Source: Aphelocoma coerulescens
Taxonomy: Eukaryota > Chordata > Aves > Passeriformes > Corvidae
Direction: 5' to 3'
DNA: 64,000 nt
NCBI RefSeq assembly: GCF_041296385.1
Contig: NW_027183514.1
Span: 332,135-396,134, forward strand
Shown: positions 1 to 64,000 of the stretch, piece after piece
Position numbering within the stretch: position 1 is the first letter of the stretch
Layout: each line of letters starts with the position of its first letter
The notes under the pieces: generated by a model
Databases searched by the model: none
What the model was told of the DNA's origin: nothing
The model's input: only the letters and a program-made list of their open reading frames with translations
Translations under genes and position numbers: made by a program

Positions 1-206
1 AGCTCTGAGCACACGCAGCACGGCCCGGGCCCTGCGGGCGCCGGGAGCAGCTGGGCAGGAGCCTTCTGCAAGTGACCGGCGCTTTCTGGCTTCTCTCCCC
101 AGAGTGCCAACATCTGATCCGCTGGTGTTTGTCCAAGCACCCCGCGGACAGGCCAGCGCTGGAGGAGATCTTGCGCCACCCTTGGCTGCGGGGCGGGCGT
201 CTTTGA
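1..206 (+). CDS. PIM1-like: PIM-like serine/threonine kinase, last exon only (gene starts upstream of window)
   Basis: Only the terminal exon is inside the window. Bases 1-102 are the end of the last intron, with a CTTCTCTCCCCAG acceptor; the exon runs 103-206 and stops with TGA at 204-206. It encodes the end of the kinase C-lobe: [10 protein letters not shown], the PxDRP motif as PADRP, and a final HPWLRGGRL. The sequence is identical in type to exon 7 of the complete copies downstream. An AATAAA follows at 270-275. Confidence 0.85.
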
Positions 207-269
207 TGCCTTGCCGGAGCCTCTGCAGCACCCGGTTGCCGAGTCCCACGCAGGAGTGAGGACTCGAGA

Positions 270-275
270 AATAAA
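270..275 (+). other. Poly(A) signal of kinase gene
   Basis: AATAAA 64 bases after the kinase stop codon. Confidence 0.75.
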
Positions 276-1132
276 AGAACCACAAACCCATGCCGGGGTG
301 TCAAGTCTGCTCCTGGTTAGCAACTTCAGCTAAAGAACCCTCTTGGGAAAAGGGGTGATCAGAGTGTTCCCTTCAGCCTTTGTCAAGCTTTTGATGCCTT
401 TCCTCCAGGCATCATGGCACTTTTGTGTCTTCAAGCACAGGCTGTAGTCCAGGCAGGAGGGGCTGTAACAAGCCAAGAAATGCAACAGTGAAACAACAGC
501 CGCCCTTTCAAACTGAGGCGGCCACTTGGCTTCACCTGAAGTGATACGTGGGCTCATGTGTGCATTCCAAGGGCCAGCGGGTGGCAGGGACAGAGATGCT
601 GCTCCTCTCCAATGCTGGGAGAAGAATCAGAAATGGCAAAAGGTCATTTCAGGTTGAGCCCTGACAAAACTCTTCCTCTTTCTTCCCCTGAAATGGGAGG
701 CAGGGCTGCGCCTTTGACCAGCTGGGTCTGCAGCCTCGTAAGCCATGGGCATGGAGCCCACAGGAAATGTTGAGATGCTGGAGTTGCTCCCATGGTGCTG
801 GGCCCATTGCAGCCCTCAAAATACCTTTCTCTACCCTCAAAACAACTGGTAGAGATGGAAAGTGCAGTAACCAGTCTAGCCACAGGAAAGCACCCAGGTG
901 CCTTCCCTGGCCCTGTGGGCAGGTGCCAGCTGCAAACCTGTGCCACCTTCTGTCTACTGCCCTGACCTACCACTACAGGCTTTGGGAAAAAAACATACTT
1001 CTTCAGAAATGAGGAAGGGGCAGTCAATAGCTAACTCATGGAAGCACGAGTTAACTATTGGGAGACAGCAAACGTTAGTTCAGACAGCAGACTGTAATTA
1101 CAAAACCTAAGAAACCAAATTTGCCCTACTCT
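276..1132. other. Unidentified spacer between kinase 3' end and LTR candidate
   Basis: About 860 bases with no gene I can recognise. Short open frames on both strands (up to 127 codons) have no recognisable domain and overlap one another, so I do not call them genes. Equivalent stretches are 14170-15026, 28070-28926, 41965-42821 and 55855-56711. Confidence 0.5.
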
Positions 1133-1538
1133 TGTCAAGATAGAGGGCACAAGGATCATCTCAGAGACCGCTGAAACATTCCTCAAAGGACTACGCATGC
1201 CCAGGGAGAAAGGTGAAAAAGTTCACTGAGAGGAAGACTACTGGCCTTCATCAGAAAAGACCCCCGAGGAAGAGGAGAGGCCTTCCTCAGCGCGGCCACC
1301 AGGACACACAGCGCATGCGTGGCCCATATGCTAATGACTTCCGAGAAATAATTTGTATAACCACACCTGTCCCAAGGAATGTGATGAATATTCCTAATTT
1401 AACCCATAATACTTGTGTTGTAGAGAGCACCAGGTGTGTGTTTGGAGGAGCGATCCCCACACACCCGGCGCGCCGAATAAAGCAAATACCCGCTTCTCTG
1501 ACTCTGTCTCTGAAGTGTCTCCTGGCCCGGTTGCGGCA
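1133..1538 (+). mobile_element. Candidate solo LTR (endogenous retrovirus remnant), unit A
   Basis: A TATA-like GTATAA lies near 1356 and AATAAA at 1476-1481, followed by a short CT-rich R/U5-like tail that ends in CGGTTGCGGCA at 1538. TGTCAAG at 1133 is a possible 5' end. This TG...CA layout with a late poly(A) signal is typical of an avian retroviral LTR. No internal retroviral genes are next to it, so it would be a solo LTR. I could not find a clean target-site duplication, so the 5' end is uncertain by tens of bases. Confidence 0.45.
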
Positions 1539-1552
1539 TGATTCAATTCCAA

Positions 1553-4500
1553 TTAAAAGAATCCTCTAAAAAAATGGGACATTTCAGTGCCCCACTTCAG
1601 TTTAAACACTTTAAACATGGCATGCCTGCATGTTTCTTCTTTTTTCTTTCCCCTGGATCCTGCATTAGCTTTAAAATCTGCCGGGTAGAGCCGGTAGGGC
1701 ACTGCAGCAGTGTAGTGCTTCCAGTCCTTCCCATCTTTGCTGCAACAACCGTGCTCGTCCCGAATGCAGCGCTGGGTGAGCAGAGTGGTCATGTAAACGA
1801 TGTAGAAGTAAGGCAGGATGTGCTCAAAGCCACAAGCCAGGCAATAGGCCAGCGAGCCCATCAGGTCTCCCGTGCAGTTGAAATGACGTGCCCAGCCCCA
1901 AAAGCCAGAGGTCATCAGCTTGCTGTAGTGCTTGGGCCCATCCACGGACACGTAGGAGCACTCGATGGACTCCGGCTTCTTCCCCCAGATCCTGCACTTG
2001 CCATTGGTACGACGGAAGAGGTCCTTCTGGTGGTTGGTCATTCTGAAGATGGAATAGCCCAGCAAGCCCAGCATCAAGACCCCTACGGCATGGGCTGTGC
2101 ACAGCTGGACAGGCTGGTAAACCAAATACAGACCCTGGGGAGCACAAAAACAATCAGACATTTACTTCCAACAGAGGCTCAGCATGCCAGACCAATTCCT
2201 TGACTACAGTGGCCCACAACAGACCAGAAGAAAGAGTAGAAAAATCTACTGCAACAGTAAAACTGCAGAAAACTTTCAAAAAACTCTGCATCCAACAGTT
2301 TCCTTCTCTCTTTCTCTCTCCAAAATTGCACTTCTTCCTGAAACAAGAAGAGAGAAGTTGCAAGGATGCAAACCGGACAGAAGGAAAAAGCAAGGAACAA
2401 AACACAAACAAACCACCGCTAACCAAAAGACCCTCAACAAGCAGGAGTAAAAAAAAAAGGAAACGGAAAGGATTTAGAAAAAAAGGAAACCAAAAGGATT
2501 CAGAAAAGTATACAGACACAACAGACAGTGACAGAAAGAGGCACAAAAGAAGGGCAGGAGAGGAAAAGATGTCCAATCTGGGCACGGACAGGAAGCCTTC
2601 CTACCCAGGAATTGTTACAAAGAATGTTGCAAGGATTTCTCAACAGTCAAACCGCCTAGAAACATTTAAGGTGCACATTAACCTGCTGAGAAGAATGTTT
2701 CTGCAAAGTTTCCTTCCTCTTAGCCCAAATCCACAGTGTCCACATTTTTACCTGCAAAGTAGAGAGGGAAGGCAACCAAACACAGTCTCCCCAGCCCAAA
2801 TACCATCCCAAATGATCATGGCAGATAGCAATGGTTTTCAAGTACCAGGCTTCATTCCAAAAGAAGTCCAGAACAAAAATACCCTGCAACAGAATAATTT
2901 CACAGTAATAACAGAGCACTGTCACCAGTTACCCTGTTTAACAGCATCAGCCTAATGTCTGTGCTGCCTTGTGATGTGATCTCACAACTCATTGGTGTTT
3001 TTATGTTAGCACTTCAAAACCAGACGTTTCTGAACACAGTTAGGAAGAACTATCACATAAATACAAGCTATGTGGATACACAATATCTACCTACCTATCT
3101 ATCTATCTACACAGATAAAGCAACAGTAGGATGACTAAGGCAAGTGTACAACTCAAGGACGAACGCTTGGGAAGTGAACTCACAGTTGATCAGCCCAATC
3201 TCTCTTCAGCTTAGAGTCACAGCGTTACAAAGAGGGCCGATAGAGCTCCTATTGAGCAGGCTTCCATTTCCACAGATCAGGCAATAAATCCAAAGAAGTC
3301 CCAGCACACCATCACTGAATGAGCTTGTTTCAGGCCAGGAAAAAACACTTCATTTTCATTTCCATAGAAGGACTTCTTTTCCTACTTTAATATTAGTTTA
3401 CTTGCTAGCTGGTTTCCTAATTTCCTCCTTGGAATTTACCTGAAGGACATTGACAAGGATCATGGAGTTTGTCGCTTCGCCATACAGCTCCTCTTGTTTG
3501 GCAGCAAAGGAAAGGTTGATCAGAGTCCAGGCCACAATCCCAGGGCGCCCACTGAAGAAAGAGCTTGAAATCAAACCACTTCCCTATTCGAGGGTTAAAT
3601 TCAATCCCCATCATGTAGTCGTAAAAGAAGTTTCCAGTGAATTTGCTGTAAAACATAAAAAAATTGGAAATGTACAGAGTTCTACACAAATACAGGTAAT
3701 TACTGCTCTGACTACACAATTCAGATTAATTTGATGTAGTGATAATAAAAATCATCAAAGCATGTAACGCTGTGCAAGGTAACAGAAGCTGACCCAGCTG
3801 AAGTATTACATTAATAGACATAAGTTGTAGAGTTTCAGAAGTGCCCGAGTTTACTCTTGCTAACACTTCTGAACAGTCTCACTATTTCTAGGATGGGTGT
3901 ATCTGTGACACTGAGGCTGCCAGTCCCATGGTGTGCAGCATGAAACACGGGGGATGGTGCTAGTGAAGCAAAGAACCACTGTCATACACTGGCTCAGCTC
4001 TCTCTGCCAGTGAAATATATTCTGTCATTCAATTGATAGACCCGGTTTTTATTTAACAGTTTTAATCTCTGATTACCTCGTCTTCTCTCATTACTAAAAT
4101 TCACATACCACTCTTTGGCATTGGGAGGGAAAAAGTAGCCTTTAATCATTGCAAACGTGGACACTGCATATCCCAAGCTATTGGCACACCACAGGAGAGG
4201 AATCCACTTGTCAAAAATGATGGTAGGTGAGAAGAAGTGGAAGCAAGAAGCATTTGCAAACCAAAGCACATGGGTCATGATCCAGGCCTGAAGTCCATTG
4301 ATTTTCATATTTATTCACGACACCTAAAAGATGAAGAAAAAAAATCGAGTGTTACTGACCCCGCATTACTGCAGCTTTTAATTCACATGGCTATGCACAG
4401 AATACACAGAAGCTCAATCAAGCGCTCATGAAACAACTTCTCTCTCCTCGTCCTCCCAATTCAATACCTTAAAGCACTTTTCTGAGTGTTCCATTAAACT

Positions 4501-7172
4501 CTGCTGTACCCATTAGGCTTTGTTAGGCTGAGTTTTTCTCCTCACAAAACTGAATTTAGGCTTTCCCCCAAAACTGACCAGAGTAACAAACCACTTCTCC
4601 TAACAGTTCACATCCCACATTTTGTTCAAGTCCCTTGGCTTCATGGAGCTTGAGCAGGTAAAACTATCTTGTCGAATACCAGCAATAGTCCTGGACAGCT
4701 ACAGTCAACTGACAATTTCAAGTGCCAAAGTCATCAACCAGTACTTTTTCACTGCTGGTATGGTGCCTACCAGATCAACAGTTATACTAATTCTAAGAGA
4801 TAGAAATGCTATCACTTCTTCTAAAAGATGACATCGATTGCTTTCTATTTTTGTTTGAACTGAACACGGGAGGAAGGTGAGAGCACTTCTGCCCACGTTT
4901 CCTCTGGCTACACATGGGCTATTAAACACTCTAGGTACAGAAATACTATCATTTCAGAAGATTGCACGGTGTCCGTGTATTCCAAGGAATACCTTACCAG
5001 CAGGGGTGACAGCACCTTCTTGTACACCTCCCACATATCCAGGGAGAACTTTATGGCAGAAGTCAGGGATGGACATGTACAAAACCACCTAGAAGAGAGA
5101 GGATGTATTCACAGTAAATACAGACGAGACAAAATCCCTCAAAACACTATTCCTTACATACACATACCAAATAGAATGTTTCTATTAAGTTTCTATTAAG
5201 TATTGGGTAAGCAAATATGGCAATATTTAGCTGTTGGGATTTTAGACTAGTAATACATCTAAGCTTTGAGACAGCTCAAAGATGTACTTCATGTAAGGCT
5301 GCCATCCTTTTTTGGTGGGGAGGCAGGACAGTTGGTAACCAGATTCAGGTCCTCGTCGTTTTATTTTTATCTATTTCTTGTGTATGAATTTAAAACCAAC
5401 GGATACTGCTATAAAGTTGCTTTTTCTTCAAAACCTCATTAAGGCATATGTCACACAAGGAATATTTGCGTATATTCCCTACATGCTTCTTTTCCAAGTA
5501 CATAAGCTTCCTTTGGATTCCAAAAAGCCCTGGAAAGTGGGAAACACCAAAGAGTAAATGCCAGTTCAACATTCCACTATCCTTTGTGCAAAAGGATTCA
5601 TCCAACAGCCGTGTGAGAAACCAGACCCGGCATCCAGATCATAACTCAAGAATGTACCTGGAAAGTGACCCAAAGGGAATAGATGCCAGCAGCCCTATAG
5701 GTCAGTGTGGGAGTCCTGTTCCAGATGTCAGACAGATGTTTATTCCCTGTCAGCAAGTCCAGCAGTGGGTCAGTCAGAGAGCACTGGTACTGGTCACAGG
5801 ACATGATGAAGTAATACACGATCGGCGGTGCAAACACGAGCAGGAAAAGGATGCTTGCCAAGGAAAACCAGTCCACCTCCCTGTAATCCAAAACAGAGCA
5901 TTTTGTTTGCCCAGGTTTCAGAGAGATGAGTTACATCAAATAACTTTTTCAGTGGACCTTCTAGACTAACTGGATGAAAACTGAAAATGTCTTCAGGGCA
6001 CAGACATGTCTGGTGGTCAAACAGCCATTAAAAAATCAGCACAGAACAGACTTTACCACAAACTCCTCTAAAACTACACTAGCTGATCAGAGCAAGAGAT
6101 GAGAGAAAATCTCCCCTCCAAAAACCAGATTATTATTACAGACTTCACCTTTTTGATGGCAATCATGGCTCTAACTGGTAGAGTATTCGGTTGAAAGTGA
6201 TAATGGAATCCCAAGAACATGATGCAAAGCTTGGAAACTTGCAAAAGACAGACCTTGGACAGCCATACATTGAACTTGCTGTGCCAGCCACTTTTGCTGT
6301 TCCCAGCTGCAGTCCAATGCCCTACTAATACCTACTCAGCTCTTGGAGAACTGGGAGATGCATCCTCAATCTTGCTACAGCGGGACTGATCAGCTGGGAA
6401 TGCCACAGATGCTGGGATGCTTGTTTTCCAGATCTCATGAAATATTTCTTTCCTAGGAACTAGAAATGTTACCAATTTTTACTTCCCGGCCTTTCCTGGC
6501 CATCTGCATCCTCAGCCACAAGCAGGCTCTGCAGATCGACGTGGCTCTGGGGAAGCAGGGACTCCTGTCTGTGGGCAAAGAAAACAAAGACAACTTGTAA
6601 GAAGAGAACCTGGAGCTTCTAGTTAGAAGAGAAAGGACTGTTCAATCAAGGCAGGGGCGACGAAGGAAACTTTCTAAAATGGAACAAGCAGCAGAAGCAC
6701 AGTAGTTTTGCAGAAGAAATTCTCCTTCCAGCACTTGGCTTAGGGAAAAAGCCTGATGTTGCTACGAGAGACACGAGTTCATGTCTAGTATTGGGTAGCA
6801 GACATCGGAGCATTTCGACTATTGGCTTTCCAGGCTCACGCTATTCGAACCTGAGAGTGAAACTCTTCTAAAAGCCAGAGGTGCTTGGAAGAAATGTTTC
6901 TGCTCACACCACGACTGGGGACCGTGCATCATTCATACCTTGCACCTGTCCAAAGGCCTTCCTCCGTCTGCGCTCCGGCAGCTCTCACCGAGGCTCTGGC
7001 AGGGACGGAGGCTCTTGCCAGAAGTATCGCAAGCGTGGAGATCTTCCTCATCCTGCTCCTCCACTGCTGACATCAGGGAATTCCCTGGAGCTGGGAACGT
7101 CTGCCTTTCCTGCTGGAGGATCTTGTTTGGCAGTTCTCTGACGTTCTTCACCTTTGGCAGTGCCGCAGCCAT
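1553..7172 (-). pseudogene. DHCR7: DHCR7 (7-dehydrocholesterol reductase) pseudogene, unit A
   Basis: DHCR7 reduces the C7-C8 double bond of 7-dehydrocholesterol, the last step of the Kandutsch-Russell cholesterol pathway, in the ER membrane. Exons with GT/AG borders on the minus strand: 7172-6989 (ATG exon), 5880-5658 (EVDWFSLAS), 5088-4998 ([14 protein letters not shown]), 4323-4109 ([24 protein letters not shown]), 3645-3440 ([16 protein letters not shown]), 2883-2752 ([16 protein letters not shown]) and 2134-1553 ([20 protein letters not shown]). Introns are retained, so this is a duplicated, not a processed, copy. Lesions: one extra base in the fourth exon just before INGLQAW (215 nt, one too many for its borders); one extra base in the fifth exon after WFDFKL (206 nt, one too many); a phase mismatch between the first two exons; and a shifted end that reads past the expected stop (out-of-frame TAA near 1671) to a stop at 1553. 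The intron at 5881-6988 holds nothing I recognise; a short TATC/TACC microsatellite lies at 3085-3110. Confidence 0.87.
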
Positions 7173-7499
7173 GGAGGTGTAGGACAGATGTTTCCCTCTC
7201 CCACTCCCCACTGCCACCAGCTCCCCCTGGGCAATGAGGGGGCTGCCGGCTGAGCGAGGGCAGCGCCAACGTGCAGCAGCTCAAGGATCCGCTCCCTGCG
7301 CGCTTCCCGGGATAGGGCTGCCCTGGGCCTTGGCATGGACAGAGGGTCCCCCTTCTCTGCTGGCCGTGACCCTCCTGCCCCAGCCTCGCTCAGGTCGATT
7401 CATGTGCCTCCCGTGAGGGACGCCCTCCACACAGATCCTGCTTCTGATTCCTTGGATCCACAGCACTGTTTCTCCTGGATTTTAGCCACGCCTTCCCCT

Positions 7500-8110
7500 C
7501 TGTAAAGCATAGGGATACATAGGAGGAGTGTGTTGGGCTCCCCTCCACCACTGTTAGTGGTTTCAGGCCCCCAGGAGCTCTTGTGTCTCCCTTTTTCCCA
7601 ACGATATCCCCTCCGTCCCCTCCTTCCCGACGCTTCCCCTCAGCAGCACCGAGCCTTTTCCCGCCCTTTGCTCCCCTCAGCGCTGGCCCCGGCCCCGCTC
7701 AGACCACGGCCCCTCGCCGCCGCTGAGGCCCTGCCCACGCCCATCGTCCTGGCCACGCCCCCTCGGCTGGGAACGGCTCCCCGCCCTCCCCTCCCTAATT
7801 AGCGCCCTTCCTTCCTCCCTCCTTAATGCCTCGCTAATTCGGCCCCCTGCGGCCAAGGGCAGGGCTTTCGAGGAGCTCTGTGCGGCAGCCTGGCTGCGTG
7901 CGGCAGGCCAGAGACGCCCAGTGTTGTCCCTCCGCTCAGGGCAGGGATCCGGGGCACCGCGGCCACCCGGGGAAGATGCTCCGTTGCCAGCCCACACCTC
8001 CACCAAAGGGAGAGGAGGAAAGCAGGCTGCCAGAGCCACAGAAGCCCTCAAGACTTCCCCAGCTGGCTCTTCTCCGCCCTGCCCCGCCCCGCCCCGCCCC
8101 GCCCCTTCCA
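7500..8110. promoter_or_regulatory. GC-rich CpG-island-like block with Sp1-type GC boxes, unit A
   Basis: Very GC-rich sequence just upstream (on the minus strand) of the DHCR7 ATG exon, with several CCACGCCC/CCCCGCCC boxes and a perfect tandem of five GCCCC at 8081-8105. The position fits the ancestral DHCR7 promoter and 5' flank. Whether it is still active, or in which direction, cannot be told from sequence. Confidence 0.5.
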
Positions 8111-8889
8111 AGGCCGTTTTTACAGGAGCTCCGAAAGAGGCAAAAAAAGACAAACGAGCTCCACAGCGAATTCCTGAAAGAAAAATCCAGCAATGGCCAG
8201 GAGGCTCCTGTGGCTCCTTCCTGAAAATCAGGGCTATGGGGAACAGGGTGCAGGGTGTCCCAGGACACAGAGCTGGACACTGATCCCTCCTGGATCTCCT
8301 TGGCACCCCTGTCCCAGGCAAGGATGGTCCTGAATATCCTCCTGGAGCTGTCCCAGGAAAGTCCCTGCTCCCTGGTGCGGGATGGGAGGGGTAGAGGTGG
8401 TCCTCTCACACTCATCCCACTCATTCTCCCCTGCGCTGGCTTTGCCCCTGGGGTGTTGACCCCCCTTTTTAGGGTGTCCAGCCCTGTTCCCATGGGGAAC
8501 CTTGGCAGCACCCATGGGCATAACCAACCTTTGTGGGAGGCTGGGAGCACTGGTGAGGGCGGGGGCTGTTCCTGGTGACCTGGAACTTGGCTCCTGCTGT
8601 GAGCCAGGGGCTTTCTGCCTGCTGGGCTGGGGGAACACCCTCACTGAGCTCTGGGACACCCCCAGCCCCACACCCACTCCTTGCCACAGCTCCTCCCAGA
8701 CAGCATCCGCTACGCACACGTCCCCCGCTACCGTCCCTCGGCCAGGGGCCTTGTGGCTCATGCCAGACCCTTCTTCCTCCCCAGGGAGTCTCCTCCCAGG
8801 AAAGCGGGAAGCCCCCCGCAGCCCAGGACTCTCCAGCTCAGCCCCCCTGGAGCCAGGCCGCCCTCTGAGTCCCACGTGCCCTGAGCCAG
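8111..8889. other. Unidentified GC-rich stretch upstream of CR1
   Basis: About 780 bases with overlapping open frames on both strands (up to 232 codons on the minus strand) but no recognisable domain, no convincing splice structure and low-complexity composition. I see no gene. Equivalent stretches are 22000-22778, 35905-36685, 49795-50573 and 63690-64000 (cut by the window end). Confidence 0.5.
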
Positions 8890-9236
8890 GTGGGGACTGG
8901 TGGCCGTCTTGGCCACAGCGACCACAAATCAATCGAGTTTCAAACCTCTGACAAGAGGAAAAGGGCCAGCAAAACCTCAGCTCGGGCCATGAGGAGAGCA
9001 GACTTCAGACTGCTCAGGGAACTGCTAAGCAGGGTCTCCAGGGACAATGTTTTTGCAGGTGCTGGGGTCCATCCGTGCTGGTCAATTTTGAAACATCACC
9101 TCCTAAGGGCACAGCAGCAGGAGATTCCCAAATGTCGAAAGCCAAGCAGGCGAGGCAGAAGGCTTCTTCTCTGGCAAAGAGGATGGAAAAGGAAGCTGTG
9201 TGCCCAGTGGAAGCAAGGTCACAAGAAGAATACGGA
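8890..9236 (+). mobile_element. CR1 LINE ORF2 fragment, left part, unit A
   Basis: The plus-strand translation has the linker between endonuclease and reverse transcriptase typical of avian CR1: GHSDHKSIEFQ, then MRRADFRLLRELLSRV, then WSILKHHLLRAQQQEIPKCRK. A frame change near 9220 leads to QEEYG, where full elements continue into an RDAVRxCRE-like stretch. Here the continuation is displaced to 9717. The fragment is old and non-functional. Confidence 0.8.
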
Positions 9237-9716
9237 TGTCAGGAAAATTAGTCCTCAAACACCACAGCTGTACGTCCAAACAAGAGACAGAGCAGTCCTG
9301 TTACTTTGATCGAATAAAGGGAGAGGTCATGGGCATTTCCCACGGGATCTCTCAAGTTGATAGAGGACGCAGCTTCCTTTATCTCCTAATTTCCCAGCTG
9401 CATTTCCCTCTCTCTTTCCCCACTGGCTGAGCTACTTGAGAGGTACAGACTTCCCAAATGGCTTAATACAAACCCCCTTTCTAATGTCTACCCCCCCCCC
9501 CCCCCCCCATTCTTTTGCTCCTGTCTCTGTTCTTTTTCTCTAAATCCAGGGATTAGCAGAGTCTTGAGTGAGTAACAGTCTGTGTCAATTAGTGGAATTC
9601 CTATGGAATTTAGGGTTCCTCCCTTTGCTGCTTCTTTCACCTATCAGTATCTGGCTTTATCTACCATCAGGCCCACAGATAGTTTGTAAAGACACCTCCT
9701 TCTCATTCCTTCCCCA
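9237..9716. mobile_element. ~480 bp unidentified insertion inside the CR1 fragment, unit A
   Basis: The CR1 reading stops after TACGGA (9236) and resumes with GATGTT (9719), so about 480 bases have been inserted. The insert starts TGTCAGG and ends CCCCA, so it could be an LTR, but no other LTR feature is clear and the flanking repeat is at best a 3-4 base imperfect match. It includes AATAAA near 9313 and an 18-base C run at 9491-9508 that varies in length between units. Confidence 0.55.
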
Positions 9717-9955
9717 GAGATGTTTCTCGCCACTGTAGGGAGAACTTTGGTGCACTGAAAGCTCAGCTGGAGAGGAAGGTGGCCAGAAATGTGGGGCCCA
9801 ATAAAAAGAGTGGTTTTAAATATATGCATGGAAAGAAACATTGTAGAAGTAACATTGTCCCCTTCCAGGATGTGGATGGTCACCTGACAAACAGGGCCAG
9901 GGACACAGCACAGGTGTTTAATGCATTCTTTGCCTCTGTCTTCAACACTCTTCCC
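9717..9955 (+). mobile_element. CR1 LINE ORF2 fragment, right part, unit A
   Basis: Continuation of the CR1 reading: DVSRHCREN, then VARNVGPNKKSGFKYM, then RDTAQVFNAFFASVFNT, matching the CR1 linker motif normally read as ...KAEVLNAFFASVF. Similarity fades after about 9955, before the reverse-transcriptase core. Confidence 0.8.
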
Positions 9956-10559
9956 TCCCTTCGCCGTGGAAAACGTGCACTGTACCAAGGGACACTGCAA
10001 AGTCCCTGAAGAGGGCAAGCCCTGCTCAGCAGAAAGCAAACCACCCCTGTTTGATCCACAGCATTCCCATGGTGCATCTGAACCCAGTGTGTGCCAGCAA
10101 CTGGGAAAAAAGGAACCCTATGCCCGTCAAAACCAGAGCAGTGAGAGCACCATGAGCGCTCCTTGGGAAATCCTGACTTGTTTAGAACAGAGGCAACGCA
10201 GAAGTCGGTGAGCTGTTACAGAAAACTCTTCCTGCCCTCGACAGCCAGTTCAGGAGAGCTCCCCAGAGACACAGGAACTTCAACTCCCTTTGTCTCTGGA
10301 AGATCTTCGCAGGCACAGAGTAGTGGCTGTTGCCAGTTGGTACCGCTGCAGTGTCCTGGGAGCCATGGGCTTGACACTGGTGGCAGCAGCACTCTTCCTG
10401 ATGTGCCACTTGCTGCAGGGAATGATTCACTGCAGCAGGCTGAGCTCCTGTTCTTGCTGCCAGGCTTTTTCTGGCCATGTGCATCCTTAGGCATGAGCTG
10501 GTTCTGCTGATCCCTGAGGTGGGCCCAGGACTATGACGGCACAAAGGGGCTGAGCGCTG
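9956..10559. other. Stretch between CR1 and kinase promoter with a small hydrophobic reading frame
   Basis: No gene recognised. One plus-strand frame, open from about 10211 to a stop at 10488-10490, reads LEDLRRHRVVAVASW and then a ~20-residue hydrophobic segment (about 10340-10415) and a Cys-rich end; its only ATG is at 10364. It could be a decayed membrane-anchor exon or chance. Equivalent stretches are 23856-24459, 37750-38353 and 51640-52243. Confidence 0.35.
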
Positions 10560-10640
10560 GTGAGAGGCGGGGCTGGGATGTCACCCGGCTGTCCTGGCCC
10601 ACAGCACTGTGACATCACCGCGCAGTCGCTATGTAACACG
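10560..10640 (+). promoter_or_regulatory. Candidate promoter of kinase gene with paired CRE-like sites, copy 1
   Basis: About 35-110 bases before the kinase ATG lie a GC box (GAGGCGGGGC), a CRE-like GATGTCACC at 10578-10586 and, in the opposite orientation, GTGACATCACC at 10609-10619, then CTATGTAA. TGACATCA differs by one base from the consensus CRE TGACGTCA. No transcription start can be fixed from sequence alone. Confidence 0.4.
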
Positions 10641-10672
10641 GGCCAGCACCTGCAGCTGCCAGTGCAGTCGCG

Positions 10673-13600
10673 ATGGGACGTGCCGGAGCCATGTGTGACG
10701 GTGTTGTCCCAGTGATTGTGCTTGTCCTGCTGTTGGCCGCTGTGGCTGTCTGGTGGGCCGTTGGCCACTGGCAACCACGGAGGCGGCAGACAAGGACAGC
10801 GAAGAGGCGCAAGCGCCCCGGGGTGCAGCCCAGAGGCTCACGGAGGAAGCGAGGAGCCTCTGCGGCTCCCAGGTCCTCCAGGCCTCGGGCCACCCCTCGC
10901 AAGCGGCCACGTGCTCCCGCGAGCCCCCTGGACAGCCCCTGCAGCTGCGGCCCCTGCGTGGCAGTGGCCCAGGAGCTGCAGGAACTGATGCTGCTGCTCT
11001 GGGCTCGCAATGGGACATGGGTGCCGCTCTACTCTGGGATGTGGCAGGCCTTGTGGAAAGAACTGGAGGAGCTGCTGAAGCGAGGCCACCTGCCCTGCTG
11101 TGGCTCGGCCAGCTCCTCCAGGAGCCTCCATCCCTTCAAGAGGCTGCTCCCAGCAAGATTCTCCATCCCTGGGAGAGCCTCAAGCCTTGCAAGGATGGCA
11201 CACCATCAGAGAGCCGCCATCCAGGCAAGAAGCTCAGGCTGTCAGAGATCCTCCATCCCGCCAGGAGCGTCCGCTATCTCTGACAGCCTCCATCGCCCGC
11301 AGACGCTCCGTGAGACCTGCAGTCAGCCTGCAGAAAGTGCAGAGCCTGTGCACAGGTCTCCCAGCTCCCTTGGACTCATGGACTTCAACAACACGGGCAC
11401 AACCCTGACAACTGACGTTGCCAGGGAAAGCCCAGAAGTCCAAGTGGGAGCCCAGCCCCATCCAGGGGAGCCTTGTCAGGAGCAGGTGCTGGAGCAGCGA
11501 GTGAGCTGGAGCCAGCAGTTGCCGGCCCACAGCTCCCAGGACGCTGTGCCGGCTGCGCCAGCTGGCAACAGCTCTTGCCTGGTGGCGGAGACGAGCCTCA
11601 AGACACCCAGGAGGTTCCTCCATCTCCAGGAAGCTGCTCCGAGACGGCCACCGACAACCAGGAAGGCCTTGCTGGTAGCAGGTGAGATCTGAGGAGCTCT
11701 CTGAGGCTCCCTTGGGGCTCTTGAGGGGCATCCCCAGGCCAGGCCAGGGCCCTTGAGAGCAGCCGAGTCCCTGGCTGTTTCCAGTGCTTCTGATGCCACA
11801 GCTTCAAAAAACCCCTCTCTGGTTTGCAGCTGCTCCTGACACCCCCCTGTGCGAGTCCTCGGGCTGTAGCCCCGGCAGTCCTCAAGAGCAGAGTCCAGCC
11901 CACGACGCCGGGGACAGCGACGGTGCCGCCCTGCCCCGCTGCCCTCCGGCTCCTGCAGCCGCCTCTGCGCGCTCCCCTGCCCCAGCTCTGGCGCTCGCCA
12001 GCCCGACGGCTGCAAGGCGGTGGCCGCTGCCCGGCGCGCAGCAGGAAGCAGGTCAGAGCAAGGTGGCCCGCGGTGGCTCGGCCCGCTTCACTCGCGGGCA
12101 CTTGGCCGGGGGGGCCCTGGGCGCAAGGCTGATGGCTCGGTCTCGGTCGCAGGGCAAAAGAAGAAGCTGCAGGAGCTGTACCAGCTGGGCCCGCAGCTGG
12201 GCAGCGGTGGCTTCGGCACCGTTTTCTCGGGCATCCGCCTCTCGGACGGGAGCCCGGTAAGTGGCCGGGACGGCGGGGCGCGGGACGAGGGCCAGGGGCG
12301 GGGCAGGGCTTGAGCTCAGCCCCGTCTCTCGTGGGCTTGCAGGTGGCCATCAAACGCGTGGCCCGGGAGAGCGTGGTGCAGTGGTACGAGCTGGTGAGTG
12401 AGCGAGCGGGGCCACGGCGCCAGAGCGCCAGAGCGGGGCGTGGCGGGCAGGGATAAGGCCGGGCCCCGAGGGCGGGAGGCGGCGCAGGGCGGGGGGAGCG
12501 GGCGTGGGCTCAGCGTGCGAGCCGGAGCAGGGCGGGCCCGGGGATGCCAAACACCGGTGGTGGGGCCGGGCAGGGGGGCACCCCCCAAGCATCCCCTGGG
12601 CGGGAGGAAGCCCAAGCACCAGGGAGGCTGCCCAAGGGGGCACTGGGGCATCCCAGGCACGGGGCAGCACAGCAGCCCCAGGGCAGCATCAGGCCTGCTG
12701 GAGGCACTGTCTCCTCCCCACAGCCCGACGGCACCCGCGTTCCCATGGAGATTGTGCTCATGGAGAAGGTGGGCTCTGGCTGCCACAACATCATCCAGCT
12801 CCTCGACTGGTTTGAGCTGCCTGACAGCTTCCTGCTGGTCATGGAGCGTCCGGAGTCATCGCAGGATCTCCTGGACTTCCTGCTGGAGCAGGGCTTCCTG
12901 CGCGAGGAGATGGCGCGCTGGCTTTTCTGCCAGGTGCTGGAGGCCGTGCGGCACTGCACCGCCTGCGGCGTCCTGCACCGGGACATCAAGCCGGAGAACC
13001 TCCTCGTGGACCCGGAGAGTGGCGACCTGAAGCTCATCGACTTCGGTTGCGGCACCTTCCTCCAGGAGCAGGCCTTCACGCAATTTGCCGGTGAGCCCAC
13101 AGGCCGGGCCCCGCTCCCAGTGCCAGGCACTGCACGGCCCCGTTCCCTCCTGGGCTGCGGGCTGCGGCATTCAGCCGGCTGCCGGCTGCCCTTTGGCACG
13201 GGCCAGATGCTGTGCCCCAGGAGCCGGCTGCCGGCCCTGCCCACAGAGGGGGGCTGCCAAAGCCAGGCCCCGGCCGCTCGGCTTGGCAGGCCCGCAAGGG
13301 CTTGGGCTGCTCCGCTGGCCTTGTCTGCCTTGCAGAACGGTTTCCTGGCTTTGGCCAATTGGCTGGGGGACGGCGGCTGGCCCCGGGGGGAAGTTGTGGC
13401 CACTGGTGCAGCCCCTGCTTCTGCCAGGAGGCTGGCACCAGGCTCTGGAAGGCAGCAGCCTGCGCCTGGACAGCGCCGCCTGTGTCCCCTAGGAACACAC
13501 CTGTACAGCCCACCCGAGTGGATCTGCCTTGGCTGCTACCACGGCCATTCGGCGACCATCTGGTCCCTGGGCGTGCTGCTGTACGTCATGGTCTGCGGGA

Positions 13601-14100
13601 ACGAGCCCTTCCAGGACGACCGTGGCATCGTGTCGGGGCAGCTCTTCTTCTGGCAGCAGGTCTCTCCAGGTTGGTGTCCGGCCTCAAGAAGGCAGGCTTT
13701 GGCAGATGGCACCGCGCAGCCCAGCGTGGCCCTCACGCAGCTCCGCGGGAGGTCGATCTGCCCTCAAGGGCTGGCCGCAGGCGGCGGCCCGTGACCACGG
13801 TGGGGTCGGTGTGGCCCGCTTGGCTGCAGGAGGTGGTGCGTGTCCTGCCGTGCCGCTGTCCCGCAAAGGGCAGAGTCAGCCGGGAGGCCGGCACAGCTCT
13901 GAGCACACGCAGCACGGCCCGGGCCCTGCGGGCGCCGGGAGCAGCTGGGCAGGAGCCTTCTGCAAGTGACCGGCGCTTTCTGGCTTCTCTCCCCAGAGTG
14001 CCAACATCTGATCCGCTGGTGTTTGTCCAAGCACCCCGCGGACAGGCCAGCGCTGGAGGAGATCTTGCGCCACCCTTGGCTGCGGGGCGGGCGTCTTTGA
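10673..14100 (+). CDS. PIM1-like: PIM-like serine/threonine kinase with predicted N-terminal membrane anchor, copy 1
   Basis: Seven exons with GT/AG introns: 10673-11681, 11830-12051, 12153-12256, 12343-12393, 12724-13090, 13493-13669 and 13997-14100; joined they give 2034 nt, 677 residues and TGA. PIM kinases are constitutively active CAMK-group kinases that promote survival and growth. Residues 11-31 are a hydrophobic segment, followed by an Arg/Lys-rich stretch (36-60) and a low-complexity Ser/Pro-rich region to about 410. Kinase domain: glycine loop LGSGGFGTV (426-434), Lys449 in VAIK, the PIM-type helix-C motif VPMEIVL with Glu471, hinge ERPES with Pro505, catalytic loop HRDIKPEN (547-554), DFG (568-570), SPPEW (590-594) and PADRP (657-661). 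Known PIMs have HRDIKDEN. Intron phases match at every junction, including exon 1 to exon 2, which supports the long N-terminus. A shorter product starting at ATG 11784, just before exon 2, is an alternative. Codon 522 is Arg here and Cys in the other copies. Its exon 7 lies in unit B. Confidence 0.85.
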
Positions 14101-14163
14101 TGCCTTGCCGGAGCCTCTGCAGCACCCGGTTGCCGAGTCCCACGCAGGAGTGAGGACTCGAGA

Positions 14164-14169
14164 AATAAA
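14164..14169 (+). other. Poly(A) signal of kinase copy 1
   Basis: AATAAA 64 bases after the stop codon at 14098-14100. Confidence 0.75.
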
Positions 14170-15026
14170 AGAACCACAAACCCATGCCGGGGTGTCAAGT
14201 CTGCTCCTGGTTAGCAACTTCAGCTAAAGAACCCTCTTGGGAAAAGGGGTGATCAGAGTGTTCCCTTCAGCCTTTGTCAAGCTTTTGATGCCTTTCCTCC
14301 AGGCATCATGGCACTTTTGTGTCTTCAAGCACAGGCTGTAGTCCAGGCAGGAGGGGCTGTAACAAGCCAAGAAATGCAACAGTGAAACAACAGCCGCCCT
14401 TTCAAACTGAGGCGGCCACTTGGCTTCACCTGAAGTGATACGTGGGCTCATGTGTGCATTCCAAGGGCCAGCGGGTGGCAGGAACAGAGATGCTGCTCCT
14501 CTCCAATGCTGGGAGAAGAATCAGAAATGGCAAAAGGTCATTTCAGGTTGAGCCCTGACAAAACTCTTCCTCTTTCTTCCCCTGAAATGGGAGGCAGGGC
14601 TGCGCCTTTGACCAGCTGGGTCTGCAGCCTCGTAAGCCATGGGCATGGAGCCCACAGGAAATGTTGAGATGCTGGAGTTGCTCCCATGGTGCTGGGCCCA
14701 TTGCAGCCCTCAAAATACCTTTCTCTACCCTCAAAACAACTGGTAGAGATGGAAAGTGCAGTAACCAGTCTAGCCACAGGAAAGCACCCAGGTGCCTTCC
14801 CTGGCCCTGTGGGCAGGTGCCAGCTGCAAACCTGTGCCACCTTCTGTCTACTGCCCTGACCTACCACTACAGGCTTTGGGAAAAAAACATACTTCTTCAG
14901 AAATGAGGAAGGGGCAGTCAATAGCTAACTCATGGAAGCACGAGTTAACTATTGGGAGACAGCAAACGTTAGTTCAGACAGCAGACTGTAATTACAAAAC
15001 CTAAGAAACCAAATTTGCCCTACTCT

Positions 15027-15432
15027 TGTCAAGATAGAGGGCACAAGGATCATCTCAGAGACCGCTGAAACATTCCTCAAAGGACTACGCATGCCCAGGG
15101 AGAAAGGTGAAAAAGTTCACTGAGAGGAAGACTACTGGCCTTCATCAGAAAAGACCCCCGAGGAAGAGGAGAGGCCTTCCTCAGCGCGGCCACCAGGACA
15201 CACAGCGCATGCGTGGCCCATATGCTAATGACTTCCGAGAAATAATTTGTATAACCACACCTGTCCCAAGGAATGTGATGAATATTCCTAATTTAACCCA
15301 TAATACTTGTGTTGTAGAGAGCACCAGGTGTGTGTTTGGAGGAGCGATCCCCACACACCCGGCGCGCCGAATAAAGCAAATACCCGCTTCTCTGACTCTG
15401 TCTCTGAAGTGTCTCCTGGCCCGGTTGCGGCA
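15027..15432 (+). mobile_element. Candidate solo LTR, unit B
   Basis: Same element and same position as in unit A, with AATAAA at 15370-15375; it was present before the unit was amplified. Confidence 0.45.
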
Positions 15433-15446
15433 TGATTCAATTCCAA

Positions 15447-18400
15447 TTAAAAGAATCCTCTAAAAAAATGGGACATTTCAGTGCCCCACTTCAGTTTAAA
15501 CACTTTAAACATGGCATGCCTGCATGTTTCTTCTTTTTTCTTTCCCCTGGATCCTGCATTAGCCTTAAAATCTGCCGGGTAGAGCCGGTAGGGCACTGCA
15601 GCAGTGTAGTGCTTCCAGTCCTTCCCATCTTTGCTGCAACAACCGTGCTCGTCCCGAATGCAGCGCTGGGTGAGCAGAGTGGTCATGTAAACGATGTAGA
15701 AGTAAGGCAGGATGTGCTCAAAGCCACAAGCCAGGCAATAGGCCAGCGAGCCCATCAGGTCTCCCGTGCAGTTGAAATGACGTGCCCAGCCCCAAAAGCC
15801 AGAGGTCATCAGCTTGCTGTAGTGCTTGGGCCCATCCACGGACACGTAGGAGCACTCGATGGACTCCGGCTTCTTCCCCCAGATCCTGCACTTGCCATTG
15901 GTACGACGGAAGAGGTCCTTCTGGTGGTTGGTCATTCTGAAGATGGAATAGCCCAGCAAGCCCAGCATCAAGACCCCTACGGCATGGGCTGTGCACAGCT
16001 GGACAGGCTGGTAAACCAAATACAGACCCTGGGGAGCACAAAAACAATCAGACATTTACTTCCAACAGAGGCTCAGCATGCCAGACCAATTCCTTGACTA
16101 CAGTGGCCCACAACAGACCAGAAGAAAGAGTAGAAAAATCTACTGCAACAGTAAAACTGCAGAAAACTTTCAAAAAACTCTGCATCCAACAGTTTCCTTC
16201 TCTCTTTCTCTCTCCAAAATTGCACTTCTTCCTGAAACAAGAAGAGAGAAGTTGCAAGGATGCAAACCGGACAGAAGGAAAAAGCAAGGAACAAAACACA
16301 AACAAACCACCGCTAACCAAAAGACCCTCAACAAGCAGGAGTAAAAAAAAAAGGAAACGGAAAGGATTTAGAAAAAAAGGAAACCAAAAGGATTCAGAAA
16401 AGTATACAGACACAACAGACAGTGACAGAAAGAGGCACAAAAGAAGGGCAGGAGAGGAAAAGATGTCCAATCTGGGCACGGACAGGAAGCCTTCCTACCC
16501 AGGAATTGTTACAAAGAATGTTGCAAGGATTTCTCAACAGTCAAACCGCCTAGAAACATTTAAGGTGCACATTAACCTGCTGAGAAGAATGTTTGTGCAA
16601 AGTTTCCTTCCTCTTAGCCCAAATCCACAGTGTCCACATTTTTACCTGCAAAGTAGAGAGGGAAGGCAACCAAACACAGTCTCCCCAGCCCAAATACCAT
16701 CCCAAATGATCATGGCAGATAGCAATGGTTTTCAAGTACCAGGCTTCATTCCAAAAGAAGTCCAGAACAAAAATACCCTGCAACAGAATAATTTCACAGT
16801 AATAACAGAGCACTGTCACCAGTTACCCTGTTTAACAGCATCAGCCTAATGTCTGTGCTGCCTTGTGATGTGATCTCACAACTCATTGGTGTTTTTATGT
16901 TAGCACTTCAAAACCAGACGTTTCTGAACACAGTTAGGAAGAACTATCACATAAATACAAGCTATGTGGATACACAATATCTACCTACCTATCTATCTAT
17001 CTACACAGATAAAGCAACAGTAGGATGACTAAGGCAAGTGTACAACTCAAGGACGAACGCTTGGGAAGTGAACTCACAGTTGATCAGCCCAATCTCTCTT
17101 CAGCTTAGAGTCACAGCGTTACAAAGAGGGCCGATAGAGCTCCTATTGAGCAGGCTTCCATTTCCACAGATCAGGCAATAAATCCAAAGAAGTCCCAGCA
17201 CACCATCACTGAATGAGCTTGTTTCAGGCCAGGAAAAAACACTTCATTTTCATTTCCATAGAAGGACTTCTTTTCCTACTTTAATATTAGTTTACTTGCT
17301 AGCTGGTTTCCTAATTTCCTCCTTGGAATTTACCTGAAGGACATTGACAAGGATCATGGAGTTTGTCGCTTCGCCATACAGCTCCTCTTGTTTGGCAGCA
17401 AAGGAAAGGTTGATCAGAGTCCAGGCCACAATCCCAGGGCGCCCACTGAAGAAAGAGCTTGAAATCAAACCACTTCCCTATTCGAGGGTTAAATTCAATC
17501 CCCATCATGTAGTCGTAAAAGAAGTTTCCAGTGAATTTGCTGTAAAACATAAAAAAATTGGAAATGTACAGAGTTCTACACAAATACAGGTAATTACTGC
17601 TCTGACTACACAATTCAGATTAATTTGATGTAGTGATAATAAAAATCATCAAAGCATGTAACGCTGTGCAAGGTAACAGAAGCTGACCCAGCTGAAGTAT
17701 TACATTAATAGACATAAGTTGTAGAGTTTCAGAAGTGCCCGAGTTTACTCTTGCTAACACTTCTGAACAGTCTCACTATTTCTAGGATGGGTGTATCTGT
17801 GACACTGAGGCTGCCAGTCCCATGGTGTGCAGCATGAAACACGGGGGATGGTGCTAGTGAAGCAAAGAACCACTGTCATACACTGGCTCAGCTCTCTCTG
17901 CCAGTGAAATATATTCTGTCATTCAATTGATAGACCCGGTTTTTATTTAACAGTTTTAATCTCGGATTACCTCGTCTTCTCTCATTACTAAAATTCACAT
18001 ACCACTCTTTGGCATTGGGAGGGAAAAAGTAGCCTTTAATCATTGCAAACGTGGACACTGCATATCCCAAGCTATTGGCACACCACAGGAGAGGAATCCA
18101 CTTGTCAAAAATGATGGTAGGTGAGAAGAAGTGGAAGCAAGAAGCATTTGCAAACCAAAGCACATGGGTCATGATCCAGGCCTGAAGTCCATTGATTTTC
18201 ATATTTATTCACGACACCTAAAAGATGAAGAAAAAAAATCGAGTGTTACTGACCCCGCATTACTGCAGCTTTTAATTCACATGGCTATGCACAGAATACA
18301 CAGAAGCTCAATCAAGCGCTCATGAAACAACTTCTCTCTCCTCGTCCTCCCAATTCAATACCTTAAAGCACTTTTCTGAGTGTTCCATTAAACTCTGCTG

Positions 18401-21066
18401 TACCCATTAGGCTTTGTTAGGCTGAGTTTTTCTCCTCACAAAACTGAATTTAGGCTTTCCCCCAAAACTGACCAGAGTAACAAACCACTTCTCCTAACAG
18501 TTCACATCCCACATTTTGTTCAAGTCCCTTGGCTTCATGGAGCTTGAGCAGGTAAAACTATCTTGTCGAATACCAGCAATAGTCCTGGACAGCTACAGTC
18601 AACTGACAATTTCAAGTGCCAAAGTCATCAACCAGTACTTTTTCACTGCTGGTATGGTGCCTACCAGATCAACAGTTATACGAATTCTAAGAGATAGAAA
18701 TGCTATCACTTCTTCTAAAAGATGACATCGATTGCTTTCTATTTTTGTTTGAACTGAACACGGGAGGAAGGTGAGAGCACTTCTGCCCACGTTTCCTCTG
18801 GCTACACATGGGCTATTAAACACTCTAGGTACAGAAATACTATCATTTCAGAAGATTGCACGGTGTCCGTGTATTCCAAGGAATACCTTACCAGCAGGGG
18901 TGACAGCACCTTCTTGTACACCTCCCACATATCCAGGGAGAACTTTATGGCAGAAGTCAGGGATGGACATGTACAAAACCACCTAGAAGAGAGAGGATGT
19001 ATTCACAGTAAATACAGACGAGACAAAATCCCTCAAAACACTATTCCTTACATACACATACCAAATAGAATGTTTCTATTAAGTTTCTATTAAGTATTGG
19101 GTAAGCAAATATGGCAATATTTAGCTGTTGGGATTTTAGACTAGTAATACATCTAAGCTTTGAGACAGCTCAAAGATGTACTTCATGTAAGGCTGCCATC
19201 CTTTTTTGGTGGGGAGGCAGGACAGTTGGTAACTAGATTCAGGTCCTCGTCGTTTTATTTTTATCTATTTCTTGTGTATGAATTTAAAACCAACGGATAC
19301 TGCTATAAAGTTGCTTTTTCTTCAAAACCTCATTAAGGCATATGCCACACAAGGAATATTTGCGTATATTCCCTACATGCTTCTTTTCCAAGTACATAAG
19401 CTTCCTTTGGATTCCAAAAAGCCCTGGAAAGTGGGAAACACCAAAGAGTAAATGCCAGTTCAACATTCCACTATCCTTTGTGCAAAAGGATTCATCCAAC
19501 AGCCGTGTGAGAAACCAGACCCGGCATCCAGATCATAACTCAAGAATGTACCTGGAAAGTGACCCAAAGGGAATAGATGCCAGCAGCCCTATAGGTCAGT
19601 GTGGGAGTCCTGTTCCAGATGTCAGACAGATGTTTATTCCCTGTCAGCAAGTCCAGCAGTGGGTCAGTCAGAGAGCACTGGTACTGGTCACAGGACATGA
19701 TGAAGTAATACACGATCGGCGGTGCAAACACGAGCAGGAAAAGGATGCTTGCCAAGGAAAACCAGTCCACCTCCCTGTAATCCAAAACAGAGCATTTTGT
19801 TTGCCCAGGTTTCAGAGAGATGAGTTACATCAAATAACTTTTTCAGTGGACCTTCTAGACTAACTGGATGAAAACTGAAAATGTCTTCAGGGCACAGACA
19901 TGTCTGGTGGTCAAACAGCCATTAAAAAATCAGCACAGAACAGACTTTACCACAAACTCCTCTAAAACTACACTAGCTGATCAGAGCAAGAGATGAGAGA
20001 AAATCTCCCCTCCAAAAACCAGATTATTATTACAGACTTCACCTTTTTGATGGCAATCATGGCTCTAACTGGTAGAGTATTCGGTTGAAAGTGATAATGG
20101 AATCCCAAGAACATGATGCAAAGCTTGGAAACTTGCAAAAGACAGACCTTGGACAGCCATACATTGAACTTGCTGTGCCAGCCACTTTTGCTGTTCCCAG
20201 CTGCAGTCCAATGCCCTACTAATACCTACTCAGCTCTTGGAGAACTGGGAGATGCATCCTCAATCTTGCTACAGCGGGACTGATCAGCTGGGAATGCCAC
20301 AGATGCTGGGATGCTTGTTTTCCAGATCTCATGAAATATTTCTTTCCTAGGAACTAGAAATGTTACCAATTTTTACTTCCCAGCCTTTCCTGGCCATCTG
20401 CATCCTCAGCCACAAGCAGGCTCTGCAGATCGACGTGGCTCTGGGGAAGCAGGGACTCCTGTCTGTGGGCAAAGAAAACAAAGACAACTTGTAAGAAGAG
20501 AACCTGGAGCTTCTAGTTAGAAGAGAAAGGACTGTTCAATCAAGGCAGGGGCGACGAAGGAAACTTTCTAAAATGGAACAAGCAGCAGAAGCACAGTAGT
20601 TTTGCAGAAGAAATTCTCCTTCCAGCACTTGGCTTAGGGAAAAAGCCTGATGTTGCTACGAGAGACACGAGTTCATGTCTAGTATTGGGTAGCAGACATC
20701 GGAGCATTTCGACTATTGGCTTTCCAGGCTCACGCTATTCGAACCTGAGAGTGAAACTCTTCTAAAAGCCAGAGGTGCTTGGAAGAAATGTTTCTGCTCA
20801 CACCACGACTGGGGACCGTGCATCATTCATACCTTGCACCTGTCCAAAGGCCTTCCTCCGTCTGCGCTCCGGCAGCTCTCACCGAGGCTCTGGCAGGGAC
20901 GGAGGCTCTTGCCAGAAGTATCGCAAGCGTGGAGATCTTCCTCATCCTGCTCCTCCACTGCTGACATCAGGGAATTCCCTGGAGCTGGGAACGTCTGCCT
21001 TTCCTGCTGGAGGATCTTGTTTGGCAGTTCTCTGACGTTCTTCACCTTTGGCAGTGCCGCAGCCAT
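15447..21066 (-). pseudogene. DHCR7: DHCR7 pseudogene, unit B
   Basis: Exons on the minus strand: 21066-20883, 19774-19552, 18982-18892, 18217-18003, 17539-17334, 16777-16646 and 16028-15447. It carries the same extra bases in the fourth and fifth exons, the same phase mismatch after the ATG exon and the same read-through end as unit A. Near the end one Phe codon of unit A reads Leu here (AGCCTT instead of AGCTTT on the plus strand). A G at 17964 just outside the fourth exon is shared with unit D only. Confidence 0.87.
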
Positions 21067-21393
21067 GGAGGTGTAGGACAGATGTTTCCCTCTCCCACTC
21101 CCCACTGCCACCAGCTCCCCCTGGGCAATGAGGGGGCTGCCGGCTGAGCGAGGGCAGCGCCAACGTGCAGCAGCTCAAGGATCCGCTCCCTGCGCGCTTC
21201 CCGGGATAGGGCTGCCCTGGGCCTTGGCATGGACAGAGGGTCCCCCTTCTCTGCTGGCCGTGACCCTCCTGCCCCAGCCTCGCTCAGGTCGATTCATGTG
21301 CCTCCCGTGAGGGACGCCCTCCACACAGATCCTGCTTCTGATTCCTTGGATCCACAGCACTGTTTCTCCTGGATTTTAGCCACGCCTTCCCCT

Positions 21394-21999
21394 CTGTAAA
21401 GCATAGGGATACATAGGAGGAGTGTGTTGGGCTCCCCTCCACCACTGTTAGTGGTTTCAGGCCCCCAGGAGCTCTTGTGTCTCCCTTTTTCCCAACGATA
21501 TCCCCTCCGTCCCCTCCTTCCCGACGCTTCCCCTCAGCAGCACCGAGCCTTTTCCCGCCCTTTGCTCCCCTCAGCGCTGGCCCCGGCCCCGCTCAGACCA
21601 CGGCCCCTCGCCGCCGCTGAGGCCCTGCCCACGCCCATCGTCCTGGCCACGCCCCCTCGGCTGGGAACGGCTCCCCGCCCTCCCCTCCCTAATTAGCGCC
21701 CTTCCTTCCTCCCTCCTTAATGCCTCACTAATTCGGCCCCCTGCGGCCAAGGGCAGGGCTTTCGAGGAGCTCTGTGCGGCAGCCTGGCTGCGTGCGGCAG
21801 GCCAGAGACGCCCAGTGTTGTCCCTCCGCTCAGGGCAGGGATCCGGGGCACCGCGGCCACCCGGGGAAGATGCTCCGTTGCCAGCCCACACCTCCACCAA
21901 AGGGAGAGGAGGAAAGCAGGCTGCCAGAGCCACAGAAGCCCTCAAGACTTCCCCAGCTGGCTCTTCTCCGCCCTGCCCCGCCCCGCCCCGCCCCTTCCA
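21394..21999. promoter_or_regulatory. GC-rich CpG-island-like block, unit B
   Basis: Same block as in unit A, but with four GCCCC repeats (21975-21994). Confidence 0.5.
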
Positions 22000-22778
22000 A
22001 GGCCGTTTTTACAGGAGCTCCGAAAGAGGCAAAAAAAGACAAACGAGCTCCACAGCGAATTCCTGAAAGAAAAATCCAGCAATGGCCAGGAGGCTCCTGT
22101 GGCTCCTTCCTGAAAATCAGGGCTATGGGGAACAGGGTGCAGGGTGTCCCAGGACACAGAGCTGGACACTGATCCCTCCTGGATCTCCTTGGCACCCCTG
22201 TCCCAGGCAAGGATGGTCCTGAATATCCTCCTGGAGCTGTCCCAGGAAAGTCCCTGCTCCCTGGTGCGGGATGGGAGGGGTAGAGGTGGTCCTCTCACAC
22301 TCATCCCACTCATTCTCCCCTGCGCTGGCTTTGCCCCTGGGGTGTTGACCCCCCTTTTTAGGGTGTCCAGCCCTGTTCCCATGGGGAACCTTGGCAGCAC
22401 CCATGGGCATAACCAACCTTTGTGGGAGGCTGGGAGCACTGGTGAGGGCGGGGGCTGTTCCTGGTGACCTGGAACTTGGCTCCTGCTGTGAGCCAGGGGC
22501 TTTCTGCCTGCTGGGCTGGGGGAACACCCTCACTGAGCTCTGGGACACCCCCAGCCCCACACCCACTCCTTGCCACAGCTCCTCCCAGACAGCATCCGCT
22601 ACGCACACGTCCCCCGCTACCGTCCCTCGGCCAGGGGCCTTGTGGCTCATGCCAGACCCTTCTTCCTCCCCAGGGAGTCTCCTCCCAGGAAAGCGGGAAG
22701 CCCCCCGCAGCCCAGGACTCTCCAGCTCAGCCCCCCTGGAGCCAGGCCGCCCTCTGAGTCCCACGTGCCCTGAGCCAG

Positions 22779-23125
22779 GTGGGGACTGGCGGCCGTCTTG
22801 GCCACAGCGACCACAAATCAATCGAGTTTCAAACCTCTGACAAGAGGAAAAGGGCCAGCAAAACCTCAGCTCGGGCCATGAGGAGAGCAGACTTCAGACT
22901 GCTCAGGGAACTGCTAAGCAGGGTCTCCAGGGACAATGTTTTTGCAGGTGCTGGGGTCCATCCGTGCTGGTCAATTTTGAAACATCACCTCCTAAGGGCA
23001 CAGCAGCAGGAGATTCCCAAATGTCGAAAGCCAAGCAGGCGAGGCAGAAGGCTTCTTCTCTGGCAAAGAGGATGGAAAAGGAAGCTGTGTGCCCAGTGGA
23101 AGCAAGGTCACAAGAAGAATACGGA
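22779..23125 (+). mobile_element. CR1 LINE ORF2 fragment, left part, unit B
   Basis: Same reading as the unit A fragment (GHSDHKSIEFQ, MRRADFRLLRELLSRV) up to TACGGA. Confidence 0.8.
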
Positions 23126-23616
23126 TGTCAGGAAAATTAGTCCTCAAACACCACAGCTGTACGTCCAAACAAGAGACAGAGCAGTCCTGTTACTTTGATC
23201 GAATAAAGGGAGAGGTCATGGGCATTTCCCACGGGATCTCTCAAGTTGATAGAGGACGCAGCTTCCTTTATCTCCTAATTACCCAGCTGCATTTCCCTCT
23301 CTCTTTCCCCACTGGCTGAGCTACTTGAGAGGTACAGACTTCCCAAATGGCTTAATACAAACCCCCTTTCTAATGTCTACCCCCCTACCCCCCCCCCCCC
23401 CCCCCCCCATTCTTTTGCTCCTGTCTCTGTTCTTTTTCTCTAAATCCAGGGATTAGCAGAGTCTTGAGTGAGTAACAGTCTGTGTCAATTAGTGGAATTC
23501 CTATGGAATTTAGGGTTCCTCCCTTTGCTGCTTCTTTCACCTATCAGTATCTGGCTTTATCTACCATCAGGCCCACAGATAGTTTGTAAAGACACCTCCT
23601 TCTCATTCCTATCCCA
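23126..23616. mobile_element. Unidentified insertion inside CR1, unit B
   Basis: Same insertion point as unit A; 491 bp because the C run at 23380-23408 is longer and carries a TA interruption. The right end reads CTATCCCA instead of CTTCCCCA. Confidence 0.55.
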
Positions 23617-23855
23617 GAGATGTTTCTCGCCACTGTACGGAGAACTTTGGTGCACTGAAAGCTCAGCTGGAGAGGAAGGTGGCCAGAAATGTGGGGCCCA
23701 ATAAAAAGAGTGGTTTTAAATATATGCATGGAAAGAAACATTGTAGAAGTAACATTGTCCCCTTCCAGGATGTGGATGGTCACCTGACAAACAGGGCCAG
23801 GGACACAGCACACGTGTTTAATGCATTCTTTGCCTCTGTCTTCAACACTCCTCCC
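23617..23855 (+). mobile_element. CR1 LINE ORF2 fragment, right part, unit B
   Basis: Continues the CR1 reading with FNAFFASVFNT. Unit B has its own changes here (CACGTG for CAGGTG near 23812, CTCCTCCC for CTCTTCCC near 23850). Confidence 0.8.
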
Positions 23856-24459
23856 TCCCTTCGCCGTGGAAAACGTGCACTGTACCAAGGGACACTGCAA
23901 AGTCCCTGAAGAGGGCAAGCCCTGCTCAGCAGAAAGCAAACCACCCCTGTTTGATCCACAGCATTCCCATGGTGCATCTGAACCCAGTGTGTGCCAGCAA
24001 CTGGGAAAAAAGGAACCCTATGCCCGTCAAAACCAGAGCAGTGAGAGCACCATGAGCGCTCCTTGGGAAATCCTGACTTGTTTAGAACAGAGGCAACGCA
24101 GAAGTCGGTGAGCTGTTACAGAAAACTCTTCCTGCCCTCGACAGCCAGTTCAGGAGAGCTCCCCAGAGACACAGGAACTTCAACTCCCTTTGTCTCTGGA
24201 AGATCTTCGCAGGCACAGAGTAGTGGCTGTTGCCAGTTGGTACCGCTGCAGTGTCCTGGGAGCCATGGGCTTGACACTGGTGGCAGCAGCACTCTTCCTG
24301 ATGTGCCACTTGCTGCAGGGAATGATTCACTGCAGCAGGCTGAGCTCCTGTTCTTGCTGCCAGGCTTTTTCTGGCCATGTGCATCCTTAGGCATGAGCTG
24401 GTTCTGCTGATCCCTGAGGTGGGCCCAGGACTATGACGGCACAAAGGGGCTGAGCGCTG

Positions 24460-24540
24460 GTGAGAGGCGGGGCTGGGATGTCACCCGGCTGTCCTGGCCC
24501 ACAGCACTGTGACATCACCGCGCAGTCGCTATGTAACACG
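24460..24540 (+). promoter_or_regulatory. Candidate kinase promoter, copy 2
   Basis: Same GC box and oppositely oriented CRE-like sites as copy 1 (24478-24486 and 24509-24519). Confidence 0.4.
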
Positions 24541-24572
24541 GGCCAGCACCTGCAGCTGCCAGTGCAGTCGCG

Positions 24573-27500
24573 ATGGGACGTGCCGGAGCCATGTGTGACG
24601 GTGTTGTCCCAGTGATTGTGCTTGTCCTGCTGTTGGCCGCTGTGGCTGTCTGGTGGGCCGTTGGCCACTGGCAACCACGGAGGCGGCAGACAAGGACAGC
24701 GAAGAGGCGCAAGCGCCCCGGGGTGCAGCCCAGAGGCTCACGGAGGAAGCGAGGAGCCTCTGCGGCTCCCAGGTCCTCCAGGCCTCGGGCCACCCCTCGC
24801 AAGCGGCCACGTGCTCCCGCGAGCCCCCTGGACAGCCCCTGCAGCTGCGGCCCCTGCGTGGCAGTGGCCCAGGAGCTGCAGGAACTGATGCTGCTGCTCT
24901 GGGCTCGCAATGGGACATGGGTGCCGCTCTACTCTGGGATGTGGCAGGCCTTGTGGAAAGAACTGGAGGAGCTGCTGAAGCGAGGCCACCTGCCCTGCTG
25001 TGGCTCGGCCAGCTCCTCCAGGAGCCTCCATCCCTTCAAGAGGCTGCTCCCAGCAAGATTCTCCATCCCTGGGAGAGCCTCAAGCCTTGCAAGGATGGCA
25101 CACCATCAGAGAGCCGCCATCCAGGCAAGAAGCTCAGGCTGTCAGAGATCCTCCATCCCGCCAGGAGCGTCCGCTATCTCTGACAGCCTCCATCGCCCGC
25201 AGACGCTCCGTGAGACCTGCAGTCAGCCTGCAGAAAGTGCAGAGCCTGTGCACAGGTCTCCCAGCTCCCTTGGACTCATGGACTTCAACAACACGGGCAC
25301 AACCCTGACAACTGACGTTGCCAGGGAAAGCCCAGAAGTCCAAGTGGGAGCCCAGCCCGATCCAGGGGAGCCTTGTCAGGAGCAGGTGCTGGAGCAGCGA
25401 GTGAGCTGGAGCCAGCAGTTGCCGGCCCACAGCTCCCAGGACGCTGTGCCGGCTGCGCCAGCTGGCAACAGCTCTTGCCTGGTGGCGGAGACGAGCCTCA
25501 AGACACCCAGGAGGTTCCTCCATCTCCAGGAAGCTGCTCCGAGACGGCCACCGACTACCAGGAAGGCCTTGCTGGTAGCAGGTGAGATCTGAGGAGCTCT
25601 CTGAGGCTCCCTTGGGGCTCTTGAGGGGCATCCCCAGGCCAGGCCAGGGCCCTTGAGAGCAGCCGAGTCCCTGGCTGTTTCCAGTGCTTCTGATGCCACA
25701 GCTTCAAAAAACCCCTCTCTGGTTTGCAGCTGCTCCTGACACCCCCCTGTGCGAGTCCTCGGGCTGTAGCCCCGGCAGTCCTCAAGAGCAGAGTCCAGCC
25801 CACGACGCCGGGGACAGCGACGGTGCCGCCCTGCCCCGCTGCCCTCCGGCTCCTGCAGCCGCCTCTGCGCGCTCCCCTGCCCCAGCTCTGGCGCTCGCCA
25901 GCCCGACGGCTGCAAGGCGGTGGCCGCTGCCCGGCGCGCAGCAGGAAGCAGGTCAGAGCAAGGTGGCCCGCGGTGGCTCGGCCCGCTTCACTCGCGGGCA
26001 CTTGGCCGGGGGGGCCCTGGGCGCAAGGCTGATGGCTCGGTCTCGGTCGCAGGGCAAAAGAAGAAGCTGCAGGAGCTGTACCAGCTGGGCCCGCAGCTGG
26101 GCAGCGGTGGCTTCGGCACCGTTTTCTCGGGCATCCGCCTCTCGGACGGGAGCCCGGTAAGTGGCCGGGACGGCGGGGCGCGGGACGAGGGCCAGGGGCG
26201 GGGCAGGGCTTGAGCTCAGCCCCGTCTCTCGTGGGCTTGCAGGTGGCCATCAAACGCGTGGCCCGGGAGAGCGTGGTGCAGTGGTACGAGCTGGTGAGTG
26301 AGTGAGCGGGGCCACGGCGCCAGAGCGCCAGAGCGGGGCGTGGCGGGCAGGGATAAGGCCGGGCCCCGAGGGCGGGAGGCGGCGCAGGGCGGGGGGAGCG
26401 GGCGTGGGCTCAGCGTGCGAGCCGGAGCAGGGCGGGCCCGGGGATGCCAAACACCGGTGGTGGGGCCGGGCAGGGGGGCACCCCCCAAGCATCCCCTGGG
26501 CGGGAGGAAGCCCAAGCACCAGGGAGGCTGCCCAAGGGGGCACTGGGGCATCCCAGGCACGGGGCAGCACAGCAGCCCCAGGGCAGCATCAGGCCTGCTG
26601 GAGGCACTGTCTCCTCCCCACAGCCCGACGGCACCCGCGTTCCCATGGAGATTGTGCTCATGGAGAAGGTGGGCTCTGGCTGCCACAACATCATCCAGCT
26701 CCTCGACTGGTTTGAGCTGCCTGACAGCTTCCTGCTGGTCATGGAGCGTCCGGAGTCATCGCAGGATCTCCTGGACTTCCTGCTGGAGCAGGGCTTCCTG
26801 TGCGAGGAGATGGCGCGCTGGCTTTTCTGCCAGGTGCTGGAGGCCGTGCGGCACTGCACCGCCTGCGGCGTCCTGCACCGGGACATCAAGCCGGAGAACC
26901 TCCTCGTGGACCCGGAGAGTGGCGACCTGAAGCTCATCGACTTCGGTTGCGGCACCTTCCTCCAGGAGCAGGCCTTCACGCAATTTGCCGGTGAGCCCAC
27001 AGGCCGGGCCCCGCTCCCAGTGCCAGGCACTGCACGGCCCCGTTCCCTCCTGGGCTGCGGGCTGCGGCATTCAGCCGGCTGCCGGCTGCCCTTTGGCACG
27101 GGCCAGATGCTGTGCCCCAGGAGCCGGCTGCCGGCCCTGCCCACAGAGGGGGGCTGCCAAAGCCAGGCCCCGGCCGCTCGGCTTGGCAGGCCCGCAAGGG
27201 CTTGGGCTGCTCCGCTGGCCTTGTCTGCCTTGCAGAACGGTTTCCTGGCTTTGGCCAATTGGCTGGGGGACGGCGGCTGGCCCCGGGGGGAAGTTGTGGC
27301 CACTGGTGCAGCCCCTGCTTCTGCCAGGAGGCTGGCACCAGGCTCTGGAAGGCAGCAGCCTGCGCCTGGACAGCGCCGCCTGTGTCCCCTAGGAACACAC
27401 CTGTACAGCCCACCCGAGTGGATCTGCCTTGGCTGCTACCACGGCCATTCGGCGACCATCTGGTCCCTGGGCGTGCTGCTGTACGTCATGGTCTGCGGGA

Positions 27501-28000
27501 ACGAGCCCTTCCAGGACGACCGTGGCATCGTGTCGGGGCAGCTCTTCTTCTGGCAGCAGGTCTCTCCAGGTTGGTGTCCGGCCTCAAGAAGGCAGGCTTT
27601 GGCAGATGGCACCGCGCAGCCCAGCGTGGCCCTCACGCAGCTCCGCGGGAGGTCGATCTGCCCTCAAGGGCTGGCCGCAGGCGGCGGCCCGTGACCACGG
27701 TGGGGTCGGTGTGGCCCGCTTGGCTGCAGGAGGTGGCGCGTGTCCTGCCGTGCCGCTGTCCCGCAAAGGGCAGAGTCAGCCGGGAGGCCGGCACAGCTCT
27801 GAGCACACGCAGCACGGCCCGGGCCCTGCGGGCGCCGGGAGCAGCTGGGCAGGAGCCTTCTGCAAGTGACCGGCGCTTTCTGGCTTCTCTCCCCAGAGTG
27901 CCAACATCTGATCCGCTGGTGTTTGTCCAAGCACCCCGCGGACAGGCCAGCGCTGGAGGAGATCTTGCGCCACCCTTGGCTGCGGGGCGGGCGTCTTTGA
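24573..28000 (+). CDS. PIM1-like: PIM-like kinase with predicted N-terminal membrane anchor, copy 2
   Basis: Exons 24573-25581, 25730-25951, 26053-26156, 26243-26293, 26624-26990, 27393-27569 and 27897-28000; 677 codons, no frame break. The kinase motifs are identical to copy 1. Coding differences I can see are His-to-Asp in the exon-1 stretch GAQPHPGEP (here GAQPDPGEP) and Cys instead of Arg at codon 522 (TGCGAG at 26801-26806). The donor of intron 4 is followed by GTGAGTGAGTGAG rather than GTGAGTGAGCGAG. Confidence 0.85.
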
Positions 28001-28063
28001 TGCCTTGCCGGAGCCTCTGCAGCACCCGGTTGCCGAGTCCCACGCAGGAGTGAGGACTCGAGA

Positions 28064-28069
28064 AATAAA
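28064..28069 (+). other. Poly(A) signal of kinase copy 2
   Basis: AATAAA 64 bases after the stop codon at 27998-28000. Confidence 0.75.
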
Positions 28070-28926
28070 AGAACCACAAACCCATGCCGGGGTGTCAAGT
28101 CTGCTCCTGGTTAGCAACTTCAGCTAAAGAACCCTCTTGGGAAAAGGGGTGATCAGAGTGTTCCCTTCAGCCTTTGTCAAGCTTTTGATGCCTTTCCTCC
28201 AGGCATCATGGCACTTTTGTGTCTTCAAGCACAGGCTGTAGTCCAGGCAGGAGGGGCTGTAACAAGCCAAGAAATGCAACAGTGAAACAACAGCCGCCCT
28301 TTCAAACTGAGGCGGCCACTTGGCTTCACCTGAAGTGATACGTGGGCTCATGTGTGCATTCCAAGGGCCAGCGGGTGGCAGGGACAGAGATGCTGCTCCT
28401 CTCCAATGCTGGGAGAAGAATCAGAAATGGCAAAAGGTCATTTCAGGTTGAGCCCTGACAAAACTCTTCCTCTTTCTTCCCCTGAAATGGGAGGCAGGGC
28501 TGCGCCTTTGACCAGCTGGGTCTGCAGCCTCGTAAGCCATGGGCATGGAGCCCACAGGAAATGTTGAGATGCTGGAGTTGCTCCCATGGTGCTGGGCCCA
28601 TTGCAGCCCTCAAAATACCTTTCTCTACCCTCAAAACAACTGGTAGAGATGGAAAGTGCAGTAACCAGTCTAGCCACAGGAAAGCACCCAGGTGCCTTCC
28701 CTGGCCCTGTGGGCAGGTGCCAGCTGCAAACCTGTGCCACCTTCTGTCTACTGCCCTGACCTACCACTACAGGCTTTGGGAAAAAAACATACTTCTTCAG
28801 AAATGAGGAAGGGGCAGTCAATAGCTAACTCATGGAAGCACGAGTTAACTATTGGGAGACAGCAAACGTTAGTTCAGACAGCAGACTGTAATTACAAAAC
28901 CTAAGAAACCAAATTTGCCCTACTCT

Positions 28927-29332
28927 TGTCAAGATAGAGGGCACAAGGATCATCTCAGAGACCGCTGAAACATTCCTCAAAGGACTACGCATGCCCAGGG
29001 AGAAAGGTGAAAAAGTTCACTGAGAGGAAGACTACTGGCCTTCATCAGAAAAGACCCCCGAGGAAGAGGAGAGGCCTTCCTCAGCGCGGCCACCAGGACA
29101 CACAGCGCATGCGTGGCCCATATGCTAATGACTTCCGAGAAATAATTTGTATAACCACACCTGTCCCAAGGAATGTGATGAATATTCCTAATTTAACCCA
29201 TAATACTTGTGTTGTAGAGAGCACCAGGTGTGTGTTTGGAGGAGCGATCCCCACACACCCGGCGCGCCGAATAAAGCAAATACCCGCTTCTCTGACTCTG
29301 TCTCTGAAGTGTCTCCTGGCCCGGTTGCGGCA
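28927..29332 (+). mobile_element. Candidate solo LTR, unit C
   Basis: Same element as in unit A, ending CGGTTGCGGCA at 29332. Confidence 0.45.
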
Positions 29333-29346
29333 TGATTCAATTCCAA

Positions 29347-32300
29347 TTAAAAGAATCCTCTAAAAAAATGGGACATTTCAGTGCCCCACTTCAGTTTAAA
29401 CACTTTAAACATGGCATGCCTGCATGTTTCTTCTTTTTTCTTTCCCCTGGATCCTGCATTAGCCTTAAAATCTGCCGGGTAGAGCCGGTAGGGCACTGCA
29501 GCAGTGTAGTGCTTCCAGTCCTTCCCATCTTTGCTGCAACAACCGTGCTCGTCCCGAATGCAGCGCTGGGTGAGCAGAGTGGTCATGTAAACGATGTAGA
29601 AGTAAGGCAGGATGTGCTCAAAGCCACAAGCCAGGCAATAGGCCAGCGAGCCCATCAGGTCTCCCGTGCAGTTGAAATGACGTGCCCAGCCCCAAAAGCC
29701 AGAGGTCATCAGCTTGCTGTAGTGCTTGGGCCCATCCACGGACACGTAGGAGCACTCGATGGACTCCGGCTTCTTCCCCCAGATCCTGCACTTGCCATTG
29801 GTACGACGGAAGAGGTCCTTCTGGTGGTTGGTCATTCTGAAGATGGAATAGCCCAGCAAGCCCAGCATCAAGACCCCTACGGCATGGGCTGTGCACAGCT
29901 GGACAGGCTGGTAAACCAAATACAGACCCTGGGGAGCACAAAAACAATCAGACATTTACTTCCAACAGAGGCTCAGCATGCCAGACCAATTCCTCGACTA
30001 CAGTGGCCCACAACAGACCAGAAGAAAGAGTAGAAAAATCTACTGCAACAGTAAAACTGCAGAAAACTTTCAAAAAACTCTGCATCCAACAGTTTCCTTC
30101 TCTCTTTCTCTCTCCAAAATTGCACTTCTTCCTGAAACAAGAAGAGAGAAGTTGCAAGGATGCAAACCGGACAGAAGGAAAAAGCAAGGAACAAAACACA
30201 AACAAACCACTGCTAACCAAAAGACCCTCAACAAGCAGGAGTAAAAAAAAAAAGGAAACGGAAAGGATTTAGAAAAAAAGGAAACCAAAAGGATTCAGAA
30301 AAGTATACAGACACAACAGACAGTGACAGAAAGAGGCACAAAAGAAGGGCAGGAGAGGAAAAGATGTCCAATCTGGGCACGGACAGGAAGCCTTCCTACC
30401 CAGGAATTGTTACAAAGAATGTTGCAAGGATTTCTCAACAGTCAAACCGCCTAGAAACATTTAAGGTGCACATTAACCTGCTGAGAAGAATGTTTCTGCA
30501 AAGTTTCCTTCCTCTTAGCCCAAATCCACAGTGTCCACATTTTTACCTGCAAAGTAGAGAGGGAAGGCAACCAAACACAGTCTCCCCAGCCCAAATACCA
30601 TCCCAAATGATCATGGCAGATAGCAATGGTTTTCAAGTACCAGGCTTCATTCCAAAAGAAGTCCAGAACAAAAATACCCTGCAACAGAATAATTTCACAG
30701 TAATAACAGAGCACTGTCACCAGTTACCCTGTTTAACAGCATCAGCCTAATGTCTGTGCTGCCTTGTGATGTGATCTCACAACTCATTGGTGTTTTTATG
30801 TTAGCACTTCAAAACCAGACGTTTCTGAACACAGTTAGGAAGAACTATCACATAAATACAAGCTATGTGGATACACAATATCTACCTACCTATCTATCTA
30901 TCTACACAGATAAAGCAACAGTAGGATGACTAAGGCAAGTGTACAACTCAAGGACGAACGCTTGGGAAGTGAACTCACAGTTGATCAGCCCAATCTCTCT
31001 TCAGCTTAGAGTCACAGCGTTACAAAGAGGGCCGATAGAGCTCCTATTGAGCAGGCTTCCATTTCCACAGATCAGGCAATAAATCCAAAGAAGTCCCAGC
31101 ACACCATCACTGAATGAGCTTGTTTCAGGCCAGGAAAAAACACTTCATTTTCATTTCCATAGAAGGACTTCTTTTCCTACTTTAATATTAGTTTACTTGC
31201 TAGCTGGTTTCCTAATTTCCTCCTTGGAATTTACCTGAAGGACATTGACAAGGATCATGGAGTTTGTCGCTTCGCCATACAGCTCCTCTTGTTTGGCAGC
31301 AAAGGAAAGGTTGATCAGAGTCCAGGCCACAATCCCAGGGCGCCCACTGAAGAAAGAGCTTGAAATCAAACCACTTCCCTATTCGAGGGTTAAATTCAAT
31401 CCCCATCATGTAGTCGTAAAAGAAGTTTCCAGTGAATTTGCTGTAAAACATAAAAAAATTGGAAATGTACAGAGTTCTACACAAATACAGGTAATTACTG
31501 CTCTGACTACACAATTCAGATTAATTTGATGTAGTGATAATAAAAATCATCAAAGCATGTAACGCTGTGCAAGGTAACAGAAGCTGACCCAGCTGAAGTA
31601 TTACATTAATAGACATAAGTTGTAGAGTTTCAGAAGTGCCCGAGTTTACTCTTGCTAACACTTCTGAACAGTCTCACTATTTCTAGGATGGGTGTATCTG
31701 TGACACTGAGGCTGCCAGTCCCATGGTGTGCAGCATGAAACACGGGGGATGGTGCTAGTGAAGCAAAGAACCACTGTCATACACTGGCTCAGCTCTCTCT
31801 GCCAGTGAAATATATTCTGTCATTCAATTGATAGACCCGGTTTTTATTTAACAGTTTTAATCTCTGATTACCTCGTCTTCTCTCATTACTAAAATTCACA
31901 TACCACTCTTTGGCATTGGGAGGGAAAAAGTAGCCTTTAATCATTGCAAACGTGGACACTGCATATCCCAAGCTATTGGCACACCACAGGAGAGGAATCC
32001 ACTTGTCAAAAATGATGGTAGGTGAGAAGAAGTGGAAGCAAGAAGCATTTGCAAACCAAAGCACATGGGTCATGATCCAGGCCTGAAGTCCATTGATTTT
32101 CATATTTATTCACGACACCTAAAAGATGAAGAAAAAAAATCGAGTGTTACTGACCCCGCATTACTGCAGCTTTTAATTCACATGGCTATGCACAGAATAC
32201 ACAGAAGCTCAATCAAGCGCTCATGAAACAACTTCTCTCTCCTCGTCCTCCCAATTCAATACCTTAAAGCACTTTTCTGAGTGTTCCATTAAACTCTGCT

Positions 32301-34967
32301 GTACCCATTAGGCTTTGTTAGGCTGAGTTTTTCTCCTCACAAAACTGAATTTAGGCTTTCCCCCAAAACTGACCAGAGTAACAAACCACTTCTCCTAACA
32401 GTTCACATCCCACATTTTGTTCAAGTCCCTTGGCTTCATGGAGCTTGAGCAGGTAAAACTATCTTGTCGAATACCAGCAATAGTCCTGGACAGCTACAGT
32501 CAACTGACAATTTCAAGTGCCAAAGTCATCAACCAGTACTTTTTCACTGCTGGTATGGTGCCTACCAGATCAACAGTTATACTAATTCTAAGAGATAGAA
32601 ATGCTATCACTTCTTCTAAAAGATGACATCGATTGCTTTCTATTTTTGTTTGAACTGAACACGGGAGGAAGGTGAGAGCACTTCTGCCCACGTTTCCTCT
32701 GGCTACACATGGGCTATTAAACACTCTAGGTACAGAAATACTATCATTTCAGAAGATTGCACGGTGTCCGTGTATTCCAAGGAATACCTTACCAGCAGGG
32801 GTGACAGCACCTTCTTGTACACCTCCCACATATCCAGGGAGAACTTTATGGCAGAAGTCAGGGATGGACATGTACAAAACCACCTAGAAGAGAGAGGATG
32901 TATTCACAGTAAATACAGACGAGACAAAATCCCTCAAAACACTATTCCTTACATACACATACCAAATAGAATGTTTCTATTAAGTTTCTATTAAGTATTG
33001 GGTAAGCAAATATGGCAATATTTAGCTGTTGGGATTTTAGACTAGTAATACATCTAAGCTTTGAGACAGCTCAAAGATGTACTTCATGTAAGGCTGCCAT
33101 CCTTTTTTGGTGGGGAGGCAGGACAGTTGGTAACTAGATTCAGGTCCTCGTCGTTTTATTTTTATCTATTTCTTGTGTATGAATTTAAAACCAACGGATA
33201 CTGCTATAAAGTTGCTTTTTCTTCAAAACCTCATTAAGGCATATGTCACACAAGGAATATTTGCGTATATTCCCTACATGCTTCTTTTCCAAGTACATAA
33301 GCTTCCTTTGGATTCCAAAAAGCCCTGGAAAGTGGGAAACACCAAAGAGTAAATGCCAGTTCAACATTCCACTATCCTTTGTGCAAAAGGATTCATCCAA
33401 CAGCCGTGTGAGAAACCAGACCCGGCATCCAGATCATAACTCAAGAATGTACCTGGAAAGTGACCCAAAGGGAATAGATGCCAGCAGCCCTATAGGTCAG
33501 TGTGGGAGTCCTGTTCCAGATGTCAGACAGATGTTTATTCCCTGTCAGCAAGTCCAGCAGTGGGTCAGTCAGAGAGCACTGGTACTGGTCACAGGACATG
33601 ATGAAGTAATACACGATCGGCGGTGCAAACACGAGCAGGAAAAGGATGCTTGCCAAGGAAAACCAGTCCACCTCCCTGTAATCCAAAACAGAGCATTTTG
33701 TTTGCCCAGGTTTCAGAGAGATGAGTTACATCAAATAACTTTTTCAGTGGACCTTCTAGACTAACTGGATGAAAACTGAAAATGTCTTCAGGGCACAGAC
33801 ATGTCTGGTGGTCAAACAGCCATTAAAAAATCAGCACAGAACAGACTTTACCACAAACTCCTCTAAAACTACACTAGCTGATCAGAGCAAGAGATGAGAG
33901 AAAATCTCCCCTCCAAAAACCAGATTATTATTACAGACTTCACCTTTTTGATGGCAATCATGGCTCTAACTGGTAGAGTATTCGGTTGAAAGTGATAATG
34001 GAATCCCAAGAACATGATGCAAAGCTTGGAAACTTGCAAAAGACAGACCTTGGACAGCCATACATTGAACTTGCTGTGCCAGCCACTTTTGCTGTTCCCA
34101 GCTGCAGTCCAATGCCCTACTAATACCTACTCAGCTCTTGGAGAACTGGGAGATGCATCCTCAATCTTGCTACAGCGGGACTGATCAGCTGGGAATGCCA
34201 CAGATGCTGGGATGCTTGTTTTCCAGATCTCATGAAATATTTCTTTCCTAGGAACTAGAAATGTTACCAATTTTTACTTCCCAGCCTTTCCTGGCCATCT
34301 GCATCCTCAGCCACAAGCAGGCTCTGCAGATCGACGTGGCTCTGGGGAAGCAGGGACTCCTGTCTGTGGGCAAAGAAAACAAAGACAACTTGTAAGAAGA
34401 GAACCTGGAGCTTCTAGTTAGAAGAGAAAGGACTGTTCAATCAAGGCAGGGGCGACGAAGGAAACTTTCTAAAATGGAACAAGCAGCAGAAGCACAGTAG
34501 TTTTGCAGAAGAAATTCTCCTTCCAGCACTTGGCTTAGGGAAAAAGCCTGATGTTGCTACGAGAGACACGAGTTCATGTCTAGTATTGGGTAGCAGACAT
34601 CGGAGCATTTCGACTATTGGCTTTCCAGGCTCACGCTATTCGAACCTGAGAGTGAAACTCTTCTAAAAGCCAGAGGTGCTTGGAAGAAATGTTTCTGCTC
34701 ACACCACGACTGGGGACCGTGCATCATTCATACCTTGCACCTGTCCAAAGGCCTTCCTCCGTCTGCGCTCCGGCAGCTCTCACCGAGGCTCTGGCAGGGA
34801 CGGAGGCTCTTGCCAGAAGTATCGCAAGCGTGGAGATCTTCCTCATCCTGCTCCTCCACTGCTGACATCAGGGAATTCCCTGGAGCTGGGAACGTCTGCC
34901 TTTCCTGCTGGAGGATCTTGTTTGGCAGTTCTCTGACGTTCTTCACCTTTGGCAGTGCCGCAGCCAT
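29347..34967 (-). pseudogene. DHCR7: DHCR7 pseudogene, unit C
   Basis: Exons on the minus strand: 34967-34784, 33675-33453, 32883-32793, 32118-31904, 31440-31235, 30678-30547 and 29928-29347. All lesions of unit A are present. One extra A in the A run near 30243 lies in the last intron and does not affect an exon. From here on (units C-E) the same intron reads CCTCGAC where units A and B read CCTTGAC. Confidence 0.87.
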
Positions 34968-35294
34968 GGAGGTGTAGGACAGATGTTTCCCTCTCCCACT
35001 CCCCACTGCCACCAGCTCCCCCTGGGCAATGAGGGGGCTGCCGGCTGAGCGAGGGCAGCGCCAACGTGCAGCAGCTCAAGGATCCGCTCCCTGCGCGCTT
35101 CCCGGGATAGGGCTGCCCTGGGCCTTGGCATGGACAGAGGGTCCCCCTTCTCTGCTGGCCGTGACCCTCCTGCCCCAGCCTCGCTCAGGTCGATTCATGT
35201 GCCTCCCGTGAGGGACGCCCTCCACACAGATCCTGCTTCTGATTCCTTGGATCCACAGCACTGTTTCTCCTGGATTTTAGCCACGCCTTCCCCT

Positions 35295-35904
35295 CTGTAA
35301 AGCATAGGGATACATAGGAGGAGTGTGTTGGGCTCCCCTCCACCACTGTTAGTGGTTTCAGGCCCCCAGGAGCTCTTGTGTCTCCCTTTTTCCCAACGAT
35401 ATCCCCTCCGTCCCCTCCTTCCCGACGCTTCCCCTCAGCAGCACCGAGCCTTTTCCCGCCCTTTGCTCCCCTCAGCGCTGGCCCCGGCCCCGCTCAGACC
35501 ACGGCCCCTCGCCGCCGCTGAGGCCCTGCCCACGCCCATCGTCCTGGCCACGCCCCCTCGGCTGGGAACGGCTCCCCGCCCTCCCCTCCCTAATTAGCGC
35601 CCTTCCTTCCTCCCTCCTTAATGCCTCACTAATTCGGCCCCCTGCGGCCAAGGGCAGGGCTTTCGAGGAGCTCTGTGCGGCAGCCTGGCTGCGTGCGGCA
35701 GGCCAGAGACGCCCAGTGTTGTCCCTCCGCTCAGGGCAGGGATCCGGGGCACCGCGGCCACCCGGGGAAGATGCTCCGTTGCCAGCCCACACCTCCACCA
35801 AAGGGAGAGGAGGAAAGCAGGCTGCCAGAGCCACAGAAGCCCTCAAGACTTCCCCAGCTGGCTCTTCTCCGCCCTGCCCCGCCCCGCCCCGCCCCTTCCA
35901 GCTC
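35295..35904. promoter_or_regulatory. GC-rich CpG-island-like block, unit C
   Basis: Four GCCCC repeats at 35876-35895 followed by a 6-base AGCTCC insertion found only in this unit. Confidence 0.5.
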
Positions 35905-36685
35905 CAAGGCCGTTTTTACAGGAGCTCCGAAAGAGGCAAAAAAAGACAGACGAGCTCCACAGCGAATTCCTGAAAGAAAAATCCAGCAATGGCCAGGAGG
36001 CTCCTGTGGCTCCTTCCTGAAAATCAGGGCTATGGGGAACAGGGTGCAGGGTGTCCCAGGACACAGAGCTGGACACTGATCCCTCCTGGATCTCCTTGGC
36101 ACCCCTGTCCCAGGCAAGGATGGTCCTGAATATCCTCCTGGAGCTGTCCCAGGAAAGTCCCTGCTCCCTGGTGCGGGATGGGAGGGGTAGAGGTGGTCCT
36201 CTCACACTCATCCCACTCATTCTCCCCTGCGCTGGCTTTGCCCCTGGGGTGTTGACCCCCCTTTTTAGGGTGTCCAGCCCTGTTCCCATGGGGAACCTTG
36301 GCAGCACCCATGGGCATAACCAACCTTTGTGGGAGGCTGGGAGCACTGGTGAGGGCGGGGGCTGTTCCTGGTGACCTGGAACTTGGCTCCTGCTGTGAGC
36401 CAGGGGCTTTCTGCCTGCTGGGCTGGGGGAACACCCTCACTGAGCTCTGGGACACCCCCAGCCCCACACCCACTCCTTGCCACAGCTCCTCCCAGACAGC
36501 ATCCGCTATGCACACGTCCCCCGCTACCGTCCCTCGGCCAGGGGCCTTGTGGCTCATGCCAGACCCTTCTTCCTCCCCAGGGAGTCTCCTCCCAGGAAAG
36601 CGGGAAGCCCCCCGCAGCCCAGGACTCTCCAGCTCAGCCCCCCTGGAGCCAGGCCGCCCTCTGAGTCCCACGTGCCCTGAGCCAG

Positions 36686-37032
36686 GTGGGGACTGGCGGC
36701 CGTCTTGGCCACAGCGACCACAAATCAATCGAGTTTCAAACCTCTGACAAGAGGAAAAGGGCCAGCAAAACCTCAGCTCGGGCCATGAGGAGAGCAGACT
36801 TCAGACTGCTCAGGGAACTGCTAAGCAGGGTCTCCAGGGACAATGTTTTTGCAGGTGCTGGGGTCCATCCGTGCTGGTCAATTTTGAAACATCACCTCCT
36901 AAGGGCACAGCAGCAGGAGATTCCCAAATGTCGAAAGCCAAGCAGGCGAGGCAGAAGGCTTCTTCTCTGGCAAAGAGGATGGAAAAGGAAGCTGTGTGCC
37001 CAGTGGAAGCAAGGTCACAAGAAGAATACGGA
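36686..37032 (+). mobile_element. CR1 LINE ORF2 fragment, left part, unit C
   Basis: Same CR1 linker reading as in unit A, no further damage seen. Confidence 0.8.
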
Positions 37033-37510
37033 TGTCAGGAAAATTAGTCCTCAAACACCACAGCTGTACGTCCAAACAAGAGACAGAGCAGTCCTGTTAC
37101 TTTGATCGAATAAAGGGAGAGGTCATGGGCATTTCCCACGGGATCTCTCAAGTTGATAGAGGACGCAGCTTCCTTTATCTCCTAATTTCCCAGCTGCATT
37201 TCCCTCTCTCTTTCCCCACTGGCTGAGCTACTTGAGAGGTACAGACTTCCCAAATGGCTTAATACAAACCCCCTTTCTAATGTCTACCCCCCCCCCCCCC
37301 CCATTCTTTTGCTCCTGTCTCTGTTCTTTTTCTCTAAATCCAGGGATTAGCAGAGTCTTGAGTGAGTAACAGTCTGTGTCAATTAGTGGAATTCCTATGG
37401 AATTTAGGGTTCCTCCCTTTGCTGCTTCTTTCACCTATCAGTATCTGGCTTTATCTACCATCAGGCCCACAGATAGTTTGTAAAGACACCTCCTTCTCAT
37501 TCCTTCCCCA
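37033..37510. mobile_element. Unidentified insertion inside CR1, unit C
   Basis: Same insertion, 478 bp here because the C run (37287-37302) has 16 bases. Confidence 0.55.
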
Positions 37511-37749
37511 GAGATGTTTCTCGCCACTGTAGGGAGAACTTTGGTGCACTGAAAGCTCAGCTGGAGAGGAAGGTGGCCAGAAATGTGGGGCCCAATAAAA
37601 AGAGTGGTTTTAAATATATGCATGGAAAGAAACATTGTAGAAGTAACATTGTCCCCTTCCAGGATGTGGATGGTCACCTGACAAACAGGGCCAGGGACAC
37701 AGCACAGGTGTTTAATGCATTCTTTGCCTCTGTCTTCAACACTCTTCCC
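37511..37749 (+). mobile_element. CR1 LINE ORF2 fragment, right part, unit C
   Basis: CR1 reading resumes with DVSRHCREN and runs to FNAFFASVFNT, same as unit A. Confidence 0.8.
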
Positions 37750-38353
37750 TCCCTTCGCCGTGGAAAACGTGCACTGTACCAAGGGACACTGCAAAGTCCC
37801 TGAAGAGGGCAAGCCCTGCTCAGCAGAAAGCAAACCACCCCTGTTTGATCCACAGCATTCCCATGGTGCATCTGAACCCAGTGTGTGCCAGCAACTGGGA
37901 AGAAAGGAACCCTATGCCCGTCAAAACCAGAGCAGTGAGAGCACCATGAGCGCTCCTTGGGAAATCCTGACTTGTTTAGAACAGAGGCAACGCAGAAGTC
38001 GGTGAGCTGTTACAGAAAACTCTTCCTGCCCTCGACAGCCAGTTCAGGAGAGCTCCCCAGAGACACAGGAACTTCAACTCCCTTTGTCTCTGGAAGATCT
38101 TCGCAGGCACAGAGTAGTGGCTGTTGCCAGTTGGTACCGCTGCAGTGTCCTGGGAGCCATGGGCTTGACACTGGTGGCAGCAGCACTCTTCCTGATGTGC
38201 CACTTGCTGCAGGGAATGATTCACTGCAGCAGGCTGAGCTCCTGTTCTTGCTGCCAGGCTTTTTCTGGCCATGTGCATCCTTAGGCATGAGCTGGTTCTG
38301 CTGATCCCTGAGGTGGGCCCAGGGCTATGACGGCACAAAGGGGCTGAGCGCTG

Positions 38354-38434
38354 GCGAGAGGCGGGGCTGGGATGTCACCCGGCTGTCCTGGCCCACAGCA
38401 CTGTGACATCACCGCGCAGTCGCTATGTAACACG
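38354..38434 (+). promoter_or_regulatory. Candidate kinase promoter, copy 3
   Basis: Same elements as copy 1; one upstream base differs (GGCGAGAGGCGG, where other copies have GGTGAGAGGCGG). The CRE-like sites are unchanged. Confidence 0.4.
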
Positions 38435-38466
38435 GGCCAGCACCTGCAGCTGCCAGTGCAGTCGCG

Positions 38467-41400
38467 ATGGGACATGCCGGAGCCATGTGTGACGGTGTTG
38501 TCCCAGTGATTGTGCTTGTCCTGCTGCTGGCCGCTGTGGCTGTCTGGTGGGCCGTTGGCCACTGGCAACCACGGAGGCGGCAGACAAGGACAGCGAAGAG
38601 GCGCAAGCGCCCCGGGGTGCAGCCCAGAGGCTCACGGAGGAAGCGAGGAGCCCCTGCGGCTCCCAGGTCCTCCAGGCCTCGGGCCACCCCTCGCAAGCGG
38701 CCACGTGCTCCCGCGAGCCCCCTGGACAGCCCCTGCAGCTGCGGCCCCTGCGTGGCAGTGGCCCAGGAGCTGCAGGAACTGATGCTGCTGCTCTGGGCTC
38801 GCAATGGGACATGGGTGCCGCTCTACTCTGGGATGTGGCAGGCCTTGTGGAAAGAACTGGAGGAGCTGCTGAAGCGAGGCCACCTGCCCTGCTGTGGCTC
38901 GGCCAGCTCCTCCAGGAGCCTCCATCCCTTCAAGAGGCTGCTCCCAGCAAGATTCTCCATCCCTGGGAGAGCCTCAAGCCTTGCAAGGATGGCACACCAT
39001 CAGAGAGCCGCCATCCAGGCAAGAAGCTCAGGCTGTCAGAGATCCTCCATCCCGCCAGGAGCGTCCGCTATCTCTGACAGCCTCCATCGCCCGCAGACGC
39101 TCCATGAGACCTGCAGTCAGCCTGCAGAAAGTGCAGAGCCTGTGCACAGGTCTCCCAGCTCCCTTGGACTCATGGACTTCAACAACACGGGCACAACCCT
39201 GACAACTGACGTTGCCAGGGAAAGCCCAGAAGTCCAAGTGGGAGACCAGCCCCATCCAGGGGAGCCTTGTCAGGAGCAGGTGCTGGAGCAGCGAGTGAGC
39301 TGGAGCCAGCAGTTGCCGGCCCACAGCTCCCAGGACGCTGTGCCGGCTGCGCCAGCTGGCAACAGCTCTTGCCTGGTGGCGGAGACGAGCCTCAAGACAC
39401 CCAGGAGGTTCCTCCATCTCCAGGAAGCTGCTCCGAGACGGCCACCGACTACCAGGAAGGCCTTGCTGGTAGCAGGTGAGATCTGAGGAGCTCTCTGAGG
39501 CTCCCTTGGGGCTCTTGAGGGGCATCCGCAGGCCAGGCCAGGGCCCTTGAGAGCAGCCGAGTCCCTGGCTGTTTCCAGTGCTTCTGATGCCACAGCTTCA
39601 AAAAACCCCTCTCTGGTTTGCAGCTGCTCCTGACACCCCCCTGTGCGAGTCCTCGGGCTGTAGCCCCGGCAGTCCTCAAGAGCAGAGTCCAGCCCACGAC
39701 GCCGGGGACAGCGACGGTGCCGCCCTGCCCCGCTGCCCTCCGGCTCCTGCAGCCGCCTCTGCGCGCTCCCCTGCCCCAGCTCTGGCGCTCGCCAGCCCGA
39801 CGGCTGCAAGGCGGTGGCCGCTGCCCGGCGCGCAGCAGGAAGCAGGTCAGAGCAAGGTGGCCCGCGGTGGCTCGGCCCGCTTCACTCGCGGGCACTTGGC
39901 CGGGGGGGCCCTGGGCGCAAGGCTGATGGCTCGGTCTCGGTCGCAGGGCAAAAGAAGAAGCTGCAGGAGCTGTACCAGCTGGGCCCGCAGCTGGGCAGCG
40001 GTGGCTTCGGCACCGTTTTCTCGGGCATCCGCCTCTCGGACGGGAGCCCGGTAAGTGGCCGGGACGGCGGGGCGCGGGACGAGGGCCAGGGGCGGGGCAG
40101 GGCTTGAGCTCAGCCCCGTCTCTCGTGGGCTTGCAGGTGGCCATCAAACGCGTGGCCCGGGAGAGCGTGGTGCAGTGGTACGAGCTGGTGAGTGAGTGAG
40201 CGGGGCCACGGCGCCAGAGCGCCAGAGCGGGGCGTGGCGGGCAGGGATAAGGCCGGGCCCCGAGGGCGGGAGGCGGCGCAGGGCGGGGGGAGCGGGCGTG
40301 GGCTCAGCGTGCGAGCCGGAGCAGGGCGGGCCCGGGGATGCCAAACACCGGTGGTGGGGCCGGGCAGGGGGGCACCCCCCAAGCATCCCCTGGGCGGGAG
40401 GAAGCCCAAGCACCAGGGAGGCTGCCCAAGGGGGCACTGGGGCATCCCAGGCACGGGGCAGCACAGCAGCCCCAGGGCAGCATCAGGCCTGCTGGAGGCA
40501 CTGTCTCCTCCCCACAGCCCGACGGCACCCGCGTTCCCATGGAGATTGTGCTCATGGAGAAGGTGGGCTCTGGCTGCCACAACATCATCCAGCTCCTCGA
40601 CTGGTTTGAGCTGCCTGACAGCTTCCTGCTGGTCATGGAGCGTCCGGAGTCATCGCAGGATCTCCTGGACTTCCTGCTGGAGCAGGGCTTCCTGTGCGAG
40701 GAGATGGCGCGCTGGCTTTTCTGCCAGGTGCTGGAGGCCGTGCGGCACTGCACCGCCTGCGGCGTCCTGCACCGGGACATCAAGCCGGAGAACCTCCTCG
40801 TGGACCCGGAGAGTGGCGACCTGAAGCTCATCGACTTCGGTTGCGGCACCTTCCTCCAGGAGCAGGCCTTCACGCAATTTGCCGGTGAGCCCACAGGCCG
40901 GGCCCCGCTCCCAGTGCCAGGCACTGCACGGCCCCGTTCCCTCCTGGGCTGCGGGCTGCGGCATTCAGCCGGCTGCCGGCTGCCCTTTGGCACGGGCCAG
41001 ATGCTGTGCCCCAGGAGCCGGCTGCCGGCCCTGCCCACAGAGGGGGGCTGCCAAAGCCAGGCCCCGGCCGCTCGGCTTGGCAGGCCCGCAAGGGCTTGGG
41101 CTGCTCCGCTGGCCTTGTCTGCCTTGCAGAACGGTTTCCTGGCTTTGGCCAATTGGCTGGGGGACGGCGGCTGGCCCCGGGGGGGAAGTTGTGGCCACTG
41201 GTGCAGCCCCTGCTTCTGCCAGGAGGCTGGCACCAGGCTCTGGAAGGCAGCAGCCTGCGCCTGGACAGCGCCGCCTGTGTCCCCTAGGAACACACCTGTA
41301 CAGCCCACCCGAGTGGATCTGCCTTGGCTGCTACCACGGCCATTCGGCGACCATCTGGTCCCTGGGCGTGCTGCTGTACGTCATGGTCTGCGGGAACGAG

Positions 41401-41895
41401 CCCTTCCAGGACGACCGTGGCATCGTGTCGGGGCAGCTCTTCTTCTGGCAGCAGGTCTCTCCAGGTTGGTGTCCGGCCTCAAGAAGGCAGGCTTTGGCAG
41501 ATGGCACCGCGCAGCCCAGCGTGGCCCTCACGCAGCTCCGCGGGAGGTCGATCTGCCCTCAAGGGCTGGCCGCAGGCGGCGGCCCGTGACCACGGTGGGG
41601 TCGGTGTGGCCCGCTTGGCTGCAGGAGGTGGCGCGTGTCCTGCCGTGCCGCTGTCCCGCAAAGGGCAGAGTCAGCCGGGAGGCCGGCACAGCTCTGAGCA
41701 CACGCAGCACGGCCCGGGCCCTGCGGGCGCCGGGAGCAGCTGGGCAGGAGCCTTCTGCAAGTGACCGGCGCTTTCTGGCTTCTCTCCCCAGAGTGCCAAC
41801 ATCTGATCCGCTGGTGTTTGTCCAAGCACCCCGCGGACAGGCCAGCGCTGGAGGAGATCTTGCGCCACCCTTGGCTGCGGGGCGGGCGTCTTTGA
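38467..41895 (+). CDS. PIM1-like: PIM-like kinase with predicted N-terminal membrane anchor, copy 3
   Basis: Exons 38467-39475, 39624-39845, 39947-40050, 40137-40187, 40518-40884, 41288-41464 and 41792-41895; 677 codons, uninterrupted. Differences from copy 1: Arg3 to His, Ser63 to Pro, Arg to His in the exon-1 motif TLRETC (TLHETC), GAQPH to GDQPH, and Arg522 to Cys. Intron 5 has seven instead of six G in its G run, which only matters if the intron is retained. The glycine loop, Lys449, HRDIKPEN and DFG are intact. Confidence 0.85.
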
Positions 41896-41958
41896 TGCCT
41901 TGCCGGAGCCTCTGCAGCACCCGGTTGCCGAGTCCCACGCAGGAGTGAGGACTCGAGA

Positions 41959-41964
41959 AATAAA
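41959..41964 (+). other. Poly(A) signal of kinase copy 3
   Basis: AATAAA 64 bases after the stop codon at 41893-41895. Confidence 0.75.
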
Positions 41965-42821
41965 AGAACCACAAACCCATGCCGGGGTGTCAAGTCTGCT
42001 CCTGGTTAGCAACTTCAGCTAAAGAACCCTCTTGGGAAAAGGGGTGATCAGAGTGTTCCCTTCAGCCTTTGTCAAGCTTTTGATGCCTTTCCTCCAGGCA
42101 TCATGGCACTTTTGTGTCTTCAAGCACAGGCTGTAGTCCAGGCAGGAGGGGCTGTAACAAGCCAAGAAATGCAACAGTGAAACAACAGCCGCCCTTTCAA
42201 ACTGAGGCGGCCACTTGGCTTCACCTGAAGTGATACGTGGGCTCATGTGTGCATTCCAAGGGCCAGCGGGTGGCAGGGACAGAGATGCTGCTCCTCTCCA
42301 ATGCTGGGAGAAGAATCAGAAATGGCAAAAGGTCATTTCAGGTTGAGCCCTGACAAAACTCTTCCTCTTTCTTCCCCTGAAATGGGAGGCAGGGCTGCGC
42401 CTTTGACCAGCTGGGTCTGCAGCCTCGTAAGCCATGGGCATGGAGCCCACAGGAAATGTTGAGATGCTGGAGTTGCTCCCATGGTGCTGGGCCCATTGCA
42501 GCCCTCAAAATACCTTTCTCTACCCTCAAAACAACTGGTAGAGATGGAAAGTGCAGTAACCAGTCTAGCCACAGGAAAGCACCCAGGTGCCTTCCCTGGC
42601 CCTGTGGGCAGGTGCCAGCTGCAAACCTGTGCCACCTTCTGTCTACTGCCCTGACCTACCACTACAGGCTTTGGGAAAAAAACATACTTCTTCAGAAATG
42701 AGGAAGGGGCAGTCAATAGCTAACTCATGGAAGCACGAGTTAACTATTGGGAGACAGCAAACGTTAGTTCAGACAGCAGACTGTAATTACAAAACCTAAG
42801 AAACCAAATTTGCCCTACTCT

Positions 42822-43227
42822 TGTCAAGATAGAGGGCACAAGGATCATCTCAGAGACCGCTGAAACATTCCTCAAAGGACTACGCATGCCCAGGGAGAAA
42901 GGTGAAAAAGTTCACTGAGAGGAAGACTACTGGCCTTCATCAGAAAAGACCCCCGAGGAAGAGGAGAGGCCTTCCTCAGCGCGGCCACCAGGACACACAG
43001 CGCATGCGTGGCCCATATGCTAATGACTTCCGAGAAATAATTTGTATAACCACACCTGTCCCAAGGAATGTGATGAATATTCCTAATTTAACCCATAATA
43101 CTTGTGTTGTAGAGAGCACCAGGTGTGTGTTTGGAGGAGCGATCCCCACACACCCGGCGCGCCGAATAAAGCAAATACCCGCTTCTCTGACTCTGTCTCT
43201 GAAGTGTCTCCTGGCCCGGTTGCGGCA
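42822..43227 (+). mobile_element. Candidate solo LTR, unit D
   Basis: Same element as in unit A, ending CGGTTGCGGCA at 43227. Confidence 0.45.
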
Positions 43228-43241
43228 TGATTCAATTCCAA

Positions 43242-46200
43242 TTAAAAGAATCCTCTAAAAAAATGGGACATTTCAGTGCCCCACTTCAGTTTAAACACTT
43301 TAAACATGGCATGCCTGCATGTTTCTTCTTTTTTCTTTCCCCTGGATCCTGCATTAGCCTTAAAATCTGCCGGGTAGAGCCGGTAGGGCACTGCAGCAGT
43401 GTAGTGCTTCCAGTCCTTCCCATCTTTGCTGCAACAACCGTGCTCGTCCCGAATGCAGCGCTGGGTGAGCAGAGTGGTCATGTAAACGATGTAGAAGTAA
43501 GGCAGGATGTGCTCAAAGCCACAAGCCAGGCAATAGGCCAGCGAGCCCATCAGGTCTCCCGTGCAGTTGAAATGACGTGCCCAGCCCCAAAAGCCAGAGG
43601 TCATCAGCTTGCTGTAGTGCTTGGGCCCATCCACGGACACGTAGGAGCACTCGATGGACTCCGGCTTCTTCCCCCAGATCCTGCACTTGCCATTGGTACG
43701 ACGGAAGAGGTCCTTCTGGTGGTTGGTCATTCTGAAGATGGAATAGCCCAGCAAGCCCAGCATCAAGACCCCTACGGCATGGGCTGTGCACAGCTGGACA
43801 GGCTGGTAAACCAAATACAGACCCTGGGGAGCACAAAAACAATCAGACATTTACTTCCAACAGAGGCTCAGCATGCCAGACCAATTCCTCGACTACAGTG
43901 GCCCACAACAGACCAGAAGAAAGAGTAGAAAAATCTACTGCAACAGTAAAACTGCAGAAAACTTTCAAAAAACTCTGCATCCAACAGTTTCCTTCTCTCT
44001 TTCTCTCTCCAAAATTGCACTTCTTCCTGAAACAAGAAGAGAGAAGTTGCAAGGATGCAAACCGGACAGAAGGAAAAAGCAAGGAACAAAACACAAACAA
44101 ACCACCGCTAACCAAAAGACCCTCAACAAGCAGGAGTAAAAAAAAAAGGAAACGGAAAGGATTTAGAAAAAAAGGAAACCAAAAGGATTCAGAAAAGTAT
44201 ACAGACACAACAGACAGTGACAGAAAGAGGCACAAAAGAAGGGCAGGAGAGGAAAAGATGTCCAATCTGGGCACGGACAGGAAGCCTTCCTACCCAGGAA
44301 TTGTTACAAAGAATGTTGCAAGGATTTCTCAACAGTCAAACCGCCTAGAAACATTTAAGGTGCACATTAACCTGCTGAGAAGAATGTTTCTGCAAAGTTT
44401 CCTTCCTCTTAGCCCAAATCCACAGTGTCCACATTTTTACCTGCAAAGTAGAGAGGGAAGGCAACCAAACACAGTCTCCCCAGCCCAAATACCATCCCAA
44501 ATGATCATGGCAGATAGCAATGGTTTTCAAGTACCAGGCTTCATTCCAAAAGAAGTCCAGAACAAAAATACCCTGCAACAGAATAATTTCACAGTAATAA
44601 CAGAGCACTGTCACCAGTTACCCTGTTTAACAGCATCAGCCTAATGTCTGTGCTGCCTTGTGATGTGATCTCACAACTCATTGGTGTTTTTATGTTAGCA
44701 CTTCAAAACCAGACGTTTCTGAACACAGTTAGGAAGAACTATCACATAAATACAAGCTATGTGGATACACAATATCTACCTACCTATCTATCTATCTACA
44801 CAGATAAAGCAACAGTAGGATGACTAAGGCAAGTGTACAACTCAAGGACGAACGCTTGGGAAGTGAACTCACAGTTGATCAGCCCAATCTCTCTTCAGCT
44901 TAGAGTCACAGCGTTACAAAGAGGGCCGATAGAGCTCCTATTGAGCAGGCTTCCATTTCCACAGATCAGGCAATAAATCCAAAGAAGTCCCAGCACACCA
45001 TCACTGAATGAGCTTGTTTCAGGCCAGGAAAAAACACTTCATTTTCATTTCCATAGAAGGACTTCTTTTCCTACTTTAATATTAGTTTACTTCCTAGCTG
45101 GTTTCCTAATTTCCTCCTTGGAATTTACCTGAAGGACATTGACAAGGATCATGGAGTTTGTCGCTTCGCCATACAGCTCCTCTTGTTTGGCAGCAAAGGA
45201 AAGGTTGATCAGAGTCCAGGCCACAATCCCAGGGCGCCCACTGAAGAAAGAGCTTGAAATCAAACCACTTCCCTATTCGAGGGTTAAATTCAATCCCCAT
45301 CACGTAGTCGTAAAAGAAGTTTCCAGTGAATTTGCTGTAAAACATAAAAAAATTGGAAATGTACAGAGTTCTACACAAATACAGGTAATTACTGCTCTGA
45401 CTACACAATTCAGATTAATTTGATGTAGTGATAATAAAAATCATCAAAGCATGTAACGCTGTGCAAGGTAACAGAAGCTGACCCAGCTGAAGTATTACAT
45501 TAATAGACATAAGTTGTAGAGTTTCAGAAGTGCCCGAGTTTACTCTTGCTAACACTTCTGAACAGTCTCACTATTTCTAGGATGGGTGTATCTGTGACAC
45601 TGAGGCTGCCAGTCCCATGGTGTGCAGCATGAAACACGGGGGATGGTGCTAGTGAAGCAAAGAACCACTGTCATACACTGGCTCAGCTCTCTCTGCCAGT
45701 GAAATATATTCTGTCATTCAATTGATAGACCCGGTTTTTATTTAACAGTTTTAATCTCGGATTACCTCGTCTTCTCTCATTACTAAAATTCACATACCAC
45801 TCTTTGGCATTGGGAGGGAAAAAGTAGCCTTTAATCATTGCAAACGTGGACACTGCATATCCCAAGCTATTGGCACACCACAGGAGAGGAATCCACTTGT
45901 CAAAAATGATGGTAGGTGAGAAGAAGTGGAAGCAAGAAGCATTTGCAAACCAAAGCACATGGGTCATGATCCAGGCCTGAAGTCCATTGATTTTCATATT
46001 TATTCACGACACCTAAAAGATGAAGAAAAAAAATCGAGTGTTACTGACCCCGCATTACTGCAGCTTTTAATTCACATGGCTATGCACAGAATACACAGAA
46101 GCTCAATCAAGCGCTCATGAAACAACTTCTCTCTCCTCGTCCTCCCAATTCAATACCTTAAAGCACTTTTCTGAGTGTTCCATTAAACTCTGCTGTACCC

Positions 46201-48861
46201 ATTAGGCTTTGTTAGGCTGAGTTTTTCTCCTCACAAAACTGAATTTAGGCTTTCCCCCAAAACTGACCAGAGTAACAAACCACTTCTCCTAACAGTTCAC
46301 ATCCCACATTTTGTTCAAGTCCCTTGGCTTCATGGAGCTTGAGCAGGTAAAACTATCTTGTCGAATACCAGCAATAGTCCTGGACAGCTACAGTCAACTG
46401 ACAATTTCAAGTGCCAAAGTCATCAACCAGTACTTTTTCACTGCTGGTATGGTGCCTACCAGATCAACAGTTATACTAATTCTAAGAGATAGAAATGCTA
46501 TCACTTCTTCTAAAAGATGACATCGATTGCTTTCTATTTTTGTTTGAACTGAACACGGGAGGAAGGTGAGAGCACTTCTGCCCACGTTTCCTCTGGCTAC
46601 ACATGGGCTATTAAACACTCTAGGTACAGAAATACTATCATTTCAGAAGATTGCACGGTGTCCGTGTATTCCAAGGAATACCTTACCAGCAGGGGTGACA
46701 GCACCTTCTTGTACACCTCCCACATATCCAGGGAGAACTTTATGGCAGAAGTCAGGGATGGACATGTACAAAACCACCTAGAAGAGAGAGGATGTATTCA
46801 CAGTAAATACAGACGAGACAAAATCCCTCAAAACACTATTCCTTACATACACATACCAAATAGAATGTTTCTATTAAGTTTCTATTAAGTATTGGGTAAG
46901 CAAATATGGCAATATTTAGCTGTTGGGATTTTAGACTAGTAATACATCTAAGCTTTGAGACAGCTCAAAGATGTACTTCATGTAAGGCTGCCATCCTTTT
47001 TTGGTGGGGAGGCAGGACAGTTGGTAACTAGATTCAGGTCCTCGTCGTTTTATTTTTATCTATTTCTTGTGTATGAATTTAAAACCAACGGATACTGCTA
47101 TAAAGTTGCTTTTTCTTCAAAACCTCATTAAGGCATATGTCACACAAGGAATATTTGCGTATATTCCCTACATGCTTCTTTTCCAAGTACATAAGCTTCC
47201 TTTGGATTCCAAAAAGCCCTGGAAAGTGGGAAACACCAAAGAGTAAATGCCAGTTCAACATTCCACTATCCTTTGTGCAAAAGGATTCATCCAACAGCCG
47301 TGTGAGAAACCAGACCCGGCATCCAGATCATAACTCAAGAATGTACCTGGAAAGTGACCCAAAGGGAATAGATGCCAGCAGCCCTATAGGTCAGTGTGGG
47401 AGTCCTGTTCCAGATGTCAGACAGATGTTTATTCCCTGTCAGCAAGTCCAGCAGTGGGTCAGTCAGAGAGCACTGGTACTGGTCACAGGACATGATGAAG
47501 TAATACACGATCGGCGGTGCAAACACGAGCAGGAAAAGGATGCTTGCCAAGGAAAACCAGTCCACCTCCCTGTAATCCAAAACAGAGCATTTTGTTTGCC
47601 CAGGTTTCAGAGAGATGAGTTACATCAAATAACTTTTTCAGTGGACCTTCTAGACTAACTGGATGAAAACTGAAAATGTCTTCAGGGCACAGACATGTCT
47701 GGTGGTCAAACAGCCATTAAAAAATCAGCACAGAACAGACTTTACCACAAACTCCTCTAAAACTACACTAGCTGATCAGAGCAAGAGATGAGAGAAAATC
47801 TCCCCTCCAAAAACCAGATTATTATTACAGACTTCACCTTTTTGATGGCAATCATGGCTCTAACTGGTAGAGTATTCGGTTGAAAGTGATAATGGAATCC
47901 CAAGAACATGATGCAAAGCTTGGAAACTTGCAAAAGACAGACCTTGGACAGCCATACATTGAACTTGCTGTGCCAGCCACTTTTGCTGTTCCCAGCTGCA
48001 GTCCAATGCCCTACTAATACCTACTCAGCTCTTGGAGAACTGGGAGATGCATCCTCAATCTTGCTACAGCGGGACTGATCAGCTGGGAATGCCACAGATG
48101 CTGGGATGCTTGTTTTCCAGATCTCATGAAATATTTCTTTCCTAGGAACTAGAAATGTTACCAATTTTTACTTCCCGGCCTTTCCTGGCCATCTGCATCC
48201 TCAGCCACAAGCAGGCTCTGCAGATCGACGTGGCTCTGGGGAAGCAGGGACTCCTGTCTGTGGGCAAAGAAAACAAAGACAACTTGTAAGAAGAGAACCT
48301 GGAGCTTCTAGTTAGAAGAGAAAGGACTGTTCAATCAAGGCAGGGGCGACGAAGGAAACTTTCTAAAATGGAACAAGCAGCAGAAGCACAGTAGTTTTGC
48401 AGAAGAAATTCTCCTTCCAGCACTTGGCTTAGGGAAAAAGCCTGATGTTGCTACGAGAGACACGAGTTCATGTCTAGTATTGGGTAGCAGACATCGGAGC
48501 ATTTCGACTATTGGCTTTCCAGGCTCACGCTATTCGAACCTGAGAGTGAAACTCTTCTAAAAGCCAGAGGTGCTTGGAAGAAATGTTTCTGCTCACACCA
48601 CGACTGGGGACCGTGCATCATTCATACCTTGCACCTGTCCAAAGGCCTTCCTCCGTCTGCGCTCCGGCAGCTCTCACCGAGGCTCTGGCAGGGACGGAGG
48701 CTCTTGCCAGAAGTATCGCAAGCGTGGAGATCTTCCTCATCCTGCTCCTCCACTGCTGACATCAGGGAATTCCCTGGAGCTGGGAACGTCTGCCTTTCCT
48801 GCTGGAGGATCTTGTTTGGCAGTTCTCTGACGTTCTTCACCTTTGGCAGTGCCGCAGCCAT
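43242..48861 (-). pseudogene. DHCR7: DHCR7 pseudogene, unit D
   Basis: Exons on the minus strand: 48861-48678, 47569-47347, 46777-46687, 46012-45798, 45334-45129, 44572-44441 and 43823-43242. Same frame lesions as unit A. A Met-to-Val change in the fifth exon (DYVMGIEF for DYMMGIEF, plus-strand CACGTAG at 45301-45307) is shared only with unit E. Confidence 0.87.
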
Positions 48862-49188
48862 GGAGGTGTAGGACAGATGTTTCCCTCTCCCACTCCCCAC
48901 TGCCACCAGCTCCCCCTGGGCAATGAGGGGGCTGCCGGCTGAGCGAGGGCAGCGCCAACGTGCAGCAGCTCAAGGATCCGCTCCCTGCGCGCTTCCCGGG
49001 ATAGGGCTGCCCTGGGCCTTGGCATGGACAGAGGGTCCCCCTTCTCTGCTGGCCGTGACCCTCCTGCCCCAGCCTCGCTCAGGTCGATTCATGTGCCTCC
49101 CGTGAGGGACGCCCTCCACACAGATCCTGCTTCTGATTCCTTGGATCCACAGCACTGTTTCTCCTGGATTTTAGCCACGCCTTCCCCT

Positions 49189-49794
49189 CTGTAAAGCATA
49201 GGGATACATAGGAGGAGTGTGTTGGGCTCCCCTCCACCACTGTTAGTGGTTTCAGGCCCCCAGGAGCTCTTGTGTCTCCCTTTTTCCCAACGATATCCCC
49301 TCCGTCCCCTCCTTCCCGACGCTTCCCCTCAGCAGCACCGAGCCTTTTCCCGCCCTTTGCTCCCCTCAGCGCTGGCCCCGGCCCCGCTCAGACCACGGCC
49401 CCTCGCCGCCGCTGAGGCCCTGCCCACGCCCATCGTCCTGGCCACGCCCCCTCGGCTGGGAACGGCTCCCCGCCCTCCCCTCCCTAATTAGCGCCCTTCC
49501 TTCCTCCCTCCTTAATGCCTCACTAATTCGGCCCCCTGCGGCCAAGGGCAGGGCTTTGGAGGAGCTCTGTGCGGCAGCCTGGCTGCGTGCGGCAGGCCAG
49601 AGACGCCCAGTGTTGTCCCTCCGCTCAGGGCAGGGATCCGGGGCACCGCGGCCACCCGGGGAAGATGCTCCGTTGCCAGCCCACACCTCCACCAAAGGGA
49701 GAGGAGGAAAGCAGGCTGCCAGAGCCACAGAAGCCCTCAAGACTTCCCCAGCTGGCTCTTCTCCGCCCTGCCCCGCCCCGCCCCGCCCCTTCCA
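49189..49794. promoter_or_regulatory. GC-rich CpG-island-like block, unit D
   Basis: Four GCCCC repeats at 49770-49789. Reads TTTGGAGG at 49556-49563 like unit E, where A-C read TTTCGAGG. Confidence 0.5.
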
Positions 49795-50573
49795 AGGCCG
49801 TTTTTACAGGAGCTCCGAAAGAGGCAAAAAAAGACAAACGAGCTCCACAGCGAATTCCTGAAAGAAAAATCCAGCAATGGCCAGGAGGCTCCTGTGGCTC
49901 CTTCCTGAAAATCAGGGCTATGGGGAACAGGGTGCAGGGTGTCCCAGGACACAGAGCTGGACACTGATCCCTCCTGGATCTCCTTGGCACCCCTGTCCCA
50001 GGCAAGGATGGTCCTGAATATCCTCCTGGAGCTGTCCCAGGAAAGTCCCTGCTCCCTGGTGCGGGATGGGAGGGGTAGAGGTGGTCCTCTCACACTCATC
50101 CCACTCATTCTCCCCTGCGCTGGCTTTGCCCCTGGGGTGTTGACCCCCCTTTTTAGGGTGTCCAGCCCTGTTCCCATGGGGAACCTTGGCAGCACCCATG
50201 GGCATAACCAACCTTTGTGGGAGGCTGGGAGCACTGGTGAGGGCGGGGGCTGTTCCTGGTGACCTGGAACTTGGCTCCTGCTGTGAGCCAGGGGCTTTCT
50301 GCCTGCTGGGCTGGGGGAACACCCTCACTGAGCTCTGGGACACCCCCAGCCCCACACCCACTCCTTGCCACAGCTCCTCCCAGACAGCATCCGCTACGCA
50401 CACGTCCCCCGCTACCGTCCCTCGGCCAGGGGCCTTGTGGCTCATGCCAGACCCTTCTTCCTCCCCAGGGAGTCTCCTCCCAGGAAAGCGGGAAGCCCCC
50501 CGCAGCCCAGGACTCTCCAGCTCAGCCCCCCTGGAGCCAGGCCGCCCTCTGAGTCCCACGTGCCCTGAGCCAG

Positions 50574-50920
50574 GTGGGGACTGGCGGCCGTCTTGGCCAC
50601 AGCGACCACAAATCAATCGAGTTTCAAACCTCTGACAAGAGGAAAAGGGCCAGCAAAACCTCAGCTCGGGCCATGAGGAGAGCAGACTTCAGACTGCTCA
50701 GGGAACTGCTAAGCAGGGTCTCCAGGGACAATGTTTTTGCAGGTGCTGGGGTCCATCCGTGCTGGTCAATTTTGAAACATCACCTCCTAAGGGCACAGCA
50801 GCAGGAGATTCCCAAATGTCGAAAGCCAAGCAGGCGAGGCAGAAGGCTTCTTCTCTGGCAAAGAGGATGGAAAAGGAAGCTGTGTGCCCAGTGGAAGCAA
50901 GGTCACAAGAAGAATACGGA
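50574..50920 (+). mobile_element. CR1 LINE ORF2 fragment, left part, unit D
   Basis: Same CR1 linker reading as in unit A. Confidence 0.8.
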
Positions 50921-51400
50921 TGTCAGGAAAATTAGTCCTCAAACACCACAGCTGTACGTCCAAACAAGAGACAGAGCAGTCCTGTTACTTTGATCGAATA
51001 AAGGGAGAGGTCATGGGCATTTCCCACGGGATCTCTCAAGTTGATAGAGGACGCAGCTTCCTTTATCTCCTAATTTCCCAGCTGCATTTCCCTCTCTCTT
51101 TCCCCACTGGCTGAGCTACTTGAGAGGTACAGACTTCCCAAATGGCTTAATACAAACCCCCTTTCTAATGTCTACCCCCCTCCCCCCCCCCCATTCTTTT
51201 GCTCCTGTCTCTGTTCTTTTTCTCTAAATCCAGGGATTAGCAGAGTCTTGAGTGAGTAACAGTCTGTGTCAATTAGTGGAATTCCTATGGAATTTAGGGT
51301 TCCTCCCTTTGCTGCTTCTTTCACCTATCAGTATCTGGCTTTATCTACCATCAGGCCCACAGATAGTTTGTAAAGACACCTCCTTCTCATTCCTTCCCCA
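50921..51400. mobile_element. Unidentified insertion inside CR1, unit D
   Basis: Same insertion, 480 bp; the C run at 51175-51192 is interrupted by a single T. Confidence 0.55.
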
Positions 51401-51639
51401 GAGATGTTTCTCGCCACTGTAGGGAGAACTTTGGTGCACTGAAAGCTCAGCTGGAGAGGAAGGTGGCCAGAAATGTGGGGCCCAATAAAAAGAGTGGTTT
51501 TAAATATATGCATGGAAAGAAACATTGTAGAAGTAACATTGTCCCCTTCCAGGATGTGGATGGTCACCTGACAAACAGGGCCAGGGACACAGCACAGGTG
51601 TTTAATGCATTCTTTGCCTCTGTCTTCAACACTCTTCCC
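51401..51639 (+). mobile_element. CR1 LINE ORF2 fragment, right part, unit D
   Basis: CR1 reading to FNAFFASVFNT, same as unit A. Confidence 0.8.
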
Positions 51640-52243
51640 TCCCTTCGCCGTGGAAAACGTGCACTGTACCAAGGGACACTGCAAAGTCCCTGAAGAGGGC
51701 AAGCCCTGCTCAGCAGAAAGCAAACCACCCCTGTTTGATCCACAGCATTCCCATGGTGCATCTGAACCCAGTGTGTGCCAGCAACTGGGAAGAAAGGAAC
51801 CCTATGCCCGTCAAAACCAGAGCAGTGAGAGCACCATGAGCGCTCCTTGGGAAATCCTGACTTGTTTAGAACAGAGGCAACGCAGAAGTCGGTGAGCTGT
51901 TACAGAAAACTCTTCCTGCCCTCGACAGCCAGTTCAGGAGAGCTCCCCAGAGACACAGGAACTTCAACTCCCTTTGTCTCTGGAAGATCTTCGCAGGCAC
52001 AGAGTAGTGGCTGTTGCCAGTTGGTACCGCTGCAGTGTCCTGGGAGCCATGGGCTTGACACTGGTGGCAGCAGCACTCTTCCTGATGTGCCACTTGCTGC
52101 AGGGAATGATTCACTGCAGCAGGCTGAGCTCCTGTTCTTGCTGCCAGGCTTTTTCTGGCCATGTGCATCCTTAGGCATGAGCTGGTTCTGCTGATCCCTG
52201 AGGTGGGCCCAGGGCTATGACGGCACAAAGGGGCTGAGCGCTG

Positions 52244-52324
52244 GTGAGAGGCGGGGCTGGGATGTCACCCGGCTGTCCTGGCCCACAGCACTGTGACATC
52301 ACCGCGCAGTCGCTATGTAACACG
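52244..52324 (+). promoter_or_regulatory. Candidate kinase promoter, copy 4
   Basis: Same GC box and oppositely oriented CRE-like sites (52262-52270 and 52293-52303). Confidence 0.4.
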
Positions 52325-52356
52325 GGCCAGCACCTGCAGCTGCCAGTGCAGTCGCG

Positions 52357-55300
52357 ATGGGACGTGCCGGAGCCATGTGTGACGGTGTTGTCCCAGTGAT
52401 TGTGCTTGTCCTGCTGCTGGCCGCTGTGGCTGTCTGGTGGGCCGTTGGCCACTGGCAACCACGGAGGCGGCAGACAAGGACAGCGAAGAGGCGCAAGCGC
52501 CCCGGGGTGCAGCCCAGAGGCTCACGGAGGAAGCGAGGAGCCCCTGCGGCTCCCAGGTCCTCCAGGCCTCGGGCCACCCCTCGCAAGCGGCCACGTGCTC
52601 CCGCGAGCCCCCTGGACAGCCCCTGCAGCTGCGGCCCCTGCGTGGCAGTGGCCCAGGAGCTGCAGGAACTGATGCTGCTGCTCTGGGCTCGCAATGGGAC
52701 ATGGGTGCCGCTCTACTCTGGGATGTGGCAGGCCTTGTGGAAAGAACTGGAGGAGCTGCTGAAGCGAGGCCACCTGCCCTGCTGTGGCTCGGCCAGCTCC
52801 TCCAGGAGCCTCCATCCCTTCAAGAGGCTGCTCCCAGCAAGATTCTCCATCCCTGGGAGAGCCTCAAGCCTTGCAAGGATGGCACACCATCAGAGAGCCG
52901 CCATCCAGGCAAGAAGCTCAGGCTGTCAGAGATCCTCCATCCCGCCAGGAGCGTCCGCTATCTCTGACAGCCTCCATCGCCCGCAGACGCTCCATGAGAC
53001 CTGCAGTCAGCCTGCAGAAAGTGCAGAGCCTGTGCACAGGTCTCCCAGCTCCCTTGGACTCATGGACTTCAACAACACGGGCACAACCCTGACAACTGAC
53101 GTTGCCAGGGAAAGCCCAGAAGTCCAAGTGGGAGACCAGCCCCATCCAGGGGAGCCTTGTCAGGAGCAGGTGCTGGAGCAGCGAGTGAGCTGGAGCCAGC
53201 AGTTGCCGGCCCACAGCTCCCAGGACGCTGTGCCGGCTGCGCCAGCTGGCAACAGCTCTTGCCTGGTGGCGGAGACGAGCCTCAAGACACCCAGGAGGTT
53301 CCTCCATCTCCAGGAAGCTGCTCCGAGACGGCCACCGACTACCAGGAAGGCCTTGCTGGTAGCAGGTGAGATCTGAGGAGCTCTCTGAGGCTCCCTTGGG
53401 GCTCTTGAGGGGCATCCGCAGGCCAGGCCAGGGCCCTTGAGAGCAGCCGAGTCCCTGGCTGTTTCCAGTGCTTCTGATGCCACAGCTTCAAAAAACCCCT
53501 CTCTGGTTTGCAGCTGCTCCTGACACCCCCCTGTGCGAGTCCTCGGGCTGTAGCCCCGGCAGTCCTCAAGAGCAGAGTCCAGCCCACGACGCCGGGGACA
53601 GCGACGGTGCCGCCCTGCCCCGCTGCCCTCCGGCTCCTGCAGCCGCCTCTGCGCGCTCCCCTGCCCCAGCTCTGGCGCTCGCCAGCCCGACGGCTGCAAG
53701 GCGGTGGCCGCTGCCCGGCGCGCAGCAGGAAGCAGGTCAGAGCAAGGTGGCCCGCGGTGGCTCGGCCCGCTTCACTCGCGGGCACTTGGCCGGGGGGGCC
53801 CTGGGCGCAAGGCTGATGGCTCGGTCTCGGTCGCAGGGCAAAAGAAGAAGCTGCAGGAGCTGTACCAGCTGGGCCCGCAGCTGGGCAGCGGTGGCTTCGG
53901 CACCGTTTTCTCGGGCATCCGCCTCTCGGACGGGAGCCCGGTAAGTGGCCGGGACGGCGGGGCGCGGGACGAGGGCCAGGGGCGGGGCAGGGCTTGAGCT
54001 CAGCCCCGTCTCTCGTGGGCTTGCAGGTGGCCATCAAACGCGTGGCCCGGGAGAGCGTGGTGCAGTGGTACGAGCTGGTGAGTGAGTGAGCGGGGCCACG
54101 GCGCCAGAGCGCCAGAGCGGGGCGTGGCGGGCAGGGATAAGGCCGGGCCCCGAGGGCGGGAGGCGGCGCAGGGCGGGGGGAGCGGGCGTGGGCTCAGCGT
54201 GCGAGCCGGAGCAGGGCGGGCCCGGGGATGCCAAACACCGGTGGTGGGGCCGGGCAGGGGGGCACCCCCCAAGCATCCCCTGGGCGGGAGGAAGCCCAAG
54301 CACCAGGGAGGCTGCCCAAGGGGGCACTGGGGCATCCCAGGCACGGGGCAGCACAGCAGCCCCAGGGCAGCATCAGGCCTGCTGGAGGCACTGTCTCCTC
54401 CCCACAGCCCGACGGCACCCGCGTTCCCATGGAGATTGTGCTCATGGAGAAGGTGGGCTCTGGCTGCCACAACATCATCCAGCTCCTCGACTGGTTTGAG
54501 CTGCCTGACAGCTTCCTGCTGGTCATGGAGCGTCCGGAGTCATCGCAGGATCTCCTGGACTTCCTGCTGGAGCAGGGCTTCCTGTGCGAGGAGATGGCGC
54601 GCTGGCTTTTCTGCCAGGTGCTGGAGGCCGTGCGGCACTGCACCGCCTGCGGCGTCCTGCACCGGGACATCAAGCCGGAGAACCTCCTCGTGGACCCGGA
54701 GAGTGGCGACCTGAAGCTCATCGACTTCGGTTGCGGCACCTTCCTCCAGGAGCAGGCCTTCACGCAATTTGCCGGTGAGCCCACAGGCCGGGCCCCGCTC
54801 CCAGTGCCAGGCACTGCACGGCCCCGTTCCCTCCTGGGCTGCGGGCTGCGGCATTCAGCCGGCTGCCGGCTGCCCTTTGGCACGGGCCAGATGCTGTGCC
54901 CCAGGAGCCGGCTGCCGGCCCTGCCCACAGAGGGGGGCTGCCAAAGCCAGGCCCCGGCCGCTCGGCTTGGCAGGCCCGCAAGGGCTTGGGCTGCTCCGCT
55001 GGCCTTGTCTGCCTTGCAGAACGGTTTCCTGGCTTTGGCCAATTGGCTGGGGGACGGCGGCTGGCCCCGGGGGGGAAGTTGTGGCCACTGGTGCAGCCCC
55101 TGCTTCTGCCAGGAGGCTGGCACCAGGCTCTGGAAGGCAGCAGCCTGCGCCTGGACAGCGCCGCCTGTGTCCCCTAGGAACACACCTGTACAGCCCACCC
55201 GAGTGGATCTGCCTTGGCTGCTACCACGGCCATTCGGCGACCATCTGGTCCCTGGGCGTGCTGCTGTACGTCATGGTCTGCGGGAACGAGCCCTTCCAGG

Positions 55301-55785
55301 ACGACCGTGGCATCGTGTCGGGGCAGCTCTTCTTCTGGCAGCAGGTCTCTCCAGGTTGGTGTCCGGCCTCAAGAAGGCAGGCTTTGGCAGATGGCACCGC
55401 GCAGCCCAGCGTGGCCCTCACGCAGCTCCGCGGGAGGTCGATCTGCCCTCAAGGGCTGGCCGCAGGCGGCGGCCCGTGACCACGGTGGGGTCGGTGTGGC
55501 CCGCTTGGCTGCAGGAGGTGGCGCGTGTCCTGCCGTGCCGCTGTCCCGCAAAGGGCAGAGTCAGCCGGGAGGCCGGCACAGCTCTGAGCACACGCAGCAC
55601 GGCCCGGGCCCTGCGGGCGCCGGGAGCAGCTGGGCAGGAGCCTTCTGCAAGTGACCGGCGCTTTCTGGCTTCTCTCCCCAGAGTGCCAACATCTGATCCG
55701 CTGGTGTTTGTCCAAGCACCCCGCGGACAGGCCAGCGCTGGAGGAGATCTTGCGCCACCCTTGGCTGCGGGGCGGGCGTCTTTGA
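52357..55785 (+). CDS. PIM1-like: PIM-like kinase with predicted N-terminal membrane anchor, copy 4
   Basis: Exons 52357-53365, 53514-53735, 53837-53940, 54027-54077, 54408-54774, 55178-55354 and 55682-55785; 677 codons, uninterrupted. It shares Pro63, TLHETC, GDQPH and Cys522 with copy 3 but keeps Arg3 like copies 1 and 2, and it has the seven-G intron 5. Copies 3 and 4 are thus the closest pair in the kinase region. Confidence 0.85.
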
Positions 55786-55848
55786 TGCCTTGCCGGAGCC
55801 TCTGCAGCACCCGGTTGCCGAGTCCCACGCAGGAGTGAGGACTCGAGA

Positions 55849-55854
55849 AATAAA
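55849..55854 (+). other. Poly(A) signal of kinase copy 4
   Basis: AATAAA 64 bases after the stop codon at 55783-55785. Confidence 0.75.
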
Positions 55855-56711
55855 AGAACCACAAACCCATGCCGGGGTGTCAAGTCTGCTCCTGGTTAGC
55901 AACTTCAGCTAAAGAACCCTCTTGGGAAAAGGGGTGATCAGAGTGTTCCCTTCAGCCTTTGTCAAGCTTTTGATGCCTTTCCTCCAGGCATCATGGCACT
56001 TTTGTGTCTTCAAGCACAGGCTGTAGTCCAGGCAGGAGGGGCTGTAACAAGCCAAGAAATGCAACAGTGAAACAACAGCCGCCCTTTCAAACTGAGGCGG
56101 CCACTTGGCTTCACCTGAAGTGATACGTGGGCTCATGTGTGCATTCCAAGGGCCAGCGGGTGGCAGGGACAGAGATGCTGCTCCTCTCCAATGCTGGGAG
56201 AAGAATCAGAAATGGCAAAAGGTCATTTCAGGTTGAGCCCTGACAAAACTCTTCCTCTTTCTTCCCCTGAAATGGGAGGCAGGGCTGCGCCTTTGACCAG
56301 CTGGGTCTGCAGCCTCGTAAGCCATGGGCATGGAGCCCACAGGAAATGTTGAGATGCTGGAGTTGCTCCCATGGTGCTGGGCCCATTGCAGCCCTCAAAA
56401 TACCTTTCTCTACCCTCAAAACAACTGGTAGAGATGGAAAGTGCAGTAACCAGTCTAGCCACAGGAAAGCACCCAGGTGCCTTCCCTGGCCCTGTGGGCA
56501 GGTGCCAGCTGCAAACCTGTGCCACCTTCTGTCTACTGCCCTGACCTACCACTACAGGCTTTGGGAAAAAAACATACTTCTTCAGAAATGAGGAAGGGGC
56601 AGTCAATAGCTAACTCATGGAAGCACGAGTTAACTATTGGGAGACAGCAAACGTTAGTTCAGACAGCAGACTGTAATTACAAAACCTAAGAAACCAAATT
56701 TGCCCTACTCT

Positions 56712-57117
56712 TGTCAAGATAGAGGGCACAAGGATCATCTCAGAGACCGCTGAAACATTCCTCAAAGGACTACGCATGCCCAGGGAGAAAGGTGAAAAAG
56801 TTCACTGAGAGGAAGACTACTGGCCTTCATCAGAAAAGACCCCCGAGGAAGAGGAGAGGCCTTCCTCAGCGCGGCCACCAGGACACACAGCGCATGCGTG
56901 GCCCATATGCTAATGACTTCCGAGAAATAATTTGTATAACCACACCTGTCCCAAGGAATGTGATGAATATTCCTAATTTAACCCATAATACTTGTGTTGT
57001 AGAGAGCACCAGGTGTGTGTTTGGAGGAGCGATCCCCACACACCCGGCGCGCCGAATAAAGCAAATACCCGCTTCTCTGACTCTGTCTCTGAAGTGTCTC
57101 CTGGCCCGGTTGCGGCA
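56712..57117 (+). mobile_element. Candidate solo LTR, unit E
   Basis: Same element as in unit A, ending CGGTTGCGGCA at 57117. Confidence 0.45.
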
Positions 57118-57131
57118 TGATTCAATTCCAA

Positions 57132-60100
57132 TTAAAAGAATCCTCTAAAAAAATGGGACATTTCAGTGCCCCACTTCAGTTTAAACACTTTAAACATGGC
57201 ATGCCTGCATGTTTCTTCTTTTTTCTTTCCCCTGGATCCTGCATTAGCCTTAAAATCTGCCGGGTAGAGCCGGTAGGGCACTGCAGCAGTGTAGTGCTTC
57301 CAGTCCTTCCCATCTTTGCTGCAACAACCGTGCTCGTCCCGAATGCAGCGCTGGGTGAGCAGAGTGGTCATGTAAACGATGTAGAAGTAAGGCAGGATGT
57401 GCTCAAAGCCACAAGCCAGGCAATAGGCCAGCGAGCCCATCAGGTCTCCCGTGCAGTTGAAATGACGTGCCCAGCCCCAAAAGCCAGAGGTCATCAGCTT
57501 GCTGTAGTGCTTGGGCCCATCCACGGACACGTAGGAGCACTCGATGGACTCCGGCTTCTTCCCCCAGATCCTGCACTTGCCATTGGTACGACGGAAGAGG
57601 TCCTTCTGGTGGTTGGTCATTCTGAAGATGGAATAGCCCAGCAAGCCCAGCATCAAGACCCCTACGGCATGGGCTGTGCACAGCTGGACAGGCTGGTAAA
57701 CCAAATACAGACCCTGGGGAGCACAAAAACAATCAGACATTTACTTCCAACAGAGGCTCAGCATGCCAGACCAATTCCTCGACTACAGTGGCCCACAACA
57801 GACCAGAAGAAAGAGTAGAAAAATCTACTGCAACAGTAAAACTGCAGAAAACTTTCAAAAAACTCTGCATCCAACAGTTTCCTTCTCTCTTTCTCTCTCC
57901 AAAATTGCACTTCTTCCTGAAACAAGAAGAGAGAAGTTGCAAGGATGCAAACCGGACAGAAGGAAAAAGCAAGGAACAAAACACAAACAAACCACCGCTA
58001 ACCAAAAGACCCTCAACAAGCAGGAGTAAAAAAAAAAGGAAACGGAAAGGATTTAGAAAAAAAGGAAACCAAAAGGATTCAGAAAAGTATACAGACACAA
58101 CAGACAGTGACAGAAAGAGGCACAAAAGAAGGGCAGGAGAGGAAAAGATGTCCAATCTGGGCACGGACAGGAAGCCTTCCTACCCAGGAATTGTTACAAA
58201 GAATGTTGCAAGGATTTCTCAACAGTCAAACCGCCTAGAAACATTTAAGGTGCACATTAACCTGCTGAGAAGAATGTTTCTGCAAAGTTTCCTTCCTCTT
58301 AGCCCAAATCCACAGTGTCCACATTTTTACCTGCAAAGTAGAGAGGGAAGGCAACCAAACACAGTCTCCCCAGCCCAAATACCATCCCAAATGATCATGG
58401 CAGATAGCAATGGTTTTCAAGTACCAGGCTTCATTCCAAAAGAAGTCCAGAACAAAAATACCCTGCAACAGAATAATTTCACAGTAATAACAGAGCACTG
58501 TCACCAGTTACCCTGTTTAACAGCATCAGCCTAATGTCTGTGCTGCCTTGTGATGTGATCTCACAACTCATTGGTGTTTTTATGTTAGCACTTCAAAACC
58601 AGACGTTTCTGAACACAGTTAGGAAGAACTATCACATAAATACAAGCTATGTGGATACACAATATCTACCTACCTATCTATCTATCTACACAGATAAAGC
58701 AACAGTAGGATGACTAAGGCAAGTGTACAACTCAAGGACGAACGCTTGGGAAGTGAACTCACAGTTGATCAGCCCAATCTCTCTTCAGCTTAGAGTCACA
58801 GCGTTACAAAGAGGGCCGATAGAGCTCCTATTGAGCAGGCTTCCATTTCCACAGATCAGGCAATAAATCCAAAGAAGTCCCAGCACACCATCACTGAATG
58901 AGCTTGTTTCAGGCCAGGAAAAAACACTTCATTTTCATTTCCATAGAAGGACTTCTTTTCCTACTTTAATATTAGTTTACTTCCTAGCTGGTTTCCTAAT
59001 TTCCTCCTTGGAATTTACCTGAAGGACATTGACAAGGATCATGGAGTTTGTCGCTTCGCCATACAGCTCCTCTTGTTTGGCAGCAAAGGAAAGGTTGATC
59101 AGAGTCCAGGCCACAATCCCAGGGCGCCCACTGAAGAAAGAGCTTGAAATCAAACCACTTCCCTATTCGAGGGTTAAATTCAATCCCCATCACGTAGTCG
59201 TAAAAGAAGTTTCCAGTGAATTTGCTGTAAAACATAAAAAAATTGGAAATGTACAGAGTTCTACACAAATACAGGTAATTACTGCTCTGACTACACAATT
59301 CAGATTAATTTGATGTAGTGATAATAAAAATCATCAAAGCATGTAACGCTGTGCAAGGTAACAGAAGCTGACCCAGCTGAAGTATTACATTAATAGACAT
59401 AAGTTGTAGAGTTTCAGAAGTGCCCGAGTTTACTCTTGCTAACACTTCTGAACAGTCTCACTATTTCTAGGATGGGTGTATCTGTGACACTGAGGCTGCC
59501 AGTCCCATGGTGTGCAGCATGAAACACGGGGGATGGTGCTAGTGAAGCAAAGAACCACTGTCATACACTGGCTCAGCTCTCTCTGCCAGTGAAATATATT
59601 CTGTCATTCAATTGATAGACCCGGTTTTTATTTAACAGTTTTAATCTCTGATTACCTCGTCTTCTCTCATTACTAAAATTCACATACCACTCTTTGGCAT
59701 TGGGAGGGAAAAAGTAGCCTTTAATCATTGCAAACGTGGACACTGCATATCCCAAGCTATTGGCACACCACAGGAGAGGAATCCACTTGTCAAAAATGAT
59801 GGTAGGTGAGAAGAAGTGGAAGCAAGAAGCATTTGCAAACCAAAGCACATGGGTCATGATCCAGGCCTGAAGTCCATTGATTTTCATATTTATTCACGAC
59901 ACCTAAAAGATGAAGAAAAAAAATCGAGTGTTACTGACCCCGCATTACTGCAGCTTTTAATTCACATGGCTATGCACAGAATACACAGAAGCTCAATCAA
60001 GCGCTCATGAAACAACTTCTCTCTCCTCGTCCTCCCAATTCAATACCTTAAAGCACTTTTCTGAGTGTTCCATTAAACTCTGCTGTACCCATTAGGCTTT

Positions 60101-62751
60101 GTTAGGCTGAGTTTTTCTCCTCACAAAACTGAATTTAGGCTTTCCCCCAAAACTGACCAGAGTAACAAACCACTTCTCCTAACAGTTCACATCCCACATT
60201 TTGTTCAAGTCCCTTGGCTTCATGGAGCTTGAGCAGGTAAAACTATCTTGTCGAATACCAGCAATAGTCCTGGACAGCTACAGTCAACTGACAATTTCAA
60301 GTGCCAAAGTCATCAACCAGTACTTTTTCACTGCTGGTATGGTGCCTACCAGATCAACAGTTATACTAATTCTAAGAGATAGAAATGCTATCACTTCTTC
60401 TAAAAGATGACATCGATTGCTTTCTATTTTTGTTTGAACTGAACACGGGAGGAAGGTGAGAGCACTTCTGCCCACGTTTCCTCTGGCTACACATGGGCTA
60501 TTAAACACTCTAGGTACAGAAATACTATCATTTCAGAAGATTGCACGGTGTCCGTGTATTCCAAGGAATACCTTACCAGCAGGGGTGACAGCACCTTCTT
60601 GTACACCTCCCACATATCCAGGGAGAACTTTATGGCAGAAGTCAGGGATGGACATGTACAAAACCACCTAGAAGAGAGAGGATGTATTCACAGTAAATAC
60701 AGACGAGACAAAATCCCTCAAAACACTATTCCTTACATACACATACCAAATAGAATGTTTCTATTAAGTTTCTATTAAGTATTGGGTAAGCAAATATGGC
60801 AATATTTAGCTGTTGGGATTTTAGACTAGTAATACATCTAAGCTTTGAGACAGCTCAAAGATGTACTTCATGTAAGGCTGCCATCCTTTTTTGGTGGGGA
60901 GGCAGGACAGTTGGTAACTAGATTCAGGTCCTCGTCGTTTTATTTTTATCTATTTCTTGTGTATGAATTTAAAACCAACGGATACTGCTATAAAGTTGCT
61001 TTTTCTTCAAAACCTCATTAAGGCATATGCCACACAAGGAATATTTGCGTATATTCCCTACATGCTTCTTTTCCAAGTACATAAGCTTCCTTTGGATTCC
61101 AAAAAGCCCTGGAAAGTGGGAAACACCAAAGAGTAAATGCCAGTTCAACATTCCACTATCCTTTGTGCAAAAGGATTCATCCAACAGCCGTGTGAGAAAC
61201 CAGACCCGGCATCCAGATCATAACTCAAGAATGTACCTGGAAAGTGACCCAAAGGGAATAGATGCCAGCAGCCCTATAGGTCAGTGTGGGAGTCCTGTTC
61301 CAGATGTCAGACAGATGTTTATTCCCTGTCAGCAAGTCCAGCAGTGGGTCAGTCAGAGAGCACTGGTACTGGTCACAGGACATGATGAAGTAATACACGA
61401 TCGGCGGTGCAAACACGAGCAGGAAAAGGATGCTTGCCAAGGAAAACCAGTCCACCTCCCTGTAATCCAAAACAGAGCATTTTGTTTGCCCAGGTTTCAG
61501 AGAGATGAGTTACATCAAATAACTTTTTCAGTGGACCTTCTAGACTAACTGGATGAAAACTGAAAATGTCTTCAGGGCACAGACATGTCTGGTGGTCAAA
61601 CAGCCATTAAAAAATCAGCACAGAACAGACTTTACCACAAACTCCTCTAAAACTACACTAGCTGATCAGAGCAAGAGATGAGAGAAAATCTCCCCTCCAA
61701 AAACCAGATTATTATTACAGACTTCACCTTTTTGATGGCAATCATGGCTCTAACTGGTAGAGTATTCGGTTGAAAGTGATAATGGAATCCCAAGAACATG
61801 ATGCAAAGCTTGGAAACTTGCAAAAGACAGACCTTGGACAGCCATACATTGAACTTGCTGTGCCAGCCACTTTTGCTGTTCCCAGCTGCAGTCCAATGCC
61901 CTACTAATACCTACTCAGCTCTTGGAGAACTGGGAGATGCATCCTCAATCTTGCTACAGCGGGACTGATCAGCTGGGAATGCCACAGATGCTGGGATGCT
62001 TGTTTTCCAGATCTCATGAAATATTTCTTTCCTAGGAACTAGAAATGTTACCAATTTTTACTTCCCGGCCTTTCCTGGCCATCTGCATCCTCAGCCACAA
62101 GCAGGCTCTGCAGATCGACGTGGCTCTGGGGAAGCAGGGACTCCTGTCTGTGGGCAAAGAAAACAAAGACAACTTGTAAGAAGAGAACCTGGAGCTTCTA
62201 GTTAGAAGAGAAAGGACTGTTCAATCAAGGCAGGGGCGACGAAGGAAACTTTCTAAAATGGAACAAGCAGCAGAAGCACAGTAGTTTTGCAGAAGAAATT
62301 CTCCTTCCAGCACTTGGCTTAGGGAAAAAGCCTGATGTTGCTACGAGAGACACGAGTTCATGTCTAGTATTGGGTAGCAGACATCGGAGCATTTCGACTA
62401 TTGGCTTTCCAGGCTCACGCTATTCGAACCTGAGAGTGAAACTCTTCTAAAAGCCAGAGGTGCTTGGAAGAAATGTTTCTGCTCACACCACGACTGGGGA
62501 CCGTGCATCATTCATACCTTGCACCTGTCCAAAGGCCTTCCTCCGTCTGCGCTCCGGCAGCTCTCACCGAGGCTCTGGCAGGGACGGAGGCTCTTGCCAG
62601 AAGTATCGCAAGCGTGGAGATCTTCCTCATCCTGCTCCTCCACTGCTGACATCAGGGAATTCCCTGGAGCTGGGAACGTCTGCCTTTCCTGCTGGAGGAT
62701 CTTGTTTGGCAGTTCTCTGACGTTCTTCACCTTTGGCAGTGCCGCAGCCAT
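57132..62751 (-). pseudogene. DHCR7: DHCR7 pseudogene, unit E
   Basis: Exons on the minus strand: 62751-62568, 61459-61237, 60667-60577, 59902-59688, 59224-59019, 58462-58331 and 57713-57132. Same lesions as unit A. It has the Met-to-Val change of unit D in the fifth exon but lacks unit D's G beside the fourth exon, and shares a C at 61030 with unit B only. Confidence 0.87.
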
Positions 62752-63078
62752 GGAGGTGTAGGACAGATGTTTCCCTCTCCCACTCCCCACTGCCACCAGC
62801 TCCCCCTGGGCAATGAGGGGGCTGCCGGCTGAGCGAGGGCAGCGCCAACGTGCAGCAGCTCAAGGATCCGCTCCCTGCGCGCTTCCCGGGATAGGGCTGC
62901 CCTGGGCCTTGGCATGGACAGAGGGTCCCCCTTCTCTGCTGGCCGTGACCCTCCTGCCCCAGCCTCGCTCAGGTCGATTCATGTGCCTCCCGTGAGGGAC
63001 GCCCTCCACACAGATCCTGCTTCTGATTCCTTGGATCCACAGCACTGTTTCTCCTGGATTTTAGCCACGCCTTCCCCT

Positions 63079-63689
63079 CTGTAAAGCATAGGGATACATA
63101 GGAGGAGTGTGTTGGGCTCCCCTCCACCACTGTTAGTGGTTTCAGGCCCCCAGGAGCTCTTGTGTCTCCCTTTTTCCCAACGATATCCCCTCCGTCCCCT
63201 CCTTCCCGACGCTTCCCCTCAGCAGCACCGAGCCTTTTCCCGCCCTTTGCTCCCCTCAGCGCTGGCCCCGGCCCCGCTCAGACCACGGCCCCTCGCCGCC
63301 GCTGAGGCCCTGCCCACGCCCATCGTCCTGGCCACGCCCCCTCGGCTGGGAACGGCTCCCCGCCCTCCCCTCCCTAATTAGCGCCCTTCCTTCCTCCCTC
63401 CTTAATGCCTCACTAATTCGGCCCCCTGCGGCCAAGGGCAGGGCTTTGGAGGAGCTCTGTGCGGCAGCCTGGCTGCGTGCGGCAGGCCAGAGACGCCCAG
63501 TGTTGTCCCTCCGCTCAGGGCAGGGATCCGGGGCACCGCGGCCACCCGGGGAAGATGCTCCGTTGCCAGCCCACACCTCCACCAAAGGGAGAGGAGGAAA
63601 GCAGGCTGCCAGAGCCACAGAAGCCCTCAAGACTTCCCCAGCTGGCTCTTCTCCGCCCTGCCCCGCCCCGCCCCGCCCCGCCCCTTCCA
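63079..63689. promoter_or_regulatory. GC-rich CpG-island-like block, unit E
   Basis: Five GCCCC repeats at 63660-63684, as in unit A, combined with the TTTGGAGG variant of unit D. Confidence 0.5.
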
Positions 63690-64000
63690 AGGCCGTTTTT
63701 ACAGGAGCTCCGAAAGAGGCAAAAAAAGACAAACGAGCTCCACAGCGAATTCCTGAAAGAAAAATCCAGCAATGGCCAGGAGGCTCCTGTGGCTCCTTCC
63801 TGAAAATCAGGGCTATGGGGAACAGGGTGCAGGGTGTCCCAGGACACAGAGCTGGACACTGATCCCTCCTGGATCTCCTTGGCACCCCTGTCCCAGGCAA
63901 GGATGGTCCTGAATATCCTCCTGGAGCTGTCCCAGGAAAGTCCCTGCTCCCTGGTGCGGGATGGGAGGGGTAGAGGTGGTCCTCTCACACTCATCCCACT

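What the first reader, a model, noticed from the sequence alone, without database searches (positions are those of the whole stretch)
10673..14100. PIM-like kinase with a predicted membrane-anchor N-terminus
Known PIM kinases are soluble and start close to the kinase domain. Here the long first exon opens with about ten residues, then a ~21-residue hydrophobic segment (residues 11-31), then many Arg/Lys (36-60), about 350 low-complexity residues, and then the kinase domain. Exon 1 joins exon 2 in phase (one base plus two), and the frame is open in all four copies. The charge distribution would place the kinase in the cytosol. If correct, this is a membrane-tethered PIM kinase.
Basis: partly seen in the sequence, partly recalled or inferred. 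Interest (0 to 1): 0.75.

Follow-up and report, generated by a model that had tools for sequence, protein, structure and literature searches.

The report
Songbird PIM kinase with membrane anchor
A kinase gene repeated in tandem in a songbird genome appears to carry a built-in membrane anchor in front of its PIM kinase domain, and the same anchor is found in the matching genes of many other songbirds, which suggests that songbirds evolved a membrane-tethered branch of a kinase family usually thought of as soluble.

Summary
The anatomy is real. Seven GT-AG exons (10673-14100) give a 677-residue protein in all four full copies of a ~13.9-kb tandem unit. Residues 11-31 are the only strongly hydrophobic stretch before the kinase; a basic stretch follows, and an intact PIM1-type kinase lies at ~411-673.

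"Open in four copies" proves little: the units are ~99.7% identical. Other species are the better evidence. 67 of 151 listed homologue clusters keep the N-terminal segment; net charge is 0 or less before it in 66 of 67 and +6 or more after it in 63 of 67. Fifteen of 120 listed hits align over 95% or more of the protein at 56-81% identity. Changes inside the segment avoid strongly polar residues (2 of 40 states against 20-27% expected, one out-of-register model dropped).

Best reading: an N-out/C-in anchor holds a cytosolic PIM kinase on a membrane in an amplified songbird PIM1-like clade. Two premises need correcting: human PIM-1L is already reported as membrane-directed, by a different route, and the linker holds a conserved, predicted helical hairpin. 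Expression and membrane insertion are untested here.

The parts
10673..11681 (+). copy 1, exon 1: N-tail (aa 1-10), hydrophobic anchor (aa 11-31, nt 10703-10765), basic stretch, Cys-containing helical module (aa ~88-145), disordered linker
   Evidence: splice model; hydropathy and charge; predicted helices 11-31, 93-112, 121-136 (mean pLDDT 42.9)
11830..12051 (+). copy 1, exon 2 (222 nt, phase 1 at both ends, so it could be skipped in frame)
   Evidence: the joined sequence AAAPxxP occurs in 25 of 151 homologue models (pattern match), and 20 of 151 match an exon1-to-exon3-type join pattern (P0017, P0032 and P0051 match both, so the second pattern is loose)
12153..12256 (+). copy 1, exon 3: start of kinase domain, glycine-rich loop
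   Evidence: PIM1 alignment from residue 411
12343..12393 (+). copy 1, exon 4 (51 nt, symmetric): holds the catalytic VAIK lysine K449
   Evidence: absent from 7 of 151 homologue models by pattern match
12724..13090 (+). copy 1, exon 5: hinge ERPE, HRD (547-549), DFG (568-570)
13493..13669 (+). copy 1, exon 6: C-lobe
13997..14100 (+). copy 1, exon 7 with stop codon; polyadenylation-like AATAAA at 14164
24573..28000 (+). copy 2 of the gene, same seven exons
   Evidence: differs from copy 1 at aa 263 and 522
38467..41895 (+). copy 3 of the gene
   Evidence: differs from copy 1 at aa 3, 63, 213, 260, 522
52357..55785 (+). copy 4 of the gene
   Evidence: differs from copy 1 at aa 63, 213, 260, 522
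103..206 (+). last exon of a further, cut-off upstream copy
   Evidence: exon-7 acceptor, stop and polyA marks also at 93, 194, 266
10563..10672 (+). putative promoter/5' leader: GC box, TGACATCA at 10610, ATG-TAA at 10631-10636 (the TAA is also the upstream in-frame stop)
   Evidence: role inferred only; TGACATCA occurs twice per unit, so it is not significant by itself

Best explanation
This is an amplified songbird PIM1-like gene whose ordinary PIM1 first exon has been replaced by two songbird-specific exons. Translation starts at 10673. Residues 11-31 act as an uncleaved reverse signal-anchor: the ~10-residue neutral or acidic N-tail crosses the membrane, and the basic stretch from residue 36 holds the rest in the cytosol. 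The flexible linker, with a Cys-containing helical hairpin at 88-145 that may bind a partner, then presents a constitutively active PIM-type kinase along the membrane face. Anchoring would concentrate a kinase that in the PIM family is set mainly by its abundance (recalled) on membrane-proximal, Arg/Lys-rich substrates. Shown: sequence anatomy, conservation, intact catalytic residues. Inferred: start site, insertion, topology, which membrane, activity, function.
For: Splice model open in 4 of 4 copies with all GT-AG introns. PIM1 match 385 bits, E 5.7e-114, gap-free over 411-673, against 286 bits for PIM2. Equivalents of PIM1 K67, E89, P123, D128, D131, HRD, E171 and DFG all kept; D170 is Pro. 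N-terminal segment in 67 of 151 listed clusters; N flank net 0 to -2 in 66 of 67, C flank +6 or more in 63 of 67, 19-residue hydropathy 2.0 or more in 66 of 67. In columns 12-30, 2 of 40 changed states are strongly polar against 20-27% expected from the window's codons, p 0.0004-0.008 by transition bias, P0107 excluded. Full-length homologues (coverage 95% or more) are 15 of the 120 listed hits (297 found), e.g. zebra finch, swamp sparrow, indigobird, canary. Exon-1 profile search: 94 hits, 77 with a named source by my count, all oscine songbirds as I read the names. Kinase tree of 71 rows: a group of 52 rows, window included, split at 100/100 from 19 rows of canonical or other bird PIM1 and human PIM1; anchor in 23 of the 52 and 0 of the 19. 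Helix 11-31 predicted and 10-31 in the Melospiza homologue P0008, both at low confidence.
Against: No transcript or peptide was seen. 20 of 151 models use other starts in exon 1 that omit the anchor, including the Corvus kubaryi cluster of 27 sequences starting at Met106. The constraint test is weaker if P0107 is kept and 11-31 is used (8 of 55, p 0.09), and the basic stretch shows no constraint by the same measure (71 of 159, p 0.42). One homologue, P0098, has Asp inside the segment and a net -5 flank after it. Variation among the four copies does not look purifying (6 replacement, 2 silent sites in the CDS). Five corvid models (P0054, P0060, P0145-P0147) keep the anchor but leave exon 1 near residue 50, so the hairpin and most of the linker may be optional. 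Structure confidence is low (mean pLDDT 42.9; 34.5). Homologue DNA could not be obtained, so there is no dN/dS across species.
Confidence: 0.7

Rival explanations
1. The real product starts at an internal methionine (Met106 or Met175) or from another first exon, so the kinase is soluble, and the hydrophobic codons belong to a 5' leader or a minor isoform.
For: 20 of 151 listed models start at Met106, Met175 or in another frame of exon 1; Met175 has a good start context (A at -3, G at +4).
Against: The hydrophobic codons keep hydrophobic character across songbirds, and 67 of 151 models include them. Met1 has G at -3 and G at +4, and Met106 has C at both. The models were gathered by similarity to an anchor-bearing query, so their counts are not a vote.
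Confidence: 0.15
2. Residues 11-25 are a cleaved signal peptide (A23-V24-A25 fits the -3,-1 rule), giving a secreted or lumenal kinase.
For: Length and the Ala-Val-Ala motif are compatible (sequence; rule recalled).
Against: The N-tail has no net positive charge in 66 of 67 clusters, and the stretch after the segment is +6 or more in 63 of 67, which opposes translocation. The segment stays hydrophobic to residue 30. Position 23 varies to T or V and position 25 to V (states; P0133).
Confidence: 0.06
3. The array is a satellite-like or pseudogene-like amplification with no functional protein; open frames only reflect recent copying.
For: Units ~99.7% identical; replacement changes not depleted among copies. 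Some public models from such arrays are plainly artefacts (P0001).
Against: Catalytic residues intact; 15 of 120 listed homologues, from several songbird families, align over 95% or more of the protein at 56-81% identity, which recent copying inside one genome cannot produce.
Confidence: 0.09

Closest known systems
Zebra finch PIM1-like (PIM1L) kinase family of Kong et al. 2010 (paper not held; contents recalled, seen only as cited in PMC4377847, PMC4373106, PMC10172847, PMC13060935)
   Same: Multiplied PIM1-derived kinase genes of songbirds; the retrieved zebra finch proteins P0010, P0011, P0012, P0018 and P0025 align along the whole 677 residues.
   Different: I found no description of a transmembrane first exon in the held literature; some public models carry names such as 'calcium-dependent protein kinase 27-like' or 'myosin light chain kinase 3-like'. 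The original paper could not be read, so it may mention the N-terminus.
Human PIM-1L (44 kDa isoform)
   Same: PIM1 kinase with an N-terminal extension that brings it to the membrane (PMC4640547, abstract and passages).
   Different: Made from an upstream CUG of the ordinary gene and described as attached through a proline-rich motif, not a transmembrane helix. The PDB comparison aligns the songbird protein to PIM1 chains only from residue 409 on; few of those chains hold the long extension.
Canonical avian PIM1
   Same: Kinase domain, catalytic residues, hinge proline.
   Different: Starts with MLLSKI... and a ~30-residue leader (P0101, P0117); none of the 19 rows on that side of the kinase tree has the hydrophobic segment.
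Zebra finch PAK3-like (PAK3L) arrays
   Same: Another songbird kinase family in ampliconic arrays (PMC13060935, passages).
   Different: PAK3L is described as lacking the 5' exons for the N-terminal regulatory domain; the PIM1-like genes here carry extra N-terminal exons.

Membership tests
PIM kinase family | Best sequence match of the kinase domain is a PIM kinase | tested here: met
   PIM1 385 bits, PIM2 286 bits, next PASK 128 bits
PIM kinase family | Hinge proline (PIM1 P123) | tested here: met
   P505; described as unique to the PIM family in a figure legend of PMC10380471
PIM kinase family | Catalytic K, E, HRD, DFG | tested here: met
   K449, E471, H547-R548-D549, D568-F569-G570
PIM kinase family | Acidic residues that read basic substrates (PIM1 D128, D131, E171; recalled) | tested here: met
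   D510, D513, E553; the neighbouring D170 is P552
PIM kinase family | Kinase activity without activation-loop phosphorylation | not testable with these tools
   needs assay
PIM kinase family | Protein is essentially a kinase domain only, soluble (typical rather than defining) | tested here: not met
   410 residues precede the kinase, with a predicted membrane segment; PIM-1L also deviates
Songbird PIM1-like (PIM1L) clade | Kinase domain groups with songbird multi-copy PIM1-like proteins, apart from canonical PIM1 | tested here: met
   100/100 split, 52 against 19 rows; PIM2 and PIM3 were not in the tree, and the Kong et al. sequences themselves were not compared
N-out/C-in single-pass anchor (reverse signal-anchor) | ~20 uncharged hydrophobic residues near the N-terminus | tested here: met
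   no dedicated predictor was run
N-out/C-in single-pass anchor (reverse signal-anchor) | More positive charge after the segment than before it | tested here: met
   63 of 67 clusters with +6 or more after it, 66 of 67 with 0 or less before it
N-out/C-in single-pass anchor (reverse signal-anchor) | Not cleaved by signal peptidase | tested here: inconclusive
   A23-V24-A25 fits the -3,-1 rule (recalled); no predictor run
N-out/C-in single-pass anchor (reverse signal-anchor) | Actual membrane insertion | not testable with these tools
   needs carbonate extraction or protease protection
PIM-1L type extension | Upstream CUG start and proline-rich membrane motif homologous to PIM1 | tested here: inconclusive
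   extension has a well-placed ATG at 10673 and aligned to PDB PIM1 chains only from residue 409 on, but a human PIM-1L extension was not compared directly

The most novel reading that the evidence does not exclude
By replacing the first exon of PIM1, songbirds founded a whole amplified clade of transmembrane PIM kinases. Its members carry a conserved Cys-containing helical hairpin next to the membrane, and symmetric exon 4 can be skipped to give catalytically dead decoys (models lacking the VAIK lysine in 7 of 151 clusters). Array copy number would then set the membrane dose of a constitutive kinase.
Probability: 0.4. Interest if true: 0.72.

Novelty: new variant of a known kind. Interest (0 to 1): 0.55.

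Why it matters
PIM kinases are constitutively active and are studied mainly as soluble survival kinases. A lineage that fixed one of them to a membrane by changing its first exon, and then multiplied it into tandem arrays, is a natural experiment in how location changes the output of an always-on kinase. It also gives concrete meaning to a songbird kinase family that public databases partly label under unrelated names, and it offers simple tests: tag it, fractionate it, delete residues 11-31.

Tried and rejected
Tests that led nowhere: whole-genome search (no genome held); DNA of homologues in bacterial/archaeal genome contigs (111 pattern matches, none confirmed; viral contigs were not scanned); Pfam and PDB profile searches with the 16-row exon-1 alignment (no convincing family: one member matches Pkinase at 0.00054, otherwise the best E-value is 0.013, PhoR, in 7 of 16 members; 0 PDB chains up to E 1); full-length structure model of P0008 (mean pLDDT 34.5, kinase not folded, so I drew nothing from it about docking). 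No fold search was run because both models were too uncertain. A search for a crow 14-kb satellite paper listed nothing relevant in its top 15 (paper not held).

Considered and rejected: that openness in four copies supports the frame (units too alike); that TGACATCA at 10610 marks a promoter by itself (two per unit); that models in another frame of exon 1 show dual coding (6 of 151 models; in the window that frame's ORF starts at GTG, not ATG). My first constraint count included P0107, whose sequence leaves register after residue 23; I report both counts. The label set in the tree call was incomplete (19 rows); one search recounted 22 plus the window.

Rows dropped or not seen before a count: one search listed 120 of 297 hits, so the 151 clusters are the listed part only; kinase domains with a best match spanning 240 residues or less were left out of the tree, as were P0150 and P0151; P0150 and P0151 came.

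Full report
WHAT IS THERE. The window is about 4.6 copies of a ~13.9-kb tandem unit (unit lengths 13894, 13900, 13895, 13890). The four units compared differ at 38 aligned sites plus 21 gap columns. Each full unit holds one seven-exon gene on the + strand; copy 1 lies at 10673-14100. All introns are GT-AG, phases agree, and the protein is 677 residues in 4 of 4 copies. A polyadenylation-like AATAAA follows the stop. The closest kinase domain is in an Aphelocoma coerulescens (Florida scrub-jay) model that strings three kinase copies together, with one stretch at 99.6% identity over 223 residues (P0001); it also pairs with the window in the tree (100/98). The source is therefore likely a New World jay (inference).

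THE KINASE. Residues 411-673 align without gaps to human PIM1 (385 bits, E 5.7e-114; PIM2 286 bits). Equivalents of K67, E89, P123, D128, D131, HRD, E171 and DFG are conserved; D170 is proline. In a tree of 71 kinase domains, 52 rows form a songbird PIM1-like group split at 100/100 from 19 rows: canonical and other bird PIM1 (among them owl, loon, frogmouth, shearwater, pigeon and two songbird PIM1 proteins) plus human PIM1.

THE ANCHOR. Residues 11-31 ([21 protein letters not shown]) have a peak hydropathy of 2.78; the best window after residue 40 is 1.36, in the kinase. The N-tail is neutral and residues 32-60 carry net +14. A biological-scale sum (values recalled) is negative (-1.7 for residues 12-30). 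AlphaFold2 on the window's exon 1 predicts helices at 11-31, 93-112 and 121-136 in an otherwise unstructured chain, at low confidence (mean pLDDT 42.9). By the positive-inside rule (established knowledge) this predicts an N-out/C-in anchor with a cytosolic kinase.

IS IT MORE THAN ONE GENOME'S ACCIDENT? Yes. Of 151 protein clusters listed by three searches (one search listed 120 of 297 hits; two searches listed 61 and 94), 67 carry the segment; 66 of 67 have net charge 0 or less before it and 63 of 67 have +6 or more after it. Exceptions after it are P0098 (-5), P0072 (+1), P0055 (+4) and P0107 (+4). Fifteen of 120 listed hits cover 95% or more of the full protein at 56-81% identity. Segment identity between the window and the nine homologues compared is 67-76% for the anchor, 78-88% for residues 87-145, 68-73% for 146-336 and 83-88% for the kinase. 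In the anchor the changes are mostly among hydrophobic residues. In columns 12-30, dropping P0107 (which leaves register after residue 23), 2 of 40 changed states are strongly polar against 20-27% expected from single-base changes of the window's codons (p 0.0004-0.008). For 11-31 the result is 4 of 48 (p 0.001-0.02). With P0107 kept it is 8 of 55 (p 0.09), and the basic stretch shows no such bias (71 of 159 against 46% expected, p 0.42). States are not independent events, so these p-values are indicative only. All named hits of the exon-1 profile search (77 of 94 by my count; 17 lack names) are oscine songbirds as I read the names. The search cannot exclude unsampled birds.

WHERE DID IT COME FROM? 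Ordinary bird PIM1 starts MLLSKI... and reaches the kinase after about 30 residues (P0101, P0117). Here two different exons replace that leader, and the kinase begins at exon 3. The simplest history is first-exon replacement in a PIM1 copy in the songbird lineage, followed by amplification (inference). No source for exon 1 was found in Pfam or the PDB.

ISOFORMS. Exon 2 (222 nt) and exon 4 (51 nt) are symmetric. Exon 4 encodes the catalytic lysine; 7 of 151 models lack it by pattern match and would be pseudokinases. Starts at Met106 (4 models), Met175 (10) or in another frame of exon 1 (6) also occur; 64 further models fall in none of these classes, among them ordinary PIM1 and kinase-only fragments. 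Five corvid models (P0054, P0060, P0145-P0147) keep the anchor but leave exon 1 near residue 50, which would bring the kinase close to the membrane without the hairpin. Whether any of these are real transcripts or prediction artefacts cannot be told here.

HOW IT MOST LIKELY WORKS. PIM kinases need no activating phosphorylation, so dose and place determine output (recalled). Fixing the kinase to a membrane through a long flexible linker would restrict it to membrane-proximal basic motifs. The conserved hairpin region with its CSCGPC and PCC cysteines next to the membrane could bind a receptor tail or be acylated (speculation). [quoted passage not shown] Shown: anatomy, conservation, intact active site. 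Inferred: start site, insertion, topology, activity, tissue.

WHAT IS KNOWN. The PIM1-like expansion in zebra finch is published (Kong et al. 2010; not held; cited in papers seen as passages). Against a songbird-wide expansion, the 2015 canary genome paper says it failed to find the PIM1L expansion in canary (PMC4373106, passage); two canary proteins (P0031, P0083) do nevertheless appear among the hits here, P0031 with the anchor. PIM1 is listed among known avian multicopy genes, present on both the germline-restricted and the ordinary chromosomes of the blue tit (PMC10172847, passage). pim1 and pim3 paralogues on the zebra finch germline-restricted chromosome are reported to show purifying selection (PMC9508068, passage). 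A blackbird transcriptome lists 'Serine/threonine-protein kinase pim-1' among the five most expressed genes of its 14-tissue pool, which included testicle (PMC5732540, passages); which PIM gene that is cannot be told. The Florida scrub-jay genome paper has no mention of 'kinase' in its main text (PMC11631490, term search). My searches for a transmembrane or songbird PIM (listings only beyond the passages named) showed no description of a transmembrane PIM, in a library limited to openly licensed papers.

VERDICT. Observation confirmed; interpretation supported in its core, with the reasoning corrected. A new variant of a known kind, decided by simple experiments.

Noticed in passing
window 1-64000: The whole window is a ~13.9-kb tandem array (units ~99.7% identical). 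From memory, a ~14-kb satellite is reported in crows; that paper was not held, so whether this is the same repeat is open.
   Followed up: partly
1553-2161, 15447-16055, 29347-29955, 43242-43850, 57132-57740 (- strand): Each unit carries an open frame matching the C-terminal part of sterol reductases (Pfam ERG4_ERG24, E 2.2e-40 for the first copy), resembling DHCR7 (recalled); probably a gene fragment or last exon carried along with the array.
   Followed up: partly
12343-12393 and equivalents: Symmetric exon 4 holds the catalytic lysine; 7 of 151 homologue models lack it by pattern match (P0018, P0019, P0037, P0060, P0087, P0145, P0146), predicting kinase-dead forms.
   Followed up: partly
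10631-10636 and equivalents: An ATG immediately followed by TAA (start-stop) ends 36 nt upstream of the predicted start codon in all four copies; it could act as a minimal upstream ORF if transcribed.
   Followed up: no
homologues P0032, P0037, P0039, P0056, P0083, P0089: Six songbird gene models read another frame of exon 1 before entering the kinase frame; likely prediction artefacts, but that frame is open for 176 codons in the window (10753-11283).
   Followed up: partly
P0001 (Aphelocoma coerulescens model): A public gene model joins three kinase copies into one 814-residue protein, an annotation artefact of tandem arrays.
   Followed up: yes
P0038, P0053, P0108, P0111, P0112, P0114, P0116, P0118, P0119, P0120 (Bubo scandiacus): Snowy owl has its own group of PIM1-like proteins (10 rows, 100/100) without the anchor, an apparently independent PIM expansion.
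   Followed up: no
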